From positions 1 through 41,463 of the forward strand of contig CAMDDX010000019.1 in NCBI GenBank assembly GCA_945893075.1: 41,463 nucleotides of DNA, in the 5' to 3' direction. Origin of the DNA: Planctomyces sp. SH-PL62 (GTDB taxonomy: Bacteria; Planctomycetota; Planctomycetia; Planctomycetales; Planctomycetaceae). The position numbers and the translations under genes are program-made. This document shows positions 1 to 41,463 of the stretch, piece after piece (position 1 is the first letter of the stretch; each line of letters starts with the position of its first letter). The notes beneath the pieces were generated by a model that ran no database searches, was not told where the DNA came from, and saw only the letters and a program-made list of their open reading frames with translations.

Positions 1-40
1 TTCAAATTTCAAAACTGCCTCGGCAATTTTGAAATTTGAA
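1..40. repeat. A/T-rich hairpin downstream of the RND permease gene
   Basis: Arms at 1-14 and 27-40 are perfectly complementary (TTCAAATTTCAAAA against its inverse). The inner TGCC/GGCA (16-19, 22-25) extends the stem across one mismatch. It begins 22 bases past the permease stop codon. It could act as a 3'-end hairpin for the minus-strand operon, but no clear U-tract follows. The arm resembles the GATTTGA-type A/T-rich repeats at 13153, 18522 and 20397. Confidence 0.6.
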
Positions 41-61
41 CGCCCGACCCCGGACTCATTC

Positions 62-3000
62 TTACGACGCGGGTTCTTGCTGGAGCGTTCTGGGGACTAA
101 GCTCGCTTCCTCGGCGTGAGCCAAGCTGACTGCCGTCTTCGCCTCGGCGGGCAAAGGTTGAGCGATCACGTTGGGCTGCGTCTGGAAGAGGCGCAGGAAC
201 GCGGCTTTGCTATCCAGCGCCAGGCTGAACGAGACCGGCACGAGGAACAATGTGAAGACTGTGGAAGCGACGAGGCCGCCGAGCGTCACGCTGCCCAGGC
301 CGCGATAGAGTTCACTGCCGGCACCGGGAGTGATCACCAACGGCAGCAGGCCGAACAGGCCGATGAACGCGGTCATGAAGATTGGACGGATGCGGGTGCG
401 GACGCTTTCCAGAATGGCAGCGTGCGGAGCAAAGCCGTCTTCGCGCATGTGGACGAGGGCTTGCTCGACGATCAGAATTGGATTGTTGACGACCGTACCG
501 ACCAGAATGATGAAGCCGACCATCGTCAGCATGTCCAGCGGCTGCACGTGCCCCGATGGCTTCAAGAGGATGTTCAGCAGCGCGAGGCCGATGAAGCCGC
601 CGACCGCTCCCAGCGGAACGCTGAGCATGACAATGAACGGGTACAGCCACGACTCGAACAGCGCGGCCATCACGAGGTACGTGATGAGGATGGCTAGCAA
701 CAGATTCCAGCGGATCGCCAGCCAGGTCGTCCGCAGCTTGTCGGCGGTGCCGGAGAGGCCGACTTGGTACAGGCCGCGGAACTCCGGGTCGTTTTCCAGC
801 GGCGTGATGATCTCTGATTGAATTTTCTGCATCGCGTCTTCGAGGGCCATCTCCGGCGGCGGGCTGACTTGGATCGTGATGGCGCGCTGCCGTTCGCGGC
901 GATTGATTTGTTCGGGGCCGCTCTGCAACGAGAGATCGGCGATCGCTCCCAGCGAGACGACGCGGCCGGTGCGCGTCGCGATCGGCAAGCTTTCCAAGTC
1001 TTGCGTGCGTTGGGCCAGGTCTTCTCGGCCGACGATGGACAGGTCGATCTTGTCGCCGCCGACGAAGAAGTCGGTCGCGTACGCGCCGTCCACGAGGGCA
1101 TCAATCGCGTAGCCAATCTCATCGGCGGAGAGGCCGAGTTCCGCCGCTTGTTCCCAGCGCGGCTTGGCGTGAACTTCCGGACTGCTCAGATCGAGACTCG
1201 GCAAGGGCAGGGCTTGAGCCGTAGGAATGATTTGACTGACTTGCCCCATGACTCGGCCGCCGAAGCCGACCAGTTGCCGGATGTCGGGGCCGGTCAGTTC
1301 AATGTCGATCGAGCGGCCGGAGGTCAGGCCGCGCTCAAACAGGCTCGACTGCTTCACGATCCCCAGCGTTCCCGGAATGCCGGTGACAATCTCTTGCACC
1401 AGCTTGACCAGCTTGTGCCCTTGCAGGGGATCGACGGCACGCACGCCCATGAACAACTGCCGGCCGCGGACCACATAGAAGAAGTCGGAGATCATCGGGT
1501 GCGGTAAGTCTTTGTTCGCCGGATCGTCGAGGTCGATGTCCCAATACTTTTTGGCGGACAACTCGATGCGATGCCCCATCGTCTCCATGTGTTCGAGGTT
1601 GTACCCCGGCGGCGGCACGAGAATGCCGATCACCAGATTGCGATTCCCGTTCGGCAGGTATTCGACCTTCGGCATCAGGAGATAGCTGACGTAACACGGC
1701 ACGCCGATCAGCACCGACATCGCGATCAGCCGCGCTGGGATGCTCTTCAGCAGCCACGCATTCAGACCGACGACGACGTTGACGAACCAACCGCCGAAGA
1801 GGTCGAGCGGTGCCAGTAGAGTCGCGACGAGGCCGGGTGGACCAGACCAATCGCCGGTTCGTTTCGAGCCGCCGAGCAACCGGCTGGCGGCCGTTGGGAT
1901 CAGCACCAAGGCGACGAGCAACGACAGCGCCAGCGAGCAACTGACTGCCAGCGCCAGATCGCGGAACAACTGGCCGACTTGATCCTGCACGAACAGCACC
2001 GGCACGAACACGGCGAGGTTGGCCAGCGTCGAAGCGACGATCGCTCCCCAAACTTCCTTGGTTCCTTTGACCGTCGCCGTCAAAACGTCTTCGCCTTCGC
2101 GGTGATGCCGGAAGATGCTCTCCATCACGACGATGAAGTTATCGACCAACATGCCGACGGCGAACGAGATGCCCGCCAGCGTCAGCACGTTGAGCGTGCG
2201 CCCCAGAATGCCGAGCATCAAAAACATGCCGATGATGCTGGTCGCGATCGCCAGCAGGACAACCAGCGACGACCGCAAACTTCGCAGAAAGACCAGCAGC
2301 ACAATCAGCGTCAGCGCGGCTCCTTGAAAGATGTCGTCGCTCACGACCCTGACGGCCGAGTCGATGTATTCGGTCTCGTCGTAGACCTGCGTCAGTTCGA
2401 GCCCCTTCTGCATGAGCACCGTTTCGTTCAGCTTCGCAACCGTCTTGCGCAGACCTTTCATGACTTCCAGAACGTTGCTGCCCGTCTCGCGCTGCGCGTT
2501 GATGGCGATGACCGACGTGCCGTAGCGATGCACGAGTCCGTCCGGCTTCTTGAAACCGAGTCGGACTTCGCCAACGTCGCGCACGTAAACCGGATTGCCG
2601 TCGCGACTGGCGAGGATGACGTTGCGAACTTGCTCCTCGGTCTTGAATTGGCCGAGCGTTCGCACGACATACCGCCGCTTGCCTTCCCAGAAGTCGCCGC
2701 CGGAGGTGTCCTTGTTCTGCTTGCGGAGGGCTTCGCGGACATCGCCGATCGTGAGCTGCCGTGCGGCGAGCAAATGCGGATCGACGACGACCTGCAATTC
2801 CTCTTCTCGACCGCCCATCACGTTGGCGTTCGACACGCCGTCCACACGTTCGAGCCGCGTTTCGATGGCGTCACGGCAGAACCGCCGCAGCTTGGTGACG
2901 TCCATGTCCGGCGGCAACAGGTCGCGGACTTCGGGATGCTGTTCGGCCAGCTCGCGCATGCGGAAGATCGCGAGGCCGGGGTTGTGGGCACGCTTCACTC

Positions 3001-3502
3001 GTTCGAGCTGCGTCTTCAATTCGGGATGCTTGGCGATGGCTTCGTCGAGCTTTTCCTCCGACGGCTTCTGCGGCGTGAGAATGAACCAGGCGATAAAGCG
3101 GTCGGCGATGTTCGAAGTGGCGACGACCGGCTCATCCGCACTGACCGGGTACTCGCGCACCTGTTGCAGCCGCGTACTGACGTTGAGCAACGCATCGCTG
3201 GTCGGCGTGCCGACAGCGAACTCCAGCGTGATCTGCCCGCGCGAGTCCATGCTTTCCGAGGACATCTTCTGCAAGCCTTCGACGCTTTGCAGTTGCTCCT
3301 CCTGCGGCTGAATGATCTCGCTTTCGATCTCTTGCGGACTGGCTCCCGGCCACATGGTCGTGATCGTGATCGTGGGGACTTCGACTTCCGGCGTGAGCTG
3401 CATCGGCATCTTGTAAAGCGCGATCGTGCCAAACAGCGCGATCAAGATCACGCCAACCGAAACCTTCACCGGATTGCGAACAAACCACTCGATCGAATTC
3501 AT
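62..3502 (-). CDS. RND-family efflux permease (AcrB/HAE1-like)
   Basis: An inner-membrane proton-driven efflux pump of 1146 residues, slightly longer than AcrB (about 1050). It opens with the usual short cytoplasmic helix and first membrane segment (MNSIEWFVRNPVKVSVGVIL), followed by the porter segment motif 'WPGASPQEIE'. Two blocks of membrane helices, near residues 385-545 and 940-1110, flank the second large periplasmic loop, as in the duplicated RND fold. The helix-4 motif reads GMLVDNFIVVMES, with Asp454-Asn455 where AcrB has two consecutive aspartates; the helix-10 region reads VGTVVNNPILIVEQ. The adaptor gene lies directly upstream on the same strand, separated by about 100 bases filled with a palindrome, so the two form an operon. 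No outer-membrane TolC partner is in the window. Substrate cannot be told; the family covers drugs, lipids and metals. Confidence 0.95.
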   Translation of the reverse strand: MNSIEWFVRNPVKVSVGVILIALFGTIALYKMPMQLTPEVEVPTITITTMWPGASPQEIESEIIQPQEEQLQSVEGLQKMSSESMDSRGQITLEFAVGTPTSDALLNVSTRLQQVREYPVSADEPVVATSNIADRFIAWFILTPQKPSEEKLDEAIAKHPELKTQLERVKRAHNPGLAIFRMRELAEQHPEVRDLLPPDMDVTKLRRFCRDAIETRLERVDGVSNANVMGGREEELQVVVDPHLLAARQLTIGDVREALRKQNKDTSGGDFWEGKRRYVVRTLGQFKTEEQVRNVILASRDGNPVYVRDVGEVRLGFKKPDGLVHRYGTSVIAINAQRETGSNVLEVMKGLRKTVAKLNETVLMQKGLELTQVYDETEYIDSAVRVVSDDIFQGAALTLIVLLVFLRSLRSSLVVLLAIATSIIGMFLMLGILGRTLNVLTLAGISFAVGMLVDNFIVVMESIFRHHREGEDVLTATVKGTKEVWGAIVASTLANLAVFVPVLFVQDQVGQLFRDLALAVSCSLALSLLVALVLIPTAASRLLGGSKRTGDWSGPPGLVATLLAPLDLFGGWFVNVVVGLNAWLLKSIPARLIAMSVLIGVPCYVSYLLMPKVEYLPNGNRNLVIGILVPPPGYNLEHMETMGHRIELSAKKYWDIDLDDPANKDLPHPMISDFFYVVRGRQLFMGVRAVDPLQGHKLVKLVQEIVTGIPGTLGIVKQSSLFERGLTSGRSIDIELTGPDIRQLVGFGGRVMGQVSQIIPTAQALPLPSLDLSSPEVHAKPRWEQAAELGLSADEIGYAIDALVDGAYATDFFVGGDKIDLSIVGREDLAQRTQDLESLPIATRTGRVVSLGAIADLSLQSGPEQINRRERQRAITIQVSPPPEMALEDAMQKIQSEIITPLENDPEFRGLYQVGLSGTADKLRTTWLAIRWNLLLAILITYLVMAALFESWLYPFIVMLSVPLGAVGGFIGLALLNILLKPSGHVQPLDMLTMVGFIILVGTVVNNPILIVEQALVHMREDGFAPHAAILESVRTRIRPIFMTAFIGLFGLLPLVITPGAGSELYRGLGSVTLGGLVASTVFTLFLVPVSFSLALDSKAAFLRLFQTQPNVIAQPLPAEAKTAVSLAHAEEASLVPRTLQQEPAS

Positions 3503-3529
3503 GGGGCGGGTGCCGTGGAACTGAAAGAA

Positions 3530-3595
3530 GTAGCCACGCTCGCCAAGAGCGTGGGGAATTCAAACTAAACCCACGCTCTTGGCGAGCGTGGCTAC
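3530..3595. repeat. Nested palindrome between RND adaptor and permease
   Basis: The 26-base arms 3530-3555 and 3570-3595 are perfect inverse complements around a 14-base spacer (GAATTCAAACTAAA). The outer edges are GTAGCC and GGCTAC. Each arm also folds on itself (CCACGCTC against GAGCGTGG with a five-base loop), so the element can form either one long hairpin or two small ones. It fills the gap between two co-transcribed genes and could affect mRNA stability or relative expression. Confidence 0.9.
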
Positions 3596-3603
3596 AAAGG
3601 ATG

Positions 3604-4959
3604 TCACTCCGCAGGGCTGGTGGCGGATGGTGCGTCAGAGGAACTCGGTGCCGGCTTGAGCGTGCGAGCTTTGCTGACAGTGGGATTGGGCGGTTTGATT
3701 TTCGCCGCCTCCGTAATCACCTCCGCACCGAGACGTAGCCGTTCGTTGCCTTCGACGACAACCTCTTGTCCCGCTTTAAGCTCGCCGGTGACTTCGATCC
3801 ACGAGTTCAACGAGATCCCGATTTGTACCGGCACCGGTCTGACCGTCTTCACCTTGGTCTTGGCATCGAAAGCGACGACGTAAATCACCGGCTTCGGACC
3901 GCCGAGCACCAGCGAGTCTTTCGGCACGAGCAACACGTGACTCTTTTGATCGACCGGCAACTCGACCTTGGCGAACATGCCCGGTTTGAGCAGCGGCGTT
4001 CCGTCCGCTTGCTGCGGATTCTTCAATGTGACTCGCACCGGAAACGTCCGCGACTTCTCATCGGCTTTGGGAACGATGGCCGTCACGGTGCCGTCGAACG
4101 TCTGCCCAGGGATCGCTTCAATGTCGATTTTCGCCAACATCTTGAGTGACAGCCGAGGGATGTACGACTCTTGAACGGCAACGCGGACTTCGATCGGATT
4201 CACTTGGACGATGTCTGCGACCAGTTTGCCCGATTCGATCCATTGGCCTTCTTCAGTGTGCTCAGCGACGACGTAGCCGTCGAATGGAGCTTTGATCGTG
4301 TGTTTCTCCAAGATGTCTTCGAGGCGGTTGATCTCTTCTTTCGCTGCATCCGCTCGCGCTTGAGCTTGATCGATCCTCTCCGGCCGCGGTCCGGCGATGA
4401 CCAAGTCATACGCGGCCTTTGCCGCGAGGTGCATCGCGGTCGCGGTCTCGGAGACGGCGCTGATGTCGTCGATCTCTTCTCGCGTGGCCGCGTTTCGTTC
4501 AATCAACCCTTTGACTCGCGAGAGTTTCGCCAGGGCCAACTTCTTCGCGGAGTCGGCCGCTTTCATCCGAGCTTCGGCCTCGCTTCGCTCTTCTTTTCGC
4601 GCCCCGTTCTTGAGCTCCTGCAATTCGTGCTGACGCAGTTGAAACTCAGCCTTCGCAGCGTCAATTTGAATTTCAATGTTGCGTGTCTTTAGCTTCGCCA
4701 ACGGCTGGTCTTTGGTGACCGCCTCCCCTTCATTGACGAGAAACTCCTCCACTCGCCCTGAGACCGCGCTGCCGACGGAACTGTGCCGCCGAGCCTCCAC
4801 GGTCCCGACAAACGCTCGCCCCGATGCGAGATCACGTTCGATGACCTCGACCACGGTGACTTTCACCGGCCCCATCTGAGCCGACACGGTGCTCGACCAT
4901 AAGCACATCGTCGCCAAGCAGACGAACAGCGCGGTGAATCGCGTCCAAAGAGCGTGCAT
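3604..4959 (-). CDS. RND efflux periplasmic adaptor (membrane-fusion protein)
   Basis: The periplasmic adaptor of a tripartite efflux pump, 451 residues from the chosen start. That start gives a typical signal peptide (MHALWTRFTALFVCLATM, cleaved after an SxxSAQ-type site); an in-frame ATG 29 codons earlier would bury it. After the signal come a lipoyl/barrel-sandwich half (AVSGRVEEFLVNEGEAVTKD), a long alpha-helical hairpin rich in Ala, Glu and Lys (about residues 105-215), the second lipoyl half (IKAPFDGYVVAEHTEEGQWI) and a beta-barrel plus membrane-proximal domain ending in a Pro/Ser-rich tail. It precedes the permease gene in the same direction, so the two very likely work together. Family is certain; substrate is not. 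Confidence 0.93.
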   Translation of the reverse strand: MHALWTRFTALFVCLATMCLWSSTVSAQMGPVKVTVVEVIERDLASGRAFVGTVEARRHSSVGSAVSGRVEEFLVNEGEAVTKDQPLAKLKTRNIEIQIDAAKAEFQLRQHELQELKNGARKEERSEAEARMKAADSAKKLALAKLSRVKGLIERNAATREEIDDISAVSETATAMHLAAKAAYDLVIAGPRPERIDQAQARADAAKEEINRLEDILEKHTIKAPFDGYVVAEHTEEGQWIESGKLVADIVQVNPIEVRVAVQESYIPRLSLKMLAKIDIEAIPGQTFDGTVTAIVPKADEKSRTFPVRVTLKNPQQADGTPLLKPGMFAKVELPVDQKSHVLLVPKDSLVLGGPKPVIYVVAFDAKTKVKTVRPVPVQIGISLNSWIEVTGELKAGQEVVVEGNERLRLGAEVITEAAKIKPPNPTVSKARTLKPAPSSSDAPSATSPAE

Positions 4960-5158
4960 GTCCGGATTCCAAACTGACAGGAAGGCAAACACTGGTAGGG
5001 TAGGGCGGGGCTCGAATCGGGGAGGGCGGAGTTTATCGCTGGCCACTCACGCCACGACAGTCAGAGCCTCACGCCGTCACGGAAAATGTCAGCATTCGCA
5101 ATGTGACCGACGGCAACACGTCGGAGTAATCCTTGCAAACTCACCTGTCTCGGCCTGC

Positions 5159-6538
5159 TTAGCGCGGGAGATTCGGGATTGCACGGAAGCGTTTGACGAT
5201 GCTCTCGACCGCGTCGATCACGCGCTGCGCGTCATCGTCGCTCATGCGGCTGTAGATCGGCAGTGAGATTTCGCGAGCGTATTCCTGTGTCGCGATCGGG
5301 CAGCTTTCCGGTTGATATCCCAGCGACGCATACGCCGACTGCAAGTGCAACGGCGGAGGCATGACGGTCGCACCGATGCCGCGAGCACGCAGTTCAGCCA
5401 GGAATTGATTGCGCGAACAACGCAGCCGTTGCAGGTTCAGGCTCAACAAATACAGATGCCAAGCGTGCTGCGAATCGGCGCGATCGGCAGGGCATTGCAG
5501 TTCGACCATGCGGCTGAACGAGACGTTGTACGTGACCGCAATCTCGCGCCGGCGTTGCCACATCACTGTCGCCTTGCGGAGCTGAGCAATTCCTACGGCG
5601 GCGGAGAGGTCGCACATCGACGCTTGATAGCCGTCGGACGACAAGGCCAGCATTTGAGCGTCATCGAACATCGCGGACTTGGAAGCATTTTTTCCGCGCC
5701 GAGTCCGACCATTGGCGGCGATCGGACTGGTCAGGTCATTCGCAGTTTTCGTCGAAGGCGCGATGGCGATCGTGTCTGAGGGCGAGAAGTCTGGCTCGTC
5801 CTCCAACGTGGGCGGCAGCAAATCCCACGGACTCATCACGAGCACTCGGCAGCGATCGGCGATGCTCGCGCTGTTGGTGCAGATGAAGCCCCCCTCACCC
5901 AGCGAGAGCGCTTTCTGAGCAAAAAAAGTGAAACAGGTCACGTCGCCCAGACCGCCGACTTGATGATGCCGGTACGTCGCCGGCAGGGCTTGTCCGGCAT
6001 CTTCAATCACCAGCAAACCGTGTCGCCGAGCGATCATCAGCAAGTCGTCCATCTCGGCCGGCAGACCGGCGACGTGCGAAATCATGACGGCTCGCGTGTG
6101 CTCGGTGATCGCGTGCGGCAGCAACTCCGGGCTGAGATGCAGGCCACGCTCGGTAACATCGACGAACTTCGGAACGGCTCCCAACGCACGCACCAATTCG
6201 GAGGCGGCGACCGGGGCGAACGGGCTCATGATGACTTCGTCGCCCGGCCTGAGATCGAGCGCTTGCAGCGCCAATCGAAACGCCGTCGTGCCGTTGTTGA
6301 CCGCGATGGCGTGCTTCACCCCCACGAACTTCGCGAACTCTTGCTCGAACTGCCGCGTCTTCGGACCGGCCGAAAGCCAGCCGGCACGCAACGTCTCTGT
6401 CAATTCGGCGAGCTCCGACTCATCCAGGTCCGGAGCGCTGAACGGCAGGAAGCGATCGGCGCGTGAACCTGCTCGTGAACGCGACTCGCGCGAAGCGATG
6501 CGTTCCACAGAGCCGGCCTGGGAGGGGGAGGGGGGCAT
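5159..6538 (-). CDS. DegT/DnrJ/EryC1/StrS-family PLP aminotransferase
   Basis: A fold-type I PLP enzyme of the sugar-aminotransferase family, which usually transaminates keto-sugar nucleotides for polysaccharide or glycan synthesis. The chosen ATG (54 codons inside the longest frame) has AAGGA eight bases upstream. The conserved N-terminal segment 'LRAGWLSAGPKTRQFEQEF' is followed by the cofactor loop (AVNNGTTAFRLAL), the Asp-containing 'VIEDAGQALPATY', and the Schiff-base lysine in 'FTFFAQKALSLGEGGF'. A loop rich in Ser, Thr and Asp about 60 residues long (DEPDFSPSDTIAIAPSTKTA onward) follows the lysine region and looks like an insertion against the usual 370-400 residue length; total length is 459. 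The C-terminus (LPIYSRMSDDDAQRVIDAV) is typical. There are no sugar-pathway neighbours, so substrate is unknown. Confidence 0.88.
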   Translation of the reverse strand: MPPSPSQAGSVERIASRESRSRAGSRADRFLPFSAPDLDESELAELTETLRAGWLSAGPKTRQFEQEFAKFVGVKHAIAVNNGTTAFRLALQALDLRPGDEVIMSPFAPVAASELVRALGAVPKFVDVTERGLHLSPELLPHAITEHTRAVMISHVAGLPAEMDDLLMIARRHGLLVIEDAGQALPATYRHHQVGGLGDVTCFTFFAQKALSLGEGGFICTNSASIADRCRVLVMSPWDLLPPTLEDEPDFSPSDTIAIAPSTKTANDLTSPIAANGRTRRGKNASKSAMFDDAQMLALSSDGYQASMCDLSAAVGIAQLRKATVMWQRRREIAVTYNVSFSRMVELQCPADRADSQHAWHLYLLSLNLQRLRCSRNQFLAELRARGIGATVMPPPLHLQSAYASLGYQPESCPIATQEYAREISLPIYSRMSDDDAQRVIDAVESIVKRFRAIPNLPR

Positions 6539-6880
6539 CTTGGAATCCTTGAGGAGGTCCGGAAACTCGGACCGCACACCAAAAGGCACATGTTGCCCCT
6601 GGGAGTGTTGATGACCAGCAGCGGTGGCAAACCGCATTCCCCTGCCACGCAGACCGCGAACAAGCGCTGCCAACGGTGTCGATTGCACCGATTGAGCCAA
6701 TCAAACTGTTTCCGCGAACCGGTGCATCGCGGGTTCGTGAAGATTTCGCCCGAAAAAAACTCAGAGAATCGAGACCTAGGCAATCTCCGGCCATCGGCAC
6801 GTCAACCGGCACAAGCGAAATGTTGCGGCGAGATGTTCAGAGAACGAGACACTCAAAGCGGTCCCGCGCGCCGGAATGTC
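6539..6880. other. Intergenic region without a recognisable gene
   Basis: These 342 bases separate the aminotransferase start from the stop of the upstream LolA/LolB-like gene. Apart from the ribosome binding site of the aminotransferase, I see no convincing coding frame, RNA or long repeat. A promoter for the aminotransferase probably lies here, but I could not identify -35/-10 elements. Confidence 0.5.
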
Positions 6881-7798
6881 TTACGGACGAAATCGCGTGA
6901 GGTCGATCACCGGAGCGTCAGGGTAAGACGGCATCGCCCACGTCTGCTCCGAGATCGCGGCCGGATTGACCTCGATGTGCCCCATCCGCATCGTCAGATC
7001 GACGCCGGAATCGGGCCAATGCAGGTCCACACGATGCGGCAAACGCACACCGCTCGGCTCACGCTGGTAATTGCTGAGCATCGCACGAGCGATCAAACGG
7101 CCGGATGGATCCCGTAACGAGTGCTCTAGGACGACCCCCTGGCAGGCATCGACCAGCATCGTCCGCTGGATGCGTTTGCCTTGCGGAGTGACTTGGTCTG
7201 CGACGAACAACACTCGGCGAGGCTGACTACCCGGCTGCTCTCGCATTTCGAATTCGGCGGCGGAGAACGGGACAACTCCCAGAGTTTCGATCAGCCAATC
7301 GGGCTGAAAGGGGATTGGCCCCATCGGCCGGCCGTCGGCGACATCGTCGTACGATGCGGTCAAGATGCCGTGGGGATCACCGCGCCGCATCCAGAACCAG
7401 AATCGCTCCGGGTTGGAGCCGAGATCGACTTCATCGGAGGCAAACGATCTCACAATCAGTCGCAGCTTGCGCGGACTTTCGACGGCCATCACCGCCGAGA
7501 GCATGATCGGGACGCCCCCTTGCCGAGCGGTGATTTTCACATCGGTCGACCGCCAGGCATACAACTTCGTGACGTTGTCATTGAGCGCGTTGACGATCTC
7601 TTCTGCCGTGGCCTCGGGATCGAGAACGCATGGCTCTGGAGCCGCAGGCCGGCTATAGGCCATCCAATGCCGCACGGTGCAGCAGCCCGGTGATCCCAAC
7701 AGGCATGCGGCAGTCGCGAGTAGGTACAAGCCGCGTGACAAGACCACGGAGAATCCGTGCTCATTCACAGAAGAATTTGGTCGGTCGGATTTGGTCAC
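6881..7798 (-). CDS. Secreted LolA/LolB-like protein of unknown function
   Basis: A 305-residue protein starting at GTG, with AAGGATGAGAG upstream. After about 20 polar residues comes a hydrophobic stretch (GLYLLATAACLLGSPGCC) that ends in two cysteines. It could be a lipoprotein signal, though SPGC is a weak lipobox. The body is predicted beta-rich: 'ITARQGGVPIMLSAVMAVESP', then 'LRLIVRSFASDEVDLGSNPE', then a Trp-rich segment (RFWFWMRRGD). This resembles the open beta-barrel of LolA/LolB-type lipid carriers, in which a hydrophobic cavity binds lipoprotein acyl chains. That assignment rests on overall pattern, not on catalytic residues. The region 180-305 (QRTMLVDACQGVVLEHSLRD, LPHRVDLHWPDSGVDLTMRM) fits the same fold. 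Confidence 0.6.
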   Translation of the reverse strand: MTKSDRPNSSVNEHGFSVVLSRGLYLLATAACLLGSPGCCTVRHWMAYSRPAAPEPCVLDPEATAEEIVNALNDNVTKLYAWRSTDVKITARQGGVPIMLSAVMAVESPRKLRLIVRSFASDEVDLGSNPERFWFWMRRGDPHGILTASYDDVADGRPMGPIPFQPDWLIETLGVVPFSAAEFEMREQPGSQPRRVLFVADQVTPQGKRIQRTMLVDACQGVVLEHSLRDPSGRLIARAMLSNYQREPSGVRLPHRVDLHWPDSGVDLTMRMGHIEVNPAAISEQTWAMPSYPDAPVIDLTRFRP

Positions 7799-7831
7799 GT
7801 GGAAGCTCTCATCCTTGAGGCATCTCGTGGG

Positions 7832-8329
7832 TTAGGCGGCCACATTCGGCTCTGGTCGTTCGCCGAAGAGGGCGGCTTGCAGTTCTTGCTCTTCGGCTTC
7901 GTCTAGCTGCTGGTTGCGGACTAGGAACGTTCCTTCGCCGCGTGTCCCGGTGACTTCGAAAAACTCTTGATCGTCGATGATCTTCGTCCCTTCGAGTTTC
8001 AATCGGCGTCGCCGTACCAGCAACAACGCCAGCACGTATCGAAACTTGTCGTGAGCTGGACTGGCCTCTTCGCTGAGTTGCTCAAACTGCCGCATCAGTT
8101 CATTCGGGTCGAGCGTTTTCTTCGCGGAGGTGACAGATTCCGGAGCCTCGCATCGCCAGTGAGCGATGGTCCCATGCGGCGGTTGAGCCCAGCCTTCCTC
8201 CGAGTAGTCAAACCGCAAAAGCTCGCCGTTCTTGTCGACGAGCACCGAATGACACAGGCTTCCCGGTGCGAGTTCTTGTCCGGTCCCCGCGCAGGTTCGG
8301 CCCATCGGTTTGACGTTGTAGTCTTGCAC
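7832..8329 (-). CDS. Conserved hypothetical protein, 165 residues
   Basis: I do not recognise a named family. The start is GTG at 8327-8329, supported by a GGGAGGAAGG ribosome binding site about nine bases upstream; a longer open frame reaching 8569 has low-complexity Arg-rich sequence and is not credible. The N-terminal half has two pairs of sparse cysteines (MGRTCAGTGQELAPGSLCHS, then HWRCEAP), which may bind a metal. The C-terminal half is helical, Arg-rich and acidic (LMRQFEQLSEEASPAHDKFR, LLLVRRRRLKLEGTKI, FLVRNQQLDEAEEQELQAAL). It looks soluble and cytoplasmic. It lies 33 bases upstream of the LolA/LolB-like gene in the same direction, so the two are probably co-transcribed. Confidence 0.75.
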   Translation of the reverse strand: MQDYNVKPMGRTCAGTGQELAPGSLCHSVLVDKNGELLRFDYSEEGWAQPPHGTIAHWRCEAPESVTSAKKTLDPNELMRQFEQLSEEASPAHDKFRYVLALLLVRRRRLKLEGTKIIDDQEFFEVTGTRGEGTFLVRNQQLDEAEEQELQAALFGERPEPNVAA

Positions 8330-9090
8330 AGCCCCCTTCCTCCCTGAAAAGGCGGCGGAATCTAGCCGTGATCGGAAGTTTGCCACAAGACGTTTCGCGG
8401 CGAGGTGTCTTCGTCGCAATCCAGCGGTCAGCATCGCCTCGCACAACTTGCAAACTCTACGGTATCGGAATGAGCGACTGGGACATCGGCTGTCGTTGCC
8501 GGAGTGCCGGTTCAAACCGGCGTCATCGGTGAGATTCACCCGCGACATAGAACCACGCTGGGGCGTCAAAGTCGCCTGTCTTCAAAGGCATGATTCGCAC
8601 GACCCGAAGGAGTCCCCACGAACTCCTGCGTCACATACAGCTTGCCTAGCTTCAATGGATTTGGCTCCGAATCGCGATCGGAACGCCGTCAAAGTCGGCC
8701 CCAATTTGGCCACCCGGAATTCGCGCTGCGACCGGACACAAATTCGACGTAACTCATTTGCAGATTAGCGACTTGAGAAGTTCAAGGGGCCGTTTCGAGA
8801 TTGCCGATTCAAGGCGTTAGACCTGCCATCTCCGATTGTGAGGCGTCTACCTGCAAACGCCTCTGCGTGGCCCCGTATTTCGGAGCTGGTGGATTTTGAG
8901 ACTGTGGTGCGTTTTGAACTTTGTCACCACGGCCCGGCCGGTGGGAACACGGATCCGCTAGGAAGATCGCGACGCGCGTCGCGGGCGGTTTCTACTTCTC
9001 TTCGGTGTCCGAAAAACCGCCTGTTCGCCCCCCTGGCACCATCGGCGGTCCGTGTTTGACATTAGTCCCAAGGGAAGGAGACGCTGCGTT
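8330..9090. other. 761-base intergenic region, divergent, no gene seen
   Basis: This separates two divergent genes and must hold promoters for both, but I could not place them with confidence. Short open frames here have random-looking composition and no ribosome binding sites. A perfect 16-base palindrome lies at 8968-8983. A clear ribosome binding site (AAGGGAAGGAGA) immediately precedes the cysteine-rich gene. Confidence 0.5.
8968..8983. promoter_or_regulatory. Perfect 16-base palindrome, possible operator
   Basis: The sequence CGCGACGCGCGTCGCG reads the same on both strands and lies 108 bases upstream of the cysteine-rich protein start. A dimeric repressor could bind it. In G+C-rich DNA a palindrome made only of CG-type steps can also arise by chance, so this is a weak call. 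Confidence 0.25.
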
Positions 9091-10314
9091 ATGTACTGGA
9101 TCAAGACTTTGACCGCCGTGGTCGCAACTCTGGGGTTGGGTAGCGTGGCGAATGCCGGGCTGTTCGACTCTTGCTGTGGAACAGCCAAATCAAGCTGTTG
9201 CACTTCGACCTGCCAGCCCGCGTGCTGCAAACCAACGATCGCTCGGCCGTGTTACCCGACGGTCCACACGTATCAACGTGCTTGCTCGACGTTGACCGCT
9301 CCATGCTGCAAACCGAATTGCTGTGGCTGGGATGCTTCCGGCTGCTGCAAGAAGGGCTGCGATCCGAGCTGTGCCGCCCCGAATGCTTGCGGCAATGCGA
9401 ACGCTTGTGGCAACAAGTGCGCTCCGGCGTGCGCCGCTCCCGCGGCTTGCGCCCCAGCGTGTGCCGCTCCTGCGGCTTGTGCTCCGGCTTGTGCGGCACC
9501 CGCCGCGTGCGCTCCGGCTTGTGCGGCTCCGGCTGCGGCCTGTGCGAACAACTGTGCTCCGAGCTGTGCCGCTCCTTGCGGCAAAGGCTGTGGCAACAAC
9601 GGCTGCGCTCCGAACTGCGCCGCTCCTTGTGGCCCGAAGGCCTGCTGTGCTCCCGCTGCTTGTGGTCCTAGCTGTGCGGCTCCGGCTGCGAATGCTTGCG
9701 GCAACAATGCCAACGCCTGCTGTGGCAAGAATGCCGATAGCTGCTGCGGCACGAAATGCTGCGAAGATCACTCCTGCGAGATCGCGCAGTTGATCTACAA
9801 GTCCCAAACCGCTTGCTATGCGAAAGATCGCCGGAAGGCTCTCGACAAGTTGGGCGACAAGTTCAACTGCGTCTGCAATCCTGAGATCATGACCGCGTTC
9901 ATCTACGGTCTGAATGACTGCGACGAACGAGTTCGCAAAGAAGCGGCCGATGAACTTGGCGACCAACTCCGCAAGAATCCTTGCTGCTGCTCGTGCGAAG
10001 TCGTGACCGCGTTGACGGCTGCCCTGGGTGACTGTGACAAGGGTGTTCGTCGTCAAGCCGAAGAGGGTCTGTGTGCTTGTGGCTACAAAGTTGTCGATGG
10101 CTGCTGTGACAAAGGCTGCTGCAACACGGGTTGCGGTGCGAATGCCTGTGGCAGTGCGGCCCCGATGGCTCATCCGGCCCCGGCTCCTGAGGCTGCCCCG
10201 GCTCCGGCCCCGGCTCCTCCGACCGAACCCAAGGCCTACTTCCCGTCCCGTTTGAACAACCCGACGACGAAGAAGACCAGCAAGCTCGGAAACCTGTTCG
10301 GACTGCGTATGTAA
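9091..10314 (+). CDS. Secreted cysteine-rich protein with Cys-Ala-Pro repeats and HEAT-like repeats
   Basis: A 407-residue exported protein. The start at 9091 has AAGGGAAGGAGA upstream and yields a clean signal peptide ([20 protein letters not shown], cut after NA). Residues about 25-215 are extraordinarily rich in Cys, Ala, Pro, Gly and Asn, with tandem units of the type [10 protein letters not shown] and [10 protein letters not shown] plus CC pairs. Residues about 230-345 hold two or three HEAT-like helical repeats ([40 protein letters not shown]), themselves dotted with cysteines. An Ala/Pro-rich linker ([17 protein letters not shown]) precedes a basic C-terminus. So many cysteines in an exported protein suggest either a disulfide-linked envelope component or metal binding; neither can be decided from sequence. 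It stands alone, with its own terminator. Confidence 0.88.
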
Positions 10315-10363
10315 TTTGACGAGCCGGCTTCAAGGCAGGCTCAACTGACAACTCGGTGTGCAT

Positions 10364-10392
10364 GACCCCCGGAGCAATCCGGGGGTCTTTTT
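10364..10392 (+). terminator. Rho-independent terminator of the cysteine-rich gene
   Basis: A perfect 10-base-pair stem (GACCCCCGGA at 10364-10373 with TCCGGGGGTC at 10378-10387) is closed by a GCAA tetraloop of the GNRA class and followed by TTTTT. It lies 50 bases after the stop codon. This is the clearest intrinsic terminator in the window. Confidence 0.92.
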
Positions 10393-10422
10393 GTTTGGTG
10401 CCGGCCGAGATTCCCTTCCCAA

Positions 10423-10490
10423 CCGTACCGCGACCGTCAGGGAGCGGCCCCATCGGTGACGCGGGCCGCTCCCTGACGGTCGCGGTACGG
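10423..10490. repeat. 28-bp-arm palindrome upstream of the UbiD gene (family A, copy 1)
   Basis: Arms 10423-10450 and 10463-10490 are perfect inverse complements; the spacer is CATCGGTGACGC. Each arm begins CCGTACCGCGACCG and ends AGGGAGCGGCCC. A second copy with compensated substitutions lies at 22152-22221. It sits between the preceding terminator and the UbiD start, so it may be in that gene's leader. Confidence 0.93.
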
Positions 10491-10535
10491 ATTCGCTTCC
10501 TTGGCAAACGGCGAGTGACCGAAGACAACCACCGC

Positions 10536-12389
10536 ATGGGCTATCGCAATCTCCAAGAATGTGTCGCCGACCTCGAACGGTCGAAACAACTGATTCGCAT
10601 CGACGCAGAAGTCGATCCGCGTTTGGAAGTCGCCGAGATCCAGCGCCGCGTTTATCAAGCCGGCGGCCCGGCACTGCTCTTCACGCGAGCGAAAGGTTCT
10701 CGCTTCCCGCTGCTCGCGAATCTGTTCGGCACGATGGACCGCACTCGGTTTCTGTTTCGAGACACACTCGATGCCGTGCGGCGACTGGTCGAGTTGAAAA
10801 TCGACCCGATGGCGTTTGCCAAGCATCCGTGGCGCTATCGCGGAGCCCCATTCACCGCGCTGCACACGCTGCCGAAGTTCGTCTCACGCGGCCCGGTGCT
10901 CGCCAACGAAACGACGATCGAACAACTGCCGTCAATCGTCAACTGGCCGACCGACGCTGGAGCGTTCATCACGCTGCCGCAGGTCTACACCGAAGACGCC
11001 GACCGCCCCGGCTGGCAACACTCCAATTTGGGCATGTATCGCGTGCAGCTTTCCGGAGGTCAGTATCAACTCAATCAAGAGATCGGACTGCATTACCAAA
11101 TTCATCGCAGCATCGGTGTGCATCACGCCGCCGCGATTCGTCGAGGTGAACCGTTCCGAGTCAACATCTTCGTGGGTGGCCCGCCTGCGATGACGCTGGC
11201 CGCTGTGATGCCGTTGCCGGAAGGCATGAGCGAACTCACGTTTGCCGGCGCTCTCGGCGGTCGAAGAGTCGGGATGGTCCGCAGGGCAGGGGGGCTCCCC
11301 ATTTCCGCCGAAGCCGACTTCTGCATCGTCGGCACCGTCGATCCGAACGGCCTCAAACCGGAAGGCCCGTTCGGCGACCACCTCGGCTACTACAGCTTGG
11401 CTCACGACTTTCCGGTGCTGCGAGTCGAAAAGGTTTTTCATCGCGACAGCGCGATCTGGCCTTTCACGGTTGTCGGCCGCCCGCCTCAAGAAGACACGAG
11501 CTTCGGCGCGATCATTCACGAGATCACCGGCCCGATCATTCCGACGGTCATCGCCGGAGTAAAAGCCGTCCACGCCGTCGATGCCGCTGGAGTGCATCCA
11601 CTGCTGCTCGCGATTGGCAGTGAGCGGTACGTGCCGTATGCCGTGACTCGCAAGCCACAAGAGTTGCTGACGTGCGCCAACGCGATCCTCGGCCAAGGAC
11701 AGTTGTCGCTGGCAAAGTACCTCTGCATCGTGGCGGGCGAAGACGATCCGCAACTCGACATCCACAACATCCCGCAGTTTCTTCGCCACCTGTTGCAGCG
11801 AGTCGATTGGCGCACCGACCTGCATTTCCAAACGCAGACGACGATCGACACGCTCGATTACTCTGGCCACGGTTTCAATGCCGGCTCGAAGCTCGTGATT
11901 GCTGCCGCTGGCCCGGCGTGCCGCGAGCTGCCGATCGCCGTTCCATCCGAGTTGTCATTTCCGAACGGCTTCCGTGAGCCACGCGTTGCCATGCCAGGCG
12001 TGCTCGTGATCGCCGCTCCGCCGTTCGACACGCGGTTCGGTGCCAGCGATGGCGAGCAAGAGCGTTCCATTGGTCTATTCCTACGGCACTTCGACGCGAC
12101 CTCGCCGATCAACGCCTTCCCACTCATCACGCTGGTCGATGACAGCGAGTTCGCCGCACGGACGATCAACAACTGGCTGTGGACGACATTCACACGCTCG
12201 AACCCAGCCGCTGACATCACCGGTCTCGGCGCGTTCGTCCATCAAAAGCATTGGGGCTGCCGAGGCTCTCTCATCATCGACGCCCGAATCAAACCGCATC
12301 ACGCCCCGCCGCTGATCGAAGACCCGGAAGTCACGTGCCGAGTCGATGCCCTCTTCGCCAACAATGGCCCGCTGCACGGACTCTGGTAG
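10536..12389 (+). CDS. UbiD-family prenylated-FMN-dependent decarboxylase
   Basis: Predicted to remove a carboxyl group from an aromatic or unsaturated acid using prenylated FMN; members act in ubiquinone and menaquinone synthesis. The 617 residues are longer than E. coli UbiD (about 500) but match the longer planctomycete/chlamydial type. The start MGYRNLQECVADLER matches the family N-terminus; an upstream in-frame ATG at 10356 is rejected because the frame then runs through a terminator and a palindrome. Visible family segments are the cofactor region (SIGVHHAAAIRRGEPFRVNI, then FVGGPPAM), the acidic active-site motif 'LKPEGPFGDHLGYYS' carrying the conserved glutamate, and the C-terminal 'LVDDSEFAARTINNWLWTTF'. 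No menaquinone gene is nearby and no UbiX partner is seen, so the exact substrate is open. Confidence 0.88.
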   Translation: MGYRNLQECVADLERSKQLIRIDAEVDPRLEVAEIQRRVYQAGGPALLFTRAKGSRFPLLANLFGTMDRTRFLFRDTLDAVRRLVELKIDPMAFAKHPWRYRGAPFTALHTLPKFVSRGPVLANETTIEQLPSIVNWPTDAGAFITLPQVYTEDADRPGWQHSNLGMYRVQLSGGQYQLNQEIGLHYQIHRSIGVHHAAAIRRGEPFRVNIFVGGPPAMTLAAVMPLPEGMSELTFAGALGGRRVGMVRRAGGLPISAEADFCIVGTVDPNGLKPEGPFGDHLGYYSLAHDFPVLRVEKVFHRDSAIWPFTVVGRPPQEDTSFGAIIHEITGPIIPTVIAGVKAVHAVDAAGVHPLLLAIGSERYVPYAVTRKPQELLTCANAILGQGQLSLAKYLCIVAGEDDPQLDIHNIPQFLRHLLQRVDWRTDLHFQTQTTIDTLDYSGHGFNAGSKLVIAAAGPACRELPIAVPSELSFPNGFREPRVAMPGVLVIAAPPFDTRFGASDGEQERSIGLFLRHFDATSPINAFPLITLVDDSEFAARTINNWLWTTFTRSNPAADITGLGAFVHQKHWGCRGSLIIDARIKPHHAPPLIEDPEVTCRVDALFANNGPLHGLW

Positions 12390-12407
12390 CCCTGTCCGGC
12401 CGAACAA

Positions 12408-13142
12408 TTACGCCGGTTCCGGTCCCGGCGGCAGTCGCCAGTACGGAGACTCGATGAAGTGCAGGTTGTTGATTTGCAGCCAATGTCGCTCCGGATCGTT
12501 CGACAACCAATCGGAGTACGCGCGCGACAAGCCAACACTGAGCAGCACCTCAGCGGATGAGGTGAGCCGTTCATTGGCAATGGCGACGGCATCCGGGTCC
12601 GGCGTGACGTGATCGGGGCCGTACAAACGAATGTCCGTGACCGCGACTGACAACGGGATGCGGCCGGTCTGCAGATTCATACGGAGGCGCGGCCTCGGTT
12701 GTCGCGGTTCGATGACCAGTTCGGGACGCGACTTCGTGATAATCAGCATCCCCAGCGATCGTTCGCCGTGTCCGACATCAACGGCGGCGTGAGCGTGCCC
12801 GACCTCGTGCAAATCGCGGCCGAAGAGTTCGATGAGTGTCGGCTTCGCGGTGCTCTTCATCCGCGTCCAGAACTCGGCCGCCTCCAAATCGGGACGAGTT
12901 CGTGCCGAGCGTTTGAAGAACTCGGTGTCTTCGATCTCCGGTGCTCGGCCAATGGATTTCGTCGTGCCCAGGTCGAGGACCGCGCCGACTTCCAACAAGC
13001 CGCCATGCGCGGCGAGATCGCGGTATCGCAAGTCGCCGTTGCGAGGCAGGGGCCGCACATGCTCGCCTGTCGCCAGATTGATCCCCGCCACACAGATATA
13101 GCCGCGCCGCATCCGAGTCAGGTGATTGACGACGATTCGCAT
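12408..13142 (-). CDS. Dual OB domain-like protein, partner of two DUF488 proteins
   Basis: A 244-residue soluble protein. The N-terminus (MRIVVNHLTRMRRGYICVAG, then GEHVRPLPR) and the paired beta-rich halves match what is called a dual OB-containing domain, whose members often stand next to DUF488 genes; I make that match by recall of the family pattern. No catalytic motif is visible. It is the last gene of a three-gene minus-strand set: DUF488 copy 1 overlaps copy 2 by 61 bases, and this gene starts 33 bases after copy 2 ends. The OB fold suggests binding of single-stranded nucleic acid or oligonucleotides. It converges with the UbiD gene, leaving only 18 bases between the stop codons and no visible terminator. 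Confidence 0.65.
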   Translation of the reverse strand: MRIVVNHLTRMRRGYICVAGINLATGEHVRPLPRNGDLRYRDLAAHGGLLEVGAVLDLGTTKSIGRAPEIEDTEFFKRSARTRPDLEAAEFWTRMKSTAKPTLIELFGRDLHEVGHAHAAVDVGHGERSLGMLIITKSRPELVIEPRQPRPRLRMNLQTGRIPLSVAVTDIRLYGPDHVTPDPDAVAIANERLTSSAEVLLSVGLSRAYSDWLSNDPERHWLQINNLHFIESPYWRLPPGPEPA

Positions 13143-13152
13143 CGCTTCGACT

Positions 13153-13178
13153 TTTCAAATCTCAAATCTCAGATTTCA
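13153..13178. repeat. Short TTTCAAATC-type A/T-rich repeat
   Basis: Tandem CAAATCT units followed by the inverted AGATTTCAC fill the gap between the second DUF488 gene and the dual-OB gene. Closely similar GATTTGA heptamer runs occur at 18522-18559 and 20397-20431 inside the PSD1 gene. The 3' end of the DUF488 frame runs a few bases into it. Confidence 0.6.
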
Positions 13179-13613
13179 CAGATGCACGGCCTTCACGCCA
13201 TTCCATTTTTCGTCGAGGTACTCGACCACCACGCGACGATGGCAATGCTTCGCGGTCGGTTCGCTGCACAGCAATGCGGTCGGCACGGCGAACAGGTCCG
13301 GATTGAGCCGCTCTTCGATCCGCCGCTCGGCCATCAGTTCGAGAAACAGCCGCTCGTAGTTCTCCCAGCTTCCCTTGAGCTTCTTGTACGAATCGAGCAT
13401 GTCTTGCGTCGGAGCCAGCAGCGTCTCGTGGAGATATTCGGCTCCACAGATCTCGTTGACGAAGAACGCCAAGTCATCTCGCTTGGCGAAGCCCGCCAGT
13501 TGCGACACGTTGTTCAACCGCACGTCCACGAGCCTGCGGATGCCGTATTTCTTCAGCTTTCCAAAGAACTCGGCGGCGGTGGTTTGGGTAAAACCGATCG
13601 TAAAGACCTCCAC
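13176..13613 (-). CDS. DUF488 family protein, copy 2
   Basis: A 145-residue protein of the DUF488 family, function unknown. The GTG start is fixed by a perfect AAGGAGGA eight bases upstream. Family marks are the N-terminal 'EVFTIGFTQTTAAEFFGKL', the 'RRLVDVRLNNVSQLAGFAKR' segment with the conserved Asp-Val-Arg, and the C-terminal 'LLCSEPTAKHCHRRVVVEYL' with the CSE...CHR cysteine/histidine signature. Its first 61 bases overlap the end of copy 1 in another frame, so translation is probably coupled. The Asp/Arg plus Cys/His set suggests an enzyme or metal site, but no activity is established to my knowledge. Confidence 0.85.
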   Translation of the reverse strand: MEVFTIGFTQTTAAEFFGKLKKYGIRRLVDVRLNNVSQLAGFAKRDDLAFFVNEICGAEYLHETLLAPTQDMLDSYKKLKGSWENYERLFLELMAERRIEERLNPDLFAVPTALLCSEPTAKHCHRRVVVEYLDEKWNGVKAVHL

Positions 13614-14170
13614 GGCGTCTCCTCCTTTGCTTCGGGAAACAGGAGCATTTGTTTGTCTTCGTCCGAGGTGACCAGGGCCAGATGATCTTCCAGCCGCCCA
13701 TCGCCTCGAATGTGCCACAACGGCACGCCTCGATCCGCCAACACTTTCCCGATCAGCAGAAACCGATGACACACCGTCGGGTCTTCCTCGCTGCACATCA
13801 TGGCGACCCGGTATTTCTGAATCCCCTTTTCAAGCCGGTCGATCCCCTGCAAGAACCGCGGCACCTGCGACAGCTTGGAGTACAGCACATGCCCCGCTTC
13901 GTCGTAGCAATCTTCCTCCTCCGGCCGGCCGCCAAGTTCCTCGCCGAGAAACAAATACTGAAATCCTCGCGGCACCACGATCTGCTTGAGCGTATCACGA
14001 TTGAAATGCGGGCTGTACTGCGAATACGGCTGCGACCGCACATCGACTAACACATCAACCCCGTGCTCGCGCAGCAACTCGCAGAACCGCAGAGCCTCAT
14101 GATTGGAATGCCCAATCGAGAACAATCTCGGCACCTGATTCGTCTGCGACGGGTTCACGATCGACGACAT
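13553..14170 (-). CDS. DUF488 family protein, copy 1
   Basis: A 205-residue DUF488 protein. The chosen ATG (MSSIVNPSQTNQVPRLFSIG) has GGAG about ten bases upstream; another in-frame ATG lies 13 codons earlier. Conserved marks are 'LFSIGHSNHEALRFCELL', 'VDVLVDVRSQPYSQYSPHFN' and 'RVAMMCSEEDPTVCHRFLL', giving the same CSE...CHR signature as copy 2. It is more canonical than copy 2, with a longer C-terminal tail (HIRGDGRLEDHLALVTSDED) ending in a Pro/Ser-rich stretch. The tail's reading frame overlaps the start of copy 2 by 61 bases. Two divergent copies in one operon with a dual-OB protein suggest that they act as a pair. Confidence 0.87.
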   Translation of the reverse strand: MSSIVNPSQTNQVPRLFSIGHSNHEALRFCELLREHGVDVLVDVRSQPYSQYSPHFNRDTLKQIVVPRGFQYLFLGEELGGRPEEEDCYDEAGHVLYSKLSQVPRFLQGIDRLEKGIQKYRVAMMCSEEDPTVCHRFLLIGKVLADRGVPLWHIRGDGRLEDHLALVTSDEDKQMLLFPEAKEETPWRSLRSVLPKPPPPSSLES

Positions 14171-14226
14171 GCTCAACTCCGGTGAAGTACGCGCCAGCCA
14201 AATCGCCATGATAGAACGTGCCAGGG

Positions 14227-14655
14227 TTAAGACTCGGTCCAGTCTTCAAAGCGCAAGCCAGGCACTTGCTTGAAGTCCCGAAAGTTTCGAGTCAGCAGGA
14301 TCGATCCCGTGACCAGCGCAATGCTCGCGATTCGCAGATCAAGAGTTCCAACCGTTGAACATTGACGCCTCAATGGGCCATAGACGATTTGAGCCGCGTC
14401 GTCGAACGGTAAGACGTTCATTCGCTCAAAGTTCAGCCGAACGCGATCAAGCCGCTTGTAGCAACGGACGATATGGTCGGCCTTTTTCACGCGATTCAAT
14501 TCGGAGAGCCAGCCCAAGACTTCTTCTTGAAAAGTGACGATCGTCGTGGCCATGTCATCCGGCGGGACTTTCGATATCCGAGCCAACAGAGTGCGGGAAC
14601 CGTCTCCCTCTTTTTGCAGCAGCGACAAGTGATCGGTATCCAAAATGTAAGGCAC
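14227..14655 (-). CDS. VapC-type PIN-domain toxin (ribonuclease)
   Basis: A 142-residue PIN-domain protein, the usual size for VapC toxins, which cut tRNA or rRNA using Mg2+ held by conserved acidic residues. Visible acidic residues are the first Asp in 'MPYILDTDHLSLLQ', a mid-chain Glu in 'TTIVTFQEEVLGWLSEL', and the Asp in 'STVGTLDLRIASIALVTGS', followed by the typical 'ILLTRNFRDFKQVPGLRFED'. It begins at GTG immediately after the TAA of its upstream partner (TAAGTG), so the two are translationally coupled. This order, small partner then toxin, is typical of toxin-antitoxin pairs. Confidence 0.9.
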   Translation of the reverse strand: MPYILDTDHLSLLQKEGDGSRTLLARISKVPPDDMATTIVTFQEEVLGWLSELNRVKKADHIVRCYKRLDRVRLNFERMNVLPFDDAAQIVYGPLRRQCSTVGTLDLRIASIALVTGSILLTRNFRDFKQVPGLRFEDWTES

Positions 14656-14910
14656 TTATCGTCGTCCTTTGCTGGCCGATTTCCGCCGTGGCTTCGCTGG
14701 AACCCCGCAATCGCTGTCCCGAATCGCTTTGCCGGCACGAATCATGGCGTCGAATTCAGGATCGTCATTGAAGCTGCCAAAAATTTGCTGATACCACGGA
14801 ACGGCATCCTGCTTCGTTTTTGACTTCGGAGTTTTTCCATTCCGAAGCTCCTGCAATTCCGATTCAATCTGCTTGAGCCGGTTCTCAATTTGTTCGATTT
14901 TGCTGCTCAT
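14656..14910 (-). CDS. Putative antitoxin partner of VapC
   Basis: An 84-residue protein starting at 14910. It begins with a short coiled coil (MSSKIEQIENRLKQIESELQ), continues with a basic linker, and has a C-terminal segment around 'WYQQIFGSFNDDPEFDAMIR', then 'AGKAIRD' and a Lys/Arg/Ser tail. The arrangement (coiled coil, then a W..I.G.F.DDPEFD-type toxin-binding segment) matches small antitoxins often found before VapC in cyanobacteria and planctomycetes. I see no ribbon-helix-helix or AbrB domain, so how it would bind DNA is unclear. Confidence 0.8.
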   Translation of the reverse strand: MSSKIEQIENRLKQIESELQELRNGKTPKSKTKQDAVPWYQQIFGSFNDDPEFDAMIRAGKAIRDSDCGVPAKPRRKSASKGRR

Positions 14911-14942
14911 GGCTTGCCTCGCGAGTGATGGCGAAGACCGTA

Positions 14943-15239
14943 TCAACTCTTGTGAAACTCAACGAGATCGGTTTGATAGTCAGCGAGAAGTTGCTGCGCG
15001 GCGTCCGCCAGATTCGGCTTTTGATCCTCGGCGTTCCAATCTTCCGGATCAAACGCCGCTGCGGCCATCTTCACCGAGGCTTCCGCCCAGGCGTCGTCAT
15101 CCTCCGCCCCAGGCAGCGCGAAGAAATCGAGGTAGTCCGACAGAATCCGCTGGGCCAACAACGCTGCATCCTCGCCTTGACTCCGAGCCAACTCGTCGAG
15201 GTGCCGCTCACGCGCGGGATCCAATTCAATCGTCACCAT
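14943..15239 (-). CDS. Ribbon-helix-helix-like antitoxin without an obvious toxin
   Basis: A 98-residue protein. The start MVTIELDPARERHLDELARS gives a beta strand followed by two helices (GEDAALLAQRILSDYLDFF), the pattern of a CopG/MetJ-type DNA-binding domain. The acidic C-terminal half (PGAEDDDAWAEASVKMAAAA, then DYQTDLVEFHKS) would be the toxin-binding part. A longer open frame reaching 15566 is rejected because its extra N-terminus is Arg-rich and lacks a ribosome binding site. No ParE- or PIN-type toxin lies directly downstream; the next gene is the other putative antitoxin, 32 bases away. It may be an orphan, or may take part in regulating the VapBC pair. Confidence 0.7.
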   Translation of the reverse strand: MVTIELDPARERHLDELARSQGEDAALLAQRILSDYLDFFALPGAEDDDAWAEASVKMAAAAFDPEDWNAEDQKPNLADAAQQLLADYQTDLVEFHKS

Positions 15240-15463
15240 GATCACACCGTTTCTGTCGTGGTTGGCCTGCCCACTGCGGGAAGCTGGCCTGAACTCGTCC
15301 CATAATAGTCGGCGAGTTCCCGCCCAAGCCAAGCACTTTTCTGAATTGACGGCCAGACAACGGCCGGCTGCACTGCGAAGACGCGCGACTCTCCGGCGAG
15401 GATGTCCTGCCGGGATTTGAATGCCGAGTCGCCGAACTCTTCGCGTTCGAGACCACGTCAGAT

Positions 15464-15772
15464 TTATTTGTCGATTGACCGGAGACACATCCAGTCGCGA
15501 ACGATTGAGATCATGAGTAACACCGCAAATACGCCGTGTCCCGCGCCAACAATCAATGTTCCCCAAGGATTGCTGACATCATCAATCAAATATGCAACTC
15601 CCCACAAAACGAGTGGATTGAGAGGGATCACGGGAAGGATGCTCACGCCCCCGCGTTGCTCTTTAGGGATGCCTTTTCTTGCATCTTCAGCGGCGCGCTG
15701 GATCGAGGCTGCAATTGCCCACAAACACCAGACCACAAAAACGCCAACCAGAAGTGGCCACGATGACAACAT
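15464..15772 (-). CDS. Small membrane protein, unknown function
   Basis: A 102-residue protein with about three hydrophobic segments: LLVGVFVVWCLWAIAASI near the N-terminus, ILPVIPLNPLVLWGVAYLI in the middle, and LIVGAGHGVFAVLLMISIV near the C-terminus. Short polar linkers separate them. An AAGGAG ribosome binding site five bases before the ATG overlaps the TGA stop of the upstream DUF1501 gene, so translation is coupled to it. I do not recognise the family. Confidence 0.75.
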   Translation of the reverse strand: MLSSWPLLVGVFVVWCLWAIAASIQRAAEDARKGIPKEQRGGVSILPVIPLNPLVLWGVAYLIDDVSNPWGTLIVGAGHGVFAVLLMISIVRDWMCLRSIDK

Positions 15773-15781
15773 TGCACTCCT

Positions 15782-17263
15782 TCACGCGATGATCTGGTGA
15801 ATCGGCTTGCCAAACTCAATCTCCAGCCGCTTGTGTCCCGGCACTTCGAGCGAGTGCGGGTTGAGGCCGAGTTGGGTCAACACTGTCGCGTGGATGTCGG
15901 TGACGTAGTGGCGGTGTTCGGCGGCGTGGAAGCCGATTTCGTCGGTCGCTCCGTGTGCGAGGCCTCCCTTCAGGCCGCCGCCGGCGAGCCAGCAGGAGAA
16001 GCCGTAGGGGTGATGGTCGCGGCCTTTCGAGCCTTCTTCGCCGGGAGTGCGGCCGAATTCGGTGGCCCAGACGACGATCGTTTCGTCGAGCAGGCCGCGC
16101 TGCTTGAGGTCACGCAGCAGGCCGCCGATCGGTTGATCGACCATCGGGCTGAGCTTGCCGTGGTTGTCCTTCAAGTTGGCGTGCGCGTCCCACGAGCCGC
16201 CACCTCCGCCGCCGTGATAAAGCTGCACGAAGCGGACGCCTCGCTCGACCAGTCGCCGCGCGAGCAGACAGGTTTCGCCAAACGGCTTCGTCACCGGATT
16301 GTTCAAGCCGTAGAGGTCACTGGTTGACGCGGTCTCGCCCGACAGCTTGAAGACTTCGGGGATCGACGTCTGCATGCGAAAGGCGAGTTCATACGATTTC
16401 ATCCGTGCTCGAACAGCCGTGTCTTCGGGATACTTCGCGGCCGACAAGCCGTTGAGTTCGCGGAGCAACTCGAACTCGGCGGCTTGTTCTTCTTGAAAGA
16501 CTTCCGGGCCGGGTGAGGCGTAGGGCAGGGGGAGGTTCGCGTCGAACTTCAGATGCACCGCGTTGTGCTCCGGGCCGAGATACGCCCCGTTCTGAGCACC
16601 CTTGCCGCCGCAACAGACTCCGGGCGGATCGCCGATCGCGACGAAGCTCGGCAGTTCGTCGTTGAGCGATCCCAAGCCGTAATGCGCCCATGAGCCGACG
16701 CTCGGATGATAGCCATCGAAGATGTGATGGCCGGTGTGCATCTCGTACTGCGCGGCGTGATCGTTGTCGGTACACCAGCACGAGCGGACGACGGCGATGT
16801 CGTCGATCATCGAACCAACATGCGGCCACCAATCGCTGACCTCGACGCCGCTCTCGCCGTGCGGCCGATAGCCAATCTGCATCGGATAAATTTTCGCCAT
16901 CAACTTGCGTGGCCCGCCCGCGAAGTCGCGGACGTTCTTCCGATAGAAGGGCGACTTGAGCACCGCATCGGCGGCCGGTGACTCTTCGATCGTCATCCCG
17001 GCGTATTTGTTGAGCGCTGGTTTTGGATCAAATGACTCGACGTGACTAACTCCTCCACCCATGAAGAGCCAAATCACGCTCTTGGCTTTCGGCTGCCGCT
17101 GCGGTTGTCCGTCGATGATTTCTTTCGCCGTGACGTCGTTCGCGCGAACGATGCCATCGCGATGCAGCATCGCACCCATCGCCAGGCCAGTGAAGCCAAG
17201 GCCGCAATCGGCCAGGAAGCTGCGTCGGGTTCGACCGCAGGGGAATTGATGAATTGATTTCAT
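15782..17263 (-). CDS. DUF1501 family protein with Tat signal
   Basis: A 493-residue exported protein of the DUF1501 family, common in planctomycetes and related to sulfatases/alkaline phosphatases in fold. The start MKSIHQFPCGRTRRSFLADC has a twin-arginine signal (RTRRSFLADCGLGF), so it is probably folded before export. Visible family segments are 'AKSVIWLFMGGGVSHVESFD', 'PHVGSMIDDIAVVRSCWCTD', 'HIFDGYHPSVGSWAHYGLGS', 'RFVQLYHGGGGGGSWDAHAN' and 'IVVWATEFGRTPGEEGSKGR', followed by 'DHHPYGFSCWLAGGGLKGG'. These carry the His/Asp residues expected at the metal site. It follows the PSD1 gene in the same direction. DUF1501 genes routinely accompany PSD1-type genes, which suggests a joint role, but substrates are unknown. 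Confidence 0.92.
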   Translation of the reverse strand: MKSIHQFPCGRTRRSFLADCGLGFTGLAMGAMLHRDGIVRANDVTAKEIIDGQPQRQPKAKSVIWLFMGGGVSHVESFDPKPALNKYAGMTIEESPAADAVLKSPFYRKNVRDFAGGPRKLMAKIYPMQIGYRPHGESGVEVSDWWPHVGSMIDDIAVVRSCWCTDNDHAAQYEMHTGHHIFDGYHPSVGSWAHYGLGSLNDELPSFVAIGDPPGVCCGGKGAQNGAYLGPEHNAVHLKFDANLPLPYASPGPEVFQEEQAAEFELLRELNGLSAAKYPEDTAVRARMKSYELAFRMQTSIPEVFKLSGETASTSDLYGLNNPVTKPFGETCLLARRLVERGVRFVQLYHGGGGGGSWDAHANLKDNHGKLSPMVDQPIGGLLRDLKQRGLLDETIVVWATEFGRTPGEEGSKGRDHHPYGFSCWLAGGGLKGGLAHGATDEIGFHAAEHRHYVTDIHATVLTQLGLNPHSLEVPGHKRLEIEFGKPIHQIIA

Positions 17264-17295
17264 CGAGGGACTCCAGCGCGTGATCAAAAGGATGG

Positions 17296-17364
17296 AGGAT
17301 GGCCGCCCCCGGCCGTCTGTGTTCAAGAACGAAACCAAGCAGAACGGCCGGGGGCGGCCATCCT
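17296..17364. repeat. Nested palindrome between PSD1 and DUF1501 genes
   Basis: The 21-base arms 17296-17316 and 17344-17364 are perfect inverse complements (AGGATGGCCGCCCCCGGCCG at the left edge). Each arm has an internal GGCCG/CGGCC hairpin. It lies in the 119-base gap between two genes read in the same direction. Confidence 0.88.
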
Positions 17365-17382
17365 ACTTTTGTGCAAACCGAA

Positions 17383-20300
17383 TCATCGTATCGTGACGAA
17401 CTCGTGATAGTTCAAGAGCACGTGGACCAAGTTCTCTCTCGCTCGCTGTCTCGGATCAGCGGATGGCGGGACTGTGCTGTTCAGGCCGGTCGGCGTGCGT
17501 GTCAGTTTGGTGGGATCGGCCAAAGCAGCGGCTTGGCGTTGCAGAAACGTCTCGGTCTTGCCGAGTTCATCCGGTTGTGGAGATCGTGACAGGACTCGCT
17601 CAAAGGCCGCGCGGATGAAGTCGGCATCGCTGGTTGGCGCGGTGCCGGTCGAGGCTTGCGACAGCTCGCGGGCGAGTAATCGCGATTGCGTCAGGGCGAG
17701 ATGGGAGTTGACCAGCGACAGCGCTTGCTGAGGCATGATGCTGTCGGTTCGCTCGAAGCATTCGGCGGCGGAGGGGCCGTCGAAGAGTTCCAGCATCGTG
17801 GCTTGATCATCGGGCGTGATGCGGATGTAGAGGCTGCGACGCGGCGTTATATCGGCGACGGCGGGGTCGAGTTCCGGGCCGTTGAAGGATCGGTCGAGTC
17901 CGTTGGTTATCGACCAAAGTGTGTCACGCACGACTTCGGCTTCCATGCGGCGGACGTTGGCTCGCCAGTAGAAGCGGTTGTCGGGGTCGAGTTTCGCGTT
18001 CTGCAAACTAACCCGACGCGCAAGCGATGGATCGAGATCAGTTGTCGCTTGGCCTTCGATGCTTCGCTCTCGCGTCGGGTGATTATTCCCGATGCCTCGC
18101 TCGCGCGTCGGGTTGGTGTCGGACGACGCTCGGCGATAATTCGCGCTGGTGACGATCAGGCGATGCAAGTGCTTCAGACTCCAGCCGGATTCCATGAACT
18201 CGGTGGCGAGCCAATCGAGCAGGGCAGGGTGGGTCGGTGATTTTCCGTTGAGCCCGAAGTTGGCGACGCTCGGCACGAGTGCTGAGCCGAAGTGGCGTTT
18301 CCAAACATGATTGACGGCGACTCGCGCGGTCAGCGGGTTGTCTTTATGGGTCAACCAATTCGCCAGCGCGAGTCGTCGGCCAGAGCTGGTGTTTGGGTAC
18401 GTCGGACCGAGTGGCGTGTAGGTCGTGTCCTCTTTCGCGGCGTTGGTATTTGCGGCTTCGGCTGCGGCGCGAGCAGCGGTGAGTTTGGTCTCGGCGGCTT
18501 TGCGGGCTTCTTCGGTTTTGGGGTTTGAGATTTGAGATTTCAAAATTGAGATTTCAAATTGGACGTTGCCGAGTTGTTGTTCGGCACGCAGCGCTTCGAC
18601 TTCCGCTTTCACGAGCGTGGCGAGTCGTTCGGCGCGGCTGGCCGTCGTAGACCGGACGCCTACGTCCGGTCTCTCGGACGTAGGCGTCCGAGCTACATGC
18701 TTCTCGACCTCGGCGGCGACTCGCGCTTCGATGGCGGCGGCTTCCGCGCGAGCGACTTCGATGGTTTTCGCCGCGAGCTTGGCTTCGGATTCGGCCGTTC
18801 GCAAGGCGAGCCGAAACTCTTCGACGCTTGCCTCAAACGGCACGATCTTCAAGGAATGGAACTCAGCAACTCCGGCGTGACACCACAGCGCAAAGCGGCC
18901 AGCTTGGCGAGGCGTCGGCATCGAGTAGGTCAGCTTCAGTTCGCCGTTGAGCCAGATCTTCAACTCTTGGCCGCGAGCGGTGATCTCCAGCGTCGTGTCT
19001 TCGTTGATCTTCACGGTTGCTGGGACGATACCGGCACCGGGATAAACCTCGGCTCCGTTGCGGCGGTGAAAGGCTTGCACCGTTGAGTTGCCGGTGCCCA
19101 GCGCGGTGTAGACGGCTTGAGCGTCTTTGAGTTCGACCATGTCGAAGAACAGACCGACGGAGCCGATCGAGCCGCCGGTCAGCGTGCGGTATTTCAATGT
19201 TGCTTTGAAGTCGTGCGGATGATTCGTCAGCGTCGTGATCGTCACGAAGTGGCCGGGCGTTTTCAGCTTGAGCTTCTGGTCCTCGAAGACCCAATCGCCG
19301 CTGAGGATTTTCCAAACGTCTTTGTTGTGTGTCGCGAAGTTCTCGTCGAGAAACGGAGTGGTCGCATTCGCCGGTCCATTTTCTGCGGGCCGCGGTAGGG
19401 CTGATGCTAGTTTCTTCTTTGCGGCTTCGACGGCGGCTTGCTTCTTGACGACATCCGCTTCCGCATGCGTGATGGCGGCCTTCGCGTTGTCGATCAACTC
19501 ATGTCGGCGGTCGGCGCGAAGGTCGGGGTAGAACGCTTCGAGCGGCAACTTGATTGGCTCGATCGGTGAGAGCGGCAGATTCAAAACGCTCGGCACACCG
19601 GGGGCGAGCGGTTTGTCGGTCACGGGATTCTTTTCGTTGCCGCGATCCAAGAGATACGTCGGCACCGCGAGGTCGGCGTCGAAAATCACATCGTCGCCCT
19701 CTTTCAGCTTGTTGCCGGGAGGAGCTCCCGCTGGCCACTGACCGGTGATGAGCTCTGTCTTGCCGACGAGTTGATCGGTGCGGACGTTGAGCGGTTCGAA
19801 GAACGCTCGCAGACGAAAGTATTCCTCTTGAGCCAGCGGGTCGTACTTGTGGTCGTGGCAGCGGCAGCACTTGAACGTCAGGCCGAGGAACGCGGCGCTG
19901 GTGAACTCGACGGTGTCGTGCAGCCAGACGTTGCGATTGAAGACGTAATAGTTGCGGCCTAGGAATCCGGTGGCTCGGCCGATGTCGCGGTCGCCGGGAG
20001 CGATCTCATCCGCCGCAAGCATCTCGACGATCATCCGGTCATAGCCTTTGTTGGCCGCGAGCGATTCGATGATCCAATCACGCCAGCGCCAGATGTGTCG
20101 GCGCGAGTTACGAAGTTCGTTGCCGCCGCGGCTGCCGTACCAATCGCTGTACCGCCAGATGTCCATCCAATGCCGAGCCCAGCGCCGCGCGTGCTCCGGA
20201 GATTCGAGCAGGCGGTCCACGACTCGTTCGTAGGCGTCGGGTTCGTTGTCGTTGAGGAAGTCGTGCAGCTCATCGGAGGTCGGAGGAAGGCCGATGAGGT

Positions 20301-20964
20301 CGATGAAGACTCGACGCAGCAACGTTGATTTGTCGGCTTCGGGCAGGGGAGTCAGGCCGCGCGTAACTTGTTCGGCGGCGATGAAGGCATCAATCGGATT
20401 TGAGATTTGAGATTTGAGATTTGAAATCTCTGATGGCGTTCGTGGCGGTGTCGCTCGTTGCGGTTTGCGAAAGGCCCAGTGGTCGCGTGGGTCGGCGACC
20501 GGTTCGTAAGCGGGCGCTTTCACGCCGGCGTCGATCCAGCGGCGGAGCAAGTCGAGTTGCTCCGGCTTGAGCGGTTCCCCTTCGATGGGCATCTTCGTGC
20601 GACCGTTCGCGCCGAGGATCGCTTCGATCAACACGCTCTTCGTGCTGTCGCCGGCAATGATGGCCGGGCCACTGTCACCCCCTTTCATTGCCAGCTTCGC
20701 GGTGTCGAGCCGCAAGTTGCCCTTCTGTCGCAGGCTGCCGTGACATGCGACGCACTTGGCTGTGAGCAACGGCTTCACGTCTTTGAGATAATCCACCGGT
20801 GCATTCGGCGACTCGGCGGCGTGGAGCGTCGCGGTGATCAATGTCAGCAGCGTGCCACACACGAGTACGACGCGCCGGCGCGGATGTCTCGTGTTCGATC
20901 CCGCGCTGTCATGTTGTGCGAGTAAGACTCGGCGCGTCGCTGAGAGGCAGAGACTTTGACGCAT
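17383..20964 (-). CDS. PSD1-type protein: cytochrome-like PSCyt1, DUF1549, LamG-like and DUF1553 domains
   Basis: A large exported protein of 1193 residues typical of planctomycetes. After a hydrophobic signal segment (RRVVLVCGTLLTLITATL) comes a planctomycete cytochrome C-like domain with the haem-type motif CVACH near residue 71. DUF1549 (PSCyt2) follows from about 190, a concanavalin/LamG-like domain from about 533 to 708 (PFLDENFATHNKDVWKILSG), a helical Ala/Glu-rich linker, and DUF1553 (PSD1) from about 850 (TSSGRRLALANWLTHKDNPL). It precedes the DUF1501 gene, a pairing usual in this phylum. Three kinds of repeat are read in frame: GATTTGA runs giving ISNLKSQISN and ISILKSQISN, a palindrome giving ARTPTSERPDVGVRST (756-772), and an NPTRERG-encoding palindrome (about 949-985). 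These lie between domains or in loops, so the protein is probably still functional. Confidence 0.93.
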   Translation of the reverse strand: MRQSLCLSATRRVLLAQHDSAGSNTRHPRRRVVLVCGTLLTLITATLHAAESPNAPVDYLKDVKPLLTAKCVACHGSLRQKGNLRLDTAKLAMKGGDSGPAIIAGDSTKSVLIEAILGANGRTKMPIEGEPLKPEQLDLLRRWIDAGVKAPAYEPVADPRDHWAFRKPQRATPPRTPSEISNLKSQISNPIDAFIAAEQVTRGLTPLPEADKSTLLRRVFIDLIGLPPTSDELHDFLNDNEPDAYERVVDRLLESPEHARRWARHWMDIWRYSDWYGSRGGNELRNSRRHIWRWRDWIIESLAANKGYDRMIVEMLAADEIAPGDRDIGRATGFLGRNYYVFNRNVWLHDTVEFTSAAFLGLTFKCCRCHDHKYDPLAQEEYFRLRAFFEPLNVRTDQLVGKTELITGQWPAGAPPGNKLKEGDDVIFDADLAVPTYLLDRGNEKNPVTDKPLAPGVPSVLNLPLSPIEPIKLPLEAFYPDLRADRRHELIDNAKAAITHAEADVVKKQAAVEAAKKKLASALPRPAENGPANATTPFLDENFATHNKDVWKILSGDWVFEDQKLKLKTPGHFVTITTLTNHPHDFKATLKYRTLTGGSIGSVGLFFDMVELKDAQAVYTALGTGNSTVQAFHRRNGAEVYPGAGIVPATVKINEDTTLEITARGQELKIWLNGELKLTYSMPTPRQAGRFALWCHAGVAEFHSLKIVPFEASVEEFRLALRTAESEAKLAAKTIEVARAEAAAIEARVAAEVEKHVARTPTSERPDVGVRSTTASRAERLATLVKAEVEALRAEQQLGNVQFEISILKSQISNPKTEEARKAAETKLTAARAAAEAANTNAAKEDTTYTPLGPTYPNTSSGRRLALANWLTHKDNPLTARVAVNHVWKRHFGSALVPSVANFGLNGKSPTHPALLDWLATEFMESGWSLKHLHRLIVTSANYRRASSDTNPTRERGIGNNHPTRERSIEGQATTDLDPSLARRVSLQNAKLDPDNRFYWRANVRRMEAEVVRDTLWSITNGLDRSFNGPELDPAVADITPRRSLYIRITPDDQATMLELFDGPSAAECFERTDSIMPQQALSLVNSHLALTQSRLLARELSQASTGTAPTSDADFIRAAFERVLSRSPQPDELGKTETFLQRQAAALADPTKLTRTPTGLNSTVPPSADPRQRARENLVHVLLNYHEFVTIR
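18009..18117. repeat. Three-arm palindromic repeat inside PSD1 (NPTRERG family)
   Basis: One forward arm (TAACCCGACGCGCAAGCGATGG at about 18009-18030) is matched by two inverted arms nearby, ending in CTCGCGTCGGGTG at about 18082 and CTCGCGCGTCGGGTTG at about 18117. On the gene's strand the elements encode NPTRERGIG, HPTRERSIEG and DPSLARRVSL. The palindrome at 30193-30282 belongs to the same family (AACCCGATGCGTGAGCGAGG). Confidence 0.75.
18522..18559. repeat. GATTTGA-type repeat inside PSD1 (encodes ISILKSQISN)
   Basis: Tandem TTGAGAT units with an inverted ATTTCAAAAT run in frame through the linker of the PSD1 gene. The same sequence type, translated similarly, occurs at 20397-20431. Confidence 0.65.
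18647..18696. repeat. Nested palindrome inside PSD1 (RTPTS...PDVGVR family, copy 1)
   Basis: Arms 18647-18668 and 18675-18696 pair at 20 of 22 positions. The edges are GTAG and CTAC, and each arm holds an internal CGGACG/CGTCCG hairpin. On the minus strand it is read in frame as ARTPTSERPDVGVRST. A second copy, in another gene and on the other strand, lies at 30988-31051. Confidence 0.88.
20397..20431. repeat. GATTTGA tandem repeat inside PSD1 (encodes ISNLKSQISN)
   Basis: About four tandem units of TTTGAGA/GATTTGA end in GAAATCTC. It is read in frame just before the DUF1549 domain. Similar runs lie at 18522 and 13153. Confidence 0.65.
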
Positions 20965-21042
20965 GAACGGACCTCGGCGGGAAGAGGGCGGCGGGATCGT
21001 GGTCGATCAACCGCAGCATGTTGCCGCCGCGAGGGCCATACC

Positions 21043-22035
21043 TCAAGCGCATTCGTGGCTGACCCGCCGCGGCGGGCCAGCGTCCGAACCGACGCTGGCA
21101 GCGTCGGCCACGGCGGACGGTGTCGCGACGGTGGACATGACCTGATCGAGTTGCTGTCCCGCTCGGCTCGGTTCGTGCCACACGCAGTTGCGGCCGGCCT
21201 GCTTGGCCGCGTACAGAGCTTGGTCGCCCCGTTTGACGAAAGCGGTGATGGTTTCTCCCGGCCGTAACTCGACGGCTCCCAAACTGGTGGTGACGTGCAG
21301 TTCGATATCGCCGATGTCGCAACGGAGAACTTCGATCGCGGCGCGAGCACGTTCAGCGACTCGGAGCGCGTCCGCCAGTTTGGTGCGCGGCAGCAGAATG
21401 GCGAACTCTTCGCCTCCATATCGGCAGACGATGTCGGTCGACCGCGTGGCCAACTCGAACGCCGCTGCGACTCGCTGCAGCATGATGTCGCCCACTTGAT
21501 GGCCGTGGTAATCGTTGAAGAGCTTGAAGTGATCGATGTCCGCCATCAGCAGGCAGAGATCGGTGGGTCGCCGCTCGTGGATCGCGAACAGACGGTGGAT
21601 CTGCTCGTCAAACGCGCGGCGATTCGACACGCCGGTCAGCGTGTCCGTCCGAGCCTCCTCCATGTACGACTCAAGCTGATGCTGCTTGACGTCCATCCGG
21701 ACCTGCGCGTCGGTCAGCTCGCCATGCAACTGCGCGTTGGCTTCCACGAGCTGCTTGACCGCTTGCAACACCGCTTTGGGATCGGTCGGCAGGCTCTCCG
21801 CCATGTTGAGATTGATGGCCGTTAAGTTCAGCGAGTGCTGGTCCACCTTCTCGTCCACGTTGGACGCGATGCCTTGGACGTTCTGCATGAACTCGGTCAG
21901 TTCTTTGCGTTCGAGTTCCTGACTGAGCTTGTGGTCCTCGCGTTCGGCGGTCATTTGCCGGTGATTGAACAACACCGCTGCCATGTAGCCGATGGCGGCA
22001 CTCAACGCAGCAATAACGAACGCTAAACCGACCAT
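21043..22035 (-). CDS. Membrane-anchored GGDEF diguanylate cyclase
   Basis: Predicted to make cyclic di-GMP from two GTP. The N-terminal membrane helix (MVGLAFVIAALSAAIGYMAA) is followed by a charged helical signalling region (about residues 30-150) and the GGDEF domain. The active-site loop is intact (CRYGGEEFAILLP). An RxxD product-inhibition site (RSTD) lies exactly five residues before GGEEF, so feedback by c-di-GMP is likely. The substrate-binding segment 'DIDHFKLFNDYHGHQVGD' is canonical. The start is uncertain: the open frame reaches 22200, and 'DSLFGLPWKTLI' just upstream looks conserved, but that extension runs into the palindrome at 22152-22221; a non-ATG start between the two is possible. 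No EAL or receiver domain is attached. Confidence 0.9.
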   Translation of the reverse strand: MVGLAFVIAALSAAIGYMAAVLFNHRQMTAEREDHKLSQELERKELTEFMQNVQGIASNVDEKVDQHSLNLTAINLNMAESLPTDPKAVLQAVKQLVEANAQLHGELTDAQVRMDVKQHQLESYMEEARTDTLTGVSNRRAFDEQIHRLFAIHERRPTDLCLLMADIDHFKLFNDYHGHQVGDIMLQRVAAAFELATRSTDIVCRYGGEEFAILLPRTKLADALRVAERARAAIEVLRCDIGDIELHVTTSLGAVELRPGETITAFVKRGDQALYAAKQAGRNCVWHEPSRAGQQLDQVMSTVATPSAVADAASVGSDAGPPRRVSHECA

Positions 22036-22151
22036 GATCAACGTCTTCCAAGGCAGCCCGAACAGAGAGTCCAGAGATAGCTCCGCAACCTTAGTTCGCG
22101 AATTCGAGCAGTCAAACGGAATCCCCGGTGTCTCTGGAAGCCAATTCAAAA

Positions 22152-22221
22152 CCGTACCACGACCGTTAGGGAGTGGCCCGCTACGTCGATAACAGGCCAC
22201 TCCCTAACGGTCGTGGTACGG
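22152..22221. repeat. 27-bp-arm palindrome upstream of the GGDEF gene (family A, copy 2)
   Basis: Arms 22152-22178 and 22195-22221 are perfect inverse complements. Each arm differs from the copy at 10423-10490 at three positions (G to A, C to T, C to T), and the partner arm carries the matching changes, so pairing is fully kept. It lies between the GGDEF gene and the upstream HExxH gene. Confidence 0.93.
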
Positions 22222-22319
22222 CAAACTTCTCTGCCTTCACTGTTTTGAAACAGCTTCTGGAGTTCGAGGACATGCGGCCGTTCGTCAGTAGTTCATGCGA
22301 GCGGGGCGACTCTGGACGT

Positions 22320-23150
22320 TCAACGGCCCGCGGGGTCGCGAGCCAGAAACGGTAGCTCCGCCTGCTGGTACTCCGCCGTCTCCAGCAGATCGAGCACCTG
22401 TTCGATGAAGGGGAACTTCGTCTCGGCGAGATTTTCCTTCGTATAGAGATTCGCAAAGAAGGCGGCTCGATTGGGAACCGCTTGTGCTCCGTGAGCGCCG
22501 ATCTTGTCGAGCTTCTGATTGTTTTGCCGCATCAACTCCACGATGGCTTGGCGGCGTCGGACAACCTCTTCATCAACCAGCTTGTTGAGCACATCGTTCG
22601 ACGGCGTCTCCTTTGGCTCCAACGTCCGCTCGATCACCGGCAAGTGTTCGAGCAAATGCCTGAGCAGCAGCATCGCGCGCGGATCGAGGCTCACGGCAAT
22701 GTGATCGAACTCGTGCCGCAAGATGCGGCTGCTCCAGATGTCGGGCGACTCGAACGTGCTCGGCAAGCGAATGAGATGCGTCAGCTCAATCTTCGGCTCC
22801 AATTTGGTGATGTTGAGCTTCACGTTCCAACGTCCGCTCTGGCGTGTCTTCGTCAGGTCGTACTTGAACGAGGACTTAATCTGAACGTGGAAGTCCGCCC
22901 AACCGCGCGACGCCCTGACGAACTCCGGATCGGAGTCGTAAACGACCTCGACCTTGCCACGATCAATGAGCCGCTGCAGTTCCTGAAGAATTCCGTCTCG
23001 CGGAATCGGCTGGTGAGTCTCCGATTTGGAGAGTGCGTTTGTTGTTGCCGGCTTTGTCTGCGCGGGTATTTGAGCAGCGCACAGCATCCACATCGCGACC
23101 GCCAACGCAGACCGGTGAACGGGGCAGGGGAGCGGCAGCCAGTGCGACAC
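22320..23150 (-). CDS. Secreted HExxH protein, putative Zn-dependent protease
   Basis: A 276-residue exported protein beginning at GTG, with a signal peptide (HRSALAVAMWMLCAAQIPAQ). The motif HEFDH in 'SRILRHEFDHIAVSLDPRAM' fits the HExxH zinc-binding signature of metalloproteases. Before it are beta-rich segments (WADFHVQIKSSFKYDLTKTR; WNVKLNITKLEPKIELTHLI) that recall DUF922-type secreted proteases; after it comes a helical region. The third zinc ligand cannot be placed. Its start overlaps the end of the Uma2 gene by three bases of spacing (TGA, GCC, GTG), so translation is coupled. The activity is inferred from one short motif and remains uncertain. Confidence 0.6.
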   Translation of the reverse strand: MSHWLPLPCPVHRSALAVAMWMLCAAQIPAQTKPATTNALSKSETHQPIPRDGILQELQRLIDRGKVEVVYDSDPEFVRASRGWADFHVQIKSSFKYDLTKTRQSGRWNVKLNITKLEPKIELTHLIRLPSTFESPDIWSSRILRHEFDHIAVSLDPRAMLLLRHLLEHLPVIERTLEPKETPSNDVLNKLVDEEVVRRRQAIVELMRQNNQKLDKIGAHGAQAVPNRAAFFANLYTKENLAETKFPFIEQVLDLLETAEYQQAELPFLARDPAGR

Positions 23151-23153
23151 GGC

Positions 23154-23804
23154 TCACCCCAAAATGTTTTGCAGCGTCCGCAGGTTTTCCGCGACATCGA
23201 ACAGCGAACGGATCGGAATCCGAAAGCTCGGAACTGCGTGACTCAGACTCTCGCCCGTGCCGGATTTCAGACGCAGGTCGTAGCCGTCCGGCGTGATGAC
23301 GTATTGCTCCAACACTTCACTGCGCGGGTCGATGATCCAGTACTCGGCGACGCCATGAGCCTCGTAGTCGCGAAACTTGATGCCCCGATCACGCTTCTCG
23401 GTACTGTCGGACAAGACTTCGCAGATGAAATCCGGCACGGGAAACAATCCCGTATCGAGATCAATCGTCGCGGACTTGTCGGGACCGTAGAAGGCGACGT
23501 CAGGCTCGTAATCGTTGCGGGGGAATCCGCAGAGAAACTTTCCAGTGACGACGTGTCCGAGACGATTCTTCGTGACAAACGTGTCCAGCAAATTGCGAAG
23601 ACGGCCATTGCATCTAAGTTCGCGATTCAATGTCGGAGAGCGAACGACCACCCGCCCGTTGATGAACTCTGCACTCCAATCGGGTTGGACTTCATCGCGG
23701 AACTGCTCGCGGAGTTCGCGTTCGGTATCGAGACGCTCAAACAGCGTCGCAACCGTTTGCAGCAGCGTCGGCTCTTCCAGCAGTTGTTCTAGCAGTGTCG
23801 TCAT
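23154..23804 (-). CDS. Uma2 family (DUF820) PD-(D/E)XK nuclease-like protein
   Basis: A 216-residue protein of the Uma2 family, which has the restriction-endonuclease fold and is greatly expanded in cyanobacteria and planctomycetes; its biological role is unknown. Core residues are visible: the glutamate in 'WSAEFINGRVVVRSPTLNRE', the aspartate in 'NDYEPDVAFYGPDKSATIDL', the glutamate-valine motif in 'PVPDFICEVLSDSTEKRDRG', followed by 'IKFRDYEAHGVAEYWIIDPR'. These give a complete PD-(D/E)XK-type set. It lies between the AAA+ ATPase gene (47 bases upstream) and the HExxH gene, which it overlaps in coupling. Confidence 0.9.
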   Translation of the reverse strand: MTTLLEQLLEEPTLLQTVATLFERLDTERELREQFRDEVQPDWSAEFINGRVVVRSPTLNRELRCNGRLRNLLDTFVTKNRLGHVVTGKFLCGFPRNDYEPDVAFYGPDKSATIDLDTGLFPVPDFICEVLSDSTEKRDRGIKFRDYEAHGVAEYWIIDPRSEVLEQYVITPDGYDLRLKSGTGESLSHAVPSFRIPIRSLFDVAENLRTLQNILG

Positions 23805-23851
23805 AGCGAGCGGATTCTATGGCTGGGCCGATGGAGCAACAATCGGACAAA

Positions 23852-25894
23852 TCATTTGGCGAGCATCATGCGAGCCACTCGCTCCAACCGCGAATCGGGT
23901 TCATCCGGAGCGAGATCGGTGAGACACGTCGGCAGCCAGGCGGGCTTCGAGACTTTGTTGTCGGGCAGTGAGGTGAGCTTCGGGAGTTTGATCTCCGCAG
24001 CCGCGTCGCCGAATGTGGCGGCATCGGCGAGGCGAAGATGAAGACGCTTGCTGGTGATGAGTTTGGAAATCTCGCCGGCGAATTCGGCGCTGAGGCCCAG
24101 CCACAAAATGAGATTCGGATCGGCACGCAGCGCGAGACCTTGTTCGCCGTTGGTCGAGGTGAACTCGGCGAAGGCGGTTTGAAGCTGCGGGATCGTCGTG
24201 CCGTCATGCGTGCGGACGTATTCCAACAGGGCCTGGGGAAGGTCGCCGCTCTGCGCAAGCGTCTTCCATTGCTCGACCACGTCGTCCTCTTCGAGATCGG
24301 TCGGATCGAATGAGAATGGTTTGTCCTCGAAGGCTTGCTCGTCGTTGGCCGAGTCGGCAGCTTTCTGGCGTTGCTCGGCTTCGAGCATTTGCAGCACGCG
24401 GCTGTCGGGAGTCGCCGGGCGGCAGCGGCCCTTTGCCCACTCGCGAAGCTGGAAGATCTTCTCTTCCATCGTGACGGACAGCGGCACGGTTTCTTCGCGA
24501 GCTTTTTCCATCGCGGCTTGCGTGATGCCGTCGGCGCTGCCGTAGGTCTCCACCATCGCCGCCAGCACGACCTGTTCCAACTCGGCACCGCTGTAGCCTT
24601 CGCTCCGCTCGGCGAGCTTCGCAACGTCGAACGTTTCCGGTGCGAAGCGACGCTTGCGGAGGTGAATCTCCAAAATCTGTTTGCGTTCGTGATAGTTCGG
24701 CAGATCGACAAAGAAGAGTTCGTCGAAGCGTCCGCGGCGGAGCATTTCGGGCGGCAGGCCGGTGACGCTGTTGGCTGTCGCGACCACGAACACCGGAGCC
24801 GGGTTCTCCTGCATCCAGGTCAGGAAGCGGCCCATGATGCGGACCATCGTCGAGTCCGATCCCGCCTCGCCGTTCGCGCCGGCGAAACCTTTTTCGATTT
24901 CGTCCAGCCACAGCACGGCGGGAGCGATCATCTCCATCAAGGCCAGCACGTCGCGCATGTTTTTCTCGGACTGCCCCTTGTCCCCGCTGAGCAGCGTCGC
25001 GACGTCTAACCGCACGAGCGGAAACGCCAGCATCCGCGCGATCGCTCGCGCCGTGAGGCTCTTGCCGCAACCTTGCACGCCCAACAGCAACACGCCTTTC
25101 GGTGCCGGAATGCCTTGCTTCCGAGCCGTCTCGCTGAACGCCAACGATCGCTTCGAGACCCAATCCTTCAATGCGTCGAGTCCGCCGATGTCTTTGACCC
25201 CTTCGGTCAGCTCTTGGAATTCGAGCATCTCCGAGCCTTGCACCATCACCTTCTTCTCGCCGATGAGCTGCGCATAAACCTCTTCGTCAATCTCGCTGCG
25301 ACCAAGGAACGCGCGCTGGAACGACTTCCGCGCCTGAGCCGAAGTCAGTCCCAGCATCGTGCGCACGAGCCGCTCTTCCTGTTCCGGCGTGACCGCCAGC
25401 GGGGCAGGGCGGTTCGCGCTCTCCGACGCCAGCACCGCTTTCAACTCCGTGTGCAATTCGTCGAGGCCCGGCAGCGGCAAATCACACTTCAGAGCATCCC
25501 GGAGCAGTTCCATCGGAATCTCGGTGTCCGGCCCCATGAACAGCAGCGTCTTACTCTGCTCGATCAACACGGGTGCGAGATCGCGAAGTTGGCGGACGAT
25601 CTGCGGATCAGACAGAAACGTCCGAAAGTCTTTGAGCAAGAACAACTGCTCGTGGGGGAATTCGGGCACATGCCGCAAGAACTCCGCCGCGTCGGTCATC
25701 GCCGACGCCTCCCCGTTGAGCGCCGGCTGCGCCCCGCGAGTCACCGTCCACGTCACCAACCCGCGGTTCATCTCCGTCGCCAGCGCTGCTAACTCCGCCT
25801 CCCAACGTTCTTCCTCCCACGTCGAGAGAAACATCATCGAGAAGTGCGACAGGATGCGCGACTTGAGTTGAGCGAGTGTGTCGGAGGTGGCCAT
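23852..25894 (-). CDS. AAA+ ATPase, Ycf46-like
   Basis: A 680-residue cytosolic protein with one AAA+ module. The N-terminal ~200 residues are helical ([20 protein letters not shown]) and lack a nucleotide site, as in Ycf46-type ATPases. Walker A is GVQGCGKS with lysine 278, Walker B is [12 protein letters not shown] near residue 330, and the sensor region reads '[20 protein letters not shown]', then the second-region-of-homology '[20 protein letters not shown]'. A C-terminal extension of about 160 residues after the AAA lid is not typical and ends in an acidic/hydrophobic domain. It starts 15 bases after the TlpA-like gene ends, in the same direction, so the two are co-transcribed. The biological role of Ycf46 itself is poorly known; it has been linked to photosynthesis in cyanobacteria. 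Confidence 0.88.
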
Positions 25895-25909
25895 GAATCA
25901 CTACCGCCG

Positions 25910-27286
25910 CTACTTGGTCTTGATCTGCTTCATCACGGATTCGTCGAGCGGGCGCAACCCCTCGTCCGGTTTGATGGCGTAGAAGCCGACGTGATAGTGA
26001 GCGATCTTGCCGTCGGGGTCGATGACGACCCAGAGCGGGAGTTTCGCTCCCAGCTTGCGCGGGTCGCCGAACTTGGCGACGAGCGTGCCGTCATCAGTCG
26101 CGATCGGGTAGCCGAGATTCATGAATTCGCGCAGCTTGCGGACTGAGCGCAGCGCACCAGTTGTCTTCGCGGGATCGGCGAACGATTCGTTGACGGCGAC
26201 GCCGACAACTTCGACGCCGTATCGCTTGCGCTTGTTCGACAAGAAGTCGAGATAGCCGACTTGGCCATAAGGCTCGACGAGCGGGTCGCTGTCGTAGTCC
26301 CAGAAGTGCAGCACGATGATCTTGCCAGCCAAGTCTTTCGAGCTGACCGTCTTCTTTTCGAGCGTCGTCAACTCAAAGGCCGGAGCCGGCTGGCCGACGA
26401 ATTTCTTCGAGACATTGGCGACGTCGTCCGCTCGCTGTGTTTGCGACTTCACGTCACGGCTGATGACGGCGGCCAGCGGGGACAGCGGCGTGTCCTCGGC
26501 GGCGGTTTGCAATTGGTCGATGACCTTCTTGGCGGCGGCGGTTTGGGCTTCGCTGAGTTCGGGTTTCGTTTCGCCGTCGGGACGAATCATCTGAGTCTTC
26601 AGGTCGCCCAGAATTTGAAAGGGCTTTTGCAGCTTCGCCAGGGCAGGGGCGTCGAGCGGCTTGACCGATTCCAATTCAAACTTCAATTGGAATTCGTCGC
26701 CGCGGCCCATGAAGACTTGTTGCTCGGCCGCGACCAGCAGCAGGTGGTTCTGCTTGGAGACCCACAGTTTTTGCTTGCGTCCGTTGTTGGTCGAGACGCG
26801 AATCAAGTGGCAATCGCGATCCTTAATCTTCTTGGCACCCTCGGCCACTTCATACGAGAACGAGCCCGCTTCCCAAGTGTCTTCGCCATCATCCTTGTCC
26901 AACACCGCGAGCTTGTCGGAATGCTCGAAGAACGGCTGCCGCAGCGGGATCGGATACAGGTGCCCTTCGTGCTCGGCGAGCAGTCGGATCGTCGCATCTT
27001 TCGCCGCCTGCTGTTTGCCGTTGAGTTCGATGGTTCCGAACCGTTCCGGCCACGCCCAGCTTCCGCCGCCACGCTCGTCGGAGAGATAGGTCAGCTTGGT
27101 CCCTTCTGCCTGTCGCGAGGCAACGGCAAAGAGCGTGAACTTTTTCAGCGGTTGATCGACCGTGCCGCGAGTGACTCGCGACAGCGTGCCGCTGTATCGC
27201 AGTTCCAAACCTGGAGCATCGCCGAGCGGATCGGCTCCCGAAGACAACAACGCGGTGACGAGCAAGACTTGGCTGATGGCAAGCAC
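25910..27286 (-). CDS. Exported redoxin-fold (TlpA-like) protein lacking CxxC
   Basis: A 458-residue protein. The GTG start at 27286 has CAGGAG eight bases upstream; a longer frame reaching 27403 only reads through a palindrome. The N-terminus (VLAISQVLLVTALLSSG) is a signal peptide. The first ~300 residues are a beta-rich domain of unknown type (LELRYSGTLSRVTRGTVDQP; SFSYEVAEGAKKIKDRDCHL). The last ~150 residues have the thioredoxin/AhpC-TSA fold (VGQPAPAFELTTLEKKTVSS; IIVLHFWDYDSDPLVEPYGQ; GVEVVGVAVNESFADPAKTT; AKLPLWVVIDPDGKIAHYHV), but the usual CxxC is replaced by DYDSDP, so it cannot be a dithiol oxidoreductase. It may be structural or ligand-binding. It shares a transcript with the AAA+ gene. 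Confidence 0.85.
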   Translation of the reverse strand: MLAISQVLLVTALLSSGADPLGDAPGLELRYSGTLSRVTRGTVDQPLKKFTLFAVASRQAEGTKLTYLSDERGGGSWAWPERFGTIELNGKQQAAKDATIRLLAEHEGHLYPIPLRQPFFEHSDKLAVLDKDDGEDTWEAGSFSYEVAEGAKKIKDRDCHLIRVSTNNGRKQKLWVSKQNHLLLVAAEQQVFMGRGDEFQLKFELESVKPLDAPALAKLQKPFQILGDLKTQMIRPDGETKPELSEAQTAAAKKVIDQLQTAAEDTPLSPLAAVISRDVKSQTQRADDVANVSKKFVGQPAPAFELTTLEKKTVSSKDLAGKIIVLHFWDYDSDPLVEPYGQVGYLDFLSNKRKRYGVEVVGVAVNESFADPAKTTGALRSVRKLREFMNLGYPIATDDGTLVAKFGDPRKLGAKLPLWVVIDPDGKIAHYHVGFYAIKPDEGLRPLDESVMKQIKTK

Positions 27287-27302
27287 GGCGAACTCCTGAG
27301 TT

Positions 27303-27364
27303 CGTAGCACAGGCGGCTCGCCTGTGATGTCGAGAAGGCTAGCAGGCGAGCCGCCTGCTCTACG
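27303..27364. repeat. Nested palindrome in the divergent region before the kinase gene
   Basis: Arms 27303-27324 and 27343-27364 (20 of 22 paired) have CGTAG and CTACG edges, and each contains a CAGGCG/CGCCTG hairpin. It lies between the divergent starts of the TlpA-like gene (27286) and the kinase gene (27510), where both promoters must lie. Confidence 0.85.
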
Positions 27365-27509
27365 GTGGGGGCGGATTGTTGCGGTTGACCTCACAAGCGA
27401 CAAGCTGCCAGCTTGCGGCTATGGAAGGGGCAACCATACCTTGTTGGGCACTGGGCAGGAGCTGTCGCCGATTGCCCGCCTCGCACTGTTCAGACTGGAG
27501 AAGCTCATC

Positions 27510-29051
27510 GTGGCCGACAAAGAAAAAACTCCCGCCGCCGACGACAACAAGATCGACCACTATGTCAAAATGGGAACGATCGCGATGGGCAAGCACGCGA
27601 TGGTCTTGGAGGTTCAGGAAGAGAACACCACCAACCGCTTCGCCATGAAAGTGCTGCTGCCCGAAGCGATGCTGGACCCTGAGCAGGTTCAGATTTTGAA
27701 GTACGAAGGCAAAGTCGCACAATCGTTGGACCATCCCAACATCATCAAGTGGGTCGCGACGGTGCATCGCAAGACCAACATCTACCTGATTCTGGAACTC
27801 TTCAAAGCGACCAACATCAAAGGCTATCTGTTGAATGACATGGTCGGCTTGCAATCGCGGCTGCGGAAGTTGATCGACTGCACCAGCCAAGCGCTGCTCC
27901 ACATGCACGAGAAGGGCTGGGTGCATCTCGATATCAAGCCGGACAACATCTTGATGAACCGTTCGTCCGAGGTGCGACTCATCGACTTCTCGCTGTCCGA
28001 AAAAATCAAAGGCGCGTTGGGGAAAATCTTCAGCGGCAAGAAAGAAATCGGCGGCACGCTGTCCTACATCGCCCCGGAAACCATCAAGAAAGAGGCGTCG
28101 TCGCCCCAGACCGACATCTACAGTTTTGGGATCACGATTTACGAATGCCTCACCGGCACGTTTCCGTTCAAAGGGAGCACTCCCAGAGACCTGTTGATGA
28201 AGCACCTCACCGCGGCCCCGCCACCGCCGTCGGATTTCAACAAAAACGTCACTCCCGAAATGGATCGCATGGTGCTGCGGATGATCGCTAAGAAGCCCGG
28301 TAACCGGCAGAAGAATTTGCAGGAGCTCATGTCCGAGTTCCGCAACGTGCAGCCCTTCAAAGAAGACCCCGAAAAGCTCCGTGATCTGAAACTTGCCGAA
28401 GCGAAAGCCAACGAAGGCAAACAGACCCTCGGCAAACGGCTCGACAGCCGCACCGATCACGCACGCCTGGAACGAGCCAAGGTCGATCCGGAATTCGCCA
28501 AAACGCTCCCGGCCGCCAACGCGCCGCCACAACCGAACGTCGCCACGCCTGAGCCACCGAAACCCGCCGCGGCGAAGCCGCAACCTGTCGCCGCTCCGCG
28601 ACCGGCTCAACCGCCGATGCCCATGCCCATGCCCATGCCACCCATGTTTCCCGGTTACGCACCCCAGATGCCGTACGGTCAGATGCCCATGATGCCGGGA
28701 CAGTTCGCGCCGATGCCGGGCTATCCTGGAATGCCGCAGCCAATGCCCGGCTACGGGGCAGGGGGGCCAATGCCCGGAATGCCTCCCCAGCAAATGCCCA
28801 TGCAACCGGCAGCCATGATGCCGCAACCGGGAATGCCGATGCCGGCCATGCCCGGAGTCCCACCTCAGACGCCGGCGGTCATGTCGCAGCCGACTCAGCC
28901 TCTACCCATTCCTGTTCCACCAGCGACACCGGCTCCGGCACGTCCTTCGGCTGGATCAGTCGTGCGACCTGGCCAAAGACCAGAACCGCCACCGTCTGCG
29001 ACAGACGTCGATGACTTGCCCATGATGGATGAGCTGCCCGACGTGATGTGA
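27510..29051 (+). CDS. Serine/threonine protein kinase with Pro/Met-rich tail
   Basis: A 513-residue protein kinase of the Hanks type. The GTG start has GGAG upstream. Catalytic lysine is Lys47 (RFAMKVLLP); the catalytic loop is HLDIKPDN with Asp141; the metal-binding motif reads DFS (159-161) where kinases normally have DFG; the APE motif is intact (YIAPETIKKEAS). The glycine loop is degenerate (MGTIAMGKHAMVLEV). The first lobe ends near residue 265. The C-terminal half is disordered: charged and Lys/Glu-rich, then Ala/Pro-rich, then strings of MPMPMP and GMPMPAMPG. No membrane segment is seen, unlike many planctomycete kinases. The catalytic residues are kept, so it may be active despite the DFS. 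It is divergent from the TlpA-like gene and followed by accA. Confidence 0.88.
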   Translation: MADKEKTPAADDNKIDHYVKMGTIAMGKHAMVLEVQEENTTNRFAMKVLLPEAMLDPEQVQILKYEGKVAQSLDHPNIIKWVATVHRKTNIYLILELFKATNIKGYLLNDMVGLQSRLRKLIDCTSQALLHMHEKGWVHLDIKPDNILMNRSSEVRLIDFSLSEKIKGALGKIFSGKKEIGGTLSYIAPETIKKEASSPQTDIYSFGITIYECLTGTFPFKGSTPRDLLMKHLTAAPPPPSDFNKNVTPEMDRMVLRMIAKKPGNRQKNLQELMSEFRNVQPFKEDPEKLRDLKLAEAKANEGKQTLGKRLDSRTDHARLERAKVDPEFAKTLPAANAPPQPNVATPEPPKPAAAKPQPVAAPRPAQPPMPMPMPMPPMFPGYAPQMPYGQMPMMPGQFAPMPGYPGMPQPMPGYGAGGPMPGMPPQQMPMQPAAMMPQPGMPMPAMPGVPPQTPAVMSQPTQPLPIPVPPATPAPARPSAGSVVRPGQRPEPPPSATDVDDLPMMDELPDVM

Positions 29052-29124
29052 GTCGTCTTGCAAAACCGATCCGACTTTGCGACCGTCCCACCACCTTTCG
29101 CGACCATCCTCTCTGAGGCACACC

Positions 29125-30186
29125 ATGTCTGCGGCTCTCGCGACCAACTCCGGCGACGACGACGATCAAACACTCGCAGGCGACGACTTCCTCCCGCTGG
29201 AGGCGTACCGTCCGGCGAATCCCAATCGCATCCCGCTGCCGTTCGAGAAACCGATCCTCGAACTGGAACAGCAGCTTGCGAAGCTGGAAGCTCAGCCCAA
29301 TCCGCCGCCCAACACCAAAGAGACGATCCGCAACATGCGGCTCGACATCGCCCGGCTGACGCGCGACACCTTTGACCATCTGACTCCGGATCAAGTCGTG
29401 AAGGTCGCTCGCGACAGCGGGCGGCCGCAGACGCTCGACTACCTGGAATTGATCTTCGACGAGTTCATCGAACTCCACGGCGACCACGCTTTCCGCGACG
29501 ACCGAGCCATCCTCACGGGCTTCGCGAAACTCGACGATCAGAAGGTCATGTTCATCGGCCAGCAGAAGGGCCGGAACCTCAAGGAACGGACTGAGCACAA
29601 CTACGGAATGGCACACCCGGAGGGCTATCGCAAGGCGCTGCAAAAGATGCAGCTCGCCGCCAAGTACAAGCTGCCCATCGTCTGCTTCATCGACACCGGC
29701 GGAGCCTACCCCGGTGTCGGAGCTGAAGAACGGGGCCAGTCCTACGCCATCGCCTACAACCTCCGCGAGATGTCGCGCATCAACACCCCGATCGTCTGCA
29801 CCGTGATCGGGGAGGGGGGTTCCGGCGGAGCGCTCGGCATCGCCATCGGAGACCACATCTCGGTGTTGCAGTTCGCGTACTACTCAGTCATCAGTCCCGA
29901 AGGCTGCGCCGGCATCCTCTGGAAACACGCCAAGCACACCGACCAAGCCGCCCGCGCCTTGAAGTTCACGTCCAAGGATCTGCTGGGTCTCGGCGTCATC
30001 GACGAGATCATTCCCGAACCGCTCGGCGGAGCACACCGCGATCACCGCCGCATGGCCACGACGCTGAAGATGTCGCTGACTGCCGCACTGCGAAAGCTCG
30101 AAATGATTCCAAAGAACCAGCTCGTCCAACGCCGCTACGAAAAATTCCGCCGCATGGGCCAGTTCGAAGAAGCGACCGTCTCGTAG
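29125..30186 (+). CDS. accA: Acetyl-CoA carboxylase carboxyltransferase, alpha subunit
   Basis: Transfers the carboxyl group from biotin carboxyl carrier protein to acetyl-CoA, the first committed step of fatty acid synthesis, together with AccD. The protein has 353 residues, with an N-terminal extension of roughly 30 relative to E. coli AccA (319). Family segments are complete: 'ARDSGRPQTLDYLELIFDEF', 'GRNLKERTEHNYGMAHPEGY', 'PIVCFIDTGGAYPGVGAEER', 'GQSYAIAYNLREM', 'VIGEGGSGGALGIAIGD', and 'ISPEGCAGILWK'. The start at 29125 gives the sequence MSAALATNSGDDDDQ; an in-frame ATG 16 codons upstream is less likely. It lies 73 bases after the kinase gene. accD is not in the window, as is common. 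Confidence 0.95.
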   Translation: MSAALATNSGDDDDQTLAGDDFLPLEAYRPANPNRIPLPFEKPILELEQQLAKLEAQPNPPPNTKETIRNMRLDIARLTRDTFDHLTPDQVVKVARDSGRPQTLDYLELIFDEFIELHGDHAFRDDRAILTGFAKLDDQKVMFIGQQKGRNLKERTEHNYGMAHPEGYRKALQKMQLAAKYKLPIVCFIDTGGAYPGVGAEERGQSYAIAYNLREMSRINTPIVCTVIGEGGSGGALGIAIGDHISVLQFAYYSVISPEGCAGILWKHAKHTDQAARALKFTSKDLLGLGVIDEIIPEPLGGAHRDHRRMATTLKMSLTAALRKLEMIPKNQLVQRRYEKFRRMGQFEEATVS

Positions 30187-30192
30187 CCCCAC

Positions 30193-30282
30193 TAACCCGA
30201 TGCGTGAGCGAGGGCGAACGCTTCACGACGTTCGGAAGTCCGAGTGTCTTGGAACGCCCGCCCTCGCTCACGCTTCGGGTTA
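30193..30282. repeat. Palindrome between accA and the PLP gene (NPTRERG family)
   Basis: Arms 30193-30219 and 30256-30282 pair at about 24 of 27 positions (edges TAACCCGA and TTCGGGTTA) around a 36-base spacer. The arm sequence AACCCGATGCGTGAGCGAGG is the same family as the three arms inside PSD1. It ends 13 bases before the start of the PLP gene. Confidence 0.8.
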
Positions 30283-30295
30283 TTTAAGGTCTCGC

Positions 30296-31561
30296 ATGTC
30301 CGACAAGCCACTCGCGCCAGCCACGCTCGCTGCTCAAGGGCTCGGCTTCATTGAGCCGGTCACGAAAGCGGTCGTGCAGCCGATTCATGTCTCGACGACG
30401 TTCGAGCGTGATGCCGATAACCAATACAGCGCCGGCCGTTGTTACTCGCGAGCCGACAATCCGACGTTCGATCAAGTCGAGGCCACGCTGGCCGCGTTAG
30501 AGCAGGGGACTGACGCCTTGGTCTTCTCCTCCGGCATGGCTGCCGCGACCGCGTGCTTCCTGGCCCTCGATCCCGGCGACCACGTCATCGCTCCGACGGT
30601 CATGTATTGGGCGCTCCGCAACTGGCTGACCACGTTTGCGAGTCGCTGGGGGCTGAAGGTCTCGCTGGTCGATACGACGAAGCTCGACGAGCTTCGCGCC
30701 GCGATCCAGCCGGGGAAGACGAAACTGGTTTGGCTGGAGACTCCCTCGAACCCGCTCTGGCATGTGACCGACATCGCCGCTGCCGCTGAGATCGCTCATC
30801 AAGCCGGAGCCAAGTTGGCGGTCGATTCGACCGTGGCCGCGACCATCTTCACTCAGCCACTGACGCTGGGGGCCGACCTCGTCATGCACGCCGCGACGAA
30901 GTATCTCAACGGCCATTCGGACCTCGTCGCCGGAGCACTGGTCGCCGGTCCTACCCTCTGCGCCGCCGAGCACCTGTTGCTGGCAACCGTAGACCGGACG
31001 CCCACGTCCGGTCAGCCTGCCAATTGTCCGGACGTAGGCGTCCGGCCTACGAACATGTTCGCCCGCCTCGCCGCCGAGCCTGACGGCTATTGGAAACGAA
31101 TCCGCACGATTCGTTCTCAGTCGGGCGGAGTGCTTGGTTCGTTTGAGGCGTGGCTGCTGATGCGCGGTCTGCGAACTCTGCACCCGCGAGTTCGTTGGGC
31201 GACCACATCCGCGCAGCAACTTGCCGAGCGGCTGGCCGAGCATCCCGCGATCGCCGAAGTCTTGTATCCCGGCCTGCCAAGTTTCGCCGGTCACGAAGTC
31301 GCTCGCCGCCAAATGATTAGCGGCTTCGGAGCGATGCTCTCGATCCGTCTCAAAGCCGGAGAACTCGCCGCCATCGCCACCGCCGCCAAGGTTCAACTTT
31401 GGAAACGAGCCACATCGCTGGGCGGCGTCGAAAGCTTGCTCGAACATCGAGCCAGCATCGAAGGCCACGGCTCGCCATGTCCATCCGACTTGCTACGCCT
31501 GTCGGTTGGGATCGAAGACGCGGACGATCTCTTCAACGATCTCGATCAGGCTCTTGCGTAG
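30296..31561 (+). CDS. Cys/Met-metabolism PLP enzyme (cystathionine gamma-synthase-like)
   Basis: A fold-type I PLP enzyme of the trans-sulfuration family, 421 residues. It would act on homoserine esters or cystathionine in methionine or cysteine metabolism. Family marks are 'VVQPIHVSTTFERDADNQYS', 'RADNPTFDQVEATLAALEQG', 'ALVFSSGMAAATACFLALDP', 'WLETPSNPLWHVTDIAAAAE' and the Schiff-base lysine in 'MHAATKYLNGHSDLVAGAL'. The region after it normally proceeds directly to 'IRTIRSQSGGVLGSFEAWLL', but here a palindrome has inserted in frame, adding about 20 residues (DRTPTSGQPANCPDVGVRPT). The C-terminal active-site arginine region (LLRLSVGIEDADDLFNDLDQ) is intact. The exact reaction (gamma-synthase, gamma-lyase or beta-lyase) cannot be told. 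The stop codon lies inside another palindrome. Confidence 0.88.
   Translation: MSDKPLAPATLAAQGLGFIEPVTKAVVQPIHVSTTFERDADNQYSAGRCYSRADNPTFDQVEATLAALEQGTDALVFSSGMAAATACFLALDPGDHVIAPTVMYWALRNWLTTFASRWGLKVSLVDTTKLDELRAAIQPGKTKLVWLETPSNPLWHVTDIAAAAEIAHQAGAKLAVDSTVAATIFTQPLTLGADLVMHAATKYLNGHSDLVAGALVAGPTLCAAEHLLLATVDRTPTSGQPANCPDVGVRPTNMFARLAAEPDGYWKRIRTIRSQSGGVLGSFEAWLLMRGLRTLHPRVRWATTSAQQLAERLAEHPAIAEVLYPGLPSFAGHEVARRQMISGFGAMLSIRLKAGELAAIATAAKVQLWKRATSLGGVESLLEHRASIEGHGSPCPSDLLRLSVGIEDADDLFNDLDQALA
30988..31051. repeat. Nested palindrome inside the PLP gene (RTPTS...PDVGVR family, copy 2)
   Basis: Arms 30988-31012 and 31027-31051 pair at 22 of 25 positions, edges CGTAG and CTACG, with internal CCGGACG/CGTCCGG hairpins. 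It is read in frame on the plus strand as VDRTPTSGQPANCPDVGVRP. The copy in PSD1 at 18647-18696 yields a near-identical peptide. Confidence 0.9.
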
Positions 31562-31614
31562 CGGCGTCGCTCCGCGACACCGATTCAATCCGAGTCGCGG
31601 AGCGACTCGGCTAC
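31558..31614. repeat. Nested palindrome overlapping the PLP gene stop codon, next to the dif candidate
   Basis: Arms 31558-31578 and 31594-31614 pair at 19 of 21 positions (edges GTAGC and GCTAC; internal GTCGC/GCGAC hairpin). The TAG stop codon (31559-31561) lies in the left edge. It ends nine bases before the dif candidate. Confidence 0.85.
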
Positions 31615-31623
31615 GAACCAGCA

Positions 31624-31651
31624 ACGTCCGATAATGTCTGTTATGTTGTTT
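31624..31651 (+). other. Candidate dif site (XerCD chromosome-dimer resolution)
   Basis: A 28-base sequence with the layout of bacterial dif: an 11-base XerC-type arm (ACGTCCGATAA, 31624-31634), a six-base centre (TGTCTG, 31635-31640) and an 11-base XerD-type arm (TTATGTTGTTT, 31641-31651). The core ATAATGT.T.TTATGTT matches E. coli dif at 15 of 17 positions and the whole at 17 of 28, with the XerD half best kept, as is usual. It lies in a 226-base gene-free gap. It also sits between two opposed fields of the KOPS octamer GGGCAGGG, which in E. coli point FtsK toward dif. Both lines of evidence agree, though neither alone would be decisive. Confidence 0.68.
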
Positions 31652-31787
31652 TTCGACGTCAATAAACGCCGGGGAAACCAGGGTTTCCAAGGCCCGGCCG
31701 ATCGCCGTTGGCCGAGAGCCGACTGCCGTTACCCCACCCACTGCCCTGCGCCAGAAACAACCGTCACTGCGATCAGTCAAACCGATT

Positions 31788-32237
31788 TCAAAATTGCTTG
31801 TGGCTGTCGATCAGCAACGTCACCGGCCCATCGTTGACCAACTCGACATCCATGTGAGTTTGAAACCGGCCGGTCTGAACTTCGATTCCTTGGCCACGAA
31901 CTTCGGCGCAGAACGCCCGGTACAACTCGTCCGCCAACTCCGGCCGAGCCGCTTGGATAAAGCTCGGCCGACGCCCCCGGCGGCAGTCGCCCAAGAGTGT
32001 GAATTGGCTGACCGCCAAGATCGAGCCGCCGACCTCTACCAACCCCAAATTCATTTTGCCATCCGGGTCCTCAAAGACTCGCAGCCCGGCAATCTTCTGG
32101 GCCAAGTAGACGACGTCGTCCTGGCCGTCGCCGTCTTCGACTCCGAGCAGCACCAAGAAACCGCGTCCAATCTGGCCGACAACCTCGCCAGCCACTGTCA
32201 CCGACGCGCGGGAAACCCGCTGCACGACTACTCGCAT
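31788..32237 (-). CDS. dtd: D-aminoacyl-tRNA deacylase
   Basis: Hydrolyses D-amino acids (and mischarged glycine) from tRNA, preventing their entry into protein. The 149 residues match the family length (about 145-150). Both signature motifs are present: SQFTLLGD near residue 78 (catalytic Thr in SQFTL) and NDGPVT near residue 137, which places the Gly-cis-Pro in the substrate pocket. The N-terminus [20 protein letters not shown] is typical. It has a gene-free region with the dif candidate downstream and a palindrome just upstream of the start. Confidence 0.95.
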
Positions 32238-32251
32238 TTGTTCCTCGTCTC

Positions 32252-32307
32252 GTGGAGCAGGTTTTCAACCTGCCAGAACTGACGCGCAGGTTGAAAACCT
32301 GCCCCAC
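32252..32307. repeat. Nested palindrome upstream of dtd
   Basis: Arms 32252-32273 and 32286-32307 pair at 21 of 22 positions (GTGGAGC and GCCCCAC edges); each contains a GCAGGTT/AACCTGC hairpin. It fills the 71-base gap between the metallophosphoesterase stop and the dtd start. Confidence 0.88.
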
Positions 32308-32308
32308 A

Positions 32309-33280
32309 TCACCATCGTCCTCGCCTGCGTTCTTTCGAGGGCAACACTTCCAAGCAAGTCGTCCACCAGCCTGTGAGGATCGTCTCGATGAACTCATCCG
32401 GCAAGCGTTCGTCGCGCATCTCGCGAGCGAGTTGTTCGTGATCGTAGGCCAGCGATACGAACTCCACCTCCCGTGTAGCCGGCTCTCGCCGAGAGCCGAT
32501 GTGGCCCTCGGCGTCAGTCGCCTGCGAATCCGCTCTCGGCGAGAGCGGGCTACACTCCCAAGGTAGGGGAGACCGCCCTTCCCTCACGTCGTGACCAGTT
32601 CGCAGCAGCGTGTACCAGACATTCGTCGTGCCATCGTTCTCCGGGCGGCCGAGCACGCCGACGTTGATGAACGCGAAGGGGTCGGGAGTCTTTTTCAGGC
32701 CGCCGTCGCTCGACTCCGCACCGTGAACCAGTGATGGCGGCCTGAAAAAGACTCCCGACCCCGTGGTACACGAGCGCTTCCAGTGCAGCCCCGTGTGAGT
32801 TCCCAAGATCACATCGCACTCAAAGTCGTCGCAGAGCTTCGCGAGGAACTGCGAGCTCGTCGTCGATTCCCACAGGAACTCATTCGTTCGGCGCGGGCTG
32901 CCATGACAGAGCAACAATCGCACGCCATCAATCTCCAATCGCTGCTGAGCCGGCAGCAATCGCATCCACGCGCGATGGTCGTCGCTCGTGTGAGCCAGCG
33001 TGTAGTCGTAGCTGAGCTGCGCGAATTGATTATCTCGAGGATCGGTGTAGCCGCACTGACAGTCGTTCAAGCCGTGTCCGATGCTGTGATCGTAGTTGCC
33101 TTGCACGACCGAGATGCCGTTCTCGCGAATCAGTTCGCACGTGCGATCCGGATGCGGCCCAAACGCGCCGAGATCGCCGAGGCACCACATCCCATCGACA
33201 CCCCTGCCCCGTGCATCGGCAATCGCCGCCTTGAGCGCGAGGTGGTTGTTGTAGATGCCTCCAAAGAACGCGATTCGCAT
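32309..33280 (-). CDS. Metallophosphoesterase family protein with two in-frame palindrome inserts
   Basis: A 323-residue calcineurin-like phosphoesterase. The start at 33280 (MRIAFFGGIYNNHLALKAAI) has AAGGTGG about ten bases upstream. Metal-binding segments are 'MWCLGDLGAFGPHPDRTCEL' (GD), 'SVVQGNYDHSIGHGL' (GNxDH), 'RLLLCHGSPRRTNEFLWEST' (CHGS) and 'CDVILGTHTGLHWKR' (GTHTGxH); the first motif reads GGIYNN rather than the usual DIHxN. The conserved C-terminal part is 'EQLAREMRDERLPDEFIETI', then 'LTGWWTTCLEVLP'. Two stretches between conserved blocks come from palindromes: GVFFRPPSLVHGAESSDGGL, followed by KKTPDP, and a stretch from SPLSPRADSQ to SRREPATRE. Each adds roughly 30 residues in loops. 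The substrate is unknown; the family includes nucleases and nucleotide phosphodiesterases. Confidence 0.88.
   Translation of the reverse strand: MRIAFFGGIYNNHLALKAAIADARGRGVDGMWCLGDLGAFGPHPDRTCELIRENGISVVQGNYDHSIGHGLNDCQCGYTDPRDNQFAQLSYDYTLAHTSDDHRAWMRLLPAQQRLEIDGVRLLLCHGSPRRTNEFLWESTTSSQFLAKLCDDFECDVILGTHTGLHWKRSCTTGSGVFFRPPSLVHGAESSDGGLKKTPDPFAFINVGVLGRPENDGTTNVWYTLLRTGHDVREGRSPLPWECSPLSPRADSQATDAEGHIGSRREPATREVEFVSLAYDHEQLAREMRDERLPDEFIETILTGWWTTCLEVLPSKERRRGRW
32473..32555. repeat. Nested palindrome inside the metallophosphoesterase gene (C-terminal insert)
   Basis: Arms 32473-32496 and 32532-32555 pair at 23 of 24 positions; edges GTGTAGC and GCTACAC; internal GCTCTCG/CGAGAGC hairpin. 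It is read in frame on the minus strand. Confidence 0.9.
32678..32762. repeat. Perfect 27-bp-arm palindrome inside the metallophosphoesterase gene
   Basis: Arms 32678-32704 and 32736-32762 are perfect inverse complements (edges GGGGTCGGGAGTC and GACTCCCGACCCC). On the minus strand it yields GVFFRPPS and GLKKTPDP flanking a spacer. Unlike most others here it has no evident inner hairpin. Confidence 0.92.
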
Positions 33281-33289
33281 GTTCCACCT

Positions 33290-33450
33290 TGGAGTGCGGT
33301 GGCTCGACACCGCCCTCCATTCAATTGGAATAAAGATGTGGATTGCCAAAAATGGACCGTCGATCAGCCGGTTTCCGAGGCGTACGTCTGGGGACTTTGA
33401 AAGCCGCTATTACAATTGAATGGAGGGCGGTGTCGAGCCACCGCACTCCA
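33290..33450. repeat. 38-bp-arm palindrome with 85-base spacer
   Basis: Arms 33290-33327 and 33413-33450 are perfect inverse complements over 38 bases, the longest in the window. Edges read TGGAGTGCGG and CCGCACTCCA; inner ends are CAATTG on both sides. Each arm has an internal GCGGTG/CACCGC hairpin. It fills the gap between the radical SAM and metallophosphoesterase genes, abutting the latter's ribosome binding site. No open frame is evident in the 85-base spacer. Confidence 0.93.
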
Positions 33451-33453
33451 GGG

Positions 33454-34386
33454 CTATCCTCTTGACGGATTCGCGCAGATGGCTCCGTATTGATAGCACG
33501 TCACGCACGCTCCGTGAGTCACCGCGAAGCCGCGATTCGCCGCGTGTAACGTGTCACCCAAGATCGCGTCCGGCGAGTCGATCAAGATCGGACAGACGGC
33601 AATGCCTCGGTCCGTGACAACGCGGCTGTGTTGGCAGACGAGTTGCGTCGTGTCGTAGCCAACGAGCATCTCCACCGTGACGCGATCTGAGGACGAGTAG
33701 CCGTAGGTCCGATTCGCTTCTGCTCCGAGCAGCAGGCGCGGCAGAACTTTCAATCGCGGCCGGTTATAACCGTGTTGTTGCAGCAGTTCGCGAAAGCGGC
33801 CAAGGATTTCGGCGTCCTGCGATTCGTCCCACACGCGAGTCATCGTGATGATCGGCAGGAAGCCGAACTGCACGAGCAGTTCGACGCCGTGCAGCGCTCG
33901 CTCAAACGTGCGCGGGCCGCGGATCGGGTCATTGAGTTCCGGAGTGGGGCCGTCGATCGAAACGCGGAACTCCAGCGAATAGACGCTCCCCTGCTCTGCC
34001 GCTCGCAGCCGTTCCAGCCATTCGGATTTGAGCACCGTGCCATTCGTGAGCACCGTGGCCGGTCCGAAATCGAGAGTACGTTCGAGGATCGCCACCAAGT
34101 CAGGATTCAAAAACGGCTCACCGCCGGTGAAGTAGAACTCTTTGACGCCCCACTCGACGGATTCCAGCAATCGCCGCTCTACCTCTGCAAACGACAAAAA
34201 GCCAAACGAATCGTTGTGCGGGCTGCACGAAATAAAGCAGTGCGTACAAGTCAGATTGCACCGCGTGCCCGCCACCTGAAACCACAGCTCATCCAGCGAG
34301 CCGAGTTCCACGATAGGAAAGGATTGGGACGCACCGTTCTGGTTCAGATCACAGCCAGGCACAATCGGCATAATCGCGCAATCCAT
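33454..34386 (-). CDS. Radical SAM protein with C-terminal cysteine cluster
   Basis: A radical S-adenosylmethionine enzyme of about 310 residues from the start at 34386 (MDCAIMPIVPGCDLNQNG); another ATG five codons later is equally possible, and the frame stays open up to 34542. The iron-sulfur motif is CNLTCTHC (CxxxCxxC), followed by 'SFAEVERRLLESVEWGVKEF' and the GGEP motif in 'YFTGGEPFLNPDLVAI', and later 'EFRVSIDGPTPELNDPIRG'. A C-terminal set of cysteines (QLVCQHSR; GIAVCPILID; HGACVTCYQYGAIC) suggests a SPASM/Twitch-like auxiliary cluster. Such enzymes often modify peptides, but no precursor peptide gene is recognisable nearby. The divergent DUF4394 gene starts 174 bases away. Confidence 0.88.
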   Translation of the reverse strand: MDCAIMPIVPGCDLNQNGASQSFPIVELGSLDELWFQVAGTRCNLTCTHCFISCSPHNDSFGFLSFAEVERRLLESVEWGVKEFYFTGGEPFLNPDLVAILERTLDFGPATVLTNGTVLKSEWLERLRAAEQGSVYSLEFRVSIDGPTPELNDPIRGPRTFERALHGVELLVQFGFLPIITMTRVWDESQDAEILGRFRELLQQHGYNRPRLKVLPRLLLGAEANRTYGYSSSDRVTVEMLVGYDTTQLVCQHSRVVTDRGIAVCPILIDSPDAILGDTLHAANRGFAVTHGACVTCYQYGAICANPSRG

Positions 34387-34559
34387 TTCAACCAGTCGGA
34401 ATGTCGCTTGAGGTATCACTGGACCTCGCCGAAAGGCATTCACCTGATGGCAATTTGTTTTTGATCGGCAGTACGATTCCGCCCCATTCTTGCTAACGCG
34501 GGCACCATGTCTCCGCGGGCATTCGCAACACATTGACCTCACATCGAAAGGGCTATGAC

Positions 34560-36593
34560 ATGTTTGGAAAGCTGGCTACGAATCTGTTTGGCGTCAAGGA
34601 TCAGCGCAGAGCGAACAAGTGGGCTTCGGCCCAAGTTCAGATCGAGATGCTTGAAAGCCGCATCGTTCCGACGGCGCTGCTGGGGCTGACAACTTCCAAT
34701 CGACTGATCCAATTCGACAGCGCGACTCCGACGGCAATCACCAATAACGTGCCGGTCACCGGATTGGCGACGGGCGAGGATCTGGTCAGCATCGACACTC
34801 GGCCGTCCAACGGCTTGGTCTACGGACTGACGAACATGAACAGGCTCTACACGTTGAATCCAAACTCTGGCGTGGCGACATCCGTCGGTGCCGCCGCAGC
34901 CCTTCCGCTGACGGGCAGTCGAAACGAGATCGACTTCAATCCGACCGTTGACCGGCTCCGCGTCGTTTCGAACAGCGACCAAAACTTCCGAATCAATCCA
35001 AACAACGGTGCGCTCGCCACAAATGACACTGCGCTGGCTTTTGCTGCTGGTGATGTCGACGTCCGCCGGGATCCGAATGTGATCGGTGCCGCCTATGACC
35101 GGAATTTTCAAGGCAGCACTTTGACCACGCTGTTTGGAATTGATCACCTCCGAAACACACTGGTGAGAATTGGCGGCGTTGATGGCCTGCCCAATCCGAG
35201 TGGTTCTCCGAATGGTGGCCAGGTCACGACCGTCGGATCATTGGGATTCAACACGGACAACCGCCTCGGTTTCGACATTGATGATGACGGCACCGCGTTC
35301 GGCGCGATGAACCGGCGGCTCCATACGATCAACTTGACGACCGGACAAGCGACGTTGGTCGGCTTGATTGGTGCCGGAGCGACATTGGACTCGCTCACGG
35401 CCCTGCCCCGTGAGGAAGTCATTTATGGAGTCTCGGCCAGCAATCGCCTGGTCAGCTTCCGAGCCAACGATCCCGGCCGGCTGTTGTCTTCCGTTCCGAT
35501 CAGCAACCTGAACGGTGGGGAGACCATTTCAGCGATCGACTTCCGTCCGGCCACCGGCGAGCTGTTCGCGCTCACCAGCACGAACCGCGCGCTACGGATC
35601 AATCCGGCCACCGGTCAGGGCACTGTGGTGGGAGCGACTCTGGATGGTTCACTCTTTGCCGCCGGCGTCGGTGTCGGTTTCGACTTCAACCCGACGGTGG
35701 ACCGATTGCGAATTGTGAACTCATCCAATGACAACTTGCGTTTCAATCCGGTGACGTCGGCGATTGTCGATAGTGATACCGTCGTGGGTGGAACTCAGGC
35801 CGATACCGACTTGTCGTTCATCAGCACCGATGCGAACGTTGGATTGGACCCCAACATCGTGGGCTCCGCGTATGACCGCAATGATAATGATGCCGGGACA
35901 ACGACGACGTTGTTCGGCATCGACTCGACGCTGAATGTCTTGGTGCGACAAGGAGCCGTGGATGGAGCTGCGAGTGATACCGCCGGTGGTGGAAGCCCCA
36001 ATGGCGGGTTGCTGACGACGCTAGGCTCGTTGGGTGTCACTCCCACGGATTTGATCGGATTCGACATCAGCAGCGCGGGCAGCGGCGGCAATGGAGTAGC
36101 TCTGGCAGTCATGCAGATTGAGACGCAGGTTGGGACCGAGACCGTCTCGAAGCTGTTCCAGATCAATATCACCGGCGGCACCAATCAGGCGTTGGGAACG
36201 GCGAGTCTGGTCGGCACGGTCGGTGGTGGCGAACTGATTGTGGCGATGGCGATCGCTCCGCCAACCATCCAGTTCAGTCAGGCCATTTTCAGGGCGACAG
36301 AAAAAGGTGGGACGGCCAGTATTGTCATCACGCGAACCGGCGGCAGTGCCACCGTCGCCACGGTCGCCTTCTCTGCTCTGGCAGGGACCGCACAGGTTGG
36401 GGACTTCACGAGCCCCAACCGCACAGTCACGTTCGGGATTGGGGAAACCACCAAGACGGTCACGTTCGCGATCACTCGCGATACCGTTAGCGAATCCGCC
36501 GAGGACGTGCTGCTCACACTCAGCGGCATCACGGGAGGCAACACCCAATTGGGACTGCTGTCCTCGGCACTTCTGGTCATCACGGACAGGTAG
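34560..36593 (+). CDS. Surface protein with two DUF4394 domains and a Calx-beta domain
   Basis: A 677-residue protein predicted to be exported. The N-terminus (MFGKLATNLFGVKDQRRANK) has no classical signal peptide, but is followed by 'QIEMLESRIVPTALLG', the LExRxVP-type motif common at the start of planctomycete cell-surface proteins. Two tandem DUF4394 domains follow (about residues 45-285 and 300-560), each with 'LLGLTTSNRLIQFDS' or 'IYGVSASNRLVSFRA' and the shared 'DFNPTVDRLRVV/RIVNSSND'-type repeat; they probably form beta-propellers. The last ~105 residues are a Calx-beta-like domain ('SIVITRTGGSATVATVAFSA'; 'TVTFGIGETTKTVTFAITRD'), usually Ca2+-binding or adhesive. A hairpin terminator follows. 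Confidence 0.9.
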   Translation: MFGKLATNLFGVKDQRRANKWASAQVQIEMLESRIVPTALLGLTTSNRLIQFDSATPTAITNNVPVTGLATGEDLVSIDTRPSNGLVYGLTNMNRLYTLNPNSGVATSVGAAAALPLTGSRNEIDFNPTVDRLRVVSNSDQNFRINPNNGALATNDTALAFAAGDVDVRRDPNVIGAAYDRNFQGSTLTTLFGIDHLRNTLVRIGGVDGLPNPSGSPNGGQVTTVGSLGFNTDNRLGFDIDDDGTAFGAMNRRLHTINLTTGQATLVGLIGAGATLDSLTALPREEVIYGVSASNRLVSFRANDPGRLLSSVPISNLNGGETISAIDFRPATGELFALTSTNRALRINPATGQGTVVGATLDGSLFAAGVGVGFDFNPTVDRLRIVNSSNDNLRFNPVTSAIVDSDTVVGGTQADTDLSFISTDANVGLDPNIVGSAYDRNDNDAGTTTTLFGIDSTLNVLVRQGAVDGAASDTAGGGSPNGGLLTTLGSLGVTPTDLIGFDISSAGSGGNGVALAVMQIETQVGTETVSKLFQINITGGTNQALGTASLVGTVGGGELIVAMAIAPPTIQFSQAIFRATEKGGTASIVITRTGGSATVATVAFSALAGTAQVGDFTSPNRTVTFGIGETTKTVTFAITRDTVSESAEDVLLTLSGITGGNTQLGLLSSALLVITDR

Positions 36594-36624
36594 CCGCTCT
36601 CGTCGAGATGCGACCTGAATTCAA

Positions 36625-36655
36625 CGACCCCGCCGAGGCGTACTCGGCGGGGTCG
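36625..36655 (+). terminator. Hairpin terminator of the DUF4394 gene
   Basis: A 13-base-pair G+C-rich stem (CGACCCCGCCGAG at 36625-36637 with CTCGGCGGGGTCG at 36643-36655) has a GCGTA loop. It is followed by CTTGTTTG, only a weak T-tract. It lies 32 bases after the stop codon. Confidence 0.8.
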
Positions 36656-36706
36656 CTTGTTTGAGGATTTGGGCTCTCCGCCATTCGTGTTGATTTCTGC
36701 GTTCAG

Positions 36707-36769
36707 TGAGCCGCAAGGCGCTAGCCGTGGGTTGTCTTCATCGACCCGCGGCTAGCGCCTTGCGGCTCA
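36707..36769. repeat. 26-bp-arm palindrome between convergent genes
   Basis: Arms 36707-36732 and 36744-36769 pair at 25 of 26 positions, the exception being a G-T-type pair. The left edge is TGAGCCGCAAGGCGCTAGCC. A GCC/GGC mini-hairpin with GCAA loop sits inside each arm. It lies between the convergent DUF4394 and flavoprotein genes. Confidence 0.88.
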
Positions 36770-36780
36770 TGAATTCGTTT

Positions 36781-38166
36781 TCAACACGGATGGAGGAGAG
36801 CCAGACTTTCAGTCAAAACTTCGCGCACTTGCTCAAGACCGACTCGTAACAGGAAGTTGGAGTTTCGTCCGTAGCTCTTCGAGCCCAGGATGAAAAAGTT
36901 GGGTTCGGGATTCTTCAGTACATCGCCGCCGTGACTCGTCTGAGTCAAACAGTCGGCGGTGGTTTCTCCCAGCAGCTTCGCGGCCAGCTTGATCGGCCCT
37001 TGCGTGGCGTAGCATTCGTGGACGTGGAGTTCTTCATAGATCGAGCGATCGGGGCGATAGCCGACGTTGGCGATGATGCGATCGACGCTCAGTCGTGAAG
37101 GCGGGTTGCTCCCCTGCCCCGCTGACCGTGACCAGTCGAGTTCGACATCGAAGCCGTTGAAGTCGCGGTACGTCTGCGTAGGCTTGAAACTCTTGATCGC
37201 AACGTCGGCAAACCACACGACCGGATGATGCCGGGCCTCCGGCGAAGATGCTCGCGAGACGTGGCCGAGGATCGCCAACTCGTTGGCTTTCGCGGCGAGT
37301 TGATCGCGCTCGGTGAGCGGATCATGCGGAACTCGCGCGATCGGACCGGCTGATGCGTCTGGCCCGGCTGGTGAGTTCGCGAACCAGAAGACCTTCGTGC
37401 GCGGATGGCGTGTGGCCAACGTCGCCAGATTCATGACCTCCGTTGCGGCGGAGAATCCCGAACCGATGACCAAGACCGTGCGGTTGCCGAATTCTGCTTT
37501 GGTAATCATGGGCAGCCGGTAATGGCTTTCGGACAACCAGTGCCGTTCGCCGACGCATGGCATCCCCGCGTCTCCGATCCAATTGTGATGCGGATAGGTG
37601 CCCGAACAATCCAGCACGACATCCGCCAACTCGACGCGCTGATTGATGTGACGTTCTTCGACTTCGTGCCACGCGCGGATTCGGCGTCCGGAGTCGGCCA
37701 GCGGTTCGTCATTCGGATCGGGCTCGTGAATGACCGAGCGTGATGTCGCAGTCTGCTCGATCAACAATTGAAATGGCTCGGAACCGCGAGCGGGTGAGCC
37801 AATCCCCTCGGTCTTCCGAAAATGTCGCCGGCTGATGGACTGCACTTGGCATTGCTCGTGAATTCGCCCGGCGAGTTCGGGAAGCTGACTGAGCGGAATC
37901 AAATAGCGTTCGGAAAATTCACGACCGGTCAGCAGTTCGTCTTCGCGGGGCAGCGTATCATCGCCGAAAGCCTTCCTGATCGCCCCCCTGCCCCACTCGG
38001 AGGAGTTTATTCCGAACGGGCTGAAGAGCCGGACGTGGCCCCAATCGAGAACGTTTTCGGCGACGCGGCCTTTCTCGAAGACCTGCACGTCATGGTTGAG
38101 TTGCCTCGCAAGCAGCGCGGCTTCGAGTCCAATCGGGCCGGCTCCGATGATGGCGATGCGAGGCAT
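36781..38166 (-). CDS. FAD/NAD(P)-binding monooxygenase-like flavoprotein
   Basis: A 461-residue flavoprotein. The N-terminal FAD-binding Rossmann motif is GAGPIGLEA (MPRIAIIGAGPIGLEAALLA), and a second nucleotide-binding motif GSGFSAATE lies near residue 235 in 'RTVLVIGSGFSAATEVMNLA', the pattern of flavin-containing monooxygenases and related NAD(P)H-dependent oxidoreductases. A third region near the C-terminus (SVDRIIANVGYRPDRSIYEE) is typical of such enzymes. 'VVLDCSGTYPHHNWIGDAGM' also fits. The substrate cannot be told. It starts 21 bases after the upstream Lys/Ala-rich gene ends; the two may be co-transcribed. Confidence 0.85.
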   Translation of the reverse strand: MPRIAIIGAGPIGLEAALLARQLNHDVQVFEKGRVAENVLDWGHVRLFSPFGINSSEWGRGAIRKAFGDDTLPREDELLTGREFSERYLIPLSQLPELAGRIHEQCQVQSISRRHFRKTEGIGSPARGSEPFQLLIEQTATSRSVIHEPDPNDEPLADSGRRIRAWHEVEERHINQRVELADVVLDCSGTYPHHNWIGDAGMPCVGERHWLSESHYRLPMITKAEFGNRTVLVIGSGFSAATEVMNLATLATRHPRTKVFWFANSPAGPDASAGPIARVPHDPLTERDQLAAKANELAILGHVSRASSPEARHHPVVWFADVAIKSFKPTQTYRDFNGFDVELDWSRSAGQGSNPPSRLSVDRIIANVGYRPDRSIYEELHVHECYATQGPIKLAAKLLGETTADCLTQTSHGGDVLKNPEPNFFILGSKSYGRNSNFLLRVGLEQVREVLTESLALLHPC

Positions 38167-38187
38167 AGATGACGCGCCCTCCCTGAA

Positions 38188-38601
38188 CTACTTCGAGTGG
38201 TCCCGATACTCTTTCGCATACGCTTCGTCGTCACGCAGCGAGCGTTTCATTTCGGCCAGCGTCTGACGAATGCGATCGACGGTGTCGAACACCGGCTTCG
38301 AGACTCGGCGGACGATCTGCTGCGGGCTGAGCTCTTCCAGTTCCTTGAGCGTGTTGACTCGCAGGAATTCAAAGATCTGCCGCGCGTGATAGTCGTCCTT
38401 GAAGAGCATGTAGAGTTTTTCTTCCTGCGTCACCAGCGGCCGGCCGAGCGACACCTCCGGCTCCTTCACAGCCTTGCGTGCGACCGGCTTCTTGGTCGCG
38501 GATGATTTCTTGGGAGCGGCTTTGCCCTTGCTCCCCTTCTTGACGGGCTTCGCGGCGATCGCCGACTTCGTTCTCTTGGCAGATGCTTTCTTCTTGGCCA
38601 T
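38188..38601 (-). CDS. Small protein with Lys/Ala-rich histone-like N-terminus
   Basis: A 137-residue protein from the start MAKKKASAKRTKSAIAAKPV, which has AAGGGATCACTC upstream; a longer frame reads through a palindrome and is rejected. The first ~60 residues are Lys/Ala/Ser/Pro-rich with VKKGSKGKAAPKKSSATKKP-type repeats, like histone H1 tails and some bacterial nucleoid proteins. The rest is a folded helical domain ('EEKLYMLFKDDYHARQIFEF'; 'NTLKELEELSPQQIVRRVSK'), the latter segment resembling the helix-hairpin-helix of RNA polymerase alpha C-terminal domains. A DNA- or RNA-binding role is likely on composition alone. The family is not recognised with certainty. Confidence 0.75.
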   Translation of the reverse strand: MAKKKASAKRTKSAIAAKPVKKGSKGKAAPKKSSATKKPVARKAVKEPEVSLGRPLVTQEEKLYMLFKDDYHARQIFEFLRVNTLKELEELSPQQIVRRVSKPVFDTVDRIRQTLAEMKRSLRDDEAYAKEYRDHSK

Positions 38602-38635
38602 GAGTGATCCCTTCACTTTCAGAATGATCAGATTC

Positions 38636-38709
38636 GTCTTCATGATTTTGTTTCCCATGATTTTGCCAAAAGAGATTTGCAAAATCATGGGTCACAGAAT
38701 CATGAAGAC
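38636..38709. repeat. 31-bp-arm A/T-rich palindrome with inner direct repeats
   Basis: Arms 38636-38666 and 38679-38709 pair at 28 of 31 positions. Each arm holds two CATGATTTTG-type units in tandem, so it has both direct and inverted repetition. It lies between the enolase-superfamily gene and the Lys/Ala-rich gene, both read leftward. Confidence 0.85.
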
Positions 38710-38727
38710 CAATTCTGGCCCGGTAAC

Positions 38728-39852
38728 TCACCGCGACTCAGCGATTAGATATCGCTTCACGAATTCCTCATTCAATGTGACGCCGAGGCCGGGGCGGTCG
38801 GGGACTCGGATGAGGCCGTCCTTGTCGGCTTGGACTCGTTCGAGCGTCAGGTCGTTGCGCATCGGGACGTCTTCGACGCAGTCCTCGAAGATGAAGGCGT
38901 CGCGGCAGGTGCTCAGCCAGTGCAGACTGGCGGCGACGGTCAGCGGGCTGGTGTAGCAGTGATTGCAGAGACGTGCTCCGATCTCTTCGACGCGCTGCCG
39001 GATGTAGCTGGCGTCGGTGAAGCCGTTGCGCGAGAGATCGACCTGGTACACATCGAGCGCGTGCTGGTCGATGAGCGGGCGGAACGATTCGCGGCCGCAC
39101 TCGCCTTCCCCGGCGGCGATGGGCACCGGCGAGCGGTCGCGCAGCCAGCGATAGCCTTCAACATCCGCCTGACGCAGCGGTTCTTCGAGCCACTCGATGT
39201 TGTAGTCGGCAAACTTGTGAGCACGTCGCAGCGCGGTCCGAGCATCCCACACACAACCCGCGTCGATCAGCAGCGTCGCGCTGTCGCCCAGTCCCTTGCG
39301 AGCGCCGCGCACGAGGTCGATATCGACCGCTTCGGAAGTCCCCATCGGTTCCCAACCGAATTTCACCGCGCCGTAGCCCGCTTCGATCCAGCGGCGGCCG
39401 ATGTCCGCGGTCGCTGCGCCGTCACGGCCGAACAGGATTGAGGCATACGCCGGGATCTCTTTGTGAAACGCTCCGCCGAGCAACCGATGGATCGGCTGGC
39501 CGAACGCTTTGCCTTTTAAGTCCCACAATGCCATGTCCACCGCCGCCATCGCCGAGATCGTGACGCTCGTGCGGCCGAAGTACATCGTCTTGCGATTCAT
39601 CTTCTGCCACAGCCGTTCGGCTTCGAGCGGATTCTCGCCGATCAAAATCTGTCGCAGGCCGCACGCGATGTTGTGGCTGAACGGCGCGTCGATGATCGCC
39701 TTCACGACCTCCGGCGACGAATCGGCTTCACCGATTCCTTCGAGTCCGTCGTCGGTGCGAACTCGCACGAGCACGACGTCTTGGCAACTGGCGGTCTTCG
39801 CCACGACTGATTCACAACGTAGAACCTGGCAGACAATTTCAGTGATCTTCAT
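38728..39852 (-). CDS. Mandelate racemase/muconate lactonizing enzyme-family protein
   Basis: A 374-residue enolase-superfamily enzyme, which abstracts a proton alpha to a carboxylate and dehydrates or epimerises sugar acids or similar. The N-terminal capping domain (MKITEIVCQVLRCESVVAKT) is followed by the TIM barrel. A lysine in 'YGAVKFGWEPMGTSEAVDID' corresponds to the KxK position; metal ligands are the aspartate in 'TLLIDAGCVWDARTALRRAH', and glutamates in 'NIEWLEEPLRQADVEGYRWL' and 'PIAAGEGECGRESF'. A histidine in 'ARLCNHCYTSPLTVAASLHW' is the likely second catalytic base. Substrate is unknown. A short gap separates it from the next upstream gene. Confidence 0.9.
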   Translation of the reverse strand: MKITEIVCQVLRCESVVAKTASCQDVVLVRVRTDDGLEGIGEADSSPEVVKAIIDAPFSHNIACGLRQILIGENPLEAERLWQKMNRKTMYFGRTSVTISAMAAVDMALWDLKGKAFGQPIHRLLGGAFHKEIPAYASILFGRDGAATADIGRRWIEAGYGAVKFGWEPMGTSEAVDIDLVRGARKGLGDSATLLIDAGCVWDARTALRRAHKFADYNIEWLEEPLRQADVEGYRWLRDRSPVPIAAGEGECGRESFRPLIDQHALDVYQVDLSRNGFTDASYIRQRVEEIGARLCNHCYTSPLTVAASLHWLSTCRDAFIFEDCVEDVPMRNDLTLERVQADKDGLIRVPDRPGLGVTLNEEFVKRYLIAESR

Positions 39853-39867
39853 GAGGTTCCTTTAGAG

Positions 39868-40863
39868 TTAGCTATCCATCACGACGCCGAGCGCCGTCTT
39901 CTTGTTTCCGGCTTCACGCACTTTGCCGGCGATCCGATTCAAAATCTGTTGAGCTCGCCGTTCGCCGTTGGAGACCGCTCCGAGATACGTTGAGTTCATT
40001 TTGCTTTGCAGCGTCATGACCATCTTGCGATGCGCTTCGAACTGACTGACCGCGGACTCCATTCCGTTAAACGGCACGCGGGGCACGACGCACGACTGAT
40101 AGATGTGTTCGAGTCCGCGACGGTAGCCAGCGGAACTGGGATCGCCGATGTCGAACTCTTTGACGCACGCCCGCAGCCGGTTTTCGCCGTCTCGCAAAAA
40201 GCGCCGGGCGTCCTGCCAATCCTGTTTGTCCTCGCGGCTGGAATACAGTCGCTCGTCGGGGTTCAAGTCGCGATTCAAAACCTTCATGCGAGCCGACAGA
40301 TCGACGAGCATCTTTCGCAAGCGATCCAAGTCTCGTTCGAGGTCGATCACCGCCGTCCATTCGATGTCGATCCGTTCGAAGATCTCGGCCTGATTTCCCG
40401 TGAGCGGCGCAGCACTGGCATTCATCGGAGTTGCCGCCATTGGCGGCATGAAATTCATTGGCGGCATCATCATGACGGGCACATTGATGATGACGATGAT
40501 CTCCGGCTTCACCCCCGGCCCTGGCGCGGGAAGGGGCTGATCGAAGAGCGGATTGGCTCCGTTCATTCCCGGATATGCCATGCCGGCAAACTGCCACATC
40601 GCAACGCAACTCGGATCGACCCCGGCCGTGTGCAGGAGCCTGCGCAACGTCAGTTGTTGAAGATACGGAGACGTTCGCCATGTCTCTTCGGGAATTCCTA
40701 GAGCCAATCCCTGCGGAACCGCGGGAGGCTTGAACCAGACCCAGGCCGGATGCTGCGGATCGTTCGCCCACAACAACGACTCCCACGTTTGCGAAGGCAA
40801 CCGCGCCGCAAAGCTTGCGACCGCATCGACAATCGAGTTGGTTGGTGGTTGAGGTTGGCTCAT
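39868..40863 (-). CDS. Unknown protein with Met/Pro-rich middle and helical C-terminus
   Basis: A 331-residue protein from the start MSQPQPPTNSIVDAVASFAA; a longer open frame to 41115 overlaps the P450 remnant and is Arg-rich. The N-terminal third (LPSQTWESLLWANDPQHPAW; TSPYLQQLTLRRLLHTAGVD) is unrecognised. The middle has hydrophobic Met/Pro-rich sequence (IIVIINVPVMMMPPMNFMPP; MAATPMN), perhaps a membrane-associating segment. The C-terminal ~180 residues are strongly helical and charged, probably coiled coil (IEWTAVIDLERDLDRLRKML; RKMVMTLQSKMN). No catalytic motif is visible. It ends 15 bases before the enolase-superfamily gene begins, so the two may be co-transcribed. Confidence 0.75.
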   Translation of the reverse strand: MSQPQPPTNSIVDAVASFAARLPSQTWESLLWANDPQHPAWVWFKPPAVPQGLALGIPEETWRTSPYLQQLTLRRLLHTAGVDPSCVAMWQFAGMAYPGMNGANPLFDQPLPAPGPGVKPEIIVIINVPVMMMPPMNFMPPMAATPMNASAAPLTGNQAEIFERIDIEWTAVIDLERDLDRLRKMLVDLSARMKVLNRDLNPDERLYSSREDKQDWQDARRFLRDGENRLRACVKEFDIGDPSSAGYRRGLEHIYQSCVVPRVPFNGMESAVSQFEAHRKMVMTLQSKMNSTYLGAVSNGERRAQQILNRIAGKVREAGNKKTALGVVMDS

Positions 40864-40913
40864 GGCATCGTTCCAGATGTCGTCAGACGGCAAAGGGGGT
40901 GAGCGGCAAGATT

Positions 40914-41207
40914 CTAGCGGCGCTGTACGCTGAGTCGCAGCCCTCCTTGGGGGTGCAATGATAACTGCCATTCCGGAGTTGGCTCCCCCTGCCCTGCCGC
41001 CGGTTCGAGTCGAAACTGTTGCATGATCGCGGTGAGGACCAGCGTTCCCTCCAACATGGCGAGGCTGCGGCCGACGCAGGCTCGCGGGCCGGCACCGAAT
41101 GGGAACCAGGCACACGCTGGCCGGTCATGCTCGCACTCCGGCGTGAACCGCTGCGGATCGAACCGCGCCGGTTCCGGAAACCAGTCTGCTGACTCCGCTC
41201 TTAACGG
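40914..41207 (-). pseudogene. Cytochrome P450, C-terminal remnant
   Basis: The frame encodes the last ~95 residues of a cytochrome P450. It opens with 'WFPEPARFDPQRFTPECEHD', includes the haem-ligand loop 'WFPFGAGPRACVGRSLAMLE' with the cysteine thiolate, and ends '...GGLRLSVQRR' before the stop. A TAG stop lies just upstream in frame at 41208-41210, after which homology ends within a few codons; no I-helix or ExxR motif exists in the remaining window. So the gene has lost about three quarters of its length from the 5' side and cannot be functional. Breakage probably occurred close to 41190-41205, where the neighbouring methyltransferase region begins. Confidence 0.88.
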
Positions 41208-41260
41208 CTAGGCACCGCTTCCGCTGAGACAACACCGGGCTGGCCGCTACACTGCCGCCC

Positions 41261-41463
41261 ATGACACCACAGCAGTTCATCGCCAAGTGGCGGCCGGCGA
41301 ATCTCACGGAGCGAAGTGCCGCGCAGCAGCACTTTCTCGATTTGTGCGAGTTGCTCAATCAGCCGAAGCCGGTGGAAGCGGACCCGGAGGGGGCGTGGTA
41401 CACGTTTGAGCGAGGCGTCCACAAAGTCGGTGGCGGCGAGGGTTGGGCCGACGTCTGGAAGCG
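41261..41463 (+). CDS. MmeI-like class I DNA methyltransferase, N-terminus (cut by window end)
   Basis: The first 67 residues, open to the end of the window. The sequence 'MTPQQFIAKWRPANLTERSA', then 'AQQHFLDLCELLNQPKPVEA', and 'WYTFERGVHKVGGGEGWADV' matches the N-terminus of large adenine-specific DNA methyltransferases of the MmeI/type IIL group; the last segment, with the GGEGWADVW motif, contributes to the fused nuclease domain in that group. The protein is normally 900 residues or more. No ribosome binding site is obvious before the ATG. It starts 53 bases from the P450 remnant, so its arrival may have caused that gene's truncation. Restriction activity cannot be judged from this fragment. 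Confidence 0.85.
   Translation, partial: MTPQQFIAKWRPANLTERSAAQQHFLDLCELLNQPKPVEADPEGAWYTFERGVHKVGGGEGWADVWK

What the first reader, a model, noticed from the sequence alone, without database searches (positions are those of the whole stretch)
31624..31651. Candidate dif site at the focus of opposed KOPS-like motifs: probable replication terminus
Directly seen: a 28-base sequence with XerC-type arm ACGTCCGATAA, centre TGTCTG and XerD-type arm TTATGTTGTTT, whose core matches E. coli dif at 15 of 17 positions, sitting in a gene-free gap. Known: dif sites are recombined by XerCD and lie at the point to which KOPS motifs converge. Inference: this window spans the terminus of the chromosome. Dif sites in Planctomycetota are, to my knowledge, hardly characterised, so both the sequence and its gene context (between a trans-sulfuration-type gene and dtd) would be useful.
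Basis: partly seen in the sequence, partly recalled or inferred. Interest (0 to 1): 0.9.

Follow-up and report, generated by a model that had tools for sequence, protein, structure and literature searches.

The report
Chromosome dimer resolution site of planctomycetes
A 28-letter DNA site where bacteria separate chromosomes that have become joined into one ring has been found in planctomycetes, a group where an earlier survey could not find it, and in two relatives it lies about a million bases away from where DNA copying appears to finish.

Summary
Confirmed: window 31624-31651 is an intact dif site (XerC arm, 6-bp centre, XerD arm) between convergent genes. It is single-copy in its own draft genome, present in 11 of 12 same-genus genomes, own included, and as a relaxed pattern in 206 of 392 Planctomycetota genomes, against 4 with a reversed-control match. 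XerC and XerD are in the same genome. FtsK gamma is in 54 of 59 genomes, though not in the own draft; tubulin/FtsZ in 0 of 59. Two relatives carry filamentous-phage-like elements inserted at dif, a natural sign that it recombines. A 2011 survey reports failing to predict dif in Planctomycetes. 'Replication terminus' is only partly supported: in the two of four closed relatives with a significant GC skew, the skew flips 0.95-1.2 Mb beyond dif, while KOPS flip at dif and run against the skew between. That uncoupling is the most novel point.

The parts
31624..31651 (+). dif site: XerC arm 31624-31634 (ACGTCCGATAA), centre 31635-31640 (TGTCTG), XerD arm 31641-31651 (TTATGTTGTTT)
1205..1212 (+). 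KOPS GGGCAGGG pointing to dif
11284..11291 (+). KOPS GGGCAGGG
16523..16530 (+). KOPS GGGCAGGG
18217..18229 (+). two overlapping KOPS, GAGCAGGG (18217) and GGGCAGGG (18222)
20341..20348 (+). KOPS GGGCAGGG
23122..23129 (+). KOPS GGGCAGGG
25402..25409 (+). KOPS GGGCAGGG
26641..26648 (+). KOPS GGGCAGGG
28756..28763 (+). KOPS GGGCAGGG
30500..30507 (+). KOPS GAGCAGGG, last one on the left side
33202..33209 (-). KOPS GGGCAGGG, first one on the right side
33989..33996 (-). KOPS GAGCAGGG
35401..35408 (-). KOPS GGGCAGGG
37112..37119 (-). KOPS GGGCAGGG
37986..37993 (-). KOPS GGGCAGGG
40987..40994 (-). KOPS GGGCAGGG
29077..30186 (+). accA (PF03255), gene most often found beside dif in relatives, transcribed toward it
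30200..31561 (+). Cys/Met metabolism PLP enzyme (PF01053), left neighbour of dif in this genus
31788..32237 (-). dtd, D-Tyr-tRNA deacylase (PF02580), right neighbour of dif

Best explanation
31624-31651 is the chromosomal dif site of this planctomycete. XerC and XerD bind the two 11-bp arms and exchange strands at the 6-bp centre, turning a chromosome dimer back into two monomers (inferred from family knowledge; XerC and XerD genes shown in the same genome). FtsK, held at the division site, loads on KOPS octamers (GGGCAGGG/GAGCAGGG) that on both sides point at dif, and pumps DNA until both dif copies meet (KOPS polarity shown; pumping inferred). These bacteria do this without a recognisable tubulin/FtsZ protein (none found in 59 genomes), so FtsK must be placed at the division site or bud neck by something else. 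dif and the KOPS field define a segregation terminus that, in at least two closed relatives, is not where replication-linked GC skew switches.
For: Exact 11-6-11 site, single copy. 22 of 59 genomes (own included) with up to 3 mismatches, one copy each, 0 in controls; 11 of 12 same-genus genomes; 21 of the 22 hits keep the first 14 bases unchanged while the centre and the outer XerD arm vary. 206 of 392 genomes of the phylum against 4 with control hits. KOPS: window 17 of 17 GRGCAGGG toward dif; de novo top octamer of 30,649; 122 other loci 243 toward / 22 away, 71 loci mostly toward, 2 away, 5 tied, 44 without sites; best polarity break at dif, to within the 20-kb stretches on either side, in 4 of 4 closed relatives sampled; E. 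coli K-12 positive control 20/0 for GGGNAGGG. XerD 351.6 bits (cut-off 329.6) and XerC 348.5 bits (cut-off 335.15) from the own genome. FtsK gamma in 54 of 59 genomes; one of them matches the FtsK chains 2VE8/2VE9 in the PDB (that these are P. aeruginosa and that 2VE9 is the KOPS complex is recalled). Two phage-like elements of 8.7 and 14.1 kb inserted at dif, with dif copies at both ends; relatives G435 and G105 show the empty site.
Against: FtsK gamma was not found in the own draft genome, and the only PF01580 hits there are two in one 1249-aa frame; absence from the 93%-complete assembly is the likely reason but is unproven. 186 of 392 genomes of the phylum lack a match at 3 mismatches. GC skew does not switch at dif in the window or in two closed relatives. 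The E. coli FtsK gamma-XerD contact residues are not kept: R1292 and N1296 read G in all 11 sequences found, and the six own-XerD interface positions I mapped by eye (119, 123, 127, 184, 187, 188) all differ, so FtsK activation of XerD may use other contacts. No binding or recombination was measured.
Confidence: 0.95

Rival explanations
1. The site is dif, and it also marks where replication forks meet (the ordinary case); the skew offset in relatives is noise or local history.
For: In Proteobacteria and Firmicutes outliers between dif and the skew shift-point did not exceed 3% of the genome (Kono 2011 passage). In G012 dif is at 0.498 of the record, and G012 and G341 show no significant skew to contradict it.
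Against: G029 and G435: ter-side skew break 1.2 and 0.95 Mb from dif; bootstrap fraction within 0.3 Mb of dif 0.000 and 0.001. Measured from the record start along the shorter arm, dif lies at 0.23-0.50 of the chromosome in the 10 closed relatives whose lengths I had, though that start is only a proxy for the origin.
Confidence: 0.3
2. The 28-mer is an attachment site left by a Xer-using phage or plasmid, not the chromosomal dif.
For: Phage-like elements do use this site in G349 and G126, and a ParAB contig in G036 carries its own dif-like site.
Against: In the window there is one copy and no phage family among the six ORFs around it that I scanned; 10 of 10 other same-genus loci keep both gene neighbours, the Cys/Met enzyme and dtd; KOPS converge on it. 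Relatives without the element keep the site.
Confidence: 0.03
3. It is a different conserved intergenic element (terminator, RNA or protein-binding site) that only resembles dif.
For: It lies between convergent genes next to a GC-rich hairpin at 31566-31606, where terminators are expected. No RNA-family search was run.
Against: Conservation follows the XerCD arm layout, one copy per matching genome, and KOPS polarity flips there in 4 of 4 closed genomes sampled. Two elements inserted at this site.
Confidence: 0.02

Closest known systems
dif/XerCD/FtsK system of Escherichia coli
   Same: 11-6-11 site, core 15 of 17 identical, XerC and XerD equivalogs, FtsK gamma in relatives, GGGNAGGG-type KOPS that flip at dif
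   Different: No tubulin/FtsZ protein in 59 genomes; FtsK gamma N1296 and R1292 read G and E1303 reads D, R1300 kept; XerD interface residues changed; skew switch displaced from dif in two relatives
dif of Chlamydiae (predicted by Kono 2011; also FtsZ-less)
   Same: Predicted dif in another FtsZ-less phylum of the same superphylum (passages)
   Different: The same paper says prediction failed for Planctomycetes; the sequences were not compared here
IMEX phages of Vibrio cholerae (VGJphi, CTXphi, TLCphi types; passages)
   Same: Filamentous-phage gene set (Rep, Zot-like protein, secretin) bounded by dif copies and inserted at dif
   Different: Planctomycete hosts; in dif orientation the left junction is a perfect dif and the right one has two changes in the XerC arm; attP type not determined
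Single-recombinase systems (XerS/dif-SL, XerH, XerA)
   Same: Tyrosine recombinase with a dif-like site
   Different: Two recombinases pass the XerD and XerC cut-offs in the own genome, and both lie on other contigs than dif

Membership tests
chromosomal dif site | 28 bp with two 11-bp XerC/XerD arms and a 6-bp centre | tested here: met
chromosomal dif site | one copy per chromosome | tested here: met
   own draft; 22 of 22 matching genomes have one. With the looser pattern some genomes have two or more
chromosomal dif site | conserved in related genomes beyond chance | tested here: met
   206 of 392 against 4 with control hits
chromosomal dif site | lies at the junction of KOPS polarity | tested here: met
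chromosomal dif site | XerC and XerD encoded in the genome | tested here: met
chromosomal dif site | FtsK with gamma domain | tested here: inconclusive
   54 of 59 genomes, but 0 in the own draft assembly
chromosomal dif site | usual companion, not a defining feature: lies near the GC-skew shift-point | tested here: not met
   displaced in G029 and G435; no significant skew in G012 and G341; own genome not testable
chromosomal dif site | recombined by XerCD | not testable with these tools
   indirect only: elements inserted at dif in G349 and G126
KOPS | over-represented octamer of GGGNAGGG type, skewed toward dif on both arms | tested here: met
   E. coli control
KOPS | bound by FtsK gamma (E. 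coli N1296, R1300, E1303; passage in PMC2533119) | tested here: inconclusive
   of the three only R1300 is kept in the 11 sequences found (13 loci searched); binding not testable

The most novel reading that the evidence does not exclude
In Planctomycetota the segregation axis and the replication axis of the chromosome are uncoupled: dif and the KOPS field define a segregation terminus about 1 Mb away from where forks meet, stable enough that KOPS polarity runs against GC skew over that whole stretch. Off-centre KOPS arms could explain why FtsK is the one classic division gene of four tried that resisted deletion in an FtsZ-less budding planctomycete, as asymmetric replichores make FtsK translocation essential in E. 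coli.
Probability: 0.45. Interest if true: 0.8.

Novelty: new member of a known kind. Interest (0 to 1): 0.62.

Why it matters
It fills a stated gap (dif prediction failed in Planctomycetes in 2011) and shows that the parts of the FtsK-KOPS-XerCD-dif pathway are present in bacteria that divide without FtsZ and in which FtsK, but not FtsI, FtsW or MreB, resisted deletion. The stretch between dif and the skew switch in two relatives is a natural experiment: there KOPS polarity opposes strand composition, so at least there it is not a by-product of GC skew. It also gives an attachment site used by filamentous-phage-like elements of planctomycetes, and an assembly landmark for the phylum.

Tried and rejected
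Planctomycete-specific KOPS: I first read GAGCAGGG (74 toward / 4 away) as a relaxed motif tied to FtsK E1303D; the E. coli K-12 control gave GAGCAGGG 7/0, so I dropped that.

Origin from dnaA: 26 of the 32 genomes searched have exactly two DnaA-C matches, one has one and five have three to seven, so dnaA alone does not place the origin; I use the record start only as a proxy, supported by the origin-side skew break in two genomes.

Multi-copy dif: G336 has 11 matches and G311 has 4. In the sequences I read seven distinct places are inverted pairs of dif-like sequences about 220-250 bp apart, several beside a contig end; four places are single, and one of these (G336 contig 143, mid-contig, full XerC arm) may be that genome's true dif. 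I did not resolve this. Extra sites in G178 and G208: nine neighbouring ORFs at three of these sites showed no phage family; they stay unexplained.

GC skew of the window and of G012 and G341 gave no usable signal.

The column table was not used as evidence of conservation because the loci were picked with that pattern.

Full report
What is there. The 28-mer is exactly at 31624-31651, an 11-6-11 XerC/XerD-type site, 15 of 17 core positions as in E. coli dif and 17 of 28 overall. It lies between two convergent genes, a Cys/Met-metabolism PLP enzyme and dtd. It is the only match with up to 3 mismatches in the 7.57-Mb, 484-contig genome, with none in the reversed control.

Conservation. In 59 genomes (own and relatives), 22 have the 28-mer with up to 3 mismatches, one copy each, controls 0; 11 of 12 same-genus genomes, own included, are positive. 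Of the 22 hits, 21 keep the first 14 bases unchanged; the centre and the outer XerD arm vary. With a relaxed pattern 206 of 392 genomes of the phylum match; by my reading of the table 4 genomes have a control match.

KOPS. In the window GRGCAGGG occurs 17 times (2.81 expected; none of 100 shuffles reached 17): 11 on the plus strand up to 30507, then 6 on the minus strand from 33202. GGGNAGGG gives 13 plus / 1 minus left and 1 / 6 right. Without choosing a motif, I ranked octamers seen at least 20 times by how strongly they point at dif over 123 unique loci (132 examined; 5 without a site by the strict pattern and 4 duplicates dropped): GGGCAGGG is first of 30,649, 183 toward and 18 away (169/18 without the window). 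GRGCAGGG over the 122 other loci: 243 toward, 22 away; 71 loci mostly toward, 2 away, 5 tied, 44 with none. The same kind of count on 200 kb of E. coli K-12 gave GGGNAGGG 20/0 and GAGCAGGG 7/0, so the method finds known KOPS and the GAG form is not peculiar to planctomycetes.

Machinery. The own genome encodes a protein over the XerD cut-off and one over the XerC cut-off, on other contigs than dif. FtsK gamma (PF09397) is in 54 of 59 genomes but not in the own draft; the own PF01580 matches lie in one 1249-aa frame, so ftsK is probably missing from the assembly. Tubulin/FtsZ (PF00091) is in 0 of 59, while 13 of 14 control genomes ring. In 11 FtsK gamma sequences found in 13 loci searched, the position of E. 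coli N1296 is G, R1292 is G, E1303 is D, and R1300 is kept (positions placed by eye on the alignment). N1296, R1300 and E1303 are named as KOPS-reading residues in E. coli (PMC2533119, passages), and N1296 and R1292 contact XerD (PMC5052618, passages with its Table 1). I mapped the XerD partners by eye on the alignment: positions 119, 123, 127, 184, 187 and 188 all differ in the own XerD. KOPS polarity thus persists while the E. coli-type activation contact does not look conserved.

A natural recombination test. In G349 and G126 (one genus, same family as the window) two dif copies flank 8.7 and 14.1 kb. In G349 the inserted genes match a G2P-type Rep (PF23343), a Zot-domain protein (PF05707, just over its cut-off) and a secretin (PF00263; PHROG 'protein IV of M13'); G126 has similar ORFs plus others (not scanned by profile). 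The flanks abut dif to the base in the empty relative G435 for the G349 element, and on one side to the base and on the other within 5 bases in G105 for the G126 element; the insides match nothing in the five relatives compared. Filamentous-phage-like elements therefore appear to integrate at this site, as IMEX do at dif in Vibrio (PMC5357621, passages). I saw no such elements in planctomycetes described in print in searches (listings only).

Gene neighbourhood. The 10 other same-genus loci all keep the Cys/Met enzyme and dtd beside the site. Of 122 unique loci, 89 have at least 1.2 kb on both sides; 42 of these carry accA, all 42 transcribed toward dif, 39 on the XerC side, 32 within 500 bp; 47 show no accA in the DNA held. 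Dtd or a CvpA-like gene is in 44 of the 89. The accA linkage reaches a second family by handle (G054) and records titled Pirellulaceae and Thermoguttaceae, so the KOPS junction has stayed in one gene neighbourhood for a long time.

Replication terminus? I sampled four closed relatives (20-kb stretches: G029 40, G435 20 plus 8 of 10 kb, G012 20, G341 20). The best KOPS break falls at dif in 4 of 4. GC skew has a significant two-arm structure in G029 (0 of 300 shuffles) and G435 (1 of 300), not in G341 (135 of 300) or G012 (66 of 300). In G029 the ter-side skew break is 3.25 Mb (bootstrap 3.02-3.48) against dif at 2.04; in G435 3.83 (3.67-4.35) against 2.88. In the stretch between dif and the skew switch the pooled skew is +0.037 and +0.048, which would favour plus-strand KOPS, yet KOPS are 2 plus / 24 minus and 0 plus / 29 minus (the G435 figure includes two windows at or past the flip, holding 1 site). 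KOPS polarity far from dif is mixed: in G029 between about 4.2 and 5.3 Mb and in much of G012. In the 10 closed relatives whose lengths I had, dif lies 0.23-0.50 of the chromosome from the record start along the shorter arm. The origin was not mapped in any of them.

Reading. The site is dif; FtsK loads on KOPS and brings dif copies together; XerCD recombines them. Shown: site, conservation, polarity, genes, insertions at the site. Inferred: pumping, activation, dimer resolution. [quoted passage not shown] In E. coli, asymmetry of replichore polarity makes FtsK translocation essential (PMC2585057, passages including the abstract). Joining these is my hypothesis.

Print. Kono 2011 (PMC3025954, passages including the abstract) found dif in 641 organisms of 16 phyla and says prediction failed in Cyanobacteria and Planctomycetes. 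Searches showed me no paper describing a planctomycete dif or KOPS; I saw only the top of each listing and the passages cited, and most subscription papers are not held.

Limits. Loci for the octamer ranking were picked by an exact dif pattern; relatives are not phylogenetically independent; the skew result rests on two genomes of one family and on about 2.1 Mb of sampled sequence from four.

Noticed in passing
L254 4803-13541 (G349) and L255 2730-16927 (G126): Filamentous-phage-like elements inserted at dif in two planctomycete genomes; the G126 one carries about 5 kb of extra genes before its Rep-like gene.
   Followed up: partly
L259 253-4961 and 5487 (G036 contig 38, 57 kb): A contig with ParA, ParB, DarT and macro-domain genes carries its own dif-like site: probably a plasmid that uses host XerCD.
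   Followed up: partly
L262 3617-3894, L263 3925-4202, L265 259-507 (G336, G311): Pairs of inverted dif-like sequences about 220-250 bp apart, at seven places in two genomes and often near contig ends; in L262 and L263 beside the start of one shared ORF. They look like ends of a mobile repeat.
   Followed up: partly
L067 2027-2054 (-) and 2113-2140 (+): A second, inverted dif-like site close to dif in a named MAG contig.
   Followed up: no
L276 5700, L277 6825, L280 8899: Extra dif-like sites in G178 and G208 away from the one with the usual sequence, with no phage family among nine neighbouring ORFs scanned.
   Followed up: partly
L088, L119, L091, L116: The exact planctomycete dif pattern appears in records labelled Chlamydiae (2), Myxococcales (1) and Obscuribacterales (1); misbinning or wider conservation not checked.
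   Followed up: no
window 31566-31606: GC-rich palindrome (GTCGCTCCGCGAC / GTCGCGGAGCGAC) just left of dif, REP-like or terminator-like; another palindrome at 32258-32301.
   Followed up: no
window 31033-31051: A palindromic CGTAGGCGTCCGGCCTACG inside the Cys/Met enzyme gene, in a stretch that varies in length between relatives; may be a repeat that invaded the reading frame.
   Followed up: no
G000 C244 9973-11229: The only FtsK/SpoIIIE-domain matches of the own genome are two in one 1249-aa frame, perhaps a type VII secretion-like ATPase; the true ftsK seems to be missing from the assembly.
   Followed up: no
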